IMG/VR virus record: IMGVR_UViG_3300011400_000010
Span: 1-41,981 of that record
Length of the DNA stretch: 41,981 nucleotides
Source of the DNA: a virus
Reading direction: 5' to 3' (one strand)
Of this stretch, positions 1 to 41,981 are shown in pieces; position 1 is the first letter of the stretch; each line of letters starts with the position of its first letter. The notes beneath the pieces are model-generated. The model was not told the origin of the DNA. It searched no databases and worked only from the letters and a program-made list of their open reading frames with translations. Made by a program: the position numbers and the translations under genes.

Positions 1-60
1 CCTCGATTAAAGCGTCTACGGGTTGCGGAATGTAGTTTTTACATATAGTAGGGGTTGAAA

Positions 61-492
61 ATGTCAGGACCGCCACCAAAACCGGCTCACTTGAGACAGC
101 GAACCAATAAAAAGGCTGGATTTGCGTCATTGGAGGCTCCAGAGCAGCCAGAGGTGCCGGATATTCCGAATCCAGATGCTCGCGTGTGGCATCCGCTGAC
201 GCTGGAAGCTTGGAGTCATGCGTGGGCGAGCCCTATGGCGTCCCAGTGGCTGACAACGGACGTGGATGCATTGGGCCGGCTGGCGCTATTGTGGGATCAG
301 TTCTATGCGAAGCCTCAAGTTCAGGTGATGGCTGAGATTCGGTTGCAGGAACAGCGGTTTGGCTTCTCTCCATTAGACCGCTCGAGACTGCAGTGGGAAA
401 TCAAGCGAGCGGAGGATGCGCCAAAGATGAAGCCGGAAGTGCCGAAACGGGCCGTAATTGATCCCAGACGGACCTTGATGGCGGTGAAGTGA
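61..492 (+). CDS. terS: Terminase small subunit
   Basis: This 143-residue protein should bind the packaging site and hand phage DNA to the large terminase. The N-terminus, Gly-Pro-Pro-Pro-Lys-Pro followed by a basic stretch, is typical of HK97-type small terminases, and the protein is acidic-helical in the middle and basic at the end. I chose the ATG at 61 over an in-frame TTG at 55 because AGGGG lies at 50-54, six bases upstream. A TATAGT hexamer at 44-49 could be a -10 element. The stop overlaps the GTG start of the large subunit by four bases, so the two are translationally coupled. The family call rests mainly on the N-terminal motif and position. Confidence 0.85.
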   Translation: MSGPPPKPAHLRQRTNKKAGFASLEAPEQPEVPDIPNPDARVWHPLTLEAWSHAWASPMASQWLTTDVDALGRLALLWDQFYAKPQVQVMAEIRLQEQRFGFSPLDRSRLQWEIKRAEDAPKMKPEVPKRAVIDPRRTLMAVK

Positions 493-2096
493 TTCTCACG
501 GTTCCAGTGGATGAAGTGCTGTATCCGACACTAGGACCGCAGGTGTGTGATTTCATCGAAGCGCATCTGGTATTTGGGCCTGGGGATCTCCGAGGCGAGC
601 CGGCGAAGATCGACAAGGAAAAGCGCGGTCTGATCTACCGCATGTATGAGGTGTTCCCGAAAGGGCATCTCATGGAAGGGCGGCGAAGGTTCAAGCGAGC
701 CGCGCTGTCATTGCGGAAGGGTGTTGCCAAGACTGAACTAGCGGCTTGGATCGCAGCGTGTGAGCTCCACAAAGACGCTCCGGTGCGGTGCATAGGCTGG
801 TCAAAGCGCAAGCAGCCGATGGGCGGATCGGTCAAAGATCCGTATATCCCGATGGTGGCCTACACCGAGGAACAGTCAGAGGATTTGGCTTACGGGGCTC
901 TGCGGGTCATTCTGGAACTAAGCGATCTAGCGGATGACTTTGACATTGGGCTCGAGCGTATCCTTCGGAATGGCGGTGACGGCAAGGCTGTTGGGCTGGC
1001 GACAGCGCCGGATGCGAGAGACGGTGCGCGGACGACCTTCCAGCATTTTGACGAGACGCACCGTTTCACGCTGCCACGGTTGATACGGGCGCACCAGACC
1101 ATGCAGGCGAATCTCCCGAAGCGGAAGATAGCCGATGCGTGGACACTGGAGACAACCACGGCTCCTGAGCCTGGGGCTGGTTCAGTGGCAGAAGCCACGA
1201 TGGAATATGCGCGGACGGTGGCTGATGGTCGCATCTCAGATTCGAGGTTGTTTTTCTTTCATCGAGAAGCCTCGCCACAGCATGACTTGACAACAGAGCA
1301 GGGGATTCGGGCCGCAGTGCTAGAGGCTTCAGGGCCAGCGGCGGAATGGTCGGACATCGAGAGCATCATCGAGCAGTGGCGTGATCCGACATCAGACCGG
1401 ACCTATCTGGAGCGCGTGTGGCTCAACCGTCTCGTTAAGAGCGGATCTCAGGCGTTCAACGTAGAAGCCTGGAAGAAACTGAAATCAGACATTGAGGTTA
1501 AGCCGAATGCGCTGATCACTGTCGGTTTTGATGGGGCGATGTTCCGCGATTCAACCGGGATCGTGGCGACCGATGTTGTGACCGGCTACCAGTGGATGGC
1601 CGGCCTATGGGAGAAGCCATTCGGGATCGATGAGTGGCAGGTGCCGACTGAAGAAGTCGAAGCGGTGCTGGCGGATCTCTTTGGCCGCTATCGTGTCTGC
1701 CGGATGTATTGTGATCCGCCCTATTGGCAGTCGTGGATTGCGAAGTGGGCTGGCATCTACGGTAAAGACAGGGTTATCGAGTGGTGGACAAACCGTCACC
1801 GGCCTATGGCGGCAGCGTTAGAGGCTTTTGACACTGCCATCAAGGAAGGGACGTTAAGCCATGACGGGAGTAAGGGCTTAGAGCGCCACATCGGCAATTC
1901 ACGGCGTGAAGAACTAAATCTGCGCGACGATCAAGGCAAACCGCTCTGGATGATTCGCAAAGAGCGAAACGACTCGCCGCATAAGATCGACTTGGCTGTC
2001 GCGGCTGTGCTGAGCAATGAAGCACGGAACGACGCTATTACATCGGGCGTGCTGAAAGAGCCTGAGTATCAGATGTTCATCTACGGAGGCCGGTAA
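489..2096 (+). CDS. terL: Terminase large subunit (ATPase and nuclease)
   Basis: This 535-residue motor packages DNA through the portal and cuts it at the ends of packaging. Residues 75-83 (LRKGVAKTE) form the variant Walker A loop of Terminase_1-type motors, with lysine early in the motif. The C-terminal RNase H-like nuclease is visible as GFDGA near residue 347, CDPPYW near 408 and KIDLAVA near 499, supplying the acidic residues D348, D409 and D501. Length is normal for the family. Translation starts at a GTG inside the stop of the small subunit. An HK97-like terminase of this kind fits cos or headful packaging; the sequence alone does not decide which. Confidence 0.95.
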   Translation: MILTVPVDEVLYPTLGPQVCDFIEAHLVFGPGDLRGEPAKIDKEKRGLIYRMYEVFPKGHLMEGRRRFKRAALSLRKGVAKTELAAWIAACELHKDAPVRCIGWSKRKQPMGGSVKDPYIPMVAYTEEQSEDLAYGALRVILELSDLADDFDIGLERILRNGGDGKAVGLATAPDARDGARTTFQHFDETHRFTLPRLIRAHQTMQANLPKRKIADAWTLETTTAPEPGAGSVAEATMEYARTVADGRISDSRLFFFHREASPQHDLTTEQGIRAAVLEASGPAAEWSDIESIIEQWRDPTSDRTYLERVWLNRLVKSGSQAFNVEAWKKLKSDIEVKPNALITVGFDGAMFRDSTGIVATDVVTGYQWMAGLWEKPFGIDEWQVPTEEVEAVLADLFGRYRVCRMYCDPPYWQSWIAKWAGIYGKDRVIEWWTNRHRPMAAALEAFDTAIKEGTLSHDGSKGLERHIGNSRREELNLRDDQGKPLWMIRKERNDSPHKIDLAVAAVLSNEARNDAITSGVLKEPEYQMFIYGGR

Positions 2097-2284
2097 TGGG
2101 CGTGTCTGAGCACTCTCTAGTGATAGTCGGTCCGCAGGGCGCTCGGCGTGTGGAGTGGACCGTCCAGAAGTTTGCCGAGGTCGAACAGGTCAATCCAAAG
2201 ACGGTCAGACGCTGGATTGCGAAGGGCGCATTGGTCACTCGCAGGACGCCAGGAGGCAGAATCCGTATTGTCGGCACACGCTAG
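2096..2284 (+). CDS. Small MerR/excisionase-like helix-turn-helix protein
   Basis: The 62-residue product is a probable DNA-binding protein. Residues 22-45 (WTVQKFAEVEQVNPKTVRRW) and the following ALVTRRTPGG wing match the winged helix-turn-helix of the HTH_17/excisionase type: an initiating helix, a recognition helix ending in VRRW, and a short basic hairpin. It starts on an ATG overlapping the terminase stop by one base (TAATG). Its place between terminase and capsid is unusual for a classical excisionase, and no integrase is seen here, so a local regulatory or packaging-accessory role is equally possible. A tandem 10-bp repeat follows one base after its stop codon. Confidence 0.7.
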   Translation: MGVSEHSLVIVGPQGARRVEWTVQKFAEVEQVNPKTVRRWIAKGALVTRRTPGGRIRIVGTR

Positions 2285-2285
2285 A

Positions 2286-2305
2286 TGGACATTTGTGGAC
2301 ATTTG
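2286..2305 (+). repeat. Tandem 10-bp direct repeat upstream of capsid gene
   Basis: TGGACATTTG occurs twice back to back just after the stop of the small helix-turn-helix gene and about 50 bases before the protease-capsid start. It could be a binding site for that regulator, but no promoter can be assigned with confidence. Confidence 0.6.
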
Positions 2306-2354
2306 GCAATCTACCCTATGTAGTTAGTTCACGCTGAGCCGCACACTAGATGCG

Positions 2355-4301
2355 GTGTCTAATCGCGCCTATTCCCTATTAGAACTGAAATCGGTTGACG
2401 ATGATCTTCGGACCATCGAAGGTATCGCCACGCATGTCTCACCGGACAGGACCGAGGACATCGTAGAGCCGAAAGGCGCTCTGTTCTCGTTGCCGGTGCC
2501 GTTCATGTGGCAGCACGGCAAGAACATGCCGGCTATCGGACACGTCACGCACGCGGCTGTGACGGACGAAGGCATCCGGGTCAAGGTGCAGATCGAAAGC
2601 GACGATCAGCCTGGACTCCTCAAGGATCATCTCGACCTTGCGTGGCGCTCCATCAAGAAGGGGCTCGTCCGAGGTCTGTCGATTGGCTTCCGACCGTTGG
2701 AGTCGGAGCAGATTAAAAACAGCTTCGGTGTGCATTTCAAGCGGTGGGAATGGCTCGAGCTTTCCGCCGTCACGATCCCGGCGCACCAGAACGCCTCTAT
2801 CACGCTCGTGAAATCCATTGACGCGCAGGATCTTGCCGAGACAGGCGAGGCCGCACGTCTACACACGCCGGGAGACACCGGCACTCGCGCCGTCCATTAC
2901 GGACAGCCGAAAGCACCGACCATGAAGACGTATTCAGAACAGATTCGCGATCTGGAAGCCACGATTGCGGGAAAGGCTGCGGAGCGCGAAGGCGTTCACA
3001 CCAAAGCCGTAGAAGAGGGCCGCTCGAAAGACGGCGACGAGCGAGACAGGTTCGACACGCTCGGCAAAGAGATCGAATCGCTCACGAAAGAACTCGCAGA
3101 CGCGAAGGAACTCGACGCGGTGAACATCACGAAGGCCGCTCCAGTCGTCGCCGGCACGTCGCAGCAGTCAGGCGCCTCGCGCCAGGGCATCGGCCATGTC
3201 TCCGTGAAGGAAAACATGCCGAAGGGTATCGGCTTTGCCCGAGCGGTCAAGGCGAAGGTTGTCGCCCGTATGGACAGCCGGAACGTGCATGACGTCGCGA
3301 AGGAGATGTATCCCTCGGATGACCGACTGCACGCCCATCTGAAGGCCGCAGTTCCCGCCGGCACGACCACGCAGGCCGTCTGGGCATTGCCGCTGGTCGA
3401 TCCGACCAATCTGGCGTCGGAGTTCATCGAATACCTCCGACCGGCAACCATCATCGGCAAGCTGAATCTGCGGAACGTCCCGTTCAACATCCGGGTCATC
3501 GAGCAGACGAACGGCGGCAACGGGTTCTGGGTCGGAGAAGGTCGCCCGAAGCCGCTGACCGCGTTCGGCTTTGCGCCGATCCTGTTGGCCTACACGAAGG
3601 TGGCGGCAATCTCGGTCATCACCGAGGAGCTGGCACGGTTCTCCACGCCATCGGCTGAAATGCTGGTGCGTGACGGCCTGCGGGATGCGCTGGTGGAGCG
3701 TATCGACCGGGACTTCATCGATCCTGCCGAAGCCGGCACAACCGGCGTGCAGCCAGCCTCGATCACGAACGGGCTCGTGGCGCTGACTTCGGCTGGCACG
3801 TCAGCCGACAACGCGAGAACCGATCTGGCGAATCTGATGTCAACCTTCGTTGAGGCGAACATCGATCCGACCGGCGTGGCGCTCATCATGCCGACCACGG
3901 CAGCACTCGCGCTGTCCTTCATGGTCAACAGCTTGGGTCAGCCCGAGTTCCCTGGCTTCGGCATGGGCGGTGGCAACATCAACGGCATCCCGGTCATCAC
4001 GTCGCAGTATGCGGCGAACGCCAGCGGTGGCGGCAACCTCGTCATTGCCCTGAATCAGCGAGAGATCTTCCTCGCGGATGATGGCTCGGTGACGGTGGAT
4101 GCCAGCCGCGAAGCCTCGTTGCAGATGTTGGACAATCCGACCAACAACTCGGCGGAAGCGACGGCGACGCAGATGGTGAGCATGTGGCAGACCAACAGCA
4201 TTGCGCTGAGGGCTGAGCGGTTCATCAACTGGAAGAAGCGCCGTGCTGACGCCGTCGTTTACATGGACGATGTCAACTGGGGCTCCATCGGCTCTCCGTA
4301 G
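2355..4301 (+). CDS. Fused HK97-type prohead protease and major capsid protein
   Basis: One 648-residue frame joins two proteins that are usually separate. Residues 1-155 are a prohead protease of the S78/HK97 gp4 type: IEGIATHVSPDRTEDIVEP, candidate catalytic H54 in WQHGKN, S109 in GLSIGF, and WLELSAVTIPA. Residues 190-245 form a charged helical scaffold (delta-like) domain, and about 270-648 are the HK97-fold capsid (TTQAVWALPLVD, IEYLRPATIIGK, FINWKKRRADAVVY). Translation starts at a GTG without a convincing Shine-Dalgarno site. An internal ATG at 2922 (residue 190, MKTYSEQIRDLE) looks exactly like a normal capsid start and would give a 459-residue capsid. Fusions of this type are known in some phages; whether both products are made is inference. 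Confidence 0.92.
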   Translation: MSNRAYSLLELKSVDDDLRTIEGIATHVSPDRTEDIVEPKGALFSLPVPFMWQHGKNMPAIGHVTHAAVTDEGIRVKVQIESDDQPGLLKDHLDLAWRSIKKGLVRGLSIGFRPLESEQIKNSFGVHFKRWEWLELSAVTIPAHQNASITLVKSIDAQDLAETGEAARLHTPGDTGTRAVHYGQPKAPTMKTYSEQIRDLEATIAGKAAEREGVHTKAVEEGRSKDGDERDRFDTLGKEIESLTKELADAKELDAVNITKAAPVVAGTSQQSGASRQGIGHVSVKENMPKGIGFARAVKAKVVARMDSRNVHDVAKEMYPSDDRLHAHLKAAVPAGTTTQAVWALPLVDPTNLASEFIEYLRPATIIGKLNLRNVPFNIRVIEQTNGGNGFWVGEGRPKPLTAFGFAPILLAYTKVAAISVITEELARFSTPSAEMLVRDGLRDALVERIDRDFIDPAEAGTTGVQPASITNGLVALTSAGTSADNARTDLANLMSTFVEANIDPTGVALIMPTTAALALSFMVNSLGQPEFPGFGMGGGNINGIPVITSQYAANASGGGNLVIALNQREIFLADDGSVTVDASREASLQMLDNPTNNSAEATATQMVSMWQTNSIALRAERFINWKKRRADAVVYMDDVNWGSIGSP

Positions 4302-4312
4302 TCGCTGAATAC

Positions 4313-4344
4313 CGGACGGCCATTCTTGCTGGGGTGGCCGTCCG
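4313..4344 (+). terminator. Hairpin after capsid gene
   Basis: CGGACGGCCA at 4313-4322 pairs perfectly with TGGCCGTCCG at 4335-4344 around a 12-base loop, followed by a pyrimidine-rich stretch (CTCTCTTTCTCT) without a clean U run. It lies 11 bases after the capsid stop. It may act as a partial terminator or as an mRNA 3-prime stabiliser that sets high capsid yield relative to downstream genes. Confidence 0.7.
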
Positions 4345-4365
4345 TCTCTCTTTCTCTGAGGTCTG

Positions 4366-4602
4366 ATGCCTGCTGTTACGGTCACTGCTATTAAGGACTT
4401 CACCGAAGACGGCATCCGAGGCCGTAAGGGTCAGATCCTCGTCATCGATCCTCCCATCAAGGCGCTCCTGCTGGCTCGCAAAGGGCTGGTGAGTCTCTGC
4501 AAGGTGAAGACTCGCGAGATGCCTCCTCCTGAACCGGAGCCAGAGCCCGAACCTGCGCCACGTAGGCGTTATCGAAGGCGAGACATGCAGGCGGAAGGCT
4601 AA
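4366..4602 (+). CDS. Small protein with Pro-Glu repeat and basic tail
   Basis: I do not recognise this 78-residue protein. The first 50 residues look like a small beta-rich domain (VTVTAIKDFTEDGIRGRKGQ), followed by a PEPEPEPEP spacer and an arginine-rich tail (RRRYRRRD). GAGG lies a few bases before the ATG. Small proteins between capsid and portal in HK97-like phages are often head-associated, and the basic tail could contact DNA or RNA, but neither is shown by the sequence. The 125 bases that follow, up to the portal start, hold no supported feature. Confidence 0.6.
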   Translation: MPAVTVTAIKDFTEDGIRGRKGQILVIDPPIKALLLARKGLVSLCKVKTREMPPPEPEPEPEPAPRRRYRRRDMQAEG

Positions 4603-4727
4603 TAATGCACCGATTTAGTCCGCCTATTCGGTGCCAGATAGGTGCAAGTTCCAGCGGAGACTGTAGGCGTGTTGCTTAGGGCCAATGACGTGTCTCGCGT
4701 TCTGGTTCTGGACATCAAAAGCGTAGC

Positions 4728-6113
4728 ATGAGACTCGGTCCCTACGACATCACCATTACTAAACGCGCACCGGCTAACCTGTCCTCGGTCGAAAGCCGGG
4801 GCGGCTGGTGGCCTGTTGTGCGCGAGCCGTTCAGCGGTGCGTGGCAGCAGAACCAGGAAGAAAGCGTCGAGACGGTTCTCGCCTTCTCCGCGACGTTCGC
4901 GTGCCTGACGCTGATCTGTTCGGACGTGTCGAAGATGCGCCTGCGGCTGGTGGAGCAGGACGCCAATACGATCTGGAATGAAGTGGAGTCGGCCTCGTTC
5001 TCGCCGTTCCTCCGCAAGCCGAATCGCTATCAGAACCGGATTCAATTCGTTTACTGGTGGCTGGCGTCGAAGCTGATTCACGGGAATACGTATGCGCTGA
5101 AGGCGCGTGACGCTCGAGGCGTGGTGCGTGCGGCCTACATCCTCGATCCGACGCGCACGCGCCCGATGGTGGCTCCTGACGGTTCGGTCTACTACGAACT
5201 GAAGACGGATAACCTGTCGAGCCTCATGACCGATATCGTCGTGCCGGCGTCTGAGATCTTTCACGACGTTGGCTATGCGCTGTTCCATCCGCTCGTGGGC
5301 GTGTCACCGATCTACGCCTGTGGCCTTGCGGCGGTGCAAGGGCTCCGCATCCAGAACAACTCGTCTCGATTCTTTGCGAATGGCAGTAAGCCGGGAGGCG
5401 TGCTGACGGCTCCTGGTGCGATCACGCCGGAAGCCGCGCAGCGGGTTAAAGCCTATTGGGACGAGAACTTTGTGGGCGACAACATGGGCAAAGTCGCCGT
5501 GCTCGGGGACGGGCTGAAATATGAAGCGATGGCCGTCACCGCGAACGATTCGCAACTGATCGAGCAGTTGAAGTGGACCGCCGAGAACGTCTGCACCGCG
5601 TTCCATGTGCCGGCGTATAAGGTCGGGATCGGCAATCCGCCTTCGTACAATAACGTGGAAGCCTTAGACCAGCAGTATTACTCGCAGTGCTTGCAGTTTC
5701 ACATCGAGAGCATGGAGCTGTGTCTCGATGAGGGGCTCGGGCTGTCGCCGGATAAGGTGGAAGGCCGCAGGCTCGGTGTCGAGTTCGATCTCGAGGACTT
5801 GCTCAGGATGGATACCGCGACACAGATCAAAGCCGAGAAGGACGCCGCTGGGATCAAGACCATCAACGAGTCACGGCAGCGTCTAAATCTGAAACCGATG
5901 ACCGGCGGCGATCAGGTCTATCTGCAGCACCAGGATCACAGCATTGAAGCCTTGGCGAAGCGCGACGAAGGTCCGGATCCGTTCGCGAGTGACAACAGCA
6001 AGGCTCCACAGCCAGCCGCGCAGCCTGAGCCTGCGCCTGTGGACGATACCGCGAAGGCTTACGCCGCGATTATGACCAAAGCCGCAGAGATTGCGAGACG
6101 CAATGCAGCCTGA
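4728..6113 (+). CDS. Portal protein, HK97 family
   Basis: The 461-residue protein should form the dodecameric ring at the capsid vertex through which DNA is packaged and ejected and on which the connector assembles. Family features include TFACLTLICSDVSKMRLRL near residues 56-74, the LRKPNRYQNRIQF segment, HGNTYALKARD, the LVGVSPIYACG segment before the stem helices, NGSKPGGVL, and GIKTINESRQRLNLKP near the C-terminus. The tail after residue 425 is proline- and alanine-rich and probably flexible. Length is normal. Unusually, portal follows capsid here, the reverse of the common portal-protease-capsid order. Confidence 0.93.
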   Translation: MRLGPYDITITKRAPANLSSVESRGGWWPVVREPFSGAWQQNQEESVETVLAFSATFACLTLICSDVSKMRLRLVEQDANTIWNEVESASFSPFLRKPNRYQNRIQFVYWWLASKLIHGNTYALKARDARGVVRAAYILDPTRTRPMVAPDGSVYYELKTDNLSSLMTDIVVPASEIFHDVGYALFHPLVGVSPIYACGLAAVQGLRIQNNSSRFFANGSKPGGVLTAPGAITPEAAQRVKAYWDENFVGDNMGKVAVLGDGLKYEAMAVTANDSQLIEQLKWTAENVCTAFHVPAYKVGIGNPPSYNNVEALDQQYYSQCLQFHIESMELCLDEGLGLSPDKVEGRRLGVEFDLEDLLRMDTATQIKAEKDAAGIKTINESRQRLNLKPMTGGDQVYLQHQDHSIEALAKRDEGPDPFASDNSKAPQPAAQPEPAPVDDTAKAYAAIMTKAAEIARRNAA

Positions 6114-6735
6114 TCAACTCGCCGAGATCGTCGGCGCAGCTATCGAAGCCGCAACGAATCCGCTCCTCGCACGGATTGCCGTGCTGGAGAAAGTGGCGTC
6201 TGTCGCCGGTAGGGATGGCCGCGACGGGCAATCTGTGCAAGGACCGCAGGGCCCTATTGGTCCGCAAGGGCCACAGGGCGAACGTGGGCCGGAAGGTTTA
6301 CCGGGCGCATCCATTCAAGGGCCAGCCGGCGAAAAGGGCTTAGACGGCAGAGATGGCGTCGATGGCCGGGACGGGCTGCACGGGATGGGCTTCGATGATC
6401 TGACCGTGACGTATGACGGTGAGCAGACCATCACGATGGTCTATGAGCGTGGCGTGCATCGCAAAGAGTTTCCGATCCATCTGCCGATCCCAGTGCATCG
6501 TGGCAAGTGGGATGCTGGCCGCGTCTACAAGATTGCTGAGGAAGTCATGTGGGCTGGTTCGACGTGGCGAGCCATCGAGGAGACGAAAGCGGAGCCAGGG
6601 ACGCCGGCTGCGGCCTCTCGTGCCTGGGTGATGGTGTCTCGGCGTGGCGATGTGGGCAAGACCGGACAGAAGGGCTTGGCCGGTGACCGTGGCGAGCGTG
6701 GGCCGGAAGGTCCGCGAGGACCGCAGGGTTACTGA
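6103..6735 (+). CDS. Collagen-like protein with carbohydrate-binding-like domain
   Basis: This 210-residue protein has a short N-terminal helix (LLARIAVLEKVASV), a run of Gly-X-Y triplets at about residues 38-85, a beta domain at about 100-175 containing KWDAGRVYKIAEEVMWAGST, and a second Gly-X-Y stretch to the end. The beta domain resembles the aromatic-rich CBM5/12-like modules that bind polysaccharides. Collagen-like triplets in phages usually form trimeric stalks of fibres or head decorations. It overlaps the end of portal and starts at an ATG inside that gene (an in-frame TTG at 6091 is possible). Its location in the head module suggests a capsid or neck fibre rather than a tail fibre. 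Confidence 0.8.
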   Translation: MQPDQLAEIVGAAIEAATNPLLARIAVLEKVASVAGRDGRDGQSVQGPQGPIGPQGPQGERGPEGLPGASIQGPAGEKGLDGRDGVDGRDGLHGMGFDDLTVTYDGEQTITMVYERGVHRKEFPIHLPIPVHRGKWDAGRVYKIAEEVMWAGSTWRAIEETKAEPGTPAAASRAWVMVSRRGDVGKTGQKGLAGDRGERGPEGPRGPQGY

Positions 6736-7100
6736 TGGTCTCGCCGCTCCCGTCCATCGTCACGCTGGCACAGGCCAAGAAGGCTGCGCGAATCGATCCG
6801 TCGAACTTTGAGGAAGATGCGGACCTGTATCTACGGTTAGAGATCGCGCACGAGGTCTGTCTGGACTACGTCAATAATCGCGTCGAAGATACCGATGATG
6901 TGTGGCTCGAGACGGTCCTGTCGTGGGATGAGGGCAATGCGCCGAGGCAAGTCAAGGCGGCTATCCTTGCCATGTTCGTCTACCTCACGCGGTTCCGGGG
7001 CGATGACGCCGAGAAGGATCGGCAAGTTCTGACCGACGGCGATATCCCTGATCACGTTCGGATGTATCTGAAGCGCCTCCGCGATCCCACCGTGGCCTGA
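6735..7100 (+). CDS. Head-tail connector, HK97 gp6-like
   Basis: The 121-residue product resembles the adaptor ring that docks under the portal. It has the predicted all-helical pattern of the family: SIVTLAQAKKAARID at the N-terminus, EDADLYLRLEIAHEVCLDYV, and the PRQVKAAILAMFVYLTRFRG helix. The ATG overlaps the stop of the collagen-like gene by one base (TGATG). In most relatives the head-closure gene follows directly; here nine unrelated enzyme genes intervene before it at 12665. Confidence 0.85.
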   Translation: MVSPLPSIVTLAQAKKAARIDPSNFEEDADLYLRLEIAHEVCLDYVNNRVEDTDDVWLETVLSWDEGNAPRQVKAAILAMFVYLTRFRGDDAEKDRQVLTDGDIPDHVRMYLKRLRDPTVA

Positions 7101-7102
7101 TC

Positions 7103-7852
7103 ATGCCTGCCAAGCCGCGCCCACGCATTTATGCCTCGGTGCCGAAACTCTGGCCGGGAGAAACGGTCGTCTGTATCGCCAGCGGTCCGTCGCTCACCGA
7201 AGCGGATGTGAACTACGTGCGCGGTCGGGCGCATGTCATCGCCATCAATAACAATTGGGAGCTGGCACCGTGGGCCGATGTACTCCACGCGAATGACGGG
7301 CGCTGGTGGCACTGGCATAAGGGCGTGCCGAGTTTTAAGGGGCTCAAGTATTCGCTCTCGCACTCGGCGCGGATGTGGCCGGATGTCAACGTCCTGCGGC
7401 GAGCCCATGACGCGAAGGGGATCTCGTTCGATCCGAAGGCACTCTGTAACTACGGCCTGAACTCTGGATACGCCGCGATCAATCTTGCGGTGCATCTCGG
7501 GGCGAAGCGCATCATCCTGCTTGGCTATGACATGCAAGTCGGGCCGAACAAAGAGGAGCATTGGCATAAGGATCACCGCAATCGGAGCCGGTCTGAGTAT
7601 CCGATCTTCCTGCGGCGATTCTCCGCGATGACTGAGCCGCTCGAGAAGGCCGGGATCGAAGTCATCAACTGCACACGCAGAACTGCGATTGAGACATTCC
7701 CGCTGATGTCACTGGAAGACGCTCTGCCGTTCATAGACATATCAGAGCATTTTGAGAATGCGCCTGATGTCGATCCGGTGGAAGCGTGTCAAGGATTGAT
7801 TAAGAAAGGCACTGGCCAAATGACAGGCGTGTGGAAACCGCAGGAGCTATGA
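7103..7852 (+). CDS. DUF115/MptE-like glycosyltransferase-type protein
   Basis: The 249-residue protein starts a run of nine sugar- and methyl-transfer genes. Its N-terminal WPGETVVCIASGPSLT resembles the glycine-rich nucleotide-binding loop of DUF115 proteins, a family that includes MptE-like pyrophosphokinases and Maf-type flagellin glycosylation proteins. IIAINNNW-like (VIAINNNWELAPWADVLHAND) and LGAKRIILLGYDMQVG segments are also typical. Phage members are common in structural operons, but their substrates are unknown. The context of four glycosyltransferase-like genes favours a part in building or attaching a glycan. The exact reaction cannot be assigned. Confidence 0.7.
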   Translation: MPAKPRPRIYASVPKLWPGETVVCIASGPSLTEADVNYVRGRAHVIAINNNWELAPWADVLHANDGRWWHWHKGVPSFKGLKYSLSHSARMWPDVNVLRRAHDAKGISFDPKALCNYGLNSGYAAINLAVHLGAKRIILLGYDMQVGPNKEEHWHKDHRNRSRSEYPIFLRRFSAMTEPLEKAGIEVINCTRRTAIETFPLMSLEDALPFIDISEHFENAPDVDPVEACQGLIKKGTGQMTGVWKPQEL

Positions 7853-8340
7853 GCCCTGAACGGAAGGCCAGTAACGCGCTCTTAAAGCGATGGGCTGCGA
7901 CCATCACCGGAGACGTGCTGTCTATTGGGAGTTCGACGGATCAGGACGGAGCCGAGAAGCACTACCGAGATTACTTCACGGCAGCGACGTCATATACGAC
8001 ATCAGAAGTCATGCCGGGATGCGATCTGGTGCTGGACGTGCGCTCTATGCCGACAGTGGCTGATGAAAGCTACGACGCGGTCTTTGTCAGTGGCGTGCTG
8101 GAGCACGTCGATGACCTCTGGGCTGCGGTGCGGGAGTGTTACCGGATCGTGAAGCGCGGCGGTCTGCTGCTGTTGGGTGTGCCGTTCCGTCAGAAGATCC
8201 ATAGGGCCCCGCAGGACTTCTGGCGGTTCACCGAATACGCCGTGCGGTATCTGCTGAAGGCCTGCGTCATTGAGGAACTCGTCACGATTGGCGATCCGCT
8301 CTCGCCTGCAGCCTATTGGGTGAAGGCGCGTCGTGCATGA
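7849..8340 (+). CDS. Class I SAM-dependent methyltransferase
   Basis: This 163-residue protein has the core of the Methyltransf_11 type: VLSIGSST as a modified motif I, CDLVLDVRSMPTVAD, then YDAVFVSGVLEHVDDLWAAV with the post-II LEHV signature, and RIVKRGGLLLLGVPF as the next strand. The ATG at 7849 overlaps the previous stop by four bases; an in-frame GTG at 7831 is a less likely start. It is shorter than many relatives and lacks an obvious substrate-binding domain. Co-translation with glycosyltransferase-like genes suggests a sugar or lipid-linked substrate rather than DNA; this is inference. Confidence 0.82.
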   Translation: MSPERKASNALLKRWAATITGDVLSIGSSTDQDGAEKHYRDYFTAATSYTTSEVMPGCDLVLDVRSMPTVADESYDAVFVSGVLEHVDDLWAAVRECYRIVKRGGLLLLGVPFRQKIHRAPQDFWRFTEYAVRYLLKACVIEELVTIGDPLSPAAYWVKARRA

Positions 8341-9044
8341 CCGAGATCGTGGTCACCAGCTTCTCGCCGGAAGGCGAAGCGCAATACGGCAAGCGCATGA
8401 CGCGGCAGTTTCGGAAGTATTGGCCGTGTCCACTGATCGTCTACGTGGATGGGCCGACGACGGTCAAGGGCTGCGGTTTGCTCAGGACGGCGGATATCCC
8501 TGGCTGGCTCGAGACGCGAGATCGATTACCAAAGATAGCGCCTGATATGGACTGGTATAAGCCGACAGGCTATCTGTGGAACGCAAAGCGGTTCGCGGTG
8601 AAGCCGTTCGTCTGGCTGGATGCGGCTGAACAGATGGGATCGGGCGTCTTGACGTGGCTCGATGGCGATACCGTGCTGGAATCGAAGGTGACGCCTGGAT
8701 GGACGGTGAAGTTACTCGGCAAGTCGGATGTGGCGTATCTCGGTCGAGGCAAGATGCATCCCGAGACGGGCTATGTGGGCTTCCGTATCCCTGAAGCGTT
8801 GCCGCTCCTGCGCTGGTGCCGGGATGCCTATCGAGACGAGACTTTTCGAGCCCTGACGAGCGGCTGGACGGATTGTCATGTGCTCAAGGCTGGCATGAAG
8901 GCGCTGAAGGTGAAGGCGCTGGATATGACTTCACATCTGCAGGAGCGGTGGACGTCGCAAGATGACGTGATGAGCCTGTCGCCAGTCGGACGATACGTGA
9001 GCCATCTGAAGGGCAGCGAACGGAAGCGTGAGGCGCATGCCTGA
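8337..9044 (+). CDS. GT-A-type glycosyltransferase-like protein (first of three)
   Basis: The 235-residue product reads as a small nucleotide-sugar transferase. A beta strand ending in LTWLDGDTV (residues 105-113) supplies a DxD metal-binding motif (D109, D111), and the N-terminal TEIVVTSFSPEGEAQYG and LIVYVDGP strands fit a GT-A fold. TSGWTDCHVL and TSHLQERWTSQDDVMS are conserved-looking later segments. The ATG overlaps the methyltransferase stop. It lacks membrane segments, so it should act in the cytoplasm. Acceptor and donor are unknown. Confidence 0.72.
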   Translation: MTEIVVTSFSPEGEAQYGKRMTRQFRKYWPCPLIVYVDGPTTVKGCGLLRTADIPGWLETRDRLPKIAPDMDWYKPTGYLWNAKRFAVKPFVWLDAAEQMGSGVLTWLDGDTVLESKVTPGWTVKLLGKSDVAYLGRGKMHPETGYVGFRIPEALPLLRWCRDAYRDETFRALTSGWTDCHVLKAGMKALKVKALDMTSHLQERWTSQDDVMSLSPVGRYVSHLKGSERKREAHA

Positions 9045-9757
9045 TGCTGTCTATCGTGACGTTCAAGTGGAAGCCACAGGCGAACAACTACCGCTCCAGC
9101 TACGATGCGGCGACCGTCAATACGCTCTTCAGCATGGTGGATCGGCACTATCTTCTGCCGCACCGAAACATCTGCGTGACGGACGAGCCGAAAGGGATTC
9201 ACAGCAGCATCGAGATCGTGCCGATGTGGGACGATTATGCGAACGTGCAGAATCCAAGCGGCTCGCACAATCCGAGCTGCTACCGCCGGCTGAAGCTCTT
9301 TGCGCCGGATGCCGGGAAGATCTTTGGCGAGCGGCTCGTGGCTATCGACCTGGACGTGGTTATCGTGAAGGATCTGACGCCACTATTCAGCCGCACCGAC
9401 GACTTCGTGATCTGGGGTTACAGCGACTTCCCAAAGACGCAGTTCTACAACGGCTCACTCTGGATGCTGAAGACCGGCTCGAGGACGAAGGTGTGGACGC
9501 AGTTCAATCCGATGACCTCGCCGCGACTGGCGCACCGCAAGGGCTGTCGGGGATCGGATCAGGGCTGGCTCAGTTACATCATTCCCGGCGAAGCCGCGTG
9601 GGGCACGCGGGACGGGATCTACTCGCATCGCGTGCATATCTCCAAAAACGGCTGGCGACTGCCAGAGGATGCGCGAGTCGTGGTCTTTCACGGCAAGCAC
9701 GATCCGTGGAGTTATCACTCGCAGCAGATCGACTGGATACGGGAGCACTACCGCTAA
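9044..9757 (+). CDS. GT-A-type glycosyltransferase-like protein (second of three)
   Basis: The 237-residue protein resembles GT8-like transferases: FAPDAGKIFGERLVAIDLDVVIVKDLTPLF contains the DLD metal-binding motif at residues 102-104, GSDQGWLSYI is the second acidic motif, and the C-terminal VVVFHGKHDPW supplies a histidine commonly seen near the active site in this class. Start and stop overlap both neighbours by one base. An overlapping open frame on the same strand covers this whole gene, but only its later part is coding (see the FkbM gene at 9757). Confidence 0.78.
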   Translation: MLSIVTFKWKPQANNYRSSYDAATVNTLFSMVDRHYLLPHRNICVTDEPKGIHSSIEIVPMWDDYANVQNPSGSHNPSCYRRLKLFAPDAGKIFGERLVAIDLDVVIVKDLTPLFSRTDDFVIWGYSDFPKTQFYNGSLWMLKTGSRTKVWTQFNPMTSPRLAHRKGCRGSDQGWLSYIIPGEAAWGTRDGIYSHRVHISKNGWRLPEDARVVVFHGKHDPWSYHSQQIDWIREHYR

Positions 9758-10389
9758 TGGGCCGGAAGTGGCGCTGGGAATTGTTTCAGGGCTCGCGTTA
9801 TATGCTCGGCCTGATGAAGCGTGACATTCATTATGTGGATGACGCGGTAACGTATTGCCGTGGCCGTCAGGCGTGCGTGCAGGCTGGCGGGAATCTGGGG
9901 ATCTATCCGAAGCGGCTGGCGAGTTACTTTCGGACGGTCTACACGTTCGAGCCTGCCTCGGACCTGTGGCCGATGCTGCTGCACAATGCGCCAGAGTCGA
10001 ACATCGTGAAGATGCAGGCGGCACTCGGTGACGAGCGCAGACTAATCAAGGTGTCTCGAGAACGGCGTGACGGCAAACCGAATGCCCACGAGGGTATCGG
10101 CTATACCGTGCCGAATGGAACGATCCCGACGCTGCGCGTTGACGATCTGAATCTGCCGGTCTGCGATCTGCTCTATCTGGACATCGAAGGCGGTGAGCTG
10201 CCGGCGTTACGCGGAGCCGTCGAAACGCTATTCCGGTGTCGGCCCGTTGTGGTCTGCGAGATCAATAAGAGCCTCGGCTTTGTCGGCCTGACGGCGGCGG
10301 ATGTGATTGGCTGGCTGGATGGTCAGGGCTATCGGCACGCGAAGACGATGGGCTCGGATCAGATCTTTGTGCCGAAGGAATGGGAATGA
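9757..10389 (+). CDS. FkbM-like methyltransferase
   Basis: This 210-residue protein carries the FkbM-type signature: ACVQAGGNLGIYPKRLASYF as motif I, VYTFEPASDLWPML with the EP pair after strand 2, and CDLLYLDIEGGELPALRGA, the DIEG motif of the family. FkbM enzymes usually O-methylate sugars or polyketides. The frame stays open upstream to 9028, but that part is out of frame with a good gene, and the ATG at 9757 overlaps the preceding stop as TAATG, so I start there. Together with the two other methyltransferases it suggests a methylated glycan product. Confidence 0.85.
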   Translation: MGRKWRWELFQGSRYMLGLMKRDIHYVDDAVTYCRGRQACVQAGGNLGIYPKRLASYFRTVYTFEPASDLWPMLLHNAPESNIVKMQAALGDERRLIKVSRERRDGKPNAHEGIGYTVPNGTIPTLRVDDLNLPVCDLLYLDIEGGELPALRGAVETLFRCRPVVVCEINKSLGFVGLTAADVIGWLDGQGYRHAKTMGSDQIFVPKEWE

Positions 10390-11111
10390 AACTCGCCACA
10401 GCGACAGCCACTGCCGAGGACTATCAGCGCATCTTCGACCTGGAGCGGCAGCAGTCGTATCCGATGGTGGATGCGCTCGAGCAGCGCATGGGCTTCACGG
10501 TAGATCGAGAGCGGCTGGAAGCGGCTGCGCGTGTGCTGGCCTGTCCGCTCAAGGATGCGGCTCCCTGCTGGCAGCATGGTCGCGTGCTGTATACGGCTGT
10601 GAGGAACTACTTAGCGACTACTACAGAGGAGTGTGTTCGCACGTTGGACATCGGAACCGCGAAGGGATTCTCTGCGCTTGTAGTAGTGATGGCGGCTGAT
10701 GATGCAGAGTTTCCTGCTGAAGTGTTCTCAGTGGATGTCCTCCCGCCATCAGCGCGTGTCAGGCGCAACACTGTGGCGGAAGTGGATGGGCTCAAGACGC
10801 TGGCGGAGATCCTGGCTCCGTGGCCGGAAGCGTCCCGCATCACGTTTCTAGAATCGACCGGCATCGACTGGCTGAAGGCGCATCCTGAGCGCATCCATAT
10901 TGCCTTCGTAGACGGCAAGCACTCCGGGTCGGTCGTGCGTCAGGAAGGTGTGCTCCTCGCGCAGCGCCAGCAGACAGGGGATCTCTGCATCTTCGACGAC
11001 GTGCATATCGGTGAGGTATCGGTAGCCGTTACGTCGCTGCACCACGAATACAAACTGGAGTATCTGCAGGTGCTCCCGAAGCGAGCCTATGCGATTGGAG
11101 TCAGGCGATGA
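10386..11111 (+). CDS. Class I SAM-dependent methyltransferase (Methyltransf_24-like)
   Basis: The 241-residue protein contains VRTLDIGTAKGFSALVVVMA (motif I), VFSVDVLPPSARVR (strand 2 acid), a short helical insert, then RIHIAFVDGKHSGSVVRQEG and DLCIFDDVHIG. The FVDGxHS-type motif is characteristic of Methyltransf_24 enzymes, which include cephalosporin hydroxylase-like and sugar-modifying proteins. Two in-frame ATGs exist at 10380 and 10386; AAGGA at 10375-10379 sits six bases before the second, which also gives an ATGA overlap, so I prefer it. Substrate unknown. Confidence 0.8.
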   Translation: MKLATATATAEDYQRIFDLERQQSYPMVDALEQRMGFTVDRERLEAAARVLACPLKDAAPCWQHGRVLYTAVRNYLATTTEECVRTLDIGTAKGFSALVVVMAADDAEFPAEVFSVDVLPPSARVRRNTVAEVDGLKTLAEILAPWPEASRITFLESTGIDWLKAHPERIHIAFVDGKHSGSVVRQEGVLLAQRQQTGDLCIFDDVHIGEVSVAVTSLHHEYKLEYLQVLPKRAYAIGVRR

Positions 11112-11269
11112 ATCCAGTGATCCAAGTCTGTGTCGTTATCCTCGGGCTGTTTGTGATCTATCTCGTGCTCGGTCTATTGCACATCACTGAGCCGTCGCGG
11201 TCGGTGGTGCTGGCGCTGTCGGTCGTGCTCGGGATCTTGTATCTGCTCGGACTGCCGCCGTTCCGATGA
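11108..11269 (+). CDS. Small two-segment membrane protein in glycan cassette
   Basis: This 53-residue ORF has two hydrophobic stretches, about residues 4-25 (VIQVCVVILGLFVIYLVLGLL) and 33-50 (VVLALSVVLGILYLLGL), separated by a polar turn HITEPSRS. It overlaps both neighbours with ATGA junctions, which strongly supports translation despite its size. A membrane hairpin among glycosyltransferases could anchor a complex or help flip a lipid-linked sugar; it could also be an unrelated small phage membrane protein. I do not recognise a family. Confidence 0.65.
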   Translation: MNPVIQVCVVILGLFVIYLVLGLLHITEPSRSVVLALSVVLGILYLLGLPPFR

Positions 11270-11904
11270 CGGTCGCCTGTGTATGGGTCAACGGGCATCT
11301 GCCGTTTCCGGTGCATTACGTGACGCGGCTGCGGTCGATGGTATCGAAGCACTTCCAGCGGGCGCATCGGTTTGTGTGCCTCACCGACAACGGCTATCAG
11401 TTGCCGGGGATAGACACAATGGCTGTGGCGACACCGTTTGTTGGGGTGAAGGGCTGGTGGTCAAAGATTCATCTCTTCGATCCGGGCCGGTTTACCGGGA
11501 GAGTCTTGTATCTTGATCTGGACACGCTGATCGTGGATGCGCTCGAGCCGATTGTGGACTACCCGTCACCGTTCGCGCTGATCCCTGACTCTGGCAGCTG
11601 GCGAGGGCGAGGGCGTTTAGGTGTCTGCAAGCGGTTTAATAGTTCGGTGATGGTCTGGGATGCCGGCGTGAATGATCTCTTGTCGAAGAACTGGACGCCG
11701 TCCGTGATGAATCGGATGTGGGGCGATCAGGATTGGATCGGGCAGCAGATGCCTCGGGCGGATCGGTTGCCGCTCGAATGGTTCCCGCGTATCTCGGAGT
11801 GCAAGGACGGAGTGCCCGAAGGCGCGAAGGTGATCTTGGCGAAGATCCCGAAGAACGAGAAGGCGGCAAAGATCTATCCCTGGTTTGCGGAGGCGTGGAA
11901 TTGA
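11266..11904 (+). CDS. GT-A-type glycosyltransferase-like protein (third of three)
   Basis: The 212-residue protein resembles the one at 9044: RVLYLDLDTLIVDALEPI has the DLD motif at residues 84-86, NSSVMVWDAG is the segment facing the sugar, and WGDQDWIGQQM is the second acidic motif. WWSKIHLFDPGRF precedes the DxD strand as in that gene. The pair probably arose by duplication, though sequence identity looks low by eye. Cytoplasmic. The end overlaps the GT2 gene by one base (TGATG). Confidence 0.78.
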   Translation: MTVACVWVNGHLPFPVHYVTRLRSMVSKHFQRAHRFVCLTDNGYQLPGIDTMAVATPFVGVKGWWSKIHLFDPGRFTGRVLYLDLDTLIVDALEPIVDYPSPFALIPDSGSWRGRGRLGVCKRFNSSVMVWDAGVNDLLSKNWTPSVMNRMWGDQDWIGQQMPRADRLPLEWFPRISECKDGVPEGAKVILAKIPKNEKAAKIYPWFAEAWN

Positions 11905-12674
11905 TGGGCAAGCTCTGGTGCGCGGGATTCCCCATCGTGGAGATGGCACGGCGCGACATGCCGAAGCCGCTGACGGTGATCGTGCCGTATTACGAGAACT
12001 CAAGGTTTCTGTCGAGGCAACTAGATCATTGGCTCACACTGCGACTGTCTGCTGACGTTGCTTCTAATCTTAAAGTTATCGTAGTTGACGATGGCTCACC
12101 GAACAGATCCGCCGAGGAAGTGCTCAGAGGCCGAGCGCAGGACTTCATTCGCCTGTTCCGGTTGCACGACGACATCCGCTGGAACTGGCTCGCGGCTCGG
12201 AACATCGGCTTCCATCATGCACCGGACGGCTGGTGCCTTGTCACCGACATGGATCACATGATTCCAGAAGCCACGCTACGGAGCGTGATCTACAGTGAGC
12301 ATGATCCTAACGTGATCTATGCCTTCCGTCGCTTCGATGTGCGCGGAGGGGATGCGCCGGTCGAGATCGCACCGCATCCGAACTCTTGGCTGATGACACG
12401 CTCGATGTTCTGGAAGGTTGGCGGCTACGATGAAGCATTATCTGGGCACTACGGAACAGACGGAGAATATCGCAGGCGGTGCGCGAAGGTTGCGCCCATC
12501 GAGATCCTGACGGATGCGTTACATCGCTACGAGTATCAGGATGATTCATCGACTACGCGCTATCTGCGGAAGCAGCCGGAAGATGCCGGCGTGAAGCAGA
12601 TCGTGGCGGCGAGGCGGAAGGGCTGGCGTCCGAAGACGCTGAGTTTTCCGTATGAGGAAGTGTCGTGTCTGTAG
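11904..12674 (+). CDS. Family 2 glycosyltransferase
   Basis: This 256-residue protein shows the clearest sugar-transferase signature of the cassette: TVIVPYYENSRFLSRQL at the N-terminus, KVIVVDDGS at residues 58-65 for nucleotide binding, WCLVTDMDHMIP with DMD at 115-117 as the metal motif, and GGYDEALSGHYGTDGEYRRR as the acceptor-site acidic segment typical of GT2. The open frame extends upstream to 11718, but the ATG at 11904 overlaps the previous stop. Its own stop overlaps the head-closure gene, so the cassette is translationally tied to the virion operon at its 3-prime end. Confidence 0.87.
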   Translation: MGKLWCAGFPIVEMARRDMPKPLTVIVPYYENSRFLSRQLDHWLTLRLSADVASNLKVIVVDDGSPNRSAEEVLRGRAQDFIRLFRLHDDIRWNWLAARNIGFHHAPDGWCLVTDMDHMIPEATLRSVIYSEHDPNVIYAFRRFDVRGGDAPVEIAPHPNSWLMTRSMFWKVGGYDEALSGHYGTDGEYRRRCAKVAPIEILTDALHRYEYQDDSSTTRYLRKQPEDAGVKQIVAARRKGWRPKTLSFPYEEVSCL

Positions 12675-13021
12675 CCTCTGGCGAGCGTAGTCACCGCATC
12701 ACCTTGCATGCACCGGAAGGCACGCGGGGCGATGGCACGGCGCAGGATATCGCCACGCGCATTCCGGCGAAGATTGCTCCTGTGCCGCTGGCCTTCCAGC
12801 AGCAGGAGCGTCTAGCGGCTGGTGGCCTGACGCGGCAGACGCTGTATTCCATCAACATCCGGTATCGGGCCGACGTCGATTCCGACCTCGTGCTGATTGA
12901 GGAATGCCACACGCAGCGCGAGTTCCAGATCCTGACGATGATCCCATCTGACAAGATGGACGAGATCGATCTGACGTGCATCGTAGGGAATCGGCCCGTA
13001 GCCGAGGAGGATCTGGGCTAA
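12665..13021 (+). CDS. Head closure protein (SPP1 gp16-like)
   Basis: The 118-residue protein matches the Phage_H_T_join family: GERSHRITLHAPEGTRGDGT at the N-terminus, the VPLAFQQQERLAAGGLTRQTLYSINIRYRADV strand pair and FQILTMIPSDKMDEIDLTCIV at the end. It should seal the head beneath the gp6-like ring before tail attachment. It starts at a GTG with GAGGAAG at 12654-12660 just upstream. In related phages this gene follows the gp6-like gene directly; the separation here by 5.6 kb is the clearest sign that the enzyme cassette was inserted. Confidence 0.82.
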   Translation: MSVASGERSHRITLHAPEGTRGDGTAQDIATRIPAKIAPVPLAFQQQERLAAGGLTRQTLYSINIRYRADVDSDLVLIEECHTQREFQILTMIPSDKMDEIDLTCIVGNRPVAEEDLG

Positions 13022-13479
13022 TGCCTTACGAGCTTGTGACGCCGAATCTCCAGGCCGCAATCATTGCGCTGCTCGAGGCGGACTCCGCGCTGACCAGCAT
13101 CATCCAGACGAAGCCGACAGCGAAGGGCGGCGGTCCTGCGATCTATGACGAAGGGGATGTGCCGCTCGGGCAGTTGTTTCCTTACATCACCATTGGCGCA
13201 TGGACGCAGACGCCGAATCACACCTTTTCTCCGAGTGGTGACGGCTGGTGCTGGAACTGCACCGTGCAGATCAAAGCCTTCAGCCAGCGCGTCGAGAAGA
13301 CACCGGAAGTCATCAGTGCCGTGCTGGCCGTGCTCGAGCAGGGCACGTCGTTGCTGGTGTCCTTCTATGCCTCGGCGTGGATCGATGAGGTGAATGTGCA
13401 GCCGATGTTCAAAGAGACGCTGGCCGGCGTGACGACCTATCAGCTACCGGTGATCGTCCGGGTGTATGCCGGTGATTAA
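13021..13479 (+). CDS. Tail terminator / tail completion protein (DUF3168-like)
   Basis: This 152-residue protein fits the DUF3168 tail-terminator family: LQAAIIALLEADSALTSII helix, FPYITIGAWTQTPNHTFS, CTVQIKAFSQRVEKTPEVISAVLAVLEQG and YQLPVIVRVYA at the C-terminus. It should cap the growing tail tube and join it to the head. The ATG overlaps the head-closure stop by one base (TAATG). The frame is open 45 bases further upstream, but within the preceding gene. Confidence 0.78.
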   Translation: MPYELVTPNLQAAIIALLEADSALTSIIQTKPTAKGGGPAIYDEGDVPLGQLFPYITIGAWTQTPNHTFSPSGDGWCWNCTVQIKAFSQRVEKTPEVISAVLAVLEQGTSLLVSFYASAWIDEVNVQPMFKETLAGVTTYQLPVIVRVYAGD

Positions 13480-13675
13480 CGTCAGGCTGACGCAGCTCTA
13501 TTCCCTTCGGGCCCAGGTGGACGCCTTGATTGCGCTGGAGGAAGTCGCGGTGCAGGCGGTGCAGGAGGCGCTCGGGTGCCAGCATCCCGAGGAGCGGCGG
13601 CAGAGCGTGGCGACGTTCGGTAATCCGAAGCGGTTCAAGTGCCTTGCGTGCGGTGAGACGCTGGAGTCCGCATGA
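13466..13675 (+). CDS. Small zinc-ribbon-like protein
   Basis: The 69-residue product has an N-terminal helix (LRAQVDALIALEEVAVQAVQ) followed by a cysteine/histidine cluster: CQH, then about 21 residues later CLAC, which could bind one zinc ion. Similar small proteins occur in many phages without a known role. It overlaps the tail terminator by 14 bases, and a GTG two codons downstream of the ATG is an alternative start. Confidence 0.65.
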   Translation: MPVINVRLTQLYSLRAQVDALIALEEVAVQAVQEALGCQHPEERRQSVATFGNPKRFKCLACGETLESA

Positions 13676-13911
13676 CACCGGCGACCGTCCATCTGATCGC
13701 GCAGGAGATCCGCTTTATGCGCGGGACGCTGACGGCGAAGGAGAAATGGGTGAGTAGTTTACCGCCCAGTCAGGCTACAATAGACTTCGCTCGCTACATA
13801 GAGTTCTGGCGTGACTTCATCGCGGAAGTCGAGCAGCGCATGGCCGCGTCTGGCGATGTCAAAACATGGGCCGCTGATCGTCACGCAAACGCTCGGGCAC
13901 GACCTCGATAG
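13672..13911 (+). CDS. Hypothetical small protein
   Basis: The 79-residue protein is not recognised. It is predicted helical (FMRGTLTAKEKWVSSL, YIEFWRDFIAEVEQRMA) with a basic C-terminus. The ATGA overlap with the zinc-ribbon-like gene supports translation. It ends where a repeat-bearing leader for the tail tube begins. Confidence 0.55.
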   Translation: MTPATVHLIAQEIRFMRGTLTAKEKWVSSLPPSQATIDFARYIEFWRDFIAEVEQRMAASGDVKTWAADRHANARARPR

Positions 13912-13946
13912 GGTTACTGGCTACTGGTTCTGGTTAGGGTTACTGG
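13909..13946 (+). repeat. Direct repeat in tail-tube leader
   Basis: TAGGGTTACTGG occurs at 13909-13920 and 13935-13946, with partial copies (CTACTGG, TTCTGG) between, so the stretch reads as a degenerate 6-7 base repeat. It begins at the stop codon of the preceding gene and lies in the roughly 120-base leader of the tail-tube gene. Confidence 0.6.
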
Positions 13947-14006
13947 TTCGAGGCTGTAGACATACCTCGCACGTCTCTGAACGTGCCGCGCATGTGCTGA
14001 AGATGC

Positions 14007-14022
14007 CTCCTTTACGAAGGAG
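14007..14022 (+). promoter_or_regulatory. Hairpin masking the tail-tube ribosome binding site
   Basis: CTCCTT at 14007-14012 pairs perfectly with AAGGAG at 14017-14022 around a UACG tetraloop (a UNCG-class loop). AAGGAG is the strong Shine-Dalgarno site for the GTG at 14031, with an eight-base spacer, so the stem would hide the ribosome binding site of the tail-tube gene. This could delay or tune translation of a very abundant protein. Confidence 0.6.
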
Positions 14023-14030
14023 TGTGTCTT

Positions 14031-14483
14031 GTGAAGCATCCTGCGATTAAAACTCGGTTCCTGCTGGACAATGCGGCTGGAACGCTTACCGACATCTCGA
14101 CGTGGCTGACTGCCGTGAACGGCTCGGGCTCCACCGACTTCCTCGATGCGACGACCTTCCAGCCTGACGCGGTGGGATCGGCACTGAAGGATGAGATCCC
14201 GAGCTTCAGCGCGAAGGCGTATGCGCTGTCCGGGATGTGGTCGGAAGACGTCGAGACGTTCTTCTCAGCCATCGAAGGCGAGCAGAATCTGGAGTTCCAG
14301 TATCTGCCGGACGATCCCAACATGAACTCGATGATCCACGGCACCTGTTCCTGTGGCAGCTACAGCGGCCCACAGTCGGAAGTCAACGGGCTGGTGACGT
14401 TCGATGCCGAGCTGCGTGTGCAGACGAAATACTTCCAGGTGGGTTCGGCGGGTTCGCCGGTCGGCGCATCGCCTGGCATCTAA
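14031..14483 (+). CDS. Major tail tube protein
   Basis: The 150-residue protein has the composition and strand pattern of small siphovirus tube subunits: KTRFLLDNAAGTLTDISTWL, GSTDFLDATTFQPDAVG, then SAKAYALSGMWSEDVETFFSAI and VNGLVTFDAELRVQTKYFQVG near the C-terminus. It should polymerise around the tape measure. I start at GTG 14031, which has AAGGAG eight bases upstream; an in-frame GTG at 14022 overlaps that site. Position between tail terminator and the frameshifted chaperone genes agrees with the role. The gene is bracketed by a hairpin at its ribosome binding site and hairpins after its stop. Confidence 0.82.
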   Translation: MKHPAIKTRFLLDNAAGTLTDISTWLTAVNGSGSTDFLDATTFQPDAVGSALKDEIPSFSAKAYALSGMWSEDVETFFSAIEGEQNLEFQYLPDDPNMNSMIHGTCSCGSYSGPQSEVNGLVTFDAELRVQTKYFQVGSAGSPVGASPGI

Positions 14484-14492
14484 GCCAGAAAC

Positions 14493-14510
14493 CTCGCGCC
14501 TATACGCGAG
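14493..14510 (+). other. Stem-loop after tail-tube gene
   Basis: CTCGCG (14493-14498) pairs with CGCGAG (14505-14510) around the six-base loop CCTATA, nine bases after the tail-tube stop. It is the first of two stem-loops in this 84-base gap. Confidence 0.5.
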
Positions 14511-14527
14511 CGGAATGTCACCAACAC

Positions 14528-14550
14528 AGGCCGGCGATAGGAGCCGGCCT
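14528..14550 (+). terminator. Terminator-like hairpin before chaperone gene
   Basis: AGGCCGGC (14528-14535) pairs perfectly with GCCGGCCT (14543-14550) around a seven-base loop, followed by CTCTT. With no clear U run it may be a leaky terminator, lowering expression of the chaperone and tape measure relative to the tube. Confidence 0.6.
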
Positions 14551-14567
14551 CTCTTGGAAGGTGCTCA

Positions 14568-14912
14568 GTGATTCAGATCGACTTCGACAAGCCGCGTCAT
14601 TTGCACTTCGATCTCGCAGCCGTGCGGGATCTGGAGGCGTCTCTTAACGGCAAACCTCTCGCGTCCATCATCAACGATCTGGCGCAGCTCGGCGTGAATG
14701 CTCTGGTTATGTCACTGTGGGCTGGCCTCAAACACGAGGACCGCACGCTCAATCCGAAGCTGGTCGAGCGGATGCTGGACCGTTACATCAAGGACAAAAA
14801 AAGCCTCCGTAAGATTGGACGGGCGCTGAACGATGCGCTTGATGAGACGGGCATGTTCCGCAACGAGGACGAGGAGACGGAGGGAAACGCGCAGACGGCG
14901 GTCGCGAATTAG
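14568..14912 (+). CDS. Tail assembly chaperone G-like protein
   Basis: This 114-residue protein is the unshifted product of the tail chaperone pair. It is mostly helical (FDLAAVRDLEASLNGK, LAQLGVNALVMSLWAGL, LVERMLDRYI) with an acidic tail EDEETEG, as in other G-type proteins that coat the tape measure during tube assembly. It starts at a GTG with GGAAGG a few bases upstream. Six codons before the last coding codon is a perfect -1 slippery heptamer, so some ribosomes extend it into the next frame. Confidence 0.85.
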   Translation: MIQIDFDKPRHLHFDLAAVRDLEASLNGKPLASIINDLAQLGVNALVMSLWAGLKHEDRTLNPKLVERMLDRYIKDKKSLRKIGRALNDALDETGMFRNEDEETEGNAQTAVAN

Positions 14913-15178
14913 CACCGCCAGATGTTCGGACATGGTTGAAGTGGGCTGAAGAAGTCGGCCTAGGCGAGATGGCGCTCATGCCGTGGCAGTTCTGGCGTCT
15001 GACGTTTCGTGAGTTTCAGATCAAGCATGCGGCTTTTACCAGGGAAGAAGATCGACGCCGAAGCCTGATGTTGGAACAAGTCTCCTTGCTCGGTCAGTTC
15101 AAAGAGAAGGACCGTAACGCGATCAGGAGATCCGTCAATGTGCTGCGGAGGTATCCGGTGAAGGTATGGCTAAAGTAA
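14568..15178 (+). CDS. Tail assembly chaperone GT-like fusion made by -1 frameshift
   Basis: Slippage at the G-GGA-AAC site would join residue 107 of the G-like protein to 96 residues read in the -1 frame, beginning RADGGRELAPPDVRTWLKW and ending YPVKVWLK, giving 203 residues. The -1 frame has no good start of its own: it opens at 14846, its first usable codon is a TTG at 14936, and the region upstream (PPDVRTWLKWAEEVG) is clearly coding-like. The T-like part is helical and contains PWQFWRLTFREFQIKHAAF, typical of this domain. The pair is a conserved feature of lambda-like tails; the shift itself has not been measured here. Confidence 0.82.
14882..14919 (+). promoter_or_regulatory. Programmed -1 ribosomal frameshift signal
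   Basis: The heptamer GGGAAAC at 14882-14888 is in the correct phase (G GGA AAC in the G frame). Eight bases later GGCGGT (14897-14902) pairs with ACCGCC (14914-14919) across an 11-base loop, forming a GC-rich stem at the usual distance for stimulating slippage. Lambda uses the close relative GGGAAAG for its G/GT pair. Confidence 0.85.
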
Positions 15179-15558
15179 CGATGAAGATCGAAGGGATGGA
15201 AGCCTTACAGCGCGTGCTGGTGAGTGCTCCTGATGTCGTGCGCTCGAAAGGCGTGGACGTGATCAACGTCACGTCGTTCGCCATGGCGCAACGGGCGAAG
15301 TCCTTAGTCGCAGTCAATACCGGCACACTCAAGAGCAGCATTGAAGCGAAGCGCACCGTGACAAGTCTAAGTGGTGGCATCGGGATCAATACTCGCGAGA
15401 CGTTCTATTGGCGCTTCCTGGAATTCGGCACGGTTCATATGTCGGCACGTCCGTTTATTCGTCCTGCGGCAGAGGCAGAGCAGAACGCGTATATCGAACG
15501 CTGGCAGGCGCTAGGTCGAAACCTCGAGCGTGATCTCTCTGTGAGCAGGTTCCTATAG
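15166..15558 (+). CDS. HK97 gp10-like neck/tail protein
   Basis: The 130-residue protein matches the HK97_gp10 family: MEALQRVLVSAPDVVRSKG, AQRAKSLVAVNTGTLKSSI and YWRFLEFGTVHMSARPFIRPA, the last being the family hallmark. These proteins act at the head-tail joint or early tail. It normally lies between the head-closure and tail-terminator genes; here it sits after the chaperones and just before the tape measure, overlapping the T-like frame by 13 bases. Confidence 0.85.
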   Translation: MAKVTMKIEGMEALQRVLVSAPDVVRSKGVDVINVTSFAMAQRAKSLVAVNTGTLKSSIEAKRTVTSLSGGIGINTRETFYWRFLEFGTVHMSARPFIRPAAEAEQNAYIERWQALGRNLERDLSVSRFL

Positions 15559-18500
15559 ATGGCTGTCGCCAGTCTTCTCGTTCGAGTCGCGGCAGACATC
15601 GCAGAGTTTAGGAGCGAGTTTAGAGAGGCGACTCGCGTTGCGGATAGGTTTGCCGGCGACTTTGAAGGGATCGCCACTAGAGCAGCAGCAGTCGGAACTT
15701 TCATAGGGAATATTGCGACAGACATCGCGAAGTCTCTCGCCAGAGGGTTAGCGGAAGGGTTCAAAGACGCGATCCGGCTCTCGTCAGAGTTCAATAACGC
15801 CTTTATCGGCCTGTCCAGTGTAGCGCGTGCCTTTGGCACTGATGCGGACCTCGCCAAGCAAGCCGCGCAACGGCTGTCAGCAGACGGCCTGTTACCGCTA
15901 AAGGATTCCGCAACCGGCCTCAAGAATCTCCTCGCGGCAGGATTCAATCTCGATCAAGCCACGCAGCTCATGAATGCCTTCAAGGATTCGGCTGCGTTCG
16001 GGCGTCAGTCGGCGCTGTCCTTTGGGGATGCGATTCGGAGCGCCACGGAAGGCGTGAAGAACGGCAACAGCATCCTGGTCGATAACGCAGGCGTCACAAA
16101 GAACCTGTCGCAGATTCTCAAGGAAGCTGGGTTCAGCGCACAGGATCTCTCTCGGGCGTCGTCGGATGCTGGCGTTCGGATGGCGCTGTTCAACGGCATC
16201 CTCAAAGAAACTGTTGCCCAGACCGGAGATGCCGAACGGCTGACGCAAACGTATACCGGCCAAGTCGCTAAACTTGATACCACCTACAAAAATCTACTAG
16301 CGAATCTTGGCGATGCGATCACGCAGAATGCGACGGTGGCGAAAGCGATTGGTGTAGTTGGCGATGCCTTCCTGCGGCTCAGCCAGCACATGTCGAACAA
16401 TCGCAATGCGTTCAACTTTGTCTCTGATGCGGTGATCCTATTCGCTCGTGGGTTGTCCGGTCTGGTGGGCGTGATCGATATTGTCCAGCGATCCTTCCAG
16501 GCATTCGTCATTATCCTGAACACGTTTCTCGGCGCACTAGTCGATGGTGCTCGGGCGATCTTCCGTATCGTGGAGCAAGTTGAGTCGCTCCAGAAGATCT
16601 TAGATCCAGCCAGCTTCAAGCGTCATGCGGCTGCTGCCGAGGAGGCGCGTCAAGCGTATGAGTTCCTAGGTCGCGTGGCCGGCACATTGGCGACTAGCAC
16701 ACAGACCGCGATTGATCAGGGCACAAGATGGGGCGGAACACTGCAAGGCCTCAAGGGCACGCTTGATGGCCTTGCTAAAGAACTGGAAGCCACTAGAGGC
16801 AAGACCGTAGACCTTGGCGTGTCCTCGGTCGCGGCTGGATCGGCTCTGGGAAATAATCTCGCAGGAGGAGCGGACAAGGCTAAGTCATCCGCCAAGGATT
16901 TGCGAGAGGATATCAAATCTCTCAAGGATGAGATCGCATTCGTTGACGAGCGCACGCGAGATCTTGAGAAGACGTTTATCGAAACCAGCAAAGAGACTGA
17001 GGCGTGGGCTAAAGAACTGCAATCTATCCGTGACGACATACGTAATGTCGATGAGGCACTGACAGACACCGACACCAAGTTTTGGGCCGATCAAGCGAAG
17101 GAAGACTTCAGGTCATTACGCGAAGACATCGAAGGAGTAGACGCAGCAGTTTCGGATATTCCAGAGATGACTCGATGGGAATCCTTCTCTGAAAACTTCT
17201 CGGAGGCGTTCTCACGTGGTGTGGACAGAGGATTGGCTGCGCTCGGGCAAGGCGCAGGATACAAGGCCTTTCTCAGCGAATTCGCGAGAGGCATCGGTGA
17301 ATCCCTGGAACAATCAGCGAATGAGTTTGCTAAGACAGTTGGCACGCTGATATCAGGCGCATTCGAATTGCATGATGTGACAGGGGGAGGACAGACGCAG
17401 CGACAAAGCACTGTTAGTGGTTTGGCATCTGGCGCGAAGATAGGCGGTTCCATTGTGCCAGGTTGGGGGCACCTGATCGGAGGGTTAATCGGAACGGTCT
17501 ACGGATTCATTCGAGGCATGGATAACGGGCGTGAAGCGATCAAGAAATTCGCAGAGGAGTTCGGCGGCTTCGATGAGCTGCACCGTCGTCTCTCTGAAAT
17601 GGGCGCGGAAGGTGAGCGCATCTGGATTCGCCTGACACAGACCGTGGCGAATAACGACTTCCGTGCTGCGGAAGCCGCGATCACTGATGCGGCAGCGGCA
17701 CTCGATGCCTTCGGCACCGAAGCCGAGCGAGCCGCCACGCGCATGGACGGGATCGGGCTTGCCATCGACGCGATCAATGCGAAAGCGCAAGCCTTCGCGC
17801 TGCCGTTCCAGAACCTGCTGAGCGACGAAGACGCCGAAGACGTCAAGGCGAAGCTGGCCGCAATGGGTCAGGTCGGACAGGCCGAGTTTGAGCGCATCGG
17901 CACCTTCGCAGCCGCAGCCTTCGCGGGGCTGGTCAAGGAAACAGGGAACGCTATCGGAGCCATCCAGCAACTCGGGCCGACGTTCCAGGTGCTCCAGGAT
18001 GGCGTCACGAAGTTCGGCCTGACGAGCACTGGCACGATTGACGCGCTGATCGTGATGTTCAGCCTCGTCAACGATGCGGTGACAGGGCCGATCCTGCAAG
18101 CGATCCAAACAACCGGGCAGATCTTCGAGGGCTTGCAGCAGGGTGGCTTGCTCACGGCTGATCTCTTCCAGACGGTTGCCACAGACATCGGAGCCAGCTT
18201 CAGAGATCTTGAGGCAAAGGGCGGCGACGTGGCGAAGGCGATGGCGCTGTCGCAGCCGGTGTTACAGCGGCTCTGGGAAGCGCAGCAGATCTACGGCGAC
18301 ATCACCGACGAGACGACGCAGAAGCTGCTAAGGCAGGCCGAGGAGCAGGGTCTTGTTGGCGATCACATGAAGGACGTGAATCTAAAGATCCTCGAAGTGC
18401 TCATCGCCATCGCGGACGTCTTCGGTGCTCAGATTCCAGAGGGGATGCGGCAGACACAGCGAGCGGCTACCGAAACAGCGCGAGTGGTGCAGGACGAGTT

Positions 18501-18795
18501 CGGTCGTATCAAGATTCCGAATCTGCAAATCGACGTCGATTTCAACGTCGGCAAGCTGCCGAATCCTGACTTCACGCGAGGCGTGCCTGAGTTCGCCTCT
18601 GGCGGTATCGTGCGGCGTCCGACGCTGGCGCTGATCGGTGAAGCTGGCCCCGAGGCCGTTGTGCCTCTGAGCCGTCTCGGATCTGTCGGCGGTGGTCAGG
18701 AATCAACGGTGATCTTCGAGATTGACGGGCGACAGATTGCCGCAGCGACGGTGCCGTATCTCCCTGGCGAAGTCAGGCGTTACATCCCGGCATGA
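15559..18795 (+). CDS. Tape measure protein
   Basis: This is the longest gene, 1078 residues. It is largely alpha-helical and alanine-rich, with coiled-coil-like stretches (DLREDIKSLKDEIAFVDERT near residue 450), hydrophobic segments near residues 285-330, and a glycine-rich region around 620-660 (SGAKIGGSIVPGWGHLIGGLIG) that may insert in membrane. The C-terminal FASGGIVRRPTLALIGEAGP is a motif shared by many phage tape measures. If the usual scaling of about 0.15 nm per residue holds, the tail is near 160 nm. It begins directly after the gp10-like stop. Confidence 0.93.
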   Translation: MAVASLLVRVAADIAEFRSEFREATRVADRFAGDFEGIATRAAAVGTFIGNIATDIAKSLARGLAEGFKDAIRLSSEFNNAFIGLSSVARAFGTDADLAKQAAQRLSADGLLPLKDSATGLKNLLAAGFNLDQATQLMNAFKDSAAFGRQSALSFGDAIRSATEGVKNGNSILVDNAGVTKNLSQILKEAGFSAQDLSRASSDAGVRMALFNGILKETVAQTGDAERLTQTYTGQVAKLDTTYKNLLANLGDAITQNATVAKAIGVVGDAFLRLSQHMSNNRNAFNFVSDAVILFARGLSGLVGVIDIVQRSFQAFVIILNTFLGALVDGARAIFRIVEQVESLQKILDPASFKRHAAAAEEARQAYEFLGRVAGTLATSTQTAIDQGTRWGGTLQGLKGTLDGLAKELEATRGKTVDLGVSSVAAGSALGNNLAGGADKAKSSAKDLREDIKSLKDEIAFVDERTRDLEKTFIETSKETEAWAKELQSIRDDIRNVDEALTDTDTKFWADQAKEDFRSLREDIEGVDAAVSDIPEMTRWESFSENFSEAFSRGVDRGLAALGQGAGYKAFLSEFARGIGESLEQSANEFAKTVGTLISGAFELHDVTGGGQTQRQSTVSGLASGAKIGGSIVPGWGHLIGGLIGTVYGFIRGMDNGREAIKKFAEEFGGFDELHRRLSEMGAEGERIWIRLTQTVANNDFRAAEAAITDAAAALDAFGTEAERAATRMDGIGLAIDAINAKAQAFALPFQNLLSDEDAEDVKAKLAAMGQVGQAEFERIGTFAAAAFAGLVKETGNAIGAIQQLGPTFQVLQDGVTKFGLTSTGTIDALIVMFSLVNDAVTGPILQAIQTTGQIFEGLQQGGLLTADLFQTVATDIGASFRDLEAKGGDVAKAMALSQPVLQRLWEAQQIYGDITDETTQKLLRQAEEQGLVGDHMKDVNLKILEVLIAIADVFGAQIPEGMRQTQRAATETARVVQDEFGRIKIPNLQIDVDFNVGKLPNPDFTRGVPEFASGGIVRRPTLALIGEAGPEAVVPLSRLGSVGGGQESTVIFEIDGRQIAAATVPYLPGEVRRYIPA

Positions 18796-19430
18796 CGCTT
18801 TTTCTTAGTAGGACTTTTACGCGGAGGCTGCGACAGCATCCTTTCCGTGCTCCATCCCAGATGCTTTCTTCCTCTGAGGATGCTCTTTCTGACGTTGAGC
18901 TTATTGGCCCATTCAGTGAGCCTGAGGCTCTCTCCGCGCCACGTAATCTTAGCGTTACGATTCTGGTTAATCGCTTGCTCAGATGGAGATGCCCATCTGC
19001 AATTTCCAGGTTCGTAGTTACCGTCATTATCGATGCGTTCAATCATCAGTCCAGACGGCGGCTGGCCCATGTCGTGTGCGAATTGAGCGAAGTTATAGCG
19101 CCAAGAGTCACACATGGTTATGCCTCTTCCGCCGTATCGCGGGTAGCTATGGTGGGCTGTGTCGTAGCAGCGAGCCTTGGCGTTATTCCAGACAGCGTAA
19201 AGAGGTGTTCGACTTTTACCGTGTGTGGTGTTGGCGTCTCGAGCGCGTTCTCTGCCGAAACATCCGCAGCTTCTACTGATTCCGCTTTTAAGATTCCCAG
19301 AACTGACGATAGAGACTGTGCCGCAGTCGCATCGGCACAGCCAGTGCGGTCGTCCTCGCGCATTGTCTGTTCTGCGAAGCACCGTCCATCTATGGAATCT
19401 GCGGTTGGTAAGGTCTATCAGAGGTGGCAT
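18780..19430 (-). CDS. Homing-endonuclease-like protein on the opposite strand
   Basis: The 216-residue protein has an N-terminal cysteine module (HWLCRCDCGTVSIVSSGNL then SCGCFG) probably binding zinc, then THGKSRTPLYAVWNNAKARC, YGGRGITMCDSW and MIERIDNDGNYEPGNCRWAS, a set widely found in free-standing phage HNH/AP2-associated endonucleases, and a helical C-terminus with a DNA-contact-like segment. It is inserted against the direction of every neighbour between tape measure and hub, its end overlapping the tape measure stop by 16 bases. That is the expected pattern for a mobile intron-less homing gene. Nuclease activity is inferred. Confidence 0.75.
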   Translation of the reverse strand: MPPLIDLTNRRFHRWTVLRRTDNARGRPHWLCRCDCGTVSIVSSGNLKSGISRSCGCFGRERARDANTTHGKSRTPLYAVWNNAKARCYDTAHHSYPRYGGRGITMCDSWRYNFAQFAHDMGQPPSGLMIERIDNDGNYEPGNCRWASPSEQAINQNRNAKITWRGESLRLTEWANKLNVRKSILRGRKHLGWSTERMLSQPPRKSPTKKKRHAGM

Positions 19431-19435
19431 ACCTG

Positions 19436-20953
19436 ATGGATTTTATACTAACTATCGGCGGTTCAGAGCATAGATTAATCGCTGGCTCGTTCCGTATGAC
19501 CGAGGCGGCGAACCGACGCTGCACCGCATCCTTCCGTATCGACTCCGCAGACCGCTCCTACAGGCCAGCCGAGGGCGCAGAAGTCACGATCTCAGAAGAC
19601 AGCGTCCTGATCTTCGGTGGGCTGGTAGACCGTCCCAGCGAACGCGCACAGGCCGGCCAGAAGCGTCCCGGTATCAGCACACTGGTCAACGCCATCGACT
19701 TCACCGCCTATGCGGAGCGCCGATTCGTTAATCTGACGCTGGCCGCAGGCACGCTCAAGTCGCAACTTGCCACGCTCACCACGACGTATCTAGCCACGTA
19801 TGGCGTGACGCTGGATGCAGGGCAGGTAGACGGGCCGGCCATGCCAGAGCTGTTCTACGATTACAAGCGATTCGATGCGGTGATGACTGAGCTGATGACG
19901 CTCACGGCGGATGCCGGCCAGCCGTTCATCTGGGAGATCTCCTACGACAAGAAGCTGAGCGCCTATCAGCCGAGCACTGAACTCGCGCCGCTTAATCTCG
20001 TTGGGAATGATCTCGATGCGGTCGTCAGTGACATCGAAGTCGAGACAGCACGCAGCGATCAGTATGCGAATCGGATCATCCTTAAAGTGCTACCGACAGG
20101 CGTCCAAGTCGAGCGCGAGGAGACTTTCACCGAAGGTGTTGATGCGTATCCCTACGTGCCGCTGTATACCGTGCTGAAGACGTGGGGCTACGTCACGCAT
20201 GAGACGATCTTTGAGACGCTTCGATTGCCGAATGATCCCGATGTGGCGTCGTGGACCTGGGACCCTGTCGCGGAGACGCTGACGCGGGATGCTGGCGCAC
20301 CAGGGACAGGTGAGGTCACCATCTTCAAGTTTGATGGCGTCTTCGAGGGGATCTGGTTCGCGGAGGATGCCGGCGAGATCGCGGCGGTTGGGCTTTGGGA
20401 AAAGGTGCTCGTGCTGGAATCGATCCCGAATGAGCTTACCGGACAAGCCTTTGCTGATGCCGAACTGGCGAAGCGGAGCGCACCGATTATCACGGTGAAG
20501 TATTCGACGCTCGAGCAGGGCTTACAGATCGGCCAGCAGCAGACGATCAATATCTCGTCCCGCAACGTCAATGATGACGCCGTCATCGTCAACATCAACA
20601 GCTACGACTTCGGGCCGAGGCTGTTGAAGCGCGATGTGACAGCGGTGATTGACGCCACACAGACCAATCTCGGGCGACAGTTTCAGGACGACTATGCGAT
20701 CTGGTATGGCGACAAGACCGGCGCAGGCGGTGCGCCTCCGTCTGTCGGCACAGGCTTTACCGGCGGCGGTGGTCCTGCGCCTCCTGAGTATTCCGTGCAG
20801 GTCAATCGCGGCGGTGCCTTTAGTGGAGATTCTGCGTTTACCTATGTCAAGGAGACGAACTCCGTCGTCTGCGGCGAACTAAGCAGCATCACGGCGACGA
20901 ATCCAGAATCCTGCCAGGCCTTCGGCTATAACAGCCACATCGCGGACCCATGA
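19436..20953 (+). CDS. Tail hub / baseplate-type protein
   Basis: The 505-residue protein follows the tape measure (after the inserted endonuclease), the position of hub or distal-tail proteins. It is beta-rich, with FILTIGGSEHRLIAGSFRMT, a strand-rich middle domain (AVMTELMTLTADAGQPFIWEI) and a C-terminal glycine-rich linker (TGFTGGGGPAPPE) leading to GDSAFTYVKETNSVVCGEL and a short AFGYNSHIADP end. The last 50 residues look like the start of a fibre head repeat and stop abruptly. ATG 19436 is preceded by GAGGTG; a GTG at 19424 is an alternative start that would overlap the endonuclease gene. Confidence 0.6.
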   Translation: MDFILTIGGSEHRLIAGSFRMTEAANRRCTASFRIDSADRSYRPAEGAEVTISEDSVLIFGGLVDRPSERAQAGQKRPGISTLVNAIDFTAYAERRFVNLTLAAGTLKSQLATLTTTYLATYGVTLDAGQVDGPAMPELFYDYKRFDAVMTELMTLTADAGQPFIWEISYDKKLSAYQPSTELAPLNLVGNDLDAVVSDIEVETARSDQYANRIILKVLPTGVQVEREETFTEGVDAYPYVPLYTVLKTWGYVTHETIFETLRLPNDPDVASWTWDPVAETLTRDAGAPGTGEVTIFKFDGVFEGIWFAEDAGEIAAVGLWEKVLVLESIPNELTGQAFADAELAKRSAPIITVKYSTLEQGLQIGQQQTINISSRNVNDDAVIVNINSYDFGPRLLKRDVTAVIDATQTNLGRQFQDDYAIWYGDKTGAGGAPPSVGTGFTGGGGPAPPEYSVQVNRGGAFSGDSAFTYVKETNSVVCGELSSITATNPESCQAFGYNSHIADP

Positions 20954-22425
20954 AGCAGCAATTCATCGGGCGGATGCGGACGCTGAACTGGGGGAATAAC
21001 TTCTTCCCGGCGCTCTCGCCCTATCCAGCGCAGTTGGGCGATGCGACAGAACTGGACGCGAAGCAGATCATTCCTCCCGGTGGCGACGGCACGGCTCGGA
21101 ATCTCAAGGTCCGAGCGATTGCGAACGGTATGGCTGGCGGCACAGAGTGGACGATCTATATCCGCAAGAATGGATCGAACACGGCGCTGAAGTGTGCGGT
21201 GACTTCAGCGACTGGCACGACGGAAGTGCTCGATGCGTCGAACGAGATCGCGTTTGCCGAAGACGATGAGATCCTGATTAATATCGTCAATACCGTGGGA
21301 TTCCCCACCGATGTGACGTTTCTCTATTCCTACGAATACGAGACAACCGGCAACGTCAGTATTTACGGATTCGGCCATAACGCCACGCAGCCATCCAATT
21401 CCGGTGTGAAGTATTGCGGGGTGTTTTCTGCCGGTCCTGACTGGAATGACTTTCCACAAATCGACATCGTGGCGGTGCCGGGAAACATCATCGGGATGAA
21501 TGCGCGTCTCTCCGCGACTCCAGGGGCCGGGAAGTCTCGCGAGCTGGCGGTCATGCTGAACGGCACCAAGCAGGACGGCACGGGCGGAACCGTCGATACG
21601 GTGCTGCTGATCTCTGATGCGGAGACATTCGAGAAAAAGTCGTTCTCGCGATCCACATCCACAGCGAATCGGTTAGCGATCAAGCATACGCCGAGCGGCA
21701 CACCGACAGCGGCCAATGTCATCGGTGCGGTGACATTCGAGGCGACAGAGGCCAACCGGTGGAACCTTGCGGGGCATTGCGTGTCGTCTCCATCGAACGT
21801 GGCGACCAATTACGTCTACCCGGTCAGTGATTGCTATACAGAGGCTTGGAGCGGCACGGAGTCTGCGTTCGAGCTGGAAGCGCCGATTACCTCGATGGCG
21901 CTCTCCGGGCTGATGGTGGCTGCGCTTACCACGGCTCCGGGCTCTGGTAATTCGTTCGACTACACACTGCGGAAGGAAGGCGCGGACACCGCGCAGACCG
22001 TGCAGATGGCTGGCGCGGCGACGATCACCAGTGCATCGGCTGGTGCGGATGTGGTCTTTACCAGCAGCGAGTCAATGGCGCTGCAAGCCGTTCCGACGAG
22101 CACGCCCGTGCAGCCGGGAGGACTCGCGTGGGTGTTCGAGGCGATTACCGAACCAGCCACGATCATCTGCGCCACAGTCTTCGGGCAGAACGGAACGGTG
22201 ACATCCTCCAATACCTTCCTCGCGAACTTGGACACGACAACGCGAGACGTGAGTGCTCCGGGTTGCATGTATGTCGCGGGTTACTTCGTGCTGCATGAGC
22301 AGGGCAGCGCACCGACACCGATAGCGAATACGGCTATTTTGTTTACGAAGGATACCGGCGGTAAGACGGAACTCCTTGTGCAGTTCCCTACTGGGTCTGC
22401 CATTCAGATAGCCATCGAAGCATGA
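20950..22425 (+). CDS. Beta-rich minor tail / fibre protein
   Basis: The 491-residue protein is rich in Gly, Thr, Ser and Ala with alternating strand pattern and almost no predicted helix. YIRKNGSNTALKCAVTSATG and EWTIYIRKNG-type segments and two related halves around ASATSGAD-like loops suggest repeated jelly-roll domains. Location behind the hub and ATGA coupling to it indicate a distal tail or fibre component that could contact the host. No enzyme motif is visible and no family is assigned. Confidence 0.6.
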   Translation: MKQQFIGRMRTLNWGNNFFPALSPYPAQLGDATELDAKQIIPPGGDGTARNLKVRAIANGMAGGTEWTIYIRKNGSNTALKCAVTSATGTTEVLDASNEIAFAEDDEILINIVNTVGFPTDVTFLYSYEYETTGNVSIYGFGHNATQPSNSGVKYCGVFSAGPDWNDFPQIDIVAVPGNIIGMNARLSATPGAGKSRELAVMLNGTKQDGTGGTVDTVLLISDAETFEKKSFSRSTSTANRLAIKHTPSGTPTAANVIGAVTFEATEANRWNLAGHCVSSPSNVATNYVYPVSDCYTEAWSGTESAFELEAPITSMALSGLMVAALTTAPGSGNSFDYTLRKEGADTAQTVQMAGAATITSASAGADVVFTSSESMALQAVPTSTPVQPGGLAWVFEAITEPATIICATVFGQNGTVTSSNTFLANLDTTTRDVSAPGCMYVAGYFVLHEQGSAPTPIANTAILFTKDTGGKTELLVQFPTGSAIQIAIEA

Positions 22426-22643
22426 ACATAGACCCGGCCATCCTCGTTCACTGGCTCGAGCGGCTAGGCATCCCGATTGTCCTGGTCATCGCCTTTATCA
22501 AGGGATGGATTGTGCCGGCCTATGTCTATGTGCAACTCGAAAAGAGTGAGCGAGAATTTAGAAGTATAGCCCTGCGATTTGCTGATCAGGCTGACCGCTC
22601 GATCAAAGTCAACGAGCGGTTAGCAGAGCAAGTGCAAAAATGA
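22422..22643 (+). CDS. Small membrane protein with one transmembrane segment
   Basis: The 73-residue protein has a hydrophobic segment at about residues 16-38 (GIPIVLVIAFIKGWIVPAYVYV) followed by a charged amphipathic helix (EKSEREFRSIALRFADQADRS). This N-in helix plus charged tail fits accessory holins or spanin-like proteins, but no family motif is present. ATGA overlaps on both sides place it in the tail-lysis operon. Confidence 0.6.
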   Translation: MNIDPAILVHWLERLGIPIVLVIAFIKGWIVPAYVYVQLEKSEREFRSIALRFADQADRSIKVNERLAEQVQK

Positions 22644-22861
22644 TAGGCGTCTTCACCATGCTGGTGTCGTTGAAGGAGTTCGCGCTGAAGATCCCCATCG
22701 TCCGTATGCTGATTGATCACAAACATGAACAAGAGCGCACGGTGGATCTGATCCGCGAGATGAAACAGCGGGAAGAAGAATACCGGCAACGGGTCAAAGT
22801 GCTGGACTGGATGACGTATCCCCATACCCATAAGCGGAACAATCCCGATGACAATCATTGA
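22640..22861 (+). CDS. Hypothetical small charged protein
   Basis: The 73-residue protein starts with a moderately hydrophobic helix (IGVFTMLVSLKEFALKIPIV) followed by a strongly charged helix (HEQERTVDLIREMKQREEEYRQR) and a His/Asn-rich tail. The charged region could form a coiled coil with the tail of the preceding membrane protein. Function unknown; translation is supported by ATGA overlap upstream and a 14-base overlap downstream. Confidence 0.5.
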   Translation: MIGVFTMLVSLKEFALKIPIVRMLIDHKHEQERTVDLIREMKQREEEYRQRVKVLDWMTYPHTHKRNNPDDNH

Positions 22862-23303
22862 ACTGATCCTGCTCAAATACGCCTTGGCTCCGCTGTCCTT
22901 TATCGGAGCTGTCGTGTCTGGTTCAGCGTTACGTCTAGTGCGAAGCGACCTGCGAGCCATCGAGATTGACAAGGTTAACGGCGGCAAGCGGTATAGCACA
23001 ATCGCCAGGATGTATCAGGCATCCTTCCTCTTTGCGGTGTCTATCGTGCTGCTGATTATCGGGTCCGTCTACTGGTTATCGCCTGAGCAGGGACGGGAGT
23101 TCTACGACCTCCCGCAGATCATGGTGACACGCATCGGCCTAGACATTATCGCCGTGCTATTGATTTGCAAAGAATGGCTGATCCGGCAGACACGCATTCG
23201 GCTTGATGCGTATTACGACGCGCAGCAGCAAGCCACGCATCAGCACCGCAGGCACACCGATCCGCCAGAGATCAATCAGAAGCATCTTCGGGACAAGGCG
23301 TGA
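22848..23303 (+). CDS. Membrane protein with three hydrophobic segments
   Basis: This 151-residue protein has hydrophobic segments at about residues 2-25, 57-77 (ASFLFAVSIVLLIIGSVYWL) and 91-108 (VTRIGLDIIAVLLICKEWL), with a histidine-rich hydrophilic C-terminus (ATHQHRRHTDPP). Location immediately before the peptidase suggests involvement in lysis, possibly as a holin or antiholin, but a second holin candidate lies at 26399. No family recognised. Confidence 0.55.
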   Translation: MTIIELILLKYALAPLSFIGAVVSGSALRLVRSDLRAIEIDKVNGGKRYSTIARMYQASFLFAVSIVLLIIGSVYWLSPEQGREFYDLPQIMVTRIGLDIIAVLLICKEWLIRQTRIRLDAYYDAQQQATHQHRRHTDPPEINQKHLRDKA

Positions 23304-23687
23304 ATGCATAAGCTGGCCGGTGTCCATCCTGAACTCGCTGAGAAGATCCTGCGGATACTGGCCGCGATGGAAGTGCTCGGCTTCGAGATGATGGTCACCG
23401 ATGGCGTGCGAACGACCGGCCAGCAGCAGGCACTCTATGCACAGGGCCGGACGAAGCCGGGAAAGATCGTCACGCAACTCGATGGCGTGACGAGGCGATC
23501 CAATCATCAGACGAAGGCTGACGGCTTCGGCCATGCCGTAGACTGCTGCTTCGTGGTGGCTGGCGTGCCGTCGTGGGGCCCAGCGTTACCGTGGGGCTTA
23601 TACGGGGCGATGGCGCAGACGCTCGGGCTAACCTGGGGCGGTGCGTGGGTGAACTTCAAGGATAAGCCGCATGTGGAGATGAAGTGA
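23304..23687 (+). CDS. M15 family peptidoglycan peptidase (endolysin)
   Basis: The 127-residue enzyme resembles phage L-alanyl-D-glutamate-type peptidases. The zinc ligands are visible as H68 in RSNHQ, D80 in GHAVDC and H123 in KPHVEM, with E125 as the likely general base. FEMMVTDGVRTTGQQQALYAQGR is the usual N-terminal region of the domain. No separate wall-binding domain or signal peptide is present, so it depends on a holin for access to the wall. It starts one codon boundary after the preceding stop and runs into a GTGA junction. Confidence 0.9.
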   Translation: MHKLAGVHPELAEKILRILAAMEVLGFEMMVTDGVRTTGQQQALYAQGRTKPGKIVTQLDGVTRRSNHQTKADGFGHAVDCCFVVAGVPSWGPALPWGLYGAMAQTLGLTWGGAWVNFKDKPHVEMK

Positions 23688-24412
23688 TCTTTATGCCTGG
23701 ATTCGGGCGGCTCGTGGCACCTGATGCGCGTGACGGGAACTATCCCATGCGGCTGCGGCTCGATCCGTTGCGCGATCAGTTCTTCCCGACTGGCCTGCCT
23801 CTTGGGAATCGCCATTACTTTGCGGGTCCGGTCTTAGATCAGGGCAAGACTGGCACCTGTGTCGCGCATGGCTGGACGGCGAAGGTGAACGCCGCGCCGA
23901 TCATGCAGAAGATGTCCATCAATCCCTATGACTTCTACCGGCGCATCGTGCTGGTAGATGAATGGGGAGATAACGACTCCGAAGCCACGGCGTCCGATGA
24001 ACTGCTCCAGAACGGCACCAGCGTCCGAGCCGGCGCGAAGACGCTGATCAGTCTCGGCTATGCACAGAGCTACTTATGGGCTGAGAGCGGCGAGGACGTG
24101 CGAGCGTGGATGCTGGCGGGCTTCGGCGGCGTGGTTATCGGCGTGATCTGGACGCAGCACATGATGCAGACGGATGCGGATGGATTCGTCAGCTTCAGCG
24201 GGTCACACATGGGCGGTCACTGCGTCTACCTCAATGGCTGGAACGACAAGGTGAAGCGTGGCGGGAAGATCGTCCGGGCGGCTCGAGGGCAGAACTCGTG
24301 GGGCAAGGAATGGGGCCAGTCGGGACGGTTCTGGATCACGCTTGAAGATCTGGACTTTGCGATCACGTCGAACGGTGAAGCGTGTGCGTTGACTGAGCAG
24401 CGTGTGAAATGA
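23684..24412 (+). CDS. Papain-like (C1A) cysteine peptidase
   Basis: The 242-residue protein carries all active-site elements of papain-like peptidases: the oxyanion glutamine and catalytic cysteine in LDQGKTGTCVAHGW (Q53, C59), histidine in MGGHCVYLNGW (H179) and asparagine in RGQNSWGKEWGQSGRFWI (N204). There is no signal peptide or propeptide. The GTG start overlaps the lysin stop as GTGA, with GGAG five bases upstream; ATG 23693 is an alternative. In phages such enzymes could process virion proteins, degrade a host surface protein or assist lysis. Placement after the lysin favours a lysis or entry role, by inference. Confidence 0.85.
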   Translation: MIFMPGFGRLVAPDARDGNYPMRLRLDPLRDQFFPTGLPLGNRHYFAGPVLDQGKTGTCVAHGWTAKVNAAPIMQKMSINPYDFYRRIVLVDEWGDNDSEATASDELLQNGTSVRAGAKTLISLGYAQSYLWAESGEDVRAWMLAGFGGVVIGVIWTQHMMQTDADGFVSFSGSHMGGHCVYLNGWNDKVKRGGKIVRAARGQNSWGKEWGQSGRFWITLEDLDFAITSNGEACALTEQRVK

Positions 24413-26385
24413 CGGAGTGGTATTGCGATCTGACGCTCGGTCATGCCTCTGTCACGCTGATCAAAGACCGTCACCTAGAGTTCGGCGATTTCGACGTTCC
24501 GTTACCTAACGGCCAGAACCTGCTTTACGTGCGGATAGCGCCGAACGGGAGGCAGTTTGCCGGTGTGGGTCATGGCGATGATCACTGCTGGGAATGGGAT
24601 GGTCTATGGACGCGCCACGGTATTGCCTTCGGGCCGCAGAGCGTCATCTATGACCGGGACAACGCGCTGCATATTCTCGGCGGTCCTCCCTCTGTCGGCT
24701 ATCGCTATGTCACACCATCCAATGAGATCGTGACGTGCGATGCCACGCGCAAGCATCCGACGTTACCGATCTGGGATTGGACCGAGCTCGATAACGGCGT
24801 GATCATCGGGCAGGGCGGTGACAGGATAGGTCACGGCGACGATCCGGTGGTGGCGCACTTTGAAGGCGTCCTGCGGTTGCTCCAGGAGGGCCGCTGCCAC
24901 TTCGTCAATGCCTATGGTTCCGGCAACCAGGCGTGCTATGCCTGCGTCCGAGAGGACACCAATCAAGCCCTGACACGCTGGCTGACGCTGGATGAGATAC
25001 GGAACTCGCCAGCATGCGGAGAGGTCGAAGGGCCGATAGAGATCCCGGCAGTCAACCGTGCGCTATGGTTCGGAGCCTATGACCGGGACCACAATCAGAC
25101 GTTCCCGGCCAACTGCCGTATCCGGTGGGCTGAACATCAACCTGCCGTGCTCGAGGATCTTGCCGGCAAAGATCTGGCCTATTACGTCGCTGGTAATCCA
25201 GATGGGGATGCCGCAGCCATTGAACGGGCCTGTGTTGAGGCTCAGGCGTTTCAGCCTCCGCTGCCCGTGCTGGCCTACGTGCCGCATGGCGTGGCATTCC
25301 CACCTTCGGCGGACTGGATCGGGCTGGAAGGCTACCAGAAGACCTGGGAGAGCCTCCCGCAGTTCGAGCAGGCACGTCGGCAGCGAGCCTCAGAAGCCGG
25401 TAGGCCGGTTTGCCTGATCGGCCAGTGCTACACGTCCAATACCAATAACACGCCGAACCTGCGGCCTCTGGTGCCTGTCTTCGGGCGTTTCCTGCGAGAC
25501 GTGCCGAACTGCGTCGGCTTCGTCGCCTTCTCGGCAGGGCACTGGCGAGCCACGGGCTACGAGGACCATCCGGAAGTCCATCCGCTGTATCAGGAACTCT
25601 CGTCCACGATTACCACGCCGGCCAATGGTGGCGGCGGAGGAGGCCCGGTGCCGATCAGTATTGCGATAGGCGAGTATGTGCGGTCTGTCTCCAGACGCGA
25701 TCCGAATGGCTTTCTGCTGCCGTTCGATATCACGTCTGACACGCGCATCGAGAAGATCAGCCTGAGCATGGAGGGCGACGGGGCGGCTCCGATCGTGTTC
25801 GGCTTCCTCGAGGAGCCAGACGGGCGCTATGTGCGCGGGATGGCGTTCAAGCCAGTCGTCACTGGTGACTGGTTCCCGCTGGTCAAAGCGTGGGACGAGG
25901 ACGGCCAGCAAGCCACGCAGCGCGGTTCTGCAAAGGTGAAGGTCACAGAGGAGCCGGTCAATGGCCATCCGCCTCCGGTGGACTTGGGCGACCAACTGCC
26001 GCTCGTGACGCAGCTGCGGAAGGATCTCTTCCCTGACAAGTTCCAGCCGGGACATCCGCAGGCGAATCCCGAGGGCTTCCTGCCACTGCATGACATTGAG
26101 AAAGCGGCACTCTGGGCAAAGCATCTGGCGTGGAGTCTACGCGGCTCAGGCGTCGGGATGGTCAAAGCCAAGCCGGGATCAGCGAATCATGGCGGGGCGA
26201 ACTCGATCTCTCCAGGCGGTTATACCTCGGACATCGTGGCACTCGAGGACGGCCAGCATTGGGACTTTCAGATCGACGGCGCGGAAGGTGCGGCGTATCC
26301 GACATGGGCGAAGGATGAGAATCCCGCGAACCAGCCGCCGGTCGCGGCTCGATGGGTGCCGGCGTTCGAGCCGTCTACACCGTAA
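24409..26385 (+). CDS. Large multidomain putative virion or host-surface protein
   Basis: The 658-residue protein is not assigned to a family. An N-terminal beta region (residues 1-130, ARIAPNGRQFAGVGHGDDH-type repeats) is followed at about 225-400 by a segment that reads like a TIM-barrel glycosidase-like fold (ALWFGAYDRDHNQTFP, LAYVPHGVAFPPSADWIGLEG, CVGFVAFSAGHW), then a glycine linker at about 408-415, an immunoglobulin-like domain (ISIAIGEYVRSVSRRD to KVKVTEE) and a C-terminal domain (HLAWSLRGSGVGMVKAKPGS, GQHWDFQID) seen in other phage proteins. It may bind or cleave a surface polysaccharide. It sits between the cysteine peptidase and the holin candidate. Confidence 0.5.
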   Translation: MTEWYCDLTLGHASVTLIKDRHLEFGDFDVPLPNGQNLLYVRIAPNGRQFAGVGHGDDHCWEWDGLWTRHGIAFGPQSVIYDRDNALHILGGPPSVGYRYVTPSNEIVTCDATRKHPTLPIWDWTELDNGVIIGQGGDRIGHGDDPVVAHFEGVLRLLQEGRCHFVNAYGSGNQACYACVREDTNQALTRWLTLDEIRNSPACGEVEGPIEIPAVNRALWFGAYDRDHNQTFPANCRIRWAEHQPAVLEDLAGKDLAYYVAGNPDGDAAAIERACVEAQAFQPPLPVLAYVPHGVAFPPSADWIGLEGYQKTWESLPQFEQARRQRASEAGRPVCLIGQCYTSNTNNTPNLRPLVPVFGRFLRDVPNCVGFVAFSAGHWRATGYEDHPEVHPLYQELSSTITTPANGGGGGGPVPISIAIGEYVRSVSRRDPNGFLLPFDITSDTRIEKISLSMEGDGAAPIVFGFLEEPDGRYVRGMAFKPVVTGDWFPLVKAWDEDGQQATQRGSAKVKVTEEPVNGHPPPVDLGDQLPLVTQLRKDLFPDKFQPGHPQANPEGFLPLHDIEKAALWAKHLAWSLRGSGVGMVKAKPGSANHGGANSISPGGYTSDIVALEDGQHWDFQIDGAEGAAYPTWAKDENPANQPPVAARWVPAFEPSTP

Positions 26386-26398
26386 AAGGAGATTCGAT

Positions 26399-26716
26399 AT
26401 GGATGCTGGAGCGATTCTCGTTGTCTCGGGCGCAGTCGTGGCGCTGACGCAGTTGATTAAGTGGGCTGGCGTGCAGGACAAATACGGCCCGATAGCCGTG
26501 CTGGCGCTGGCGCTGGCTGGCGTGGCGTTCTGGGGCTATTCCGAAGGGACGTTTGAGAGGACGAAGGCGTTCCAGTATTTTGCTGGTTGGGTGGCGGTGG
26601 CCACGTCGGCGGCTGGCGCGTTCGGCTTTACCAGGGCGACATCGGCAGCGGTGACATCCATCAAAGAGCCGCCGAAGGGTGGCGCTGGTGGCAGTCCGAC
26701 CGTCAAAGACAACTGA
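26399..26716 (+). CDS. Holin candidate
   Basis: The 105-residue protein has three hydrophobic segments at about residues 3-22, 29-48 (YGPIAVLALALAGVAFWGYS) and 57-79 (AFQYFAGWVAVATSAAGAFGF), then a short charged Gly-rich tail, the topology of class I holins. The ATG at 26399 has AAGGAG seven bases upstream, the strongest ribosome binding site in the region. The frame extends upstream to 26090 inside the previous gene, but that part is not coding. It is the last gene of the rightward late operon and is followed by a strong hairpin. Confidence 0.72.
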   Translation: MDAGAILVVSGAVVALTQLIKWAGVQDKYGPIAVLALALAGVAFWGYSEGTFERTKAFQYFAGWVAVATSAAGAFGFTRATSAAVTSIKEPPKGGAGGSPTVKDN

Positions 26717-26726
26717 CAGGAATGAT

Positions 26727-26787
26727 GGACGGCTACGGCTGGATGGGACTTCCGTCGCCCCGATGGGATGCCAGCCGTTAGCCGTTC
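26727..26787. terminator. Bidirectional terminator between converging operons
   Basis: A long stem forms between 26727-26742 and 26771-26787: CGGCTACGGCTGG on the left pairs with CCAGCCGTTAGCCG on the right with a single bulged T, extended by three more pairs including one wobble. It lies exactly between the stop of the holin candidate and the stop of the converging SprT-like gene. Confidence 0.75.
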
Positions 26788-26788
26788 G

Positions 26789-27121
26789 TCAGCGTCTCGG
26801 TTTCTTCTGATAGCTTTTGAGCATTCCCGGCACCGCATCCAGTGTGCCGCCGAGTCTGACGACTTCGTGCCTCCATACGTCGGTGTGACCGTGGCCTGTT
26901 GTCAGATGCGCGAGTTCGTGAATGACCAGCTCACGGCAGGACAGCCGATCTACTCGCCGGAAGCACAGCCAGCCTTTATGCGGTCCTGACGTGTGCGCGT
27001 GGGCCTTCGCTCGGAAGCTGGAGCCGTCGCCACGGCTGACGCAGCCGCCGACATAGACGCCGCGAATGGCGAAGGATCGCAGCAGTTCAACCGGCCACTT
27101 CTCACGCGGGATGCTTGGCAT
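26789..27121 (-). CDS. SprT/WLM-like zinc metallopeptidase
   Basis: The 110-residue protein contains the zincin motif VIHELAHLTTGHGHTDVW: H68, E69 and H72 form HExxH, and H79 is the likely third ligand. The arrangement is that of SprT/Wss1-like peptidases, some of which clear DNA-protein crosslinks in other organisms. The product is small, with a basic C-terminus (KSYQKKPRR) but no separate DNA-binding domain. It is the last gene of a three-gene leftward operon and overlaps the peptide gene upstream closely. A role in removing host proteins from DNA is possible but inferred. Confidence 0.75.
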   Translation of the reverse strand: MPSIPREKWPVELLRSFAIRGVYVGGCVSRGDGSSFRAKAHAHTSGPHKGWLCFRRVDRLSCRELVIHELAHLTTGHGHTDVWRHEVVRLGGTLDAVPGMLKSYQKKPRR

Positions 27122-27123
27122 GA

Positions 27124-27222
27124 TCAGCCTCTCAGCTTCCGCAGGAGCTTCTGATACTCAACTTCCCAGTTGTGCTCGACCGGCGTGCGGCGGAACCATG
27201 AGAACAGATTCATCCAAGTCAT
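27124..27222 (-). CDS. 32-residue peptide in leftward operon
   Basis: A short ORF (MTWMNLFSWFRRTPVEHNWE and 12 further residues, ending KLLRKLRG) starts with an ATGA overlap on the zinc-ribbon/HNH gene and ends just before the SprT-like start. AAAGGA lies about nine bases upstream. It has an aromatic amphipathic N-terminus and a basic C-terminus. The overlaps favour translation; function unknown. Confidence 0.5.
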   Translation of the reverse strand: MTWMNLFSWFRRTPVEHNWEVEYQKLLRKLRG

Positions 27223-27602
27223 TTCGCTGATCCTTTCTTCTGCTTAGATTTCGGTCTACCGCCTAGCTTGCCGTTTATGCGCGGTCTGGACCGTTTCAGT
27301 TCTACGTGTCGCTTGGCGTGGCAGGAGTCGCAGAGCCACGTCACAGCTAAGGGCTTCCGGTAATTCTCATGGTGAGCACAGGTATATGTGTGCTCTCCAC
27401 ATCGGGCGCAGATATTAGGGCGGACCAGTTCGCCGTATTTGAGAGCCGCAGCGACTTTCTGATGTGCCGATCTCCGACCCGGGAACTTCGCACGCCATGC
27501 GAGCACGGCCTTACGGGAACATGGCCGACAGTAAGAGCGCGGCGGCTCATAAAACTCAGAGAGCGGCTTGGCCTCTCTACATCTCGCGCACACTCGATCC
27601 AT
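27219..27602 (-). CDS. HNH-like protein with zinc ribbons
   Basis: The 127-residue protein has two cysteine clusters: CARCREAKPLSEFY followed by YCRPCSRK near the N-terminus, and CARCGEHTYTCAHHENYRKP with WLCDSCHAKRHVE near residues 70-105, the pattern of HNH/endonuclease VII-like phage proteins in which AHHENY supplies the catalytic histidines. The C-terminus is lysine-rich. The frame is open upstream to 27704, but ATG 27602 sits seven bases downstream of a strong -10 element, which would make this a leaderless message. It is the first gene of the leftward operon. Confidence 0.7.
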   Translation of the reverse strand: MDRVCARCREAKPLSEFYEPPRSYCRPCSRKAVLAWRAKFPGRRSAHQKVAAALKYGELVRPNICARCGEHTYTCAHHENYRKPLAVTWLCDSCHAKRHVELKRSRPRINGKLGGRPKSKQKKGSAK

Positions 27603-27608
27603 TGGTAA

Positions 27609-27637
27609 AATATATAACCACCGATTAGACCTGTCAA
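27609..27637 (-). promoter_or_regulatory. Leftward promoter producing a leaderless transcript
   Basis: Read on the minus strand, TTGACA (27637-27632) and TATATT (27614-27609) are separated by exactly 17 bases. The seventh base after the -10 is the A of the ATG at 27602, the usual start distance, so the message should begin at its start codon. No ribosome binding site is present. Confidence 0.75.
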
Positions 27638-27680
27638 CCAGGAAAGCGACAACCGGCTGTTGATTTTCTGAAGGGGAAAG

Positions 27681-27752
27681 CGAAACAGGCCAAAATAGGC
27701 GCATTTTCGTGACGAATTAAAATAGTTTCAATTTTCTGTTGACACTGTTTCG
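27681..27752. promoter_or_regulatory. Candidate operator region between divergent promoters
   Basis: CGAAACAG (27681-27688) and its inverse CTGTTTCG (27745-27752) flank the region; the second lies inside the spacer of the rightward promoter. A perfect 11-bp palindrome TTCGTGACGAA occupies 27706-27716, and GGAAAGCGA is repeated directly at 27641-27649 and 27675-27683. These are likely sites for the Cro/C1-type protein encoded at 27776, though none is proven. Confidence 0.5.
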
Positions 27753-27768
27753 GCTGTGGGCGTATCGT
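27739..27768 (+). promoter_or_regulatory. Rightward promoter at the regulator gene
   Basis: TTGACA (27739-27744) and TATCGT (27763-27768) are separated by 18 bases. The expected start falls at 27774-27776, within two bases of the GTG start of the regulator, so this transcript also has almost no leader, as in phage lambda's cI maintenance message. Confidence 0.65.
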
Positions 27769-27775
27769 CCCTGAA

Positions 27776-28003
27776 GTGAAGTCACAACGATTCGACGTGG
27801 ACCTGATCCGGCGCGACATGGATATCCAGGGCTGGAACCAGCGCGAGCTGGCACGGCTGGCTGGCCTGTCCGAGCAAGTCGTCAGCATGTTTATGTCAGG
27901 CACGAGCCAAACCGCGAAGACCGCGATTGCGATTGCGCGAGCGTTCGGCTACAAGACCTCTCGCCGTTATCTCATCTCCAAGCATCAGGAGCGTGTGGCA
28001 TGA
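27776..28003 (+). CDS. Cro/C1-type (XRE) transcriptional regulator
   Basis: The 75-residue protein is almost entirely a lambda-repressor-like helix-turn-helix: WNQRELARLAGLSEQVVSMF spans helices 2 and 3, preceded by a first helix (VDLIRRDMDIQG). There is no C-terminal peptidase or dimer domain, so it is closer to Cro than to CI. The GTG start is required to include helix 1; ATG 27818 would truncate it. It is expressed from its own promoter with virtually no leader and lies opposite an HNH/SprT operon. It probably represses one or both divergent promoters. Confidence 0.82.
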   Translation: MKSQRFDVDLIRRDMDIQGWNQRELARLAGLSEQVVSMFMSGTSQTAKTAIAIARAFGYKTSRRYLISKHQERVA

Positions 28004-28107
28004 GAGCGAAACAGACTCGTGCGGCGGCTGGTGTGCTTTTCTCATTAACCATAGAGAGAAGCAGGAACACATCGGCTGTCGCGCAGTCTGTTGCGCTTTC
28101 GAGGTGA
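28000..28107 (+). CDS. Possible 35-residue ORF
   Basis: An ATG overlapping the regulator stop (ATGA) opens a 35-residue frame (MRAKQTRAAAGVLFSLTIER to a VALSR end). It is basic and resembles no known protein. It contains a copy of a duplicated element also found near 28800, so it may be leader sequence rather than a gene. Confidence 0.25.
   Translation: MRAKQTRAAAGVLFSLTIERSRNTSAVAQSVALSR
28064..28097 (+). repeat. Duplicated element, copy 1
   Basis: This stretch shares the blocks GGAACACAT, CGGCTG and CAGTCTGTTGCGCT, in order, with 28800-28834. It ends 13 bases before a small membrane-protein gene. More distant similarity (AACAG, GCTGGTG) continues upstream of both copies. Confidence 0.6.
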
Positions 28108-28109
28108 GT

Positions 28110-28271
28110 ATGCGCGATAACCTGGAACTCGAATCAGAACGCGAAGATCCGCTGGATGCGATGGACGAAGCGCAGCGCGTGGCAGATCACGGCTTCACGC
28201 TGCTGGTGCTGATCTGTGTCGTCTGCGTGCTGGCAATCTGGATGATTGCGCGAATGGGCGTGACCTCGTGA
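28110..28271 (+). CDS. Small single-pass membrane protein
   Basis: The 53-residue product has an acidic N-terminus (ELESEREDPLDAMDE) and one hydrophobic helix at about residues 30-46 (TLLVLICVVCVLAIWMI). GAGGTG lies just before the ATG, with a very short spacer; GTG 28104 is an in-frame alternative start. Function unknown. Its stop overlaps a GTG that also lies in the arm of a 15-bp hairpin. Confidence 0.55.
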   Translation: MRDNLELESEREDPLDAMDEAQRVADHGFTLLVLICVVCVLAIWMIARMGVTS

Positions 28272-28312
28272 GGCTCTGGAAGGCTGTGCGTGCCTGGTTC
28301 CAGAGCCTCACG
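28267..28312 (+). other. Perfect 15-bp hairpin
   Basis: CGTGAGGCTCTGGAA (28267-28281) is the exact reverse complement of TTCCAGAGCCTCACG (28298-28312), with a 16-base loop that can itself pair GGC with GCC. This is the strongest simple stem in the window. No U run follows, so it does not look like a standard terminator. The left arm includes the stop of the membrane-protein gene and the next GTG. Confidence 0.8.
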
Positions 28313-28393
28313 CGGCGGGAGTCGCCAGTGCTCTGCGATCAGATGCGGCAAGTGTGGAAGCTCCAGAATAAAGATGCCGGTGTGAAGTGGTGA
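28268..28393 (+). CDS. Possible 41-residue ORF over the hairpin
   Basis: A GTG overlapping the previous stop (GTGA) opens a basic 41-residue frame (MRLWKAVRAWFQSLTRRESP to NKDAGVKW) whose first 15 codons are the hairpin. It couples by another GTGA to the zinc-ribbon-like gene. Such sequences can be short basic phage proteins, but the frame could equally be a by-product of the hairpin. Confidence 0.35.
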   Translation: MRLWKAVRAWFQSLTRRESPVLCDQMRQVWKLQNKDAGVKW

Positions 28394-28587
28394 CCAAGAT
28401 GGGGCAAATCTTCGCATCAGGCGATATATGGCAAGCCTATACCAAGTGGCTAGCCGAAGAAGCTGCGTGTCAGGATTGCGGAGCCAAGTATTCAGACCGC
28501 AAGATAAACCACAACGGCGCATTTATAGATCCGTGGGTTTCTGAAACGCTGTGTCAAGACTGCTTCAAGAAGCGGTGTGCCAAGTGA
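28390..28587 (+). CDS. Small zinc-ribbon-like protein
   Basis: The 65-residue protein has CQDCGAKYSDRK and, 20 residues later, LCQDCFKKRC, giving two CxxC pairs that could hold one zinc ion. I start at the GTG giving a GTGA overlap; an ATG at 28399 is an alternative. Its role is unknown; proteins of this size and pattern are common in phage early regions. Confidence 0.55.
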   Translation: MTKMGQIFASGDIWQAYTKWLAEEAACQDCGAKYSDRKINHNGAFIDPWVSETLCQDCFKKRCAK

Positions 28588-28733
28588 GCAACACGTTCAT
28601 CGTCTTCCAGTTAGTCGCGCTCGGGCTGATCCTGCTGGCGGTCTGGCACTGGTTCCTGAATTGGGCTGATGCGGAACTGCGGCGACGGCGCGTGCTCAAG
28701 ATGATCGAGCGGCGATTGCAGGAAGAGGACTGA
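28584..28733 (+). CDS. Small membrane protein with basic tail
   Basis: The 49-residue product has a hydrophobic helix at about residues 4-26 (TFIVFQLVALGLILLAVWHWFL) followed by a strongly basic tail (ELRRRRVLKMIERR). It starts with a GTGA overlap. It may be a single-pass inner-membrane peptide; no family recognised. Confidence 0.55.
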   Translation: MSNTFIVFQLVALGLILLAVWHWFLNWADAELRRRRVLKMIERRLQEED

Positions 28734-28799
28734 GGGTGGAACAGGCTGACTAGCTGGTGCGTGGCTCAAACTTAGCCAATTCTGGTCTAGGGGAGGGAC

Positions 28800-28834
28800 G
28801 GACACATGCTACCGGCTGGTCAGTCTGTTGCGCT
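28800..28834 (+). repeat. Duplicated element, copy 2
   Basis: This stretch carries the same ordered blocks as 28064-28097 (GGACACAT, CGGCTG, CAGTCTGTTGCGCT) with small indels, 59 bases before the gene at 28893. It lies in a 159-base gap that otherwise holds only a hairpin. Confidence 0.6.
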
Positions 28835-28845
28835 CCAAACAAAAA

Positions 28846-28870
28846 GGGCGACTGCGTGAAACAGCCGCCC
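28846..28870 (+). other. Hairpin upstream of 28893 gene
   Basis: GGGCGACTG (28846-28854) pairs with CAGCCGCCC (28862-28870) around a seven-base loop, with one A-C mismatch. An A-rich stretch precedes it. It ends 22 bases before the next start and could be a leader structure or, read leftward, a terminator. Confidence 0.5.
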
Positions 28871-28892
28871 AAGCGTGAAAGAGAGATACAGC

Positions 28893-29228
28893 ATGCACAG
28901 TCTAACCGCACCAGACAGTCCGGGTCAAACCATGCCGAAACGATCCAGGCCGGATATCCCGCAGACTCCAGACTCCATCGCCAAAGCCAAAGCGGACTGC
29001 GAAGCCGCTCGGGACGAGGCTCGGCGCACAACAGGGCTGGAGATCGGGCCGGACGGCTTTGCGCGACTGCCGCAGGGCTCGTGCCTGGACGACATCGAGC
29101 ATCTGATTGACGTGCATGGGTTGCGAGCGTTTCTCGCGGCTGCGATGAAGGCTGCGGCTGGTCGGCATATCGTGGTGAGTTTTCGCGATACGGATCGCGT
29201 GGCGTCTCTGCTGGAAGGTGGTCAGTAA
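28893..29228 (+). CDS. Hypothetical protein
   Basis: The 111-residue protein starts at an ATG with GAGAG seven bases upstream. It has a basic N-terminus, a helical middle (DSIAKAKADCEAARDEARRT) and a globular C-terminus (LDDIEHLIDVHGLRAFLAAAMKAAAG, IVVSFRDTDRVASLL). It is coupled by ATG overlap to the possible annealing protein, suggesting a role in recombination or DNA metabolism. No family recognised. Confidence 0.6.
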   Translation: MHSLTAPDSPGQTMPKRSRPDIPQTPDSIAKAKADCEAARDEARRTTGLEIGPDGFARLPQGSCLDDIEHLIDVHGLRAFLAAAMKAAAGRHIVVSFRDTDRVASLLEGGQ

Positions 29229-30067
29229 TGGAAAGCGTGGCTGATATCGCTCGCCGGATGCCGCTCCCGATGCCGCAGAAGCCGGCGCTTGATCCGTCCA
29301 TCATCCAGCAGGTTCTGCTCGATGGTGATCTGTCTCGGCTCAGTGACTCGGAACGGTTGAGTTATTACCAGCGAGTCTGCGAGTCCATCGGCCTGAATCC
29401 GCTGACGCAGCCGTTTGCCTACATCAAACTGAACGGCAAGTTGATCCTCTATGCGCTCAAAGCCGCGACCGAGCAACTGCGAATGATCCACGGTGTCAGC
29501 ATCACCGAAGTGACCTCGCAGAACATTGGCGACGTGTTCGTGGTTACTGCGAAAGCGCAGAACCGTGACGGGCGAACCGATGCCAGCACCGGAGCTGTCG
29601 CCATCGGCAACCTGAAAGGCGAATCGCTCGCCAATGGTCTGATGAAAGCCGAGACGAAGGCGAAGCGCCGAGTGACGCTGTCTATCTGCGGACTCGGGAT
29701 GTTGGATGAGACAGAAGTCGAAACGATCCGTCAGGAGCCTCCGCCGCTGGTTGTCGAGGCCGTGAAGGATCAGCCTGAGCCGCCGGCAGGAGCGGTCTAC
29801 ATCCGGCGCATCGAGCAGCAGAGCCGCAAGACACGCAACGGTGGCACGTTTGAGTGGGCCGATGTGACCTTCCATAACGGCGAGATTGCGCTGGCGAAGG
29901 GTGCTCAGCTTGTCGGGCTGCTGGAGCAGATCGCGCAGGACCGGGAGCCGGTTGTCGTGACGGTGGAGCCCAATAAGAAGGGCTTTGCGGAGATCACTGA
30001 AGCGGTGCGCTGGAAGCCGGAAGAAGTGCAGCCCGAACAGCCCACGCTCGAGGATGCGCCGTTCTAA
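29228..30067 (+). CDS. Probable phage recombination/DNA-binding protein
   Basis: This 279-residue protein has an N-terminal domain with RLSYYQRVCESIGLNPLTQP, KLILYALKAATEQLRMIHGV, DGRTDASTGAVAIGNLKG and LMKAETKAKRRVTLSICGLG, an architecture recurring in phage genomes next to recombination genes and somewhat reminiscent of RecT/Rad52-type annealing proteins. A C-terminal section (about 180-260) looks like an OB fold (GGTFEWADVTFHNGEI). The neighbouring NinB-like, HNH and VRR-NUC genes support a recombination role. The family assignment is tentative. Confidence 0.55.
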   Translation: MESVADIARRMPLPMPQKPALDPSIIQQVLLDGDLSRLSDSERLSYYQRVCESIGLNPLTQPFAYIKLNGKLILYALKAATEQLRMIHGVSITEVTSQNIGDVFVVTAKAQNRDGRTDASTGAVAIGNLKGESLANGLMKAETKAKRRVTLSICGLGMLDETEVETIRQEPPPLVVEAVKDQPEPPAGAVYIRRIEQQSRKTRNGGTFEWADVTFHNGEIALAKGAQLVGLLEQIAQDREPVVVTVEPNKKGFAEITEAVRWKPEEVQPEQPTLEDAPF

Positions 30068-30321
30068 TGCCTGTCTTTAACTGCGTCTGCATCGCTCCGA
30101 ACGGCAACCGGCGCTCACGGCCCATCGTAGCTGACACGCCGACAGAAGCCCTGGAAGACTGGCGGCAAGAGATCGCCATCGAGAGTCATGGCGACGTGGC
30201 AGGGCTGGTCTACGAGATCGAACGGGCGCACGATCCAGACGGGCGGATGGAGCAATTGCTGATCGAAGGCCAGCGGCGAATGCTCGAGGATGCCTTCTAT
30301 CGTGTGTCGCGCAAGCGGTGA
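30067..30321 (+). CDS. Hypothetical protein in recombination operon
   Basis: The 84-residue protein begins with a short beta hairpin (MPVFNCVCIAPNGNRRSRPI), followed by ALEDWRQEIAIESHGDVAGLVYEI and a charged helical C-terminus. It starts with a TAATG overlap and ends with a GTGA overlap. Not recognised. Confidence 0.5.
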   Translation: MPVFNCVCIAPNGNRRSRPIVADTPTEALEDWRQEIAIESHGDVAGLVYEIERAHDPDGRMEQLLIEGQRRMLEDAFYRVSRKR

Positions 30322-30695
30322 TTCCGACATGGACGGGCAAGGTGGTCGAGGCTGGCTTGTTGATGCTCGACAGGCCGCACGATTACAACCGATATGTGAG
30401 AAGCCTCGCAGGGCGGCTGGTGGAAGTTCAGATCCGCAAGCGCAAGGAGCGTAGAAGCTCGAAAGCCAATGCGCGGTATTGGGGCTACGTGGTGCCGTCC
30501 ATCGCGGAGGCATCAGGCATGACGAACGAGGAAGCGCACAATGCACTGAAGTTCCACTTCCTGCAAGTGCCTGGAGATGGTCCGCTGCGGAAGATTCGCA
30601 GCACAGCGAGCCTGAGTGTTGAAGAGTTCAGCGAGTATACGGAGCGGTGCCAAGTGCTCGGGGCTGAGATGTTCGGGATTGAATGGCAGGACTGA
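30318..30695 (+). CDS. NinB-like recombination protein
   Basis: The 125-residue product resembles the NinB/Orf family that aids RecF-type recombination in lambda: RSSKANARYWGYVVPSIAEA parallels the NRKLWACLGDVS core, and RSTASLSVEEFSEYTERCQVLGAEMFGIEW parallels the ST..RV.EF.EL...FG...G..W end. It lacks an obvious nuclease motif. The GTG start overlaps the preceding stop. Location beside HNH and the putative annealing gene agrees. Confidence 0.65.
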   Translation: MIPTWTGKVVEAGLLMLDRPHDYNRYVRSLAGRLVEVQIRKRKERRSSKANARYWGYVVPSIAEASGMTNEEAHNALKFHFLQVPGDGPLRKIRSTASLSVEEFSEYTERCQVLGAEMFGIEWQD

Positions 30696-31003
30696 TGTTT
30701 CCAAAACCGCAGAGCCGTGCCGCTGATCGCAAGGCGACGAAGCGCGAAGCTGAGAAGCACAGGCAGATGGTCTATTCCCTGGTGCGCGTGCGAGACAAGT
30801 TCCGCTGCAGGCATTGTCACACGACCGATACAGTCGAGGTGCATCACATCAGGTTCCGTTCGGTTGGTGGCGAGCATTCGACTAAAAACATGGCCTGTAT
30901 CTGTGCGCGATGCCATGCCGAAGTGCATGCCTATAGGCTGGCGATTCACGGAGACGCGAACGGCACGCTGAAGTTTTACAGGAGCAGAGATCCGCATGAG
31001 TAG
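30695..31003 (+). CDS. HNH endonuclease
   Basis: The 102-residue protein has a Cys/His-bounded HNH core: FRCRHCHTTDTVEVHHIRFRS supplies the first cysteine pair and HH, GGEHSTKNMACICARCHAEVH supplies the asparagine, second cysteine pair and last histidine. The N-terminus MFPKPQSRAADRK is typical of this phage HNH family. The ATG overlaps the NinB-like stop as TGATG; an ATG at 30683 is further upstream in frame. It may nick recombination or replication intermediates. Confidence 0.82.
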   Translation: MFPKPQSRAADRKATKREAEKHRQMVYSLVRVRDKFRCRHCHTTDTVEVHHIRFRSVGGEHSTKNMACICARCHAEVHAYRLAIHGDANGTLKFYRSRDPHE

Positions 31004-31358
31004 CCAGCACGGTCTCTTCGATCCGCCTGTGTTAGATCCTGTCGAGACACAGCGTCAAGCTGATATCGGTCAGGCGAAGGTCCAGGCCAATACCAGCGAC
31101 GAATGGGCCGAGGAGATTGGCTTTGCTATCGTGCGTGCGGCTCGGAAGCATCAGACGCTGACGACCGATCAGGTCTGGGAGGAAGTGCCGCCGGATGTTA
31201 TGGACGAGAACAACGCCAGCGGCCTCGGGCCGTGCATGAAGGCGGCGGCTCGGAGGCGGATCATCGAGCGCACCGAGCAGCGGCGAGATTCGATCCGGCC
31301 AGCGACTCACGGCAGGCCGTTGCGGGTGTGGCGCTCGCTGGTGTTTGTCAATGCGTAG
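30996..31358 (+). CDS. Small winged-helix-like phage protein
   Basis: The 120-residue protein has a linker-like N-terminus and a helical core (WAEEIGFAIVRAARKHQTLT, DQVWEEVPPDVMDENNASGL, CMKAAARRRIIERTEQRRD) ending in a beta hairpin (GRPLRVWRSLVF). The final part resembles a winged helix and similar proteins recur in phage replication regions. No enzyme motif. Role unknown. Confidence 0.5.
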   Translation: MSSQHGLFDPPVLDPVETQRQADIGQAKVQANTSDEWAEEIGFAIVRAARKHQTLTTDQVWEEVPPDVMDENNASGLGPCMKAAARRRIIERTEQRRDSIRPATHGRPLRVWRSLVFVNA

Positions 31359-31626
31359 ATCAGCCAAGCGCGATATAACTGAGCCTGAGATCATTGACAC
31401 GCTCGAGCGGCTCGGCTGGTCTGTGGGCCGCTGGTCCGCGAAGGGCGCTCCCGATCTGGTCATTGCCAAGGATCACTGGCTGTTCCTGGTGGAGTGCAAG
31501 ACGGGCAAAGGCAAACTCACTGAGGATCAGCAGGCGTGGCACGCTCGCTGGCGAGGGCTGAAGCCGATCATCCTGCGGGATGCGACTGAGGCGCTCGATT
31601 TTCACAATGCGCTGTTGCAGCGATGA
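31351..31626 (+). CDS. VRR-NUC domain nuclease
   Basis: The 91-residue protein is a minimal PD-(D/E)XK nuclease: TEPEIIDTLERLGWSVGRW, then KGAPDLVIAKDHWLFLVECKTGKGKL with D34-type and E-x-K catalytic residues, and LTEDQQAWHARWRG. Stand-alone VRR-NUC proteins in phages may resolve branched DNA; the PDL/ECK pattern also resembles archaeal Hjc-type resolvases. It is translationally coupled to the adjacent methyltransferase. Confidence 0.82.
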   Translation: MRRSAKRDITEPEIIDTLERLGWSVGRWSAKGAPDLVIAKDHWLFLVECKTGKGKLTEDQQAWHARWRGLKPIILRDATEALDFHNALLQR

Positions 31627-32861
31627 AGTTTCTCAGCGTGTGCTCTGGCATCGAGGCGGCGTCGGTCGCATGGACGCCGCTCGGCTGGTCTGCGGTGGCC
31701 TTCTCGGAGATTGAGAAGTTCCCATGCGCGGTATTGAAACATCACTATCCCGAGGTGCCGAATTGGGGCGACCTGACCACGTTCAAGGACTGGCCTGATG
31801 CAGCTCCCGATGTTCTCGTCGGCGGAACTCCCTGCCAGTCCTTCTCCGTCGCCGGCCTCCGAGCGGGACTGGATGATCCGCGTGGTAACCTCGCCCTCAC
31901 GTATCTTGCCGTCGCTGACCGCTATCGGCCCCGCTGGGTGGTCTGGGAGAACGTCCCTGGCGTCCTGTCATCATCGGACGGACGGGACGTTGGAGCCTTC
32001 CTCGGGGCGTTGGGAGCACTCGGGTATGGGTGGGCCTACCGAATCCTGGACGCTCAATACTTCGGACTGGCCCAGCGACGGCGTCGTGTGTTCGTTGTCG
32101 GCTATCTTGGAGACTGGCGACGTGCCGCAGCGGTTCTATTTGAGCGCGAAAGCCTGTCAGGGCATCCTGCGCCGCGCCGAGAGGCGGGGCAAGACGTTAC
32201 CTACCGCACTGCACCGAGCCTTACAGGAAGCGGCAGGGGCACATCCCGAGCAGGAGAGAGCCGAGAACAGGATTGCGTCGTGCCCATTCTGAGCGCCTCC
32301 ACGGGCGACATCTCGCACTGCCTGAACGCAGGCGGCATGGGCCGCATCGACTACGAAACCGAGACGCTGATCGCGCACAGTCTCCGCGCCGATGGCTTCG
32401 ATGCCTCCGAAGATGGCACCGGACGCGGGACACCGCTGGTGGCCTTCGATGCACGGCAAAGCGATGTCCTCCACTACGGCGACATGAGTGGCCCACTGGA
32501 CACAGACGGGCACACAATCGCGGTGGCGTTTACCGAAAACCATGATGGCGACGTGTGGGAGGGCGACGTTATGCAACCACTAAACCGTGGTGGTGGTAAG
32601 CCGGGGATGTCCTATCCAGCCATCAGAAGCGGGATGCAAGTTCGCAGATTGACGCCTCGGGAGTGCGAAAGACTTCAGGGATTCCCTGACGACTACACCC
32701 TAATCCCCTATCGCGGCAAGCCTGCGGCAGACGGCCCACGCTACAAGGCACTCGGGAACAGCATGGCCGTGCCCGTGGTGCGCTGGATCGGGCGTCGGAT
32801 GGCGCTCATGGACGAGATCGATCAGGAACTGTTTGCAGAAGTGAATGCGACAGGCGTATGA
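31623..32861 (+). CDS. DNA (cytosine-5) methyltransferase
   Basis: The 412-residue enzyme has the ordered motifs of C5 methyltransferases: LSVCSGIEAASVAW (I), GGTPCQSFSVAGLR with catalytic C71 (IV), VVWENVPG (VI), QRRRRVF (VIII), RLTPRECERLQGFPDDYT (IX) and ALGNSMAVPVVRWI (X). Between VIII and IX is an unusually long 170-residue target-recognition region with a Gly/Arg-rich start and several Asp-rich turns. A phage C5 methyltransferase commonly protects DNA from host restriction. The preceding VRR-NUC nuclease is unlikely to be its restriction partner but the pairing is worth noting. Confidence 0.93.
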   Translation: MKFLSVCSGIEAASVAWTPLGWSAVAFSEIEKFPCAVLKHHYPEVPNWGDLTTFKDWPDAAPDVLVGGTPCQSFSVAGLRAGLDDPRGNLALTYLAVADRYRPRWVVWENVPGVLSSSDGRDVGAFLGALGALGYGWAYRILDAQYFGLAQRRRRVFVVGYLGDWRRAAAVLFERESLSGHPAPRREAGQDVTYRTAPSLTGSGRGTSRAGESREQDCVVPILSASTGDISHCLNAGGMGRIDYETETLIAHSLRADGFDASEDGTGRGTPLVAFDARQSDVLHYGDMSGPLDTDGHTIAVAFTENHDGDVWEGDVMQPLNRGGGKPGMSYPAIRSGMQVRRLTPRECERLQGFPDDYTLIPYRGKPAADGPRYKALGNSMAVPVVRWIGRRMALMDEIDQELFAEVNATGV

Positions 32862-33246
32862 TCACAAAACGAAACGGCCTGCCTTTGTTGGAGACAGGCC
32901 GTCAATCGACCGGATGGTGGAAGCATCGCGGTGGACAGGCTCGAAAGAGCTTCCCGCCTATTGTAATTCCATTAGCCACAATTCCAGCTAAGGTTCCGGC
33001 TTCGCGCCTGAAAGCCGGGACACCGTCGTTGTTACGGAGGGGGCCAGCACACCCGATGTTACCCATGCTGGTTCCGGTTGCTCTCGAGCGTGGCGCTTTA
33101 TACCTGGGAAGCGTCCTGCATGGCTGTCGGAGAGCGGCTAGACGGTGAAGGCTGTCGTGGAAGCATCTGACTGTGTGTAGAACAGGCACACAGCGGCACA
33201 GAGGGCCATCGGGGGTATTAGCCAGGGTGTCTCTGGAGGGTAAAAC
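32862..33246 (+). ncRNA. Non-coding stem-loop-rich stretch
   Basis: No convincing gene is present in these 385 bases, but several stems are: ACGGCCTG/CAGGCCGT at 32874-32902, GTTCCGGCTT with its near-perfect partner at 32993-33021, CCAGCA/TGCTGG at 33044-33071 and CTGTGTG/CACACAG at 33171-33193. GTGGAAGCATC occurs twice (32917 and 33157). A frame opening at 32858 through the region has no protein-like character. It may contain a regulatory RNA or an inactivated gene; no known RNA family was recognised. Confidence 0.4.
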
Positions 33247-33276
33247 ATGCCGACAGATTGGGAAGGTCGTCAATAA
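33247..33276 (+). CDS. Possible nine-residue leader peptide
   Basis: MPTDWEGRQ is preceded by the strong ribosome binding site GGAGGG six bases upstream and stops two bases before the ATG of the interrupted gene at 33278. It could be a coupled leader peptide or the remains of that gene's start. Confidence 0.3.
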   Translation: MPTDWEGRQ

Positions 33277-33277
33277 C

Positions 33278-33452
33278 ATGTCCAACTATGGCGGCAGCTT
33301 CATTCGCGCATTAGCAACACTCTGCGTTGCGGCTGATCCCTGTCAATCTGGCGAAGATCAAAGCGACATGGCCTGAATACTGGCAGGAATACGCCGAGAT
33401 GTCAGAACTGGTCAAGGCGCAGCGAGAGCGGGATGAGCGAGAAGTCGGCTAA
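33278..33452 (+). pseudogene. Small conserved gene interrupted by a +1 shift
   Basis: The N-terminal frame reads MSNYGGSFIRALATLCVAADP and the C-terminal part VNLAKIKATWPEYWQEYAEM with 16 more residues, but they lie in different frames joined only if the T at 33341 is skipped. The combined 57-residue protein looks like a recurrent small phage protein with a YGGSF start and a WPEYW core. The shift occurs at CCC-T (33338-33341), a sequence that can support +1 slippage, so it could be programmed; a one-base error or mutation is equally possible. GGAAGG lies 11 bases before the ATG. Confidence 0.65.
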
Positions 33453-33469
33453 TGAGTGTTAACGCTCAT
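33452..33469. repeat. 18-bp near-perfect palindrome
   Basis: ATGAGTGTTAACGCTCAT is symmetric about GTTAAC with a single wobble pair. It includes the start codon of a 33-residue ORF and the end of the interrupted gene. It may be an operator or a small mRNA stem. Confidence 0.5.
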
Positions 33470-33553
33470 CAGGAGTGGCGCGACGGCATTACCTCTGCGC
33501 TTCGCACTTTAGAGAATTTTCGATGTCCGATAAACGTCGAGAAGAAGCGATGA
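33452..33553 (+). CDS. Possible 33-residue ORF
   Basis: An ATG overlapping the stop of the interrupted gene by one base opens a 33-residue frame (MSVNAHQEWRDGITSALRTL to CPINVEKKR), coupled by ATGA to the next ORF. It reads like a short helical protein. The overlaps support translation; the size does not allow family assignment. Confidence 0.4.
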   Translation: MSVNAHQEWRDGITSALRTLENFRCPINVEKKR

Positions 33554-33681
33554 CGCTTCGGCGTGCCGTTCGCTTGTTTCCGCGCCCGTGGATTGACGGC
33601 GATGTGACGTTTCAGGAATGGCTGTTGGCATGCGCTGTGATCCAAGCGGCTATAGCCAGAGACGAGGAGGGCACGCGATGA
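33550..33681 (+). CDS. Small 43-residue protein
   Basis: The short product (MTLRRAVRLFPRPWIDGDVT to AIARDEEGTR) has a basic start and an amphipathic helix (FQEWLLACAVIQAAIA). ATGA overlaps on both sides support translation. Role unknown; its position before the replication-type protein suggests an early gene. Confidence 0.45.
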   Translation: MTLRRAVRLFPRPWIDGDVTFQEWLLACAVIQAAIARDEEGTR

Positions 33682-34040
33682 CTGATTTTGATCAGTTCTG
33701 GCACGCCTATCCTCGCAAGGTCGGCAAGCTGGCGGCTCGGAAGGCCTTTGACAAAGCCATCAATAACGGCGCGACATTGACGCAGCTCCTTGCTGGGATC
33801 GGGCTGTATCTGCAACACAAGCCGGTGTATGCGGACTACTGCCATCCGAAAACTTGGCTCTCACAGGGACGCTGGGCTGATGAATGGACGGAGCCGGTGC
33901 CACTAGTTATGGAAGTGGAGGCGGATTGGTTCGCTGAGTGCCGTTCGCATCATAAGGGCATCTGCGAGAGTCGCTACGCTCACAGTGTTGCTATGCTGCA
34001 CGGACTCTTACCCTGTCAAAAGAGGCTGATCAATGGCTAA
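33678..34040 (+). CDS. Replication-type protein with conserved C-terminal domain
   Basis: The 120-residue protein begins FDQFWHAYPRKVGKLAARKAF and contains HPKTWLSQGRWADEW, a pair found at the C-terminus of many phage replication initiators and DnaT/DnaC-like loader proteins. Here it stands alone, without the DNA-binding winged helix that usually precedes it, so it may be a split version or an accessory factor. The last part is Cys/His-containing (CRSHHKGICESRYAH). I use the ATG at 33678; the frame continues upstream within the previous gene. Confidence 0.65.
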   Translation: MTDFDQFWHAYPRKVGKLAARKAFDKAINNGATLTQLLAGIGLYLQHKPVYADYCHPKTWLSQGRWADEWTEPVPLVMEVEADWFAECRSHHKGICESRYAHSVAMLHGLLPCQKRLING

Positions 34041-34209
34041 GCCAAAGCCGAAAGAGCATCAGAAGCCGTCGTATCCGACGAAGCGGAATCAGACTGCAGT
34101 CGCGCAGCAACGGCGCACGTCCTGGTGGACCGATGCGCCAAGAGAAAACTTCAGCGCATTAGCCGAGCGGCAGACAGTAGATGTGAAGGATGTGCGGCCC
34201 AATGACTGA
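34033..34209 (+). CDS. Small basic protein
   Basis: The 58-residue product has a Lys/Pro-rich start (MAKPKPKEHQKPSYPTKRNQ) and a more ordered second half (TSWWTDAPRENFSALAERQT). It overlaps the replication-type gene by eight bases and the next gene by eight bases. Positive charge suggests nucleic-acid binding; not recognised. Confidence 0.5.
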   Translation: MAKPKPKEHQKPSYPTKRNQTAVAQQRRTSWWTDAPRENFSALAERQTVDVKDVRPND

Positions 34210-34552
34210 CCTCTGTCCCGACGTCCAGGCGAAGCTGAGAGCGCAAGAGTGCAAAGCTGAAGAATGGGTGCGCGACGGGCGGGGACTGTGGGCAATGCGG
34301 CGCTGTATGTCGGCTCCATCGCACGGTGGAAGGCACCTATTCACGTCATGGACTTACAACGTCCAGCCTCCAGGTCAATCCTCTGAGCGGGCACGGCAGC
34401 AGGGGCTGAAGAAGGCACTCATAGATTTAGTCGAGGATCTAGAGGCGCGGTGGGACATGAACGACTCTCACACTAATCCCGGCATACGGCACTGCGTCGA
34501 GCAGGCAATAAAAGCCCTGCGGTGCGCCGATGAAATGGAGTCCTCCCGATGA
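34202..34552 (+). CDS. Repeat-sharing accessory protein, member 1
   Basis: The 116-residue protein begins PDVQAKLRAQECKAEEW and has the conserved ERARQQGLKKAL segment and a CADEMES end. The start and the ERARQQGL block are nearly identical at DNA level to those of the gene at 34718, showing recent duplication or recombination. No enzyme motif; it probably forms helices. Related modular proteins (Ea22-like) occur in other phage early regions. Confidence 0.6.
   Translation: MTDLCPDVQAKLRAQECKAEEWVRDGRGLWAMRRCMSAPSHGGRHLFTSWTYNVQPPGQSSERARQQGLKKALIDLVEDLEARWDMNDSHTNPGIRHCVEQAIKALRCADEMESSR
34385..34409 (+). repeat. 25-bp exact repeat, copy 1 of 3
   Basis: A 25-base sequence starting GAGCGGGCACGGCAGCAGG and encoding ERARQQGL recurs identically at 34853-34877 and 35272-35296, each inside a different accessory gene. 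Confidence 0.85.
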
Positions 34553-34725
34553 CCCCCTCCGATCCCCGAACGCATGACCAGGAAATTGCCGGATTGAAAA
34601 TGGAAGTGAAGGCGCTGAAGAAAGCTCTCGGCCATCTCATCGACTGGATGGCGCAGTCGGCCAACAGCCCGATCCGGCGTGACGAAGCCTCAACACTGTT
34701 GAACTGGATGAACGGCCATGACTGA
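34549..34725 (+). CDS. Small coiled-coil-like protein
   Basis: The 58-residue product contains a heptad-like helix (QEIAGLKMEVKALKKALGHL) followed by IDWMAQSANSPIRRDEASTL. It overlaps the genes on both sides (ATGA upstream, an eight-base overlap downstream), so translation is likely. Unknown role. Confidence 0.5.
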   Translation: MTPSDPRTHDQEIAGLKMEVKALKKALGHLIDWMAQSANSPIRRDEASTLLNWMNGHD

Positions 34726-35029
34726 TGTCTCTCCCGAGGTCCAGGCGAAGCTGAGAGCGCAAGCCGCCAACTATTTGGACTTTTACGAACCGCTCAGAAT
34801 GAGCGATGTAATGGAGTTTGCTGAAGCTGCTTTCGCTCTCGGCGTCTCCACCGAGCGGGCACGGCAGCAGGGGCTGATAGAGCGTTCGGTATTCCTACTG
34901 AAACAGTCACAGCCGCACGTCTGCTCGCTGCTCTGTCCGAGCACGCGGTATGGTGATGAGCCGTGGGTGCATCACAACTTATGCGAGGCATTAACCTCGT
35001 GCGCCGATGAACTGGAGTCAGCCCCATGA
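34718..35029 (+). CDS. Repeat-sharing accessory protein, member 2
   Basis: The 103-residue protein starts like member 1 (PEVQAKLRAQAANYLDFY) and carries ERARQQGLIERSVFLLK and a CADELESAP end. Its first 25-base repeat (34739-34763) matches 34223-34247 of member 1 and its last 32 bases match the end of member 3, so it is a mosaic. Function unknown. Confidence 0.6.
   Translation: MTDVSPEVQAKLRAQAANYLDFYEPLRMSDVMEFAEAAFALGVSTERARQQGLIERSVFLLKQSQPHVCSLLCPSTRYGDEPWVHHNLCEALTSCADELESAP
34739..34763 (+). repeat. 25-bp exact repeat shared by members 1 and 2
   Basis: A 25-base sequence starting GTCCAGGCGAAGCTGAGAGC is identical at 34223-34247 and encodes VQAKLRAQ near the start of both proteins. Confidence 0.85.
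34853..34877 (+). repeat. 25-bp exact repeat, copy 2 of 3
   Basis: Identical to 34385-34409 and 35272-35296; encodes ERARQQGL within member 2 of the accessory family. Confidence 0.85.
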
Positions 35030-35030
35030 C
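34999..35030 (+). repeat. 32-bp exact repeat, copy 1 of 2
   Basis: A 32-base sequence starting GTGCGCCGATGAACTGGAGT recurs at 35370-35401. It spans the last codons (CADELESAP) of one gene and the ATG of the next, so the repeat carries a complete stop-start junction. A diverged third copy ends member 1 near 34550. Confidence 0.85.
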
Positions 35031-35400
35031 TGAGCCATCGAAGCAGGATGATGGTTTTCTAAGAGGCGTCGTCTCCAGCCATACCAGTTATTCCGAGGGT
35101 TGGCGTGATGTCTGTGCGCGGTTGCTGTGGGCCGAGGCCGAGGTCGAGCGGCTGTCTATAGCACTCGACGTGTTAAGCAAGGCTGTCAGCCACAATGAGC
35201 AGGGCAAGTTACTAGCGCGTGCCGAATCTCAGGCCGAGCAGATCGAGCGGCTTACGCTAGAGCTTCGGGCCGAGCGGGCACGGCAGCAGGGGCTGATCCA
35301 GCAGTGGCGAGAGGAAGCGGACGGCGTCGAAGCGCAGGGTTATAGCCAACAAGCTGACCGCATTCGCTGGTGCGCCGATGAACTGGAGTCAGCCCCATGA
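35026..35400 (+). CDS. Repeat-sharing accessory protein, member 3
   Basis: The 124-residue protein has a unique N-terminus (DGFLRGVVSSHTSYSEGWRD), a coiled-coil-like middle (ARAESQAEQIERLTLELRAE), ERARQQGLIQQWREEADGVE and the same CADELESAP end as member 2. It probably oligomerises through the helix. Function unknown. Confidence 0.6.
   Translation: MTEPSKQDDGFLRGVVSSHTSYSEGWRDVCARLLWAEAEVERLSIALDVLSKAVSHNEQGKLLARAESQAEQIERLTLELRAERARQQGLIQQWREEADGVEAQGYSQQADRIRWCADELESAP
35272..35296 (+). repeat. 25-bp exact repeat, copy 3 of 3
   Basis: Identical to 34385-34409 and 34853-34877; encodes ERARQQGL within member 3. Confidence 0.85.
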
Positions 35401-35401
35401 C
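35370..35401 (+). repeat. 32-bp exact repeat, copy 2 of 2
   Basis: Identical to 34999-35030; spans the end of member 3 and the start of the zinc-ribbon-like gene. Confidence 0.85.
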
Positions 35402-35588
35402 GACGCCTCTCGCTGATCACACGACGTGGACGATTGAATGTCCGTGCTGCGGTGACGATGCCGCCTTCGGCAAGGGTGACGAGGAAGTGTTCGACGGCCA
35501 GACTCTCGCGTGTGGCTGCAAAGGACATCTCTCCGTCGATGCCGATGATACGAGCGTGTTCGCTGATGAATGCGAGTGTGGCCGATGA
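35397..35588 (+). CDS. Small cysteine-rich zinc-binding-like protein
   Basis: The 63-residue protein has cysteines arranged as IECPCCGDD, LACGCKG and ECECGR, enough for one or two zinc sites, on an acidic background. Proteins of this type are common in phage early regions without known function. ATGA overlaps link it to both neighbours. Confidence 0.6.
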   Translation: MTTPLADHTTWTIECPCCGDDAAFGKGDEEVFDGQTLACGCKGHLSVDADDTSVFADECECGR

Positions 35589-36151
35589 GCGATTCAGGGA
35601 CGCCCCTACAGGACGCCGAGCGGCTCGCAGACTGGTTGGACAAAGAGGCCGGTCACGCTGATGTCGAATGGGAAGACGGAGCCGGTGACGTCTATCGCCA
35701 AGCAGCTGCCCTGCTCCGCTCCTCACGGGAGGAGAACGAGCGGCTGAAGATCGAGCAGCGGAATTATCGTGTCGAAAAGTCGCTGCAAATAGCGCAGCAG
35801 GCCGAGCAGATCACCACGCTACAGGCCGAGAACGCACGGCTGAAGGCTGACGCGGCTATTTGTTCAGAGCACGACGAAGTATTGGGATTAGCTTACAGAC
35901 TGAAGTCTGCCGAGGCCGCACACCGAGCGCAGTCCGAGCAGATCACCACGCTACAGTCAGATAACGAGAGCATCGGGCGCATTGCATTCGCAGAAAAGCG
36001 CAGAGCGGACGCTGCCGAGGCTCAACTCCGAGAGGCGAGAGCGCAGGGCCAGAACGATGTCCTCGGTTTGCTGAGCGTTGAACTAGCCGCTGAAATTGCC
36101 AGCGACTTGTCGGCGCGTGCCGCCTCAGAGCGGAAGGAGGGCGCATCCTGA
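35585..36151 (+). CDS. Coiled-coil accessory protein
   Basis: The 188-residue protein begins with a small domain (LQDAERLADWLDKEAGHADV, VYRQAAALLRSSREEN) reminiscent of Ea22-like phage proteins, followed by a long coiled coil with repeated QITTLQ segments. A 23-base DNA repeat starting CCGAGCAGATCACCACGC underlies these at 35802-35824 and 35934-35956. It is the largest of the accessory group. Role unknown. Confidence 0.6.
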   Translation: MSDSGTPLQDAERLADWLDKEAGHADVEWEDGAGDVYRQAAALLRSSREENERLKIEQRNYRVEKSLQIAQQAEQITTLQAENARLKADAAICSEHDEVLGLAYRLKSAEAAHRAQSEQITTLQSDNESIGRIAFAEKRRADAAEAQLREARAQGQNDVLGLLSVELAAEIASDLSARAASERKEGAS

Positions 36152-36159
36152 AACAGCCG

Positions 36160-36168
36160 TGTTACACT
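36160..36168 (+). promoter_or_regulatory. Possible extended -10 promoter element
   Basis: TG followed after one base by TACACT (36163-36168) resembles an extended -10; transcription would start near 36175, about four bases before the TTG of the J-domain-like gene, which has no ribosome binding site. No -35 match was found. Confidence 0.3.
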
Positions 36169-36178
36169 CTACGCTAGT

Positions 36179-36463
36179 TTGTCCGTAGTCCATCCACTTC
36201 CTACGACTAAGCATGGCTGGCGGTTAGCCTTAGCGGCTGTCCATCCTGATACCTCGTCGGGTGACACCGAAGCATTCATCGAATTAGCGCGTGCTCGAGA
36301 GAGGTGGGTGTCGGTTCAGCCGAGACGGTGCCTGCACTGTCGGCGTGCGTTTCGTCCTCGCCCATCGCTTCCACATCAGCAGCACTGCGGGATTTCCTGT
36401 GCGAATAAAACGCGCACACGCAAGCTGATGAAACCTCGCACTCTCAAGAAAGGCACGCCCTGA
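36179..36463 (+). CDS. J-domain-like protein with C-terminal zinc finger
   Basis: The 94-residue product contains WRLALAAVHPDTSSGDTEAF followed by ELARARERW, matching the helix II - HPD loop - helix III of DnaJ J-domains, but with a shortened first helix. The C-terminal half has CLHCRRAF and HCGISC, a likely zinc site, and a basic tail. It starts at a TTG without a ribosome binding site, near a candidate promoter. HPD proteins stimulate DnaK; a phage protein could redirect host chaperones, by inference. The short size leaves the J-domain call moderate. Confidence 0.55.
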   Translation: MSVVHPLPTTKHGWRLALAAVHPDTSSGDTEAFIELARARERWVSVQPRRCLHCRRAFRPRPSLPHQQHCGISCANKTRTRKLMKPRTLKKGTP

Positions 36464-36804
36464 TGTTGACCGCTTTACTTCTCGCCGTCACGATCCAAGC
36501 GACTCCACCAGTGAATCCGACAGTGATCGCGTTTACCTGTCCGGATCACGCCGAAGACAGCCAGCACGAAGTGGACGTCGTCACTGAGGCGGGTGCAGTG
36601 TTGTCCACGATCCTCGTCGGCGATCCGCCCGTGAACGCTGCTGGAGAGGTCGAAGTCACGCTGAGTATCCAGCCGATCAAGTTTGGGCGCTACACCTTCA
36701 AGGTGCGTGCAGTGGGTCCGGGCGGCGAGAAGTCGGCTAGCTCGGACGCCTCTGAGGTGTGGGTGCGGGGTCCGGGGAAGCCAGGGAAGCCAATCGTAAA
36801 GTAA
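36463..36804 (+). CDS. Fibronectin-III/Ig-like protein with possible signal sequence
   Basis: The 113-residue protein opens with a short hydrophobic stretch (MLTALLLAVTIQATPP), then a beta-sandwich-like domain: NPTVIAFTCPDHAEDSQHEV, EVEVTLSIQPIKFGRYTFKV and VRAVGPGGEKSASSDA. This resembles a fibronectin type III fold, often found on phage virion surfaces. The hydrophobic start could be a signal peptide, though short and without a clear n-region. It is the first gene of a nine-gene beta-rich block. Confidence 0.55.
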   Translation: MLTALLLAVTIQATPPVNPTVIAFTCPDHAEDSQHEVDVVTEAGAVLSTILVGDPPVNAAGEVEVTLSIQPIKFGRYTFKVRAVGPGGEKSASSDASEVWVRGPGKPGKPIVK

Positions 36805-37170
36805 TTGGAAGTCATTTTTTCCGCACCATCGCGCAATTACAACGCCGACACACGGGTGATCGGGCCGTCAGCTGCCGTGAACGCCAGCTATGGGCTCGCG
36901 CAGATGTCCTTGACTCGCGAGAACTGGCCAGTGAATCCTGCGTTGGTCACGATGATCTTTGAAGCAAGCACGGACGGCGGCGTGGTGTGGCGGGAGTTTG
37001 GACGGGCGACGATGAGTGGCGGGACGGTGAACGATCCAAACGGGCAACTGCTCACGGTGTCGCGCATTCGGATTGGGTTGCCGGATACGGGGAACCCTGC
37101 ACGGCAGCTGCGGGCGACGATGATCAATACACAGACCATGCGGACGGCGGTTACGCTCGAAGCGGAATAG
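36805..37170 (+). CDS. Beta-rich probable virion protein A
   Basis: The 121-residue protein has a strand-rich pattern (AAVNASYGLAQMSLTRENWP, MIFEASTDGGVVWREFGRAT, LRATMINTQTMRTAVTLEAE) that resembles a single jelly-roll domain. It starts at a TTG immediately after the preceding stop; no ribosome binding site is obvious, so coupling is likely. Role unknown. Confidence 0.5.
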   Translation: MEVIFSAPSRNYNADTRVIGPSAAVNASYGLAQMSLTRENWPVNPALVTMIFEASTDGGVVWREFGRATMSGGTVNDPNGQLLTVSRIRIGLPDTGNPARQLRATMINTQTMRTAVTLEAE

Positions 37171-37878
37171 ATGCCACGAGTCCAGTTCAAGTCTGGTTCG
37201 GTGTCTCCTGGCTCGTCGCTGTCTGTCACGCTTGACAGTCCAACGACTGCCGGGAACTTTCTCGCGATCTTTGCGAGTTGTTATTACGCCGCTGGGGATG
37301 CGTGGTTCCCGTGGACGATGAGCGATAACAACGGTAGCACGGTGCAGCAAGCCGTAACGCTGGAAGATGCCGGCACGGTGCGGATTTACTACGCTGAGAA
37401 TATTGCGGGGCGTTCCGGGCATCAGGTCACGCTCAGCGCCAGCGGGTCATCGTATTTCGTGCTGACGGCGGTCGAGTATTCGGGCGTGGCGCTGTCCTCG
37501 ACGCTCGATAAGACGTCTAGCTTGCGGGATACGACGGCGGCTTATACCAGCGGAACGACGGCGACCACCGCACAGGCCGATGAACTATTGGACGGCGTGC
37601 ATCATCTGCGGGATACCACCACCACATGGTCGCCAGGGAGCAGCTTTAGCACTATCGAGCGGTTTACAGACGGCTCGTTTCATCAGCATCAGACGCAGGA
37701 CCGCATTGTCGCATTGACCGGCACGTATCAATCGAATGGCACGGCGTCGGCCTCGGCGGATATTCGCAACGCGATTGCCACGTTCAAGTTAGTGACGACT
37801 GGAGTGATCTCGCGTGGTCTTGTGAACGCGGGGCTCGTCAATCGCGGTCTGATCAATAGTGGCGGACGGGTAAATTAG
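37171..37878 (+). CDS. Beta-rich probable virion protein B
   Basis: The 235-residue protein is rich in Ser, Thr, Gly and Ala with many short strands (FKSGSVSPGSSLSVTLDS, GRSGHQVTLSASGSSYFVLT). It ends in LVNAGLVNRGLINSGGR, a Gly/Asn repeat reminiscent of fibre tips and head-binding tails. It directly follows A with no gap. Probably surface exposed; not assigned to a family. Confidence 0.5.
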   Translation: MPRVQFKSGSVSPGSSLSVTLDSPTTAGNFLAIFASCYYAAGDAWFPWTMSDNNGSTVQQAVTLEDAGTVRIYYAENIAGRSGHQVTLSASGSSYFVLTAVEYSGVALSSTLDKTSSLRDTTAAYTSGTTATTAQADELLDGVHHLRDTTTTWSPGSSFSTIERFTDGSFHQHQTQDRIVALTGTYQSNGTASASADIRNAIATFKLVTTGVISRGLVNAGLVNRGLINSGGRVN

Positions 37879-38457
37879 ATGGAACATTACGGACAAGTAG
37901 ACGCCAGCGCCACGCTCTATATCCCGTTCACCACGCATGATACCGATGGCGCGGCGATCGCGCCCTCCTCGGCGTTTGAAGCGGCGGATGTGCGGATTTA
38001 CAAGAACGGATCGGCAACCCAACGCTCGAGCGAAGCCGGCTATACGATGACGAGCCCGTTTGACTCGGTGACGGGCTTGCACCTGCTGGCGGTTGATCTT
38101 TCAGATAATACCGACTCGGGTTTCTACGCGGCTGGTTCGCGGTATTTCGTCGTGCTGGTGCCTGACGAGACGGTGGACACGTTTGCCGTCGTGCGCGTGC
38201 TTGCTGATTTTACGATTGGCCCTGTCGCCACCGACGTCAACGCTATTGCGGATGCGATTCTCAAGCGCGACTGGACTGCCGTATCCGGCGAGTCTGCGCG
38301 GTCGGTGTTGAATGCGCTCAGGTTCCTGCGAAACAAGTGGAGCCTGGCGGGCGGCACGCTCACCGTCACCGAGGAAGACGATACGACAACGGCCTGGACC
38401 GCTGCTGTGGATACGGATGCGGCGGCAGAACCGATTATCGGGAGTGATCCAACCTAA
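37879..38457 (+). CDS. Beta-rich probable virion protein C
   Basis: The 192-residue product has an N-terminal domain with DASATLYIPFTTHDTDGAAI and VRIYKNGSATQRSSEAGY, a helical joint (VNAIADAILKRDWTAV, ALRFLRNKWSLAGG) and a C-terminal hairpin. Proteins with this domain order recur in the structural regions of environmental phages. The role is unknown but virion association is likely. Confidence 0.55.
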   Translation: MEHYGQVDASATLYIPFTTHDTDGAAIAPSSAFEAADVRIYKNGSATQRSSEAGYTMTSPFDSVTGLHLLAVDLSDNTDSGFYAAGSRYFVVLVPDETVDTFAVVRVLADFTIGPVATDVNAIADAILKRDWTAVSGESARSVLNALRFLRNKWSLAGGTLTVTEEDDTTTAWTAAVDTDAAAEPIIGSDPT

Positions 38458-39203
38458 TGGCTGACAACGTTCCTATCACAGCCGGGACAGGCACGAACAT
38501 CGCGGCAGATGATGTCTCAAGCGTCTTCTATCAGCGCGTCAAATTGGATGGGGGCGGTGACGGAGCCGCCGCACCGATCCTGGGTGATTCAACGAACGGC
38601 CTCGACGTTGATGTAACACGGCTGCCGGCCCTGGTCGCTGGCTCTGCGAATATAGGCGACGTTGACGTGCTCACGGTGCCTGCTGATCCGTTCGGCGCGA
38701 ATGCCGACGCGGCGAGCGCAACCGGATCGATTTCGGCCAAGCTCAGATTCGTCGCCGCGACAGGCATTCCGGTCACGGCGTTGCCGTCTCTACCAGCCGG
38801 CTCGGCCAACATCGGTGATGTCGATGTGCTGACGGTTCCCGAAGTCGCCGGGGCCGCTGCTTCGACCATCAATTCCACGTCTTCTGATGGCGGCACGGCT
38901 CTAACCAACGCGGCGCAAGTGATCAAGGCGAGCGCGGGGAAACTTGTCGGCTATTACATCTACAACCCGAATACCGTGGTTGTGTATGTCCAGGTCTATA
39001 ACACCGCCGCAGCCGGCGTCACCGTCGGCACCACGAATCCCCTCTTCATGCTGACTATCCCGGCGCTGAGTGCAGCAAACTTGTGGATGCAGCCTGGTGG
39101 AATCACATTCGGGACGGCGATGTCTTGGGCAGCGGTGATGACGACGGCTGGCGGTAATACAGCCCCAACGACGGCGCTCGATGCCGTGGCGTTTTTCGTC
39201 TAA
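38457..39203 (+). CDS. Beta-rich probable virion protein D with internal repeat
   Basis: The 248-residue protein begins NVPITAGTGTNIAADDVSSV, a start common in phage structural proteins, and contains the repeat GSANIGDVDVLTVP twice near residues 61 and 114. The C-terminal part (VVVYVQVYNTAAAGVTVGTT) looks like a jelly-roll tip domain. The ATG overlaps the previous stop by one base. Likely a fibre or decoration component. Confidence 0.6.
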   Translation: MADNVPITAGTGTNIAADDVSSVFYQRVKLDGGGDGAAAPILGDSTNGLDVDVTRLPALVAGSANIGDVDVLTVPADPFGANADAASATGSISAKLRFVAATGIPVTALPSLPAGSANIGDVDVLTVPEVAGAAASTINSTSSDGGTALTNAAQVIKASAGKLVGYYIYNPNTVVVYVQVYNTAAAGVTVGTTNPLFMLTIPALSAANLWMQPGGITFGTAMSWAAVMTTAGGNTAPTTALDAVAFFV

Positions 39204-39712
39204 TGCCGAACACCGGGAACACCTTTCCAACGGCTGGGGCGACGGTCGCTCGCGCCTCGAATACGGACTGGACGAATCCCGGTAACGTGGTGTCCGACAA
39301 TGGCTCGGATGCGACGGCGGTCGTGCCGACAGACTATCTGGTCTGTTCGGGATTCGGCTTTACGATTCCAACTGGCGCACAGATCGTCGGCATTATCCTT
39401 CGGGTGGAAGCCAGTGAATCAGGCGGTGGGGATAGTAACTATATCCCGCAGATCATTTCAGCGACGACGCCGACGTTGATCGGTTCAGCGAAGGCGGCTG
39501 TTGCGGTGAGTGGGACAACGAAGGTGATCTCTACCGTCGGTGGCACGGGCGACCTCTGGGGCGCATTGAGCCTGACGCCTGCCATTGTGAATGCAGCTGG
39601 GTTCGGCGTGGCGATCTGGTCGGATGACACGACAAACACCCTGGCGATTGACTTCGTGACACTGGACATCTACTACACCGGCAAGCGGCTCTCGATTCAA
39701 GGCGTCGGATAA
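39203..39712 (+). CDS. Beta-rich probable virion protein E
   Basis: The 169-residue protein has TDWTNPGNVVSDNGSDATAV and LVCSGFGFTIPTGAQIVGII, a combination found in phage proteins with a beta-sandwich head, followed by strand-rich sequence. It overlaps D by one base (TAATG). No catalytic motif. Probably a virion surface component. Confidence 0.6.
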   Translation: MPNTGNTFPTAGATVARASNTDWTNPGNVVSDNGSDATAVVPTDYLVCSGFGFTIPTGAQIVGIILRVEASESGGGDSNYIPQIISATTPTLIGSAKAAVAVSGTTKVISTVGGTGDLWGALSLTPAIVNAAGFGVAIWSDDTTNTLAIDFVTLDIYYTGKRLSIQGVG

Positions 39713-39737
39713 ACGGGTCATTTAGAGGGGGATTGCA

Positions 39738-40148
39738 GTGGCAAACGCAAGTGACTATCTCGAAGTTGAATTGCGGAAGCACATCTTTCGCACGGGCTCC
39801 TTCACGAAGCCCACTGTGCTCGGTGTGGCGCTCTTTACGGTCACACCCAGCGACTCTGGAGGCGGCACTGAGGTTTCGGGCGGCAGTTATGCCCGTGTCG
39901 ATGTTCCGCCGCTCGATGCGAACTGGACCGGTGCAAGCTCGACCAACGGCTTAACCGACAACGCGGCGGCGATTACCTTTCCGGCGCCGTCCGCGAATTG
40001 GGGCGTGGTCGTGGCGTTCGGCATCTTCGATGCGACATCGGGTGGTAATTTGCTTGTCTGGGGTCCGATCACACCCAACAAGACGATCAACAACGGCGAT
40101 CCGGCTCCGAGCTTCGCTATCGGTGATTTAGACGTCACGATTGCGTAA
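39738..40148 (+). CDS. Beta-rich probable virion protein F
   Basis: The 136-residue product has ASDYLEVELRKHIFRTGSFT, VLGVALFTVTPSDSGGGTEV, VVVAFGIFDATSGGNLLVWG and FAIGDLDVTIA, a strongly conserved small phage protein family of unknown function found in structural regions. The GTG at 39738 has AGGGGG six bases upstream. Confidence 0.7.
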   Translation: MANASDYLEVELRKHIFRTGSFTKPTVLGVALFTVTPSDSGGGTEVSGGSYARVDVPPLDANWTGASSTNGLTDNAAAITFPAPSANWGVVVAFGIFDATSGGNLLVWGPITPNKTINNGDPAPSFAIGDLDVTIA

Positions 40149-40158
40149 CGGGTAGTTT

Positions 40159-41235
40159 GTGAGTCTACTGCTCCTGTTTCGGGACGGTGTTCCGGCGGCT
40201 CAGGCCGGCGTCCGTTCACTGCTTGCGAGGTGGATAGGCGGAGCCTCGGCCCCTGCCGGCGCAGACACGGCCCTTGCGGGTGCGGCGTCCATCTCCCTCG
40301 TCGCAACCGCCACGCTGACAACCGCGATTACGCTGGCTGGTGCGGCGACCGTTACCGCCAGCACCGCCTCGAGTCTCAGTACCCAGATTCGGCCAGCTGG
40401 TGCGGCGTCCGTCGCTGTCACCGCGTCGGGCACGCTTTCGACGGCGATCCGGTTCACGGCGGCTCCCACGATCACGCTCACTGGCGCAAGTGCGCTCACC
40501 ACTGCCATTCCCCTGAGTGGCGCGAGCACGATTGCGGTGTCTACCGCAGGCACTCTCACGACCGCGATTCGGTTTGCCAGCGCACCAACTATTACCTTTT
40601 CGACGGCGGCTGATCTCAGCACGTCGATTCGCATGGCCGGTGCGTGTTCAGTTGTCTTCACAGGCCTCGGGGCTATCCAGGGCACTGCCGCCGCGCTGAA
40701 CGGTTCCGCGTCAATCGTTGTTACAGGCACGTCAGACCTGACGACGGCCATACCACTCGCAGGTTCTTGCACGGTTACGTTCACGACCGCAAGTGCTCTC
40801 AGCACGGCCATTCGGTTCAGTGCCGCGGCCACGGTGACGTTTGCAGGCACAAGCGATCTCACGACGGCCATTCCACTCAGCGGGAGCGGAACCGTTGTTA
40901 TTACGGTTGAGGGGCAACTCGCAGGCACTGCCGCCGAACTCTTTGGGTCCAGCACGGTAGACCTCCTAGGCGCAGGAAGCCTGACGACGCAGATCAGGTT
41001 GTCGGGTGCGCCTCAGATCGCAGTAACAGGGCTTGGATCTCTCAGCACGGCGATCCAGATGGCTGGGGCTGGGACAATTACAGTCACCGCAGGGTCAGCC
41101 CTGACGGTGCAGCCACGGCCCTCTGCGGTGGCGGATGTGACTGTGGTGGTGCCGGTGAAAGCGCAAACCATCATTGTGACCGAGGATGGGTATACCGTGG
41201 TGAGCAGTGAGCCAAGGACGATCATAGTGCCATGA
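40159..41235 (+). CDS. 20-residue-repeat beta protein
   Basis: This 358-residue protein is built almost wholly of about fourteen 20-residue repeats from residues 33 to 320, consensus near LSTAIRLAGAATVTVTGTSS, each with the pattern LTTAI - GAxT - hydrophobic strand - Thr/Ser loop. Two repeats (around residues 173 and 254) have an extra residue and an alternative start. This periodicity suggests a beta-solenoid or stacked hairpins, as in adhesive fibres. The N-terminus (SLLLLFRDGVPAAQAG) and C-terminal strand pair (TIIVTEDGYTVVSSEPRTII) cap it. No enzyme motif. Confidence 0.7.
   Translation: MSLLLLFRDGVPAAQAGVRSLLARWIGGASAPAGADTALAGAASISLVATATLTTAITLAGAATVTASTASSLSTQIRPAGAASVAVTASGTLSTAIRFTAAPTITLTGASALTTAIPLSGASTIAVSTAGTLTTAIRFASAPTITFSTAADLSTSIRMAGACSVVFTGLGAIQGTAAALNGSASIVVTGTSDLTTAIPLAGSCTVTFTTASALSTAIRFSAAATVTFAGTSDLTTAIPLSGSGTVVITVEGQLAGTAAELFGSSTVDLLGAGSLTTQIRLSGAPQIAVTGLGSLSTAIQMAGAGTITVTAGSALTVQPRPSAVADVTVVVPVKAQTIIVTEDGYTVVSSEPRTIIVP
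40255..41110 (+). repeat. About fourteen degenerate 60-bp coding repeats
   Basis: The DNA repeats every 60 bases in the reading frame, most strongly in the segment encoding STAIR or TTAIP (for example CTCAGCACGGCCATTCGG). Synonymous divergence between units shows the array is old rather than freshly amplified, although several neighbouring units are near identical. Confidence 0.75.
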
Positions 41236-41543
41236 CAGAGATTCATTCAGGCGGTCTCATCGTCAAAGATCCTAATGCTGAAGAGGTCTATGTGGTCGAT
41301 TGGGGCTTAGAGCATCTGGCCACAGGCGTCGAGATTGACGACTCCGAATGGATCATTAGTGGTCGAGATACGGCTCTCACCGAGGACGAGGATGCGATCC
41401 TCACAGGCAATCGGCGGACCTCGATACGCCTCGCGGCAGGCACGCTGGGTTATCGCTACACGGTGACCAATCGGATCGTCACCAACGAGTCGCCAGCGCA
41501 GACCAAAGACGCCAGCTTTGAGGTCCTGATTCAGCAGGAGTAA
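41232..41543 (+). CDS. Beta-rich probable virion protein G
   Basis: The 103-residue protein has VKDPNAEEVYVVDWGLEHLA, EIDDSEWIISGRDTALTEDE and RLAAGTLGYRYTVTNRIVTN, a small Ig-like fold common in phage structural regions; it often sits at the end of the fibre or decoration gene. ATGA couples it to the repeat protein. It is the last gene of the block before the HNH gene. Confidence 0.65.
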   Translation: MTEIHSGGLIVKDPNAEEVYVVDWGLEHLATGVEIDDSEWIISGRDTALTEDEDAILTGNRRTSIRLAAGTLGYRYTVTNRIVTNESPAQTKDASFEVLIQQE

Positions 41544-41546
41544 CGA

Positions 41547-41903
41547 ATGCCGAGCCGTCCTGCCAGCGTCTGTGCCCATCCTGGCTGTAGTGTGCTGGTA
41601 TCAGGCCACAATCGTTGCTCGGATCATGCCTCCCAGCGTGTCTCGCATCTCAAACGGCACTATGGCGGCACGCCAGGGCTGAACTACGGCAGGAAGTGGG
41701 GGAAGCTGAGAGCCGCCTTCTTAGCAGAGCATCCTCTCTGCGCTCACTGTGAGGCTCGCTTCGAGCTTACGCCGGCCACGGAGGTAGACCACATCGAGCC
41801 ACATCGTGGCGATATGACTGCATTCTGGAATGTTCGTAACTTACAGGGACTATGTCGAACGTGTCACGGAAAGAAGACTGCTGCCGAAGTGTTGACACGC
41901 TAG
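41547..41903 (+). CDS. HNH endonuclease next to the packaging end
   Basis: The 118-residue protein has an N-terminal cysteine cluster (VCAHPGCSVLVSGHNRCSDH) and an HNH core with LCAHCEARFELTPATEVDHI as the first Cys pair and DH, then FWNVRNLQGLCRTCHGKK as the asparagine, second Cys pair and last His. In HK97-like phages an HNH nuclease beside the small terminase is needed for cutting at cos; here the gene lies just left of the packaging gap, which is consistent. It starts three bases after the preceding stop. Confidence 0.88.
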   Translation: MPSRPASVCAHPGCSVLVSGHNRCSDHASQRVSHLKRHYGGTPGLNYGRKWGKLRAAFLAEHPLCAHCEARFELTPATEVDHIEPHRGDMTAFWNVRNLQGLCRTCHGKKTAAEVLTR

Positions 41904-41957
41904 CGGCTGTATGTTCCACGTGAAACACACAACAGCTAGGGGGGGGGCAGTGTCAAC
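41891..41957. repeat. Outer inverted repeat around the parS-like palindrome
   Basis: GTTGACAC (41891-41898) and GTGTCAAC (41950-41957) are exact reverse complements enclosing the palindrome and a run of nine G (41939-41947). The left arm lies within the last codons of the HNH gene. This may be part of the packaging site. Confidence 0.6.
41900..41939. promoter_or_regulatory. 40-bp imperfect palindrome with parS-like core (candidate centromere or cos element)
   Basis: The core TGTTCCACGTGAAACA (41912-41927) fits the parS consensus TGTTNCACGTGAAACA at every specified position. Around the same centre, flanking bases continue the symmetry, including CTAG at both ends, so 16 of 20 base pairs across 40 bp are complementary. 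No parA or parB gene is visible, so host ParB would have to bind. The location beside terminase and HNH also allows a role in cos recognition or terminase cutting, which uses symmetric sites. Confidence 0.65.
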
Positions 41958-41981
41958 TGTATGACAGAGGGCTCTGGAGAG

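Follow-up and report, generated by a model that had tools for sequence, protein, structure and literature searches.

A nine-gene glycosyltransferase and methyltransferase cassette between head-tail joining genes of an uncultured phage: a putative virion glycosylation island

What are nine genes for predicted sugar- and methyl-transferring proteins doing between two head-tail joining genes of a virus? The DNA analysed was IMGVR_UViG_3300011400_000010, positions 1 to 41,981 (the whole of this stretch is called the window), from an uncultured bacterial virus that is, in the best explanation, an HK97-like siphophage. Window bases 1-25000 had no nucleotide match among phage records.

Layout and gene content of the cassette

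The cassette (7103-12674) consists of nine ORFs (g1 to g9) that run in one direction, mostly overlap, and are flanked by the connector gene Ad1 upstream and the head-closure gene Hc1 downstream. A sequence-only reading had proposed these nine ORFs and their head-tail location; all nine were found at the positions claimed, and the flanking genes bore out the location. Upstream on the same (plus) strand lie the portal gene, used as a backbone marker (4728..6113; PHROG 2271, E 3e-130), a gene for a collagen-like protein with a tail-fibre-like C-terminal half (6106..6735; Pfam Collagen, E 7e-11, and PHROG tail fibre hits), and the gp6-like Ad1 (6735..7100; PHROG 40, E 4e-5, with HMM relatives at the same site). 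Downstream, also on the plus strand, are Hc1 (12665..13021; PHROG 25, E 2e-4) and the tail terminator (13018..13479; PHROG 176, E 9e-6). The Ad1 and Hc1 assignments are weak yet significant. Each of g2 through g9 begins with an overlap of 1, 4 or 10 bases with the preceding stop, g9 and Hc1 overlap by 10 bases, and the sole gap is one of 2 bases between Ad1 and g1. In the annotated frame, every cassette ORF but g7 had codon usage like that of the phage core; for g7, codon usage did not discriminate. The place of the cassette in the operon suggests late expression.

All nine ORFs are on the plus strand, and the coordinates below run from their likely starts. The anchor gene g1 (7103..7852; PHROG 4603, E 4e-48) encodes a DUF115/Maf-like, GT42-like glycosyltransferase. 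Three genes encode GT-A-like proteins with DxD: g3 (8337..9044; outside any library family, with an invariant D-x-D in LDGDTV), g4 (9044..9757; PHROG 1962, E 9e-16) and g8 (11266..11904; PHROG 1962, E 4e-16). The last gene, g9 (11904..12674; Pfam Glycos_transf_2, E 3e-11), encodes a GT2 glycosyltransferase with the invariant motifs VDDGSP and TD-x-DH (alignment A9). Methyltransferases are encoded by g2 (7849..8340; SAM-dependent, Pfam Methyltransf_11, E 7e-12), g5 (9757..10389; FkbM-type, Pfam Methyltransf_21, E 2e-14, PHROG 8156, E 4e-29, alignment A10) and g6 (10380..11111; Pfam Methyltransf_24, E 2e-9), the last with the invariant motif D-x-GTAKGFS (alignment A3). This gene content, like the motifs and overlaps, was observed directly.

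The DxD metal-binding motif of GT-A enzymes is conserved both in alignment A8, where D84 and D86 of g4 are invariant, and among the relatives of g3 (46-53% identical), which come from three cassettes of this type; the g3 DxD aligns weakly with g4 and g8. One g3 relative, in phage ct7QV12, adjoins genes for a tibC-like glycosyltransferase and a methyltransferase. Structure prediction for g3 made without relatives was unusable (pLDDT 33), and PDB sequence searches with g4 gave no match. Relatives of g2 with 62-66% identity were found in three loci (L251, L253 and L283), and none of g6 was found among phage records. The 53-aa ORF g7 (11108..11269) is strongly hydrophobic, with two 19-residue windows above 2.2 in hydropathy, and no relatives were found; its status as a real gene is uncertain. 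If real, a g7 membrane protein would be superfluous for a cytoplasmic pathway, which counts against the virion-glycosylation reading given below.

The AlphaFold2 model of g1 (pLDDT 89) has a predicted Maf-type fold, its best PDB matches being the Maf flagellin glycosyltransferase 5mu5 (E 7e-6, query TM 0.54) and the sialyltransferase CstII 1ro8 (E 4e-5). With 249 aa, g1 is short and single-domain, whereas Maf 5mu5 has about 630 aa. According to PMC11339370, flagellin Ser/Thr residues receive nonulosonic acids by O-glycosylation from Maf enzymes. With CstII (GT42), g1 has the motif order GxGPSL ... SG..A...LG ... GxD in common; the PDB sequence match is only E 0.06-0.09, against E 4e-5 for the fold. 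The whole protein scored 25.6 bits with DUF115/Maf PF01973, under the curated Pfam cut-off of 34.6. This score and the CstII sequence match also count against virion glycosylation.

The Ad1-Hc1 junction in related phages

Ad1 and Hc1 had been claimed to be adjacent in relatives. This holds for most of them, because the two genes are less than 150 bp apart in 37 of the 61 relatives that have both. Another 17 of the 61 carry an insert of at least 500 bp, and 13 of these 17 inserts contain families from the present cassette. Parsimony on the portal tree required at least 17 changes of insert state; therefore, the cassette has been gained or lost as an accessory trait.

The near-constant member of this modular, variable insert is the DUF115/Maf-like gene. 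Among 87 loci chosen by the presence of g1, head genes lay upstream in 75 and head-tail genes downstream in 66, and no cassette gene was on the minus strand. Order was also conserved: g4-g5-g6-g8-g9-Hc1 was found again in L129, L189/L243 and L261/L263/L264, and g5-g6-g8-g9 also in L010, L011, L013 and L014, with L033 similar. One locus (L229) has a 703-aa ORF, directly before Hc1, in which g1, a methyltransferase and g4 are fused. A Rhizobium albus prophage (L075) also bears a cassette with g1 and a glycosyltransferase. Conserved place and order, repeated gain or loss, and this three-domain fusion are thus direct observations. The unassigned ORFs of other cassettes proved to be methyltransferases, GT9, GT8, GT-D, GT-B, hexapeptide transferases and radical SAM proteins. 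In some phages (phiNP, L043 and L151) the homologue of g1 is found upstream of terminase or portal genes, away from Ad1-Hc1, and this placement counts against a virion role.

Occurrence of the same nine genes elsewhere as an unrelated host pathway would have spoken against the sequence-only reading. Within one bacterial order, 397 genomes had strong DUF115-like matches; wherever the flanks were long enough to judge, those matches lay within phage head genes, and none of the chromosomes was seen to carry a nine-gene set.

What the cassette may modify

Variable versions at the same place in related viruses suggest that methylated sugar chains are added by the virus to its own particle. Two features of phage-encoded virion glycosylation were found: glycosyltransferase genes (PHROG 1962, GT2 and DUF115-like) and association with structural genes (Ad1-Hc1). 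The best-supported reading is glycosylation of a virion component, with putative acceptor, sugars and function. We consider it rather probable that the nine genes form an accessory cytoplasmic glycosylation island that uses host donors to attach an O-methylated oligosaccharide to a virion protein.

In such a pathway, the nine genes would be translated alongside the head-tail joining proteins. Acting in the infected cell's cytoplasm, the Maf/GT42-like g1 would probably link sugar to a virion protein, or else form a key sugar-sugar linkage there; g3, g4 and g8 (GT-A) and g9 (GT2) would use host nucleotide-sugars to attach more sugars, which g2, g5 and g6 would methylate with host SAM. The product would be particles bearing a short O-methylated oligosaccharide. 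Module exchange at Ad1-Hc1 could make coats differ among related phages, for example altering adsorption, stability or recognition. We infer which class of acceptor is used (a virion protein), in what order the steps occur and what the benefit would be.

One candidate acceptor is the collagen-like protein (6106..6735), in which the regular expression used found 24 Gly-X-Y triplets. By raw counts, such triplets were commoner in cassette-bearing loci (median 25 vs 4, p 2e-5); after control for relatedness (11 independent pairs) the link was not significant. D3, Psp6 and S20, which have related cassettes, gave no collagen-like hit. Because of these two results, the protein was rejected as the obligatory acceptor and kept only as one candidate. 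Neither the capsid protein nor the collagen-like protein of carriers differed significantly in Ser/Thr enrichment.

Phages commonly carry glycosyltransferase genes for O-antigen change, and the cassette might likewise act on LPS, capsule or some other envelope glycan of the host cell surface, either in lysogeny or late in infection, to block superinfection or the re-adsorption of progeny to debris. A chromosomal g6 relative adjoins genes for a GT2 enzyme and an ABC transporter, and g7 may be a membrane protein, as this explanation would have it. We nevertheless judge it unlikely. Nearly all g1-bearing loci are in the head-tail operon in the same orientation, the structure predicted for g1 most closely matches a protein O-glycosyltransferase, and the last minutes before lysis leave little time for an envelope change to act. 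When the cassette, the window and a further 67 cassette ORFs were scanned, no flippase, polymerase, transporter or nucleotide-sugar genes were found, and no O-acetylase family was present in the cassette or window. The flippase and bactoprenol glucosyltransferase genes that mark gtrABC-type O-antigen conversion were also not seen as a set, there being no flippase family in the cassette or the rest of the window.

Quite improbable, in our view, is late modification of a host protein (flagellin, pili) or a small metabolite from an operon place that is merely a tolerant insertion site. Flagellin glycosyltransferases have the Maf-like fold predicted for g1, and inserts are tolerated at head-tail junctions; however, the tight translational overlap on both sides and the repeated choice of one site for glycan enzymes fit a virion role better, and late timing would bring little benefit. 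Hypermodification of phage DNA with sugar and methyl groups on a base, as restriction evasion, was rejected as very improbable: glycosylated bases are known in phages and the window encodes a C5-cytosine DNA methyltransferase (31623-32858), but no hydroxylase genes were found in the window (no TET/JBP dioxygenase, other base-hydroxylating or pyrimidine-synthesis family, nor any enzyme of hypermodified-nucleotide synthesis, among 59 window proteins at Pfam E 1e-3), known DNA glycosyltransferases are absent from the cassette families, and the cassette accompanies head-tail genes, not replication genes.

Related cassettes and known glycosylation systems

If it is a virion glycosylation island, the cassette would be a variant of a kind already known in phages. 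Mycobacteriophages Che8 and Rita have capsid glycans (Freeman et al. 2023, PMID 37329881, as cited in PMC11256854). According to that account, these and related temperate siphophages also encode glycosyltransferases and carry glycan on virion structural proteins; there, the glycans are experimentally demonstrated and the genes lie near the right (3') genome end in cluster F1 phages, whereas the present cassette, predicted from sequence, is multi-gene, has three methyltransferases and lies inside the head-tail operon. Bacterial Maf/GT42 flagellin glycosylation islands similarly combine a Maf-like transferase, cytoplasmic O-glycosylation, and accompanying glycosyltransferases and methyltransferases, but the phage locus has neither flagellin nor nonulosonic-acid synthesis genes. 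Chloroviruses and Mimivirus encode glycosyltransferases, glycosyltransferase-methyltransferase fusions, and capsid or collagen-like acceptors: chlorovirus A064R is a GT-A domain fused to an O-methyltransferase, and collagen-like proteins are substrates for glucosylation by Mimivirus L230 (PMC4691112). These are eukaryotic viruses with unrelated capsids, and their substrate supply is host-independent (PMC4691112), whereas no gene for such supply was found in the present phage.

The sequence-only reading had not recognized the set as a described system. Its arrangement is not unique: homologous cassettes lie within late or head-tail genes of other viruses, of which D3, PAJU2, Psp6, P1 and phiNP have smaller ones and S20 has a large one. 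In D3, PAJU2 and Psp6 (Detrevirus and relatives), a homologous DUF115/'alpha-2,3-sialyltransferase' gene is beside a methyltransferase gene in the head-tail region; in P1 (pmgO-pmgP-ppp-pmgQ), such a gene is beside a PHROG 1962 glycosyltransferase gene among the late genes. These sets differ from the present one in size (three to four genes) and are annotated merely as hypothetical, structural or putative morphogenetic proteins; searchable papers propose no pathway for them. The D3 capsid paper (PMC12749128) contains no words beginning 'glyc' and therefore speaks neither for nor against glycans. Tetraselmis viridis virus S20 ('Tetraselmis virus') has two DUF115 genes, GT2, FkbM and methyltransferase genes, and a g4-like glycosyltransferase gene directly before Hc1; it differs in lacking g6, in gene order, and in having separate portal, protease and capsid genes (a D3-like head module). 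No published interpretation of the S20 cassette was found.

A broader proposal, to which we give slightly less belief than doubt, is that a modular glycosylation system is widespread among phages, is nucleated by a Maf/GT42-like transferase at the connector-head-closure junction, and places lineage-specific O-methylated oligosaccharides on HK97-like particles, with D3 orf7, orf12 and orf13 and P1 pmgO-pmgQ as reduced members. If so, glycosylated particles would extend beyond mycobacteriophages, many proteobacterial siphophages would encode them in their structural operon, coat chemistry would vary among close relatives, and the 'putative morphogenetic' genes of P1 and D3 would gain a testable function. 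Glycan-dependent adsorption, stability and antibody recognition would then be open to study in standard laboratory phages.

P1 pmgO and pmgQ are non-essential for plaques (PMC10695390), as expected of decoration rather than assembly; this status is compatible with other roles too. In a pairwise comparison, PmgQ and g8 were 28% identical (E 3e-16).

Layout and predicted products of the cassette

The virus record (41,981 bases) has an HK97-like backbone in the order TerL, fused protease-capsid protein, portal, collagen-like protein, Ad1 (a gp6-like connector), nine ORFs, Hc1 (head closure), tail terminator, major tail protein, and tape measure. The nine ORFs named in the sequence-only reading (g1–g9; 7103–12674, + strand) were all present, with their starts corrected. 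Within the cassette, adjacent genes share 1, 4, or 10 bases, and g9 overlaps Hc1 by 10 bases. Codon usage favoured the annotated frame in eight of the nine; the exception was g7, a putative gene for a hydrophobic protein of 53 aa with no relative found, whose status codon usage does not settle.

Promoter and terminator scans are sequence predictions and do not show transcription. No sigma-70-like promoter was found in 4300–15600. On the + strand, one strong stem-loop (4313–4344; 14 pairs, 9 of them G-C, then a T-rich stretch), with a shorter overlapping call, lies directly 3′ of the capsid gene and could reduce read-through into the portal-connector-cassette part; the other sites were weak, among them one inside the end of g9 (12624–12641).

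g1 matched PHROG 4603 (E 4e-48), which carries the label alpha-2,3-sialyltransferase; in Pfam, the match of g1 to MptE-like/DUF115 was under the curated cut-off, and its profile of 52 relatives reached CstII in the PDB at E 0.06–0.09 only. Structure prediction and fold search, proposed earlier as a check, were performed on g1: the AlphaFold2 model (pLDDT 89) gave just two matches below 0.001, the Magnetospirillum Maf glycosyltransferase 5mu5 (E 7e-6) and CstII 1ro8 (E 4e-5). SAM methyltransferases are g2, g5 (FkbM type), and g6, whose D-x-GTAKGFS motif is invariant. g4 and g8 belong to the PHROG 1962 glycosyltransferases and keep DxD invariant, and g9 is a GT2 enzyme with invariant VDDGSP and TD-x-DH motifs. 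g3 has no library family; its relatives in three cassettes of other viruses (46–53% identity) keep D-x-D invariant, and a more distant relative in a podovirus adjoins genes for a tibC-like glycosyltransferase and a methyltransferase.

Elsewhere in the window, the ORF directly 5′ of TerL (55–492, +) matches PHROG 226 ‘minor tail protein’; its position suggests a small terminase, and the label may be wrong. HNH endonuclease and terminase genes are neighbours in many phages; here they lie at the right (41547–41903) and left (55–492) ends, and the record may therefore represent a nearly complete genome cut between the two. A peptidase-like protein (23684–24412, +; PHROG 16701, E 5e-27) is encoded directly 3′ of an endolysin-like gene (23304–23687), and a C5-cytosine DNA methyltransferase gene (31623–32858, +) has no TET/JBP-type partner in the window.

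Recurrence among phages and in bacterial genomes

Synteny with HK97-like relatives was compared by sampling with a portal profile, which added 80 bacterial-genome loci and 80 viral-contig loci to the earlier ones. The claim that Ad1 and Hc1 adjoin in relatives held for 37 of the 61 loci with both genes recognised (gap ≤150 bp); 17 had at least 500 bp between them, and 13 of those 17 contained families of the window cassette. Carriage of these families changed at least 17 times on the portal tree (110 rows). The insert at this junction recurs and varies. A second sample of 87 loci was picked largely by g1 instead of portal and includes near copies of one virus; head genes lay upstream in 75, head-tail genes lay downstream in 66, and none had cassette genes on the other strand.

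The g5-g6-g8-g9 module was present in 12 of these 87 loci. The window order g1..g4-g5-g6-g8-g9-Hc1 recurs in loci L129, L189/L243, and L261/L263/L264. L251, L253, and L283 have g2 and g3 in common with the window but neither g6 nor g8, so that the window set resembles a mosaic of two modules. ORFs left unrecognised in other cassettes again encode sugar and methyl enzymes (GT9, GT8, GT-D, GT-B, hexapeptide transferase, radical SAM/B12), with Methyltransf_24 in 11 of 67.

Among 397 genomes from the bacterial order of one carrier, strong g1 matches occurred in six places. L075 is a known prophage, L226–L229 (four, L209/L228 included) lie among phage head genes, and L230 is a 3.2-kb contig too short for its surroundings to be judged; one more place was likewise not judgeable. 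Long bacterial proteins gave weak matches, as expected of Maf proteins. Relatives of g6 were found in two chromosomes, with no phage genes recognised nearby; at L225:6072–10174 a chromosomal g6-like methyltransferase lies beside a GT2 enzyme, a HAD hydrolase, and an ABC transporter, and the group may be a cellular cluster for glycan export, related to the phage enzyme. Individual enzymes thus come from cellular glycan pathways, but the set as a whole is phage-borne.

Proposed pathway and acceptor

The enzyme families imply that a glycan would be built stepwise and methylated. The strongest evidence for joint action of three of these activities is a 703-aa ORF in a bacterial genome contig (L229:1669–3777, +), which unites a DUF115/Maf-like (g1-like) domain with a methyltransferase and a g4-like GT-A-like glycosyltransferase and has Hc1 directly 3′. 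No genes for making nucleotide sugars, for export on a lipid carrier, for polymerisation, or for transport were found in the cassette, the window, or the 67 ORFs of other cassettes, which argues for donors supplied by the host and an acceptor in the cytoplasm.

A virion protein would be the simplest acceptor, given the operon location, the Maf-like fold, and the precedents. Flagellin is described as O-glycosylated by Maf (PMC11339370), mycobacteriophages are given as a precedent for virion glycosylation (Freeman 2023, cited in PMC11256854), and chloroviruses and Mimivirus provide further glycosylation precedents (PMC4691112). In the protein encoded between portal and Ad1, Gly-X-Y triplets were commoner in carriers (median 25 vs 4), a link that was not significant once relatedness was controlled, and some carriers had no collagen-like hit. 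We favour a virion component as acceptor with moderate confidence. The nine-gene set in the head-tail operon is confirmed, and its reading as glycosylation is supported in part. We conclude that the window cassette represents a variant of virion glycosylation by phages and not a system of a new sort.

Relatives in named phages

In phages D3, PAJU2, and Psp6, the same region holds a g1 relative together with a methyltransferase and an unknown ORF; the PAJU2 g1 relative is a ‘structural protein’ in its depositors' annotation, for which the record states no experimental basis. The large set of ‘Tetraselmis virus’ S20 has as its last gene a g4 relative, which directly precedes Hc1. In the P1 late operon (L195:4078–6636; pmgO-pmgP-ppp-pmgQ), pmgO and pmgQ, annotated as ‘putative morphogenetic’ genes, are related to g1 and g8, respectively (28% identity each), and stand on either side of pmgP and a gene for a serine/threonine phosphatase. 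P1 is a model phage in which the function of pmgO and pmgQ could be tested; pmgO, pmgP, and pmgQ were scored non-essential in a CRISPR interference survey of P1 (PMC10695390).
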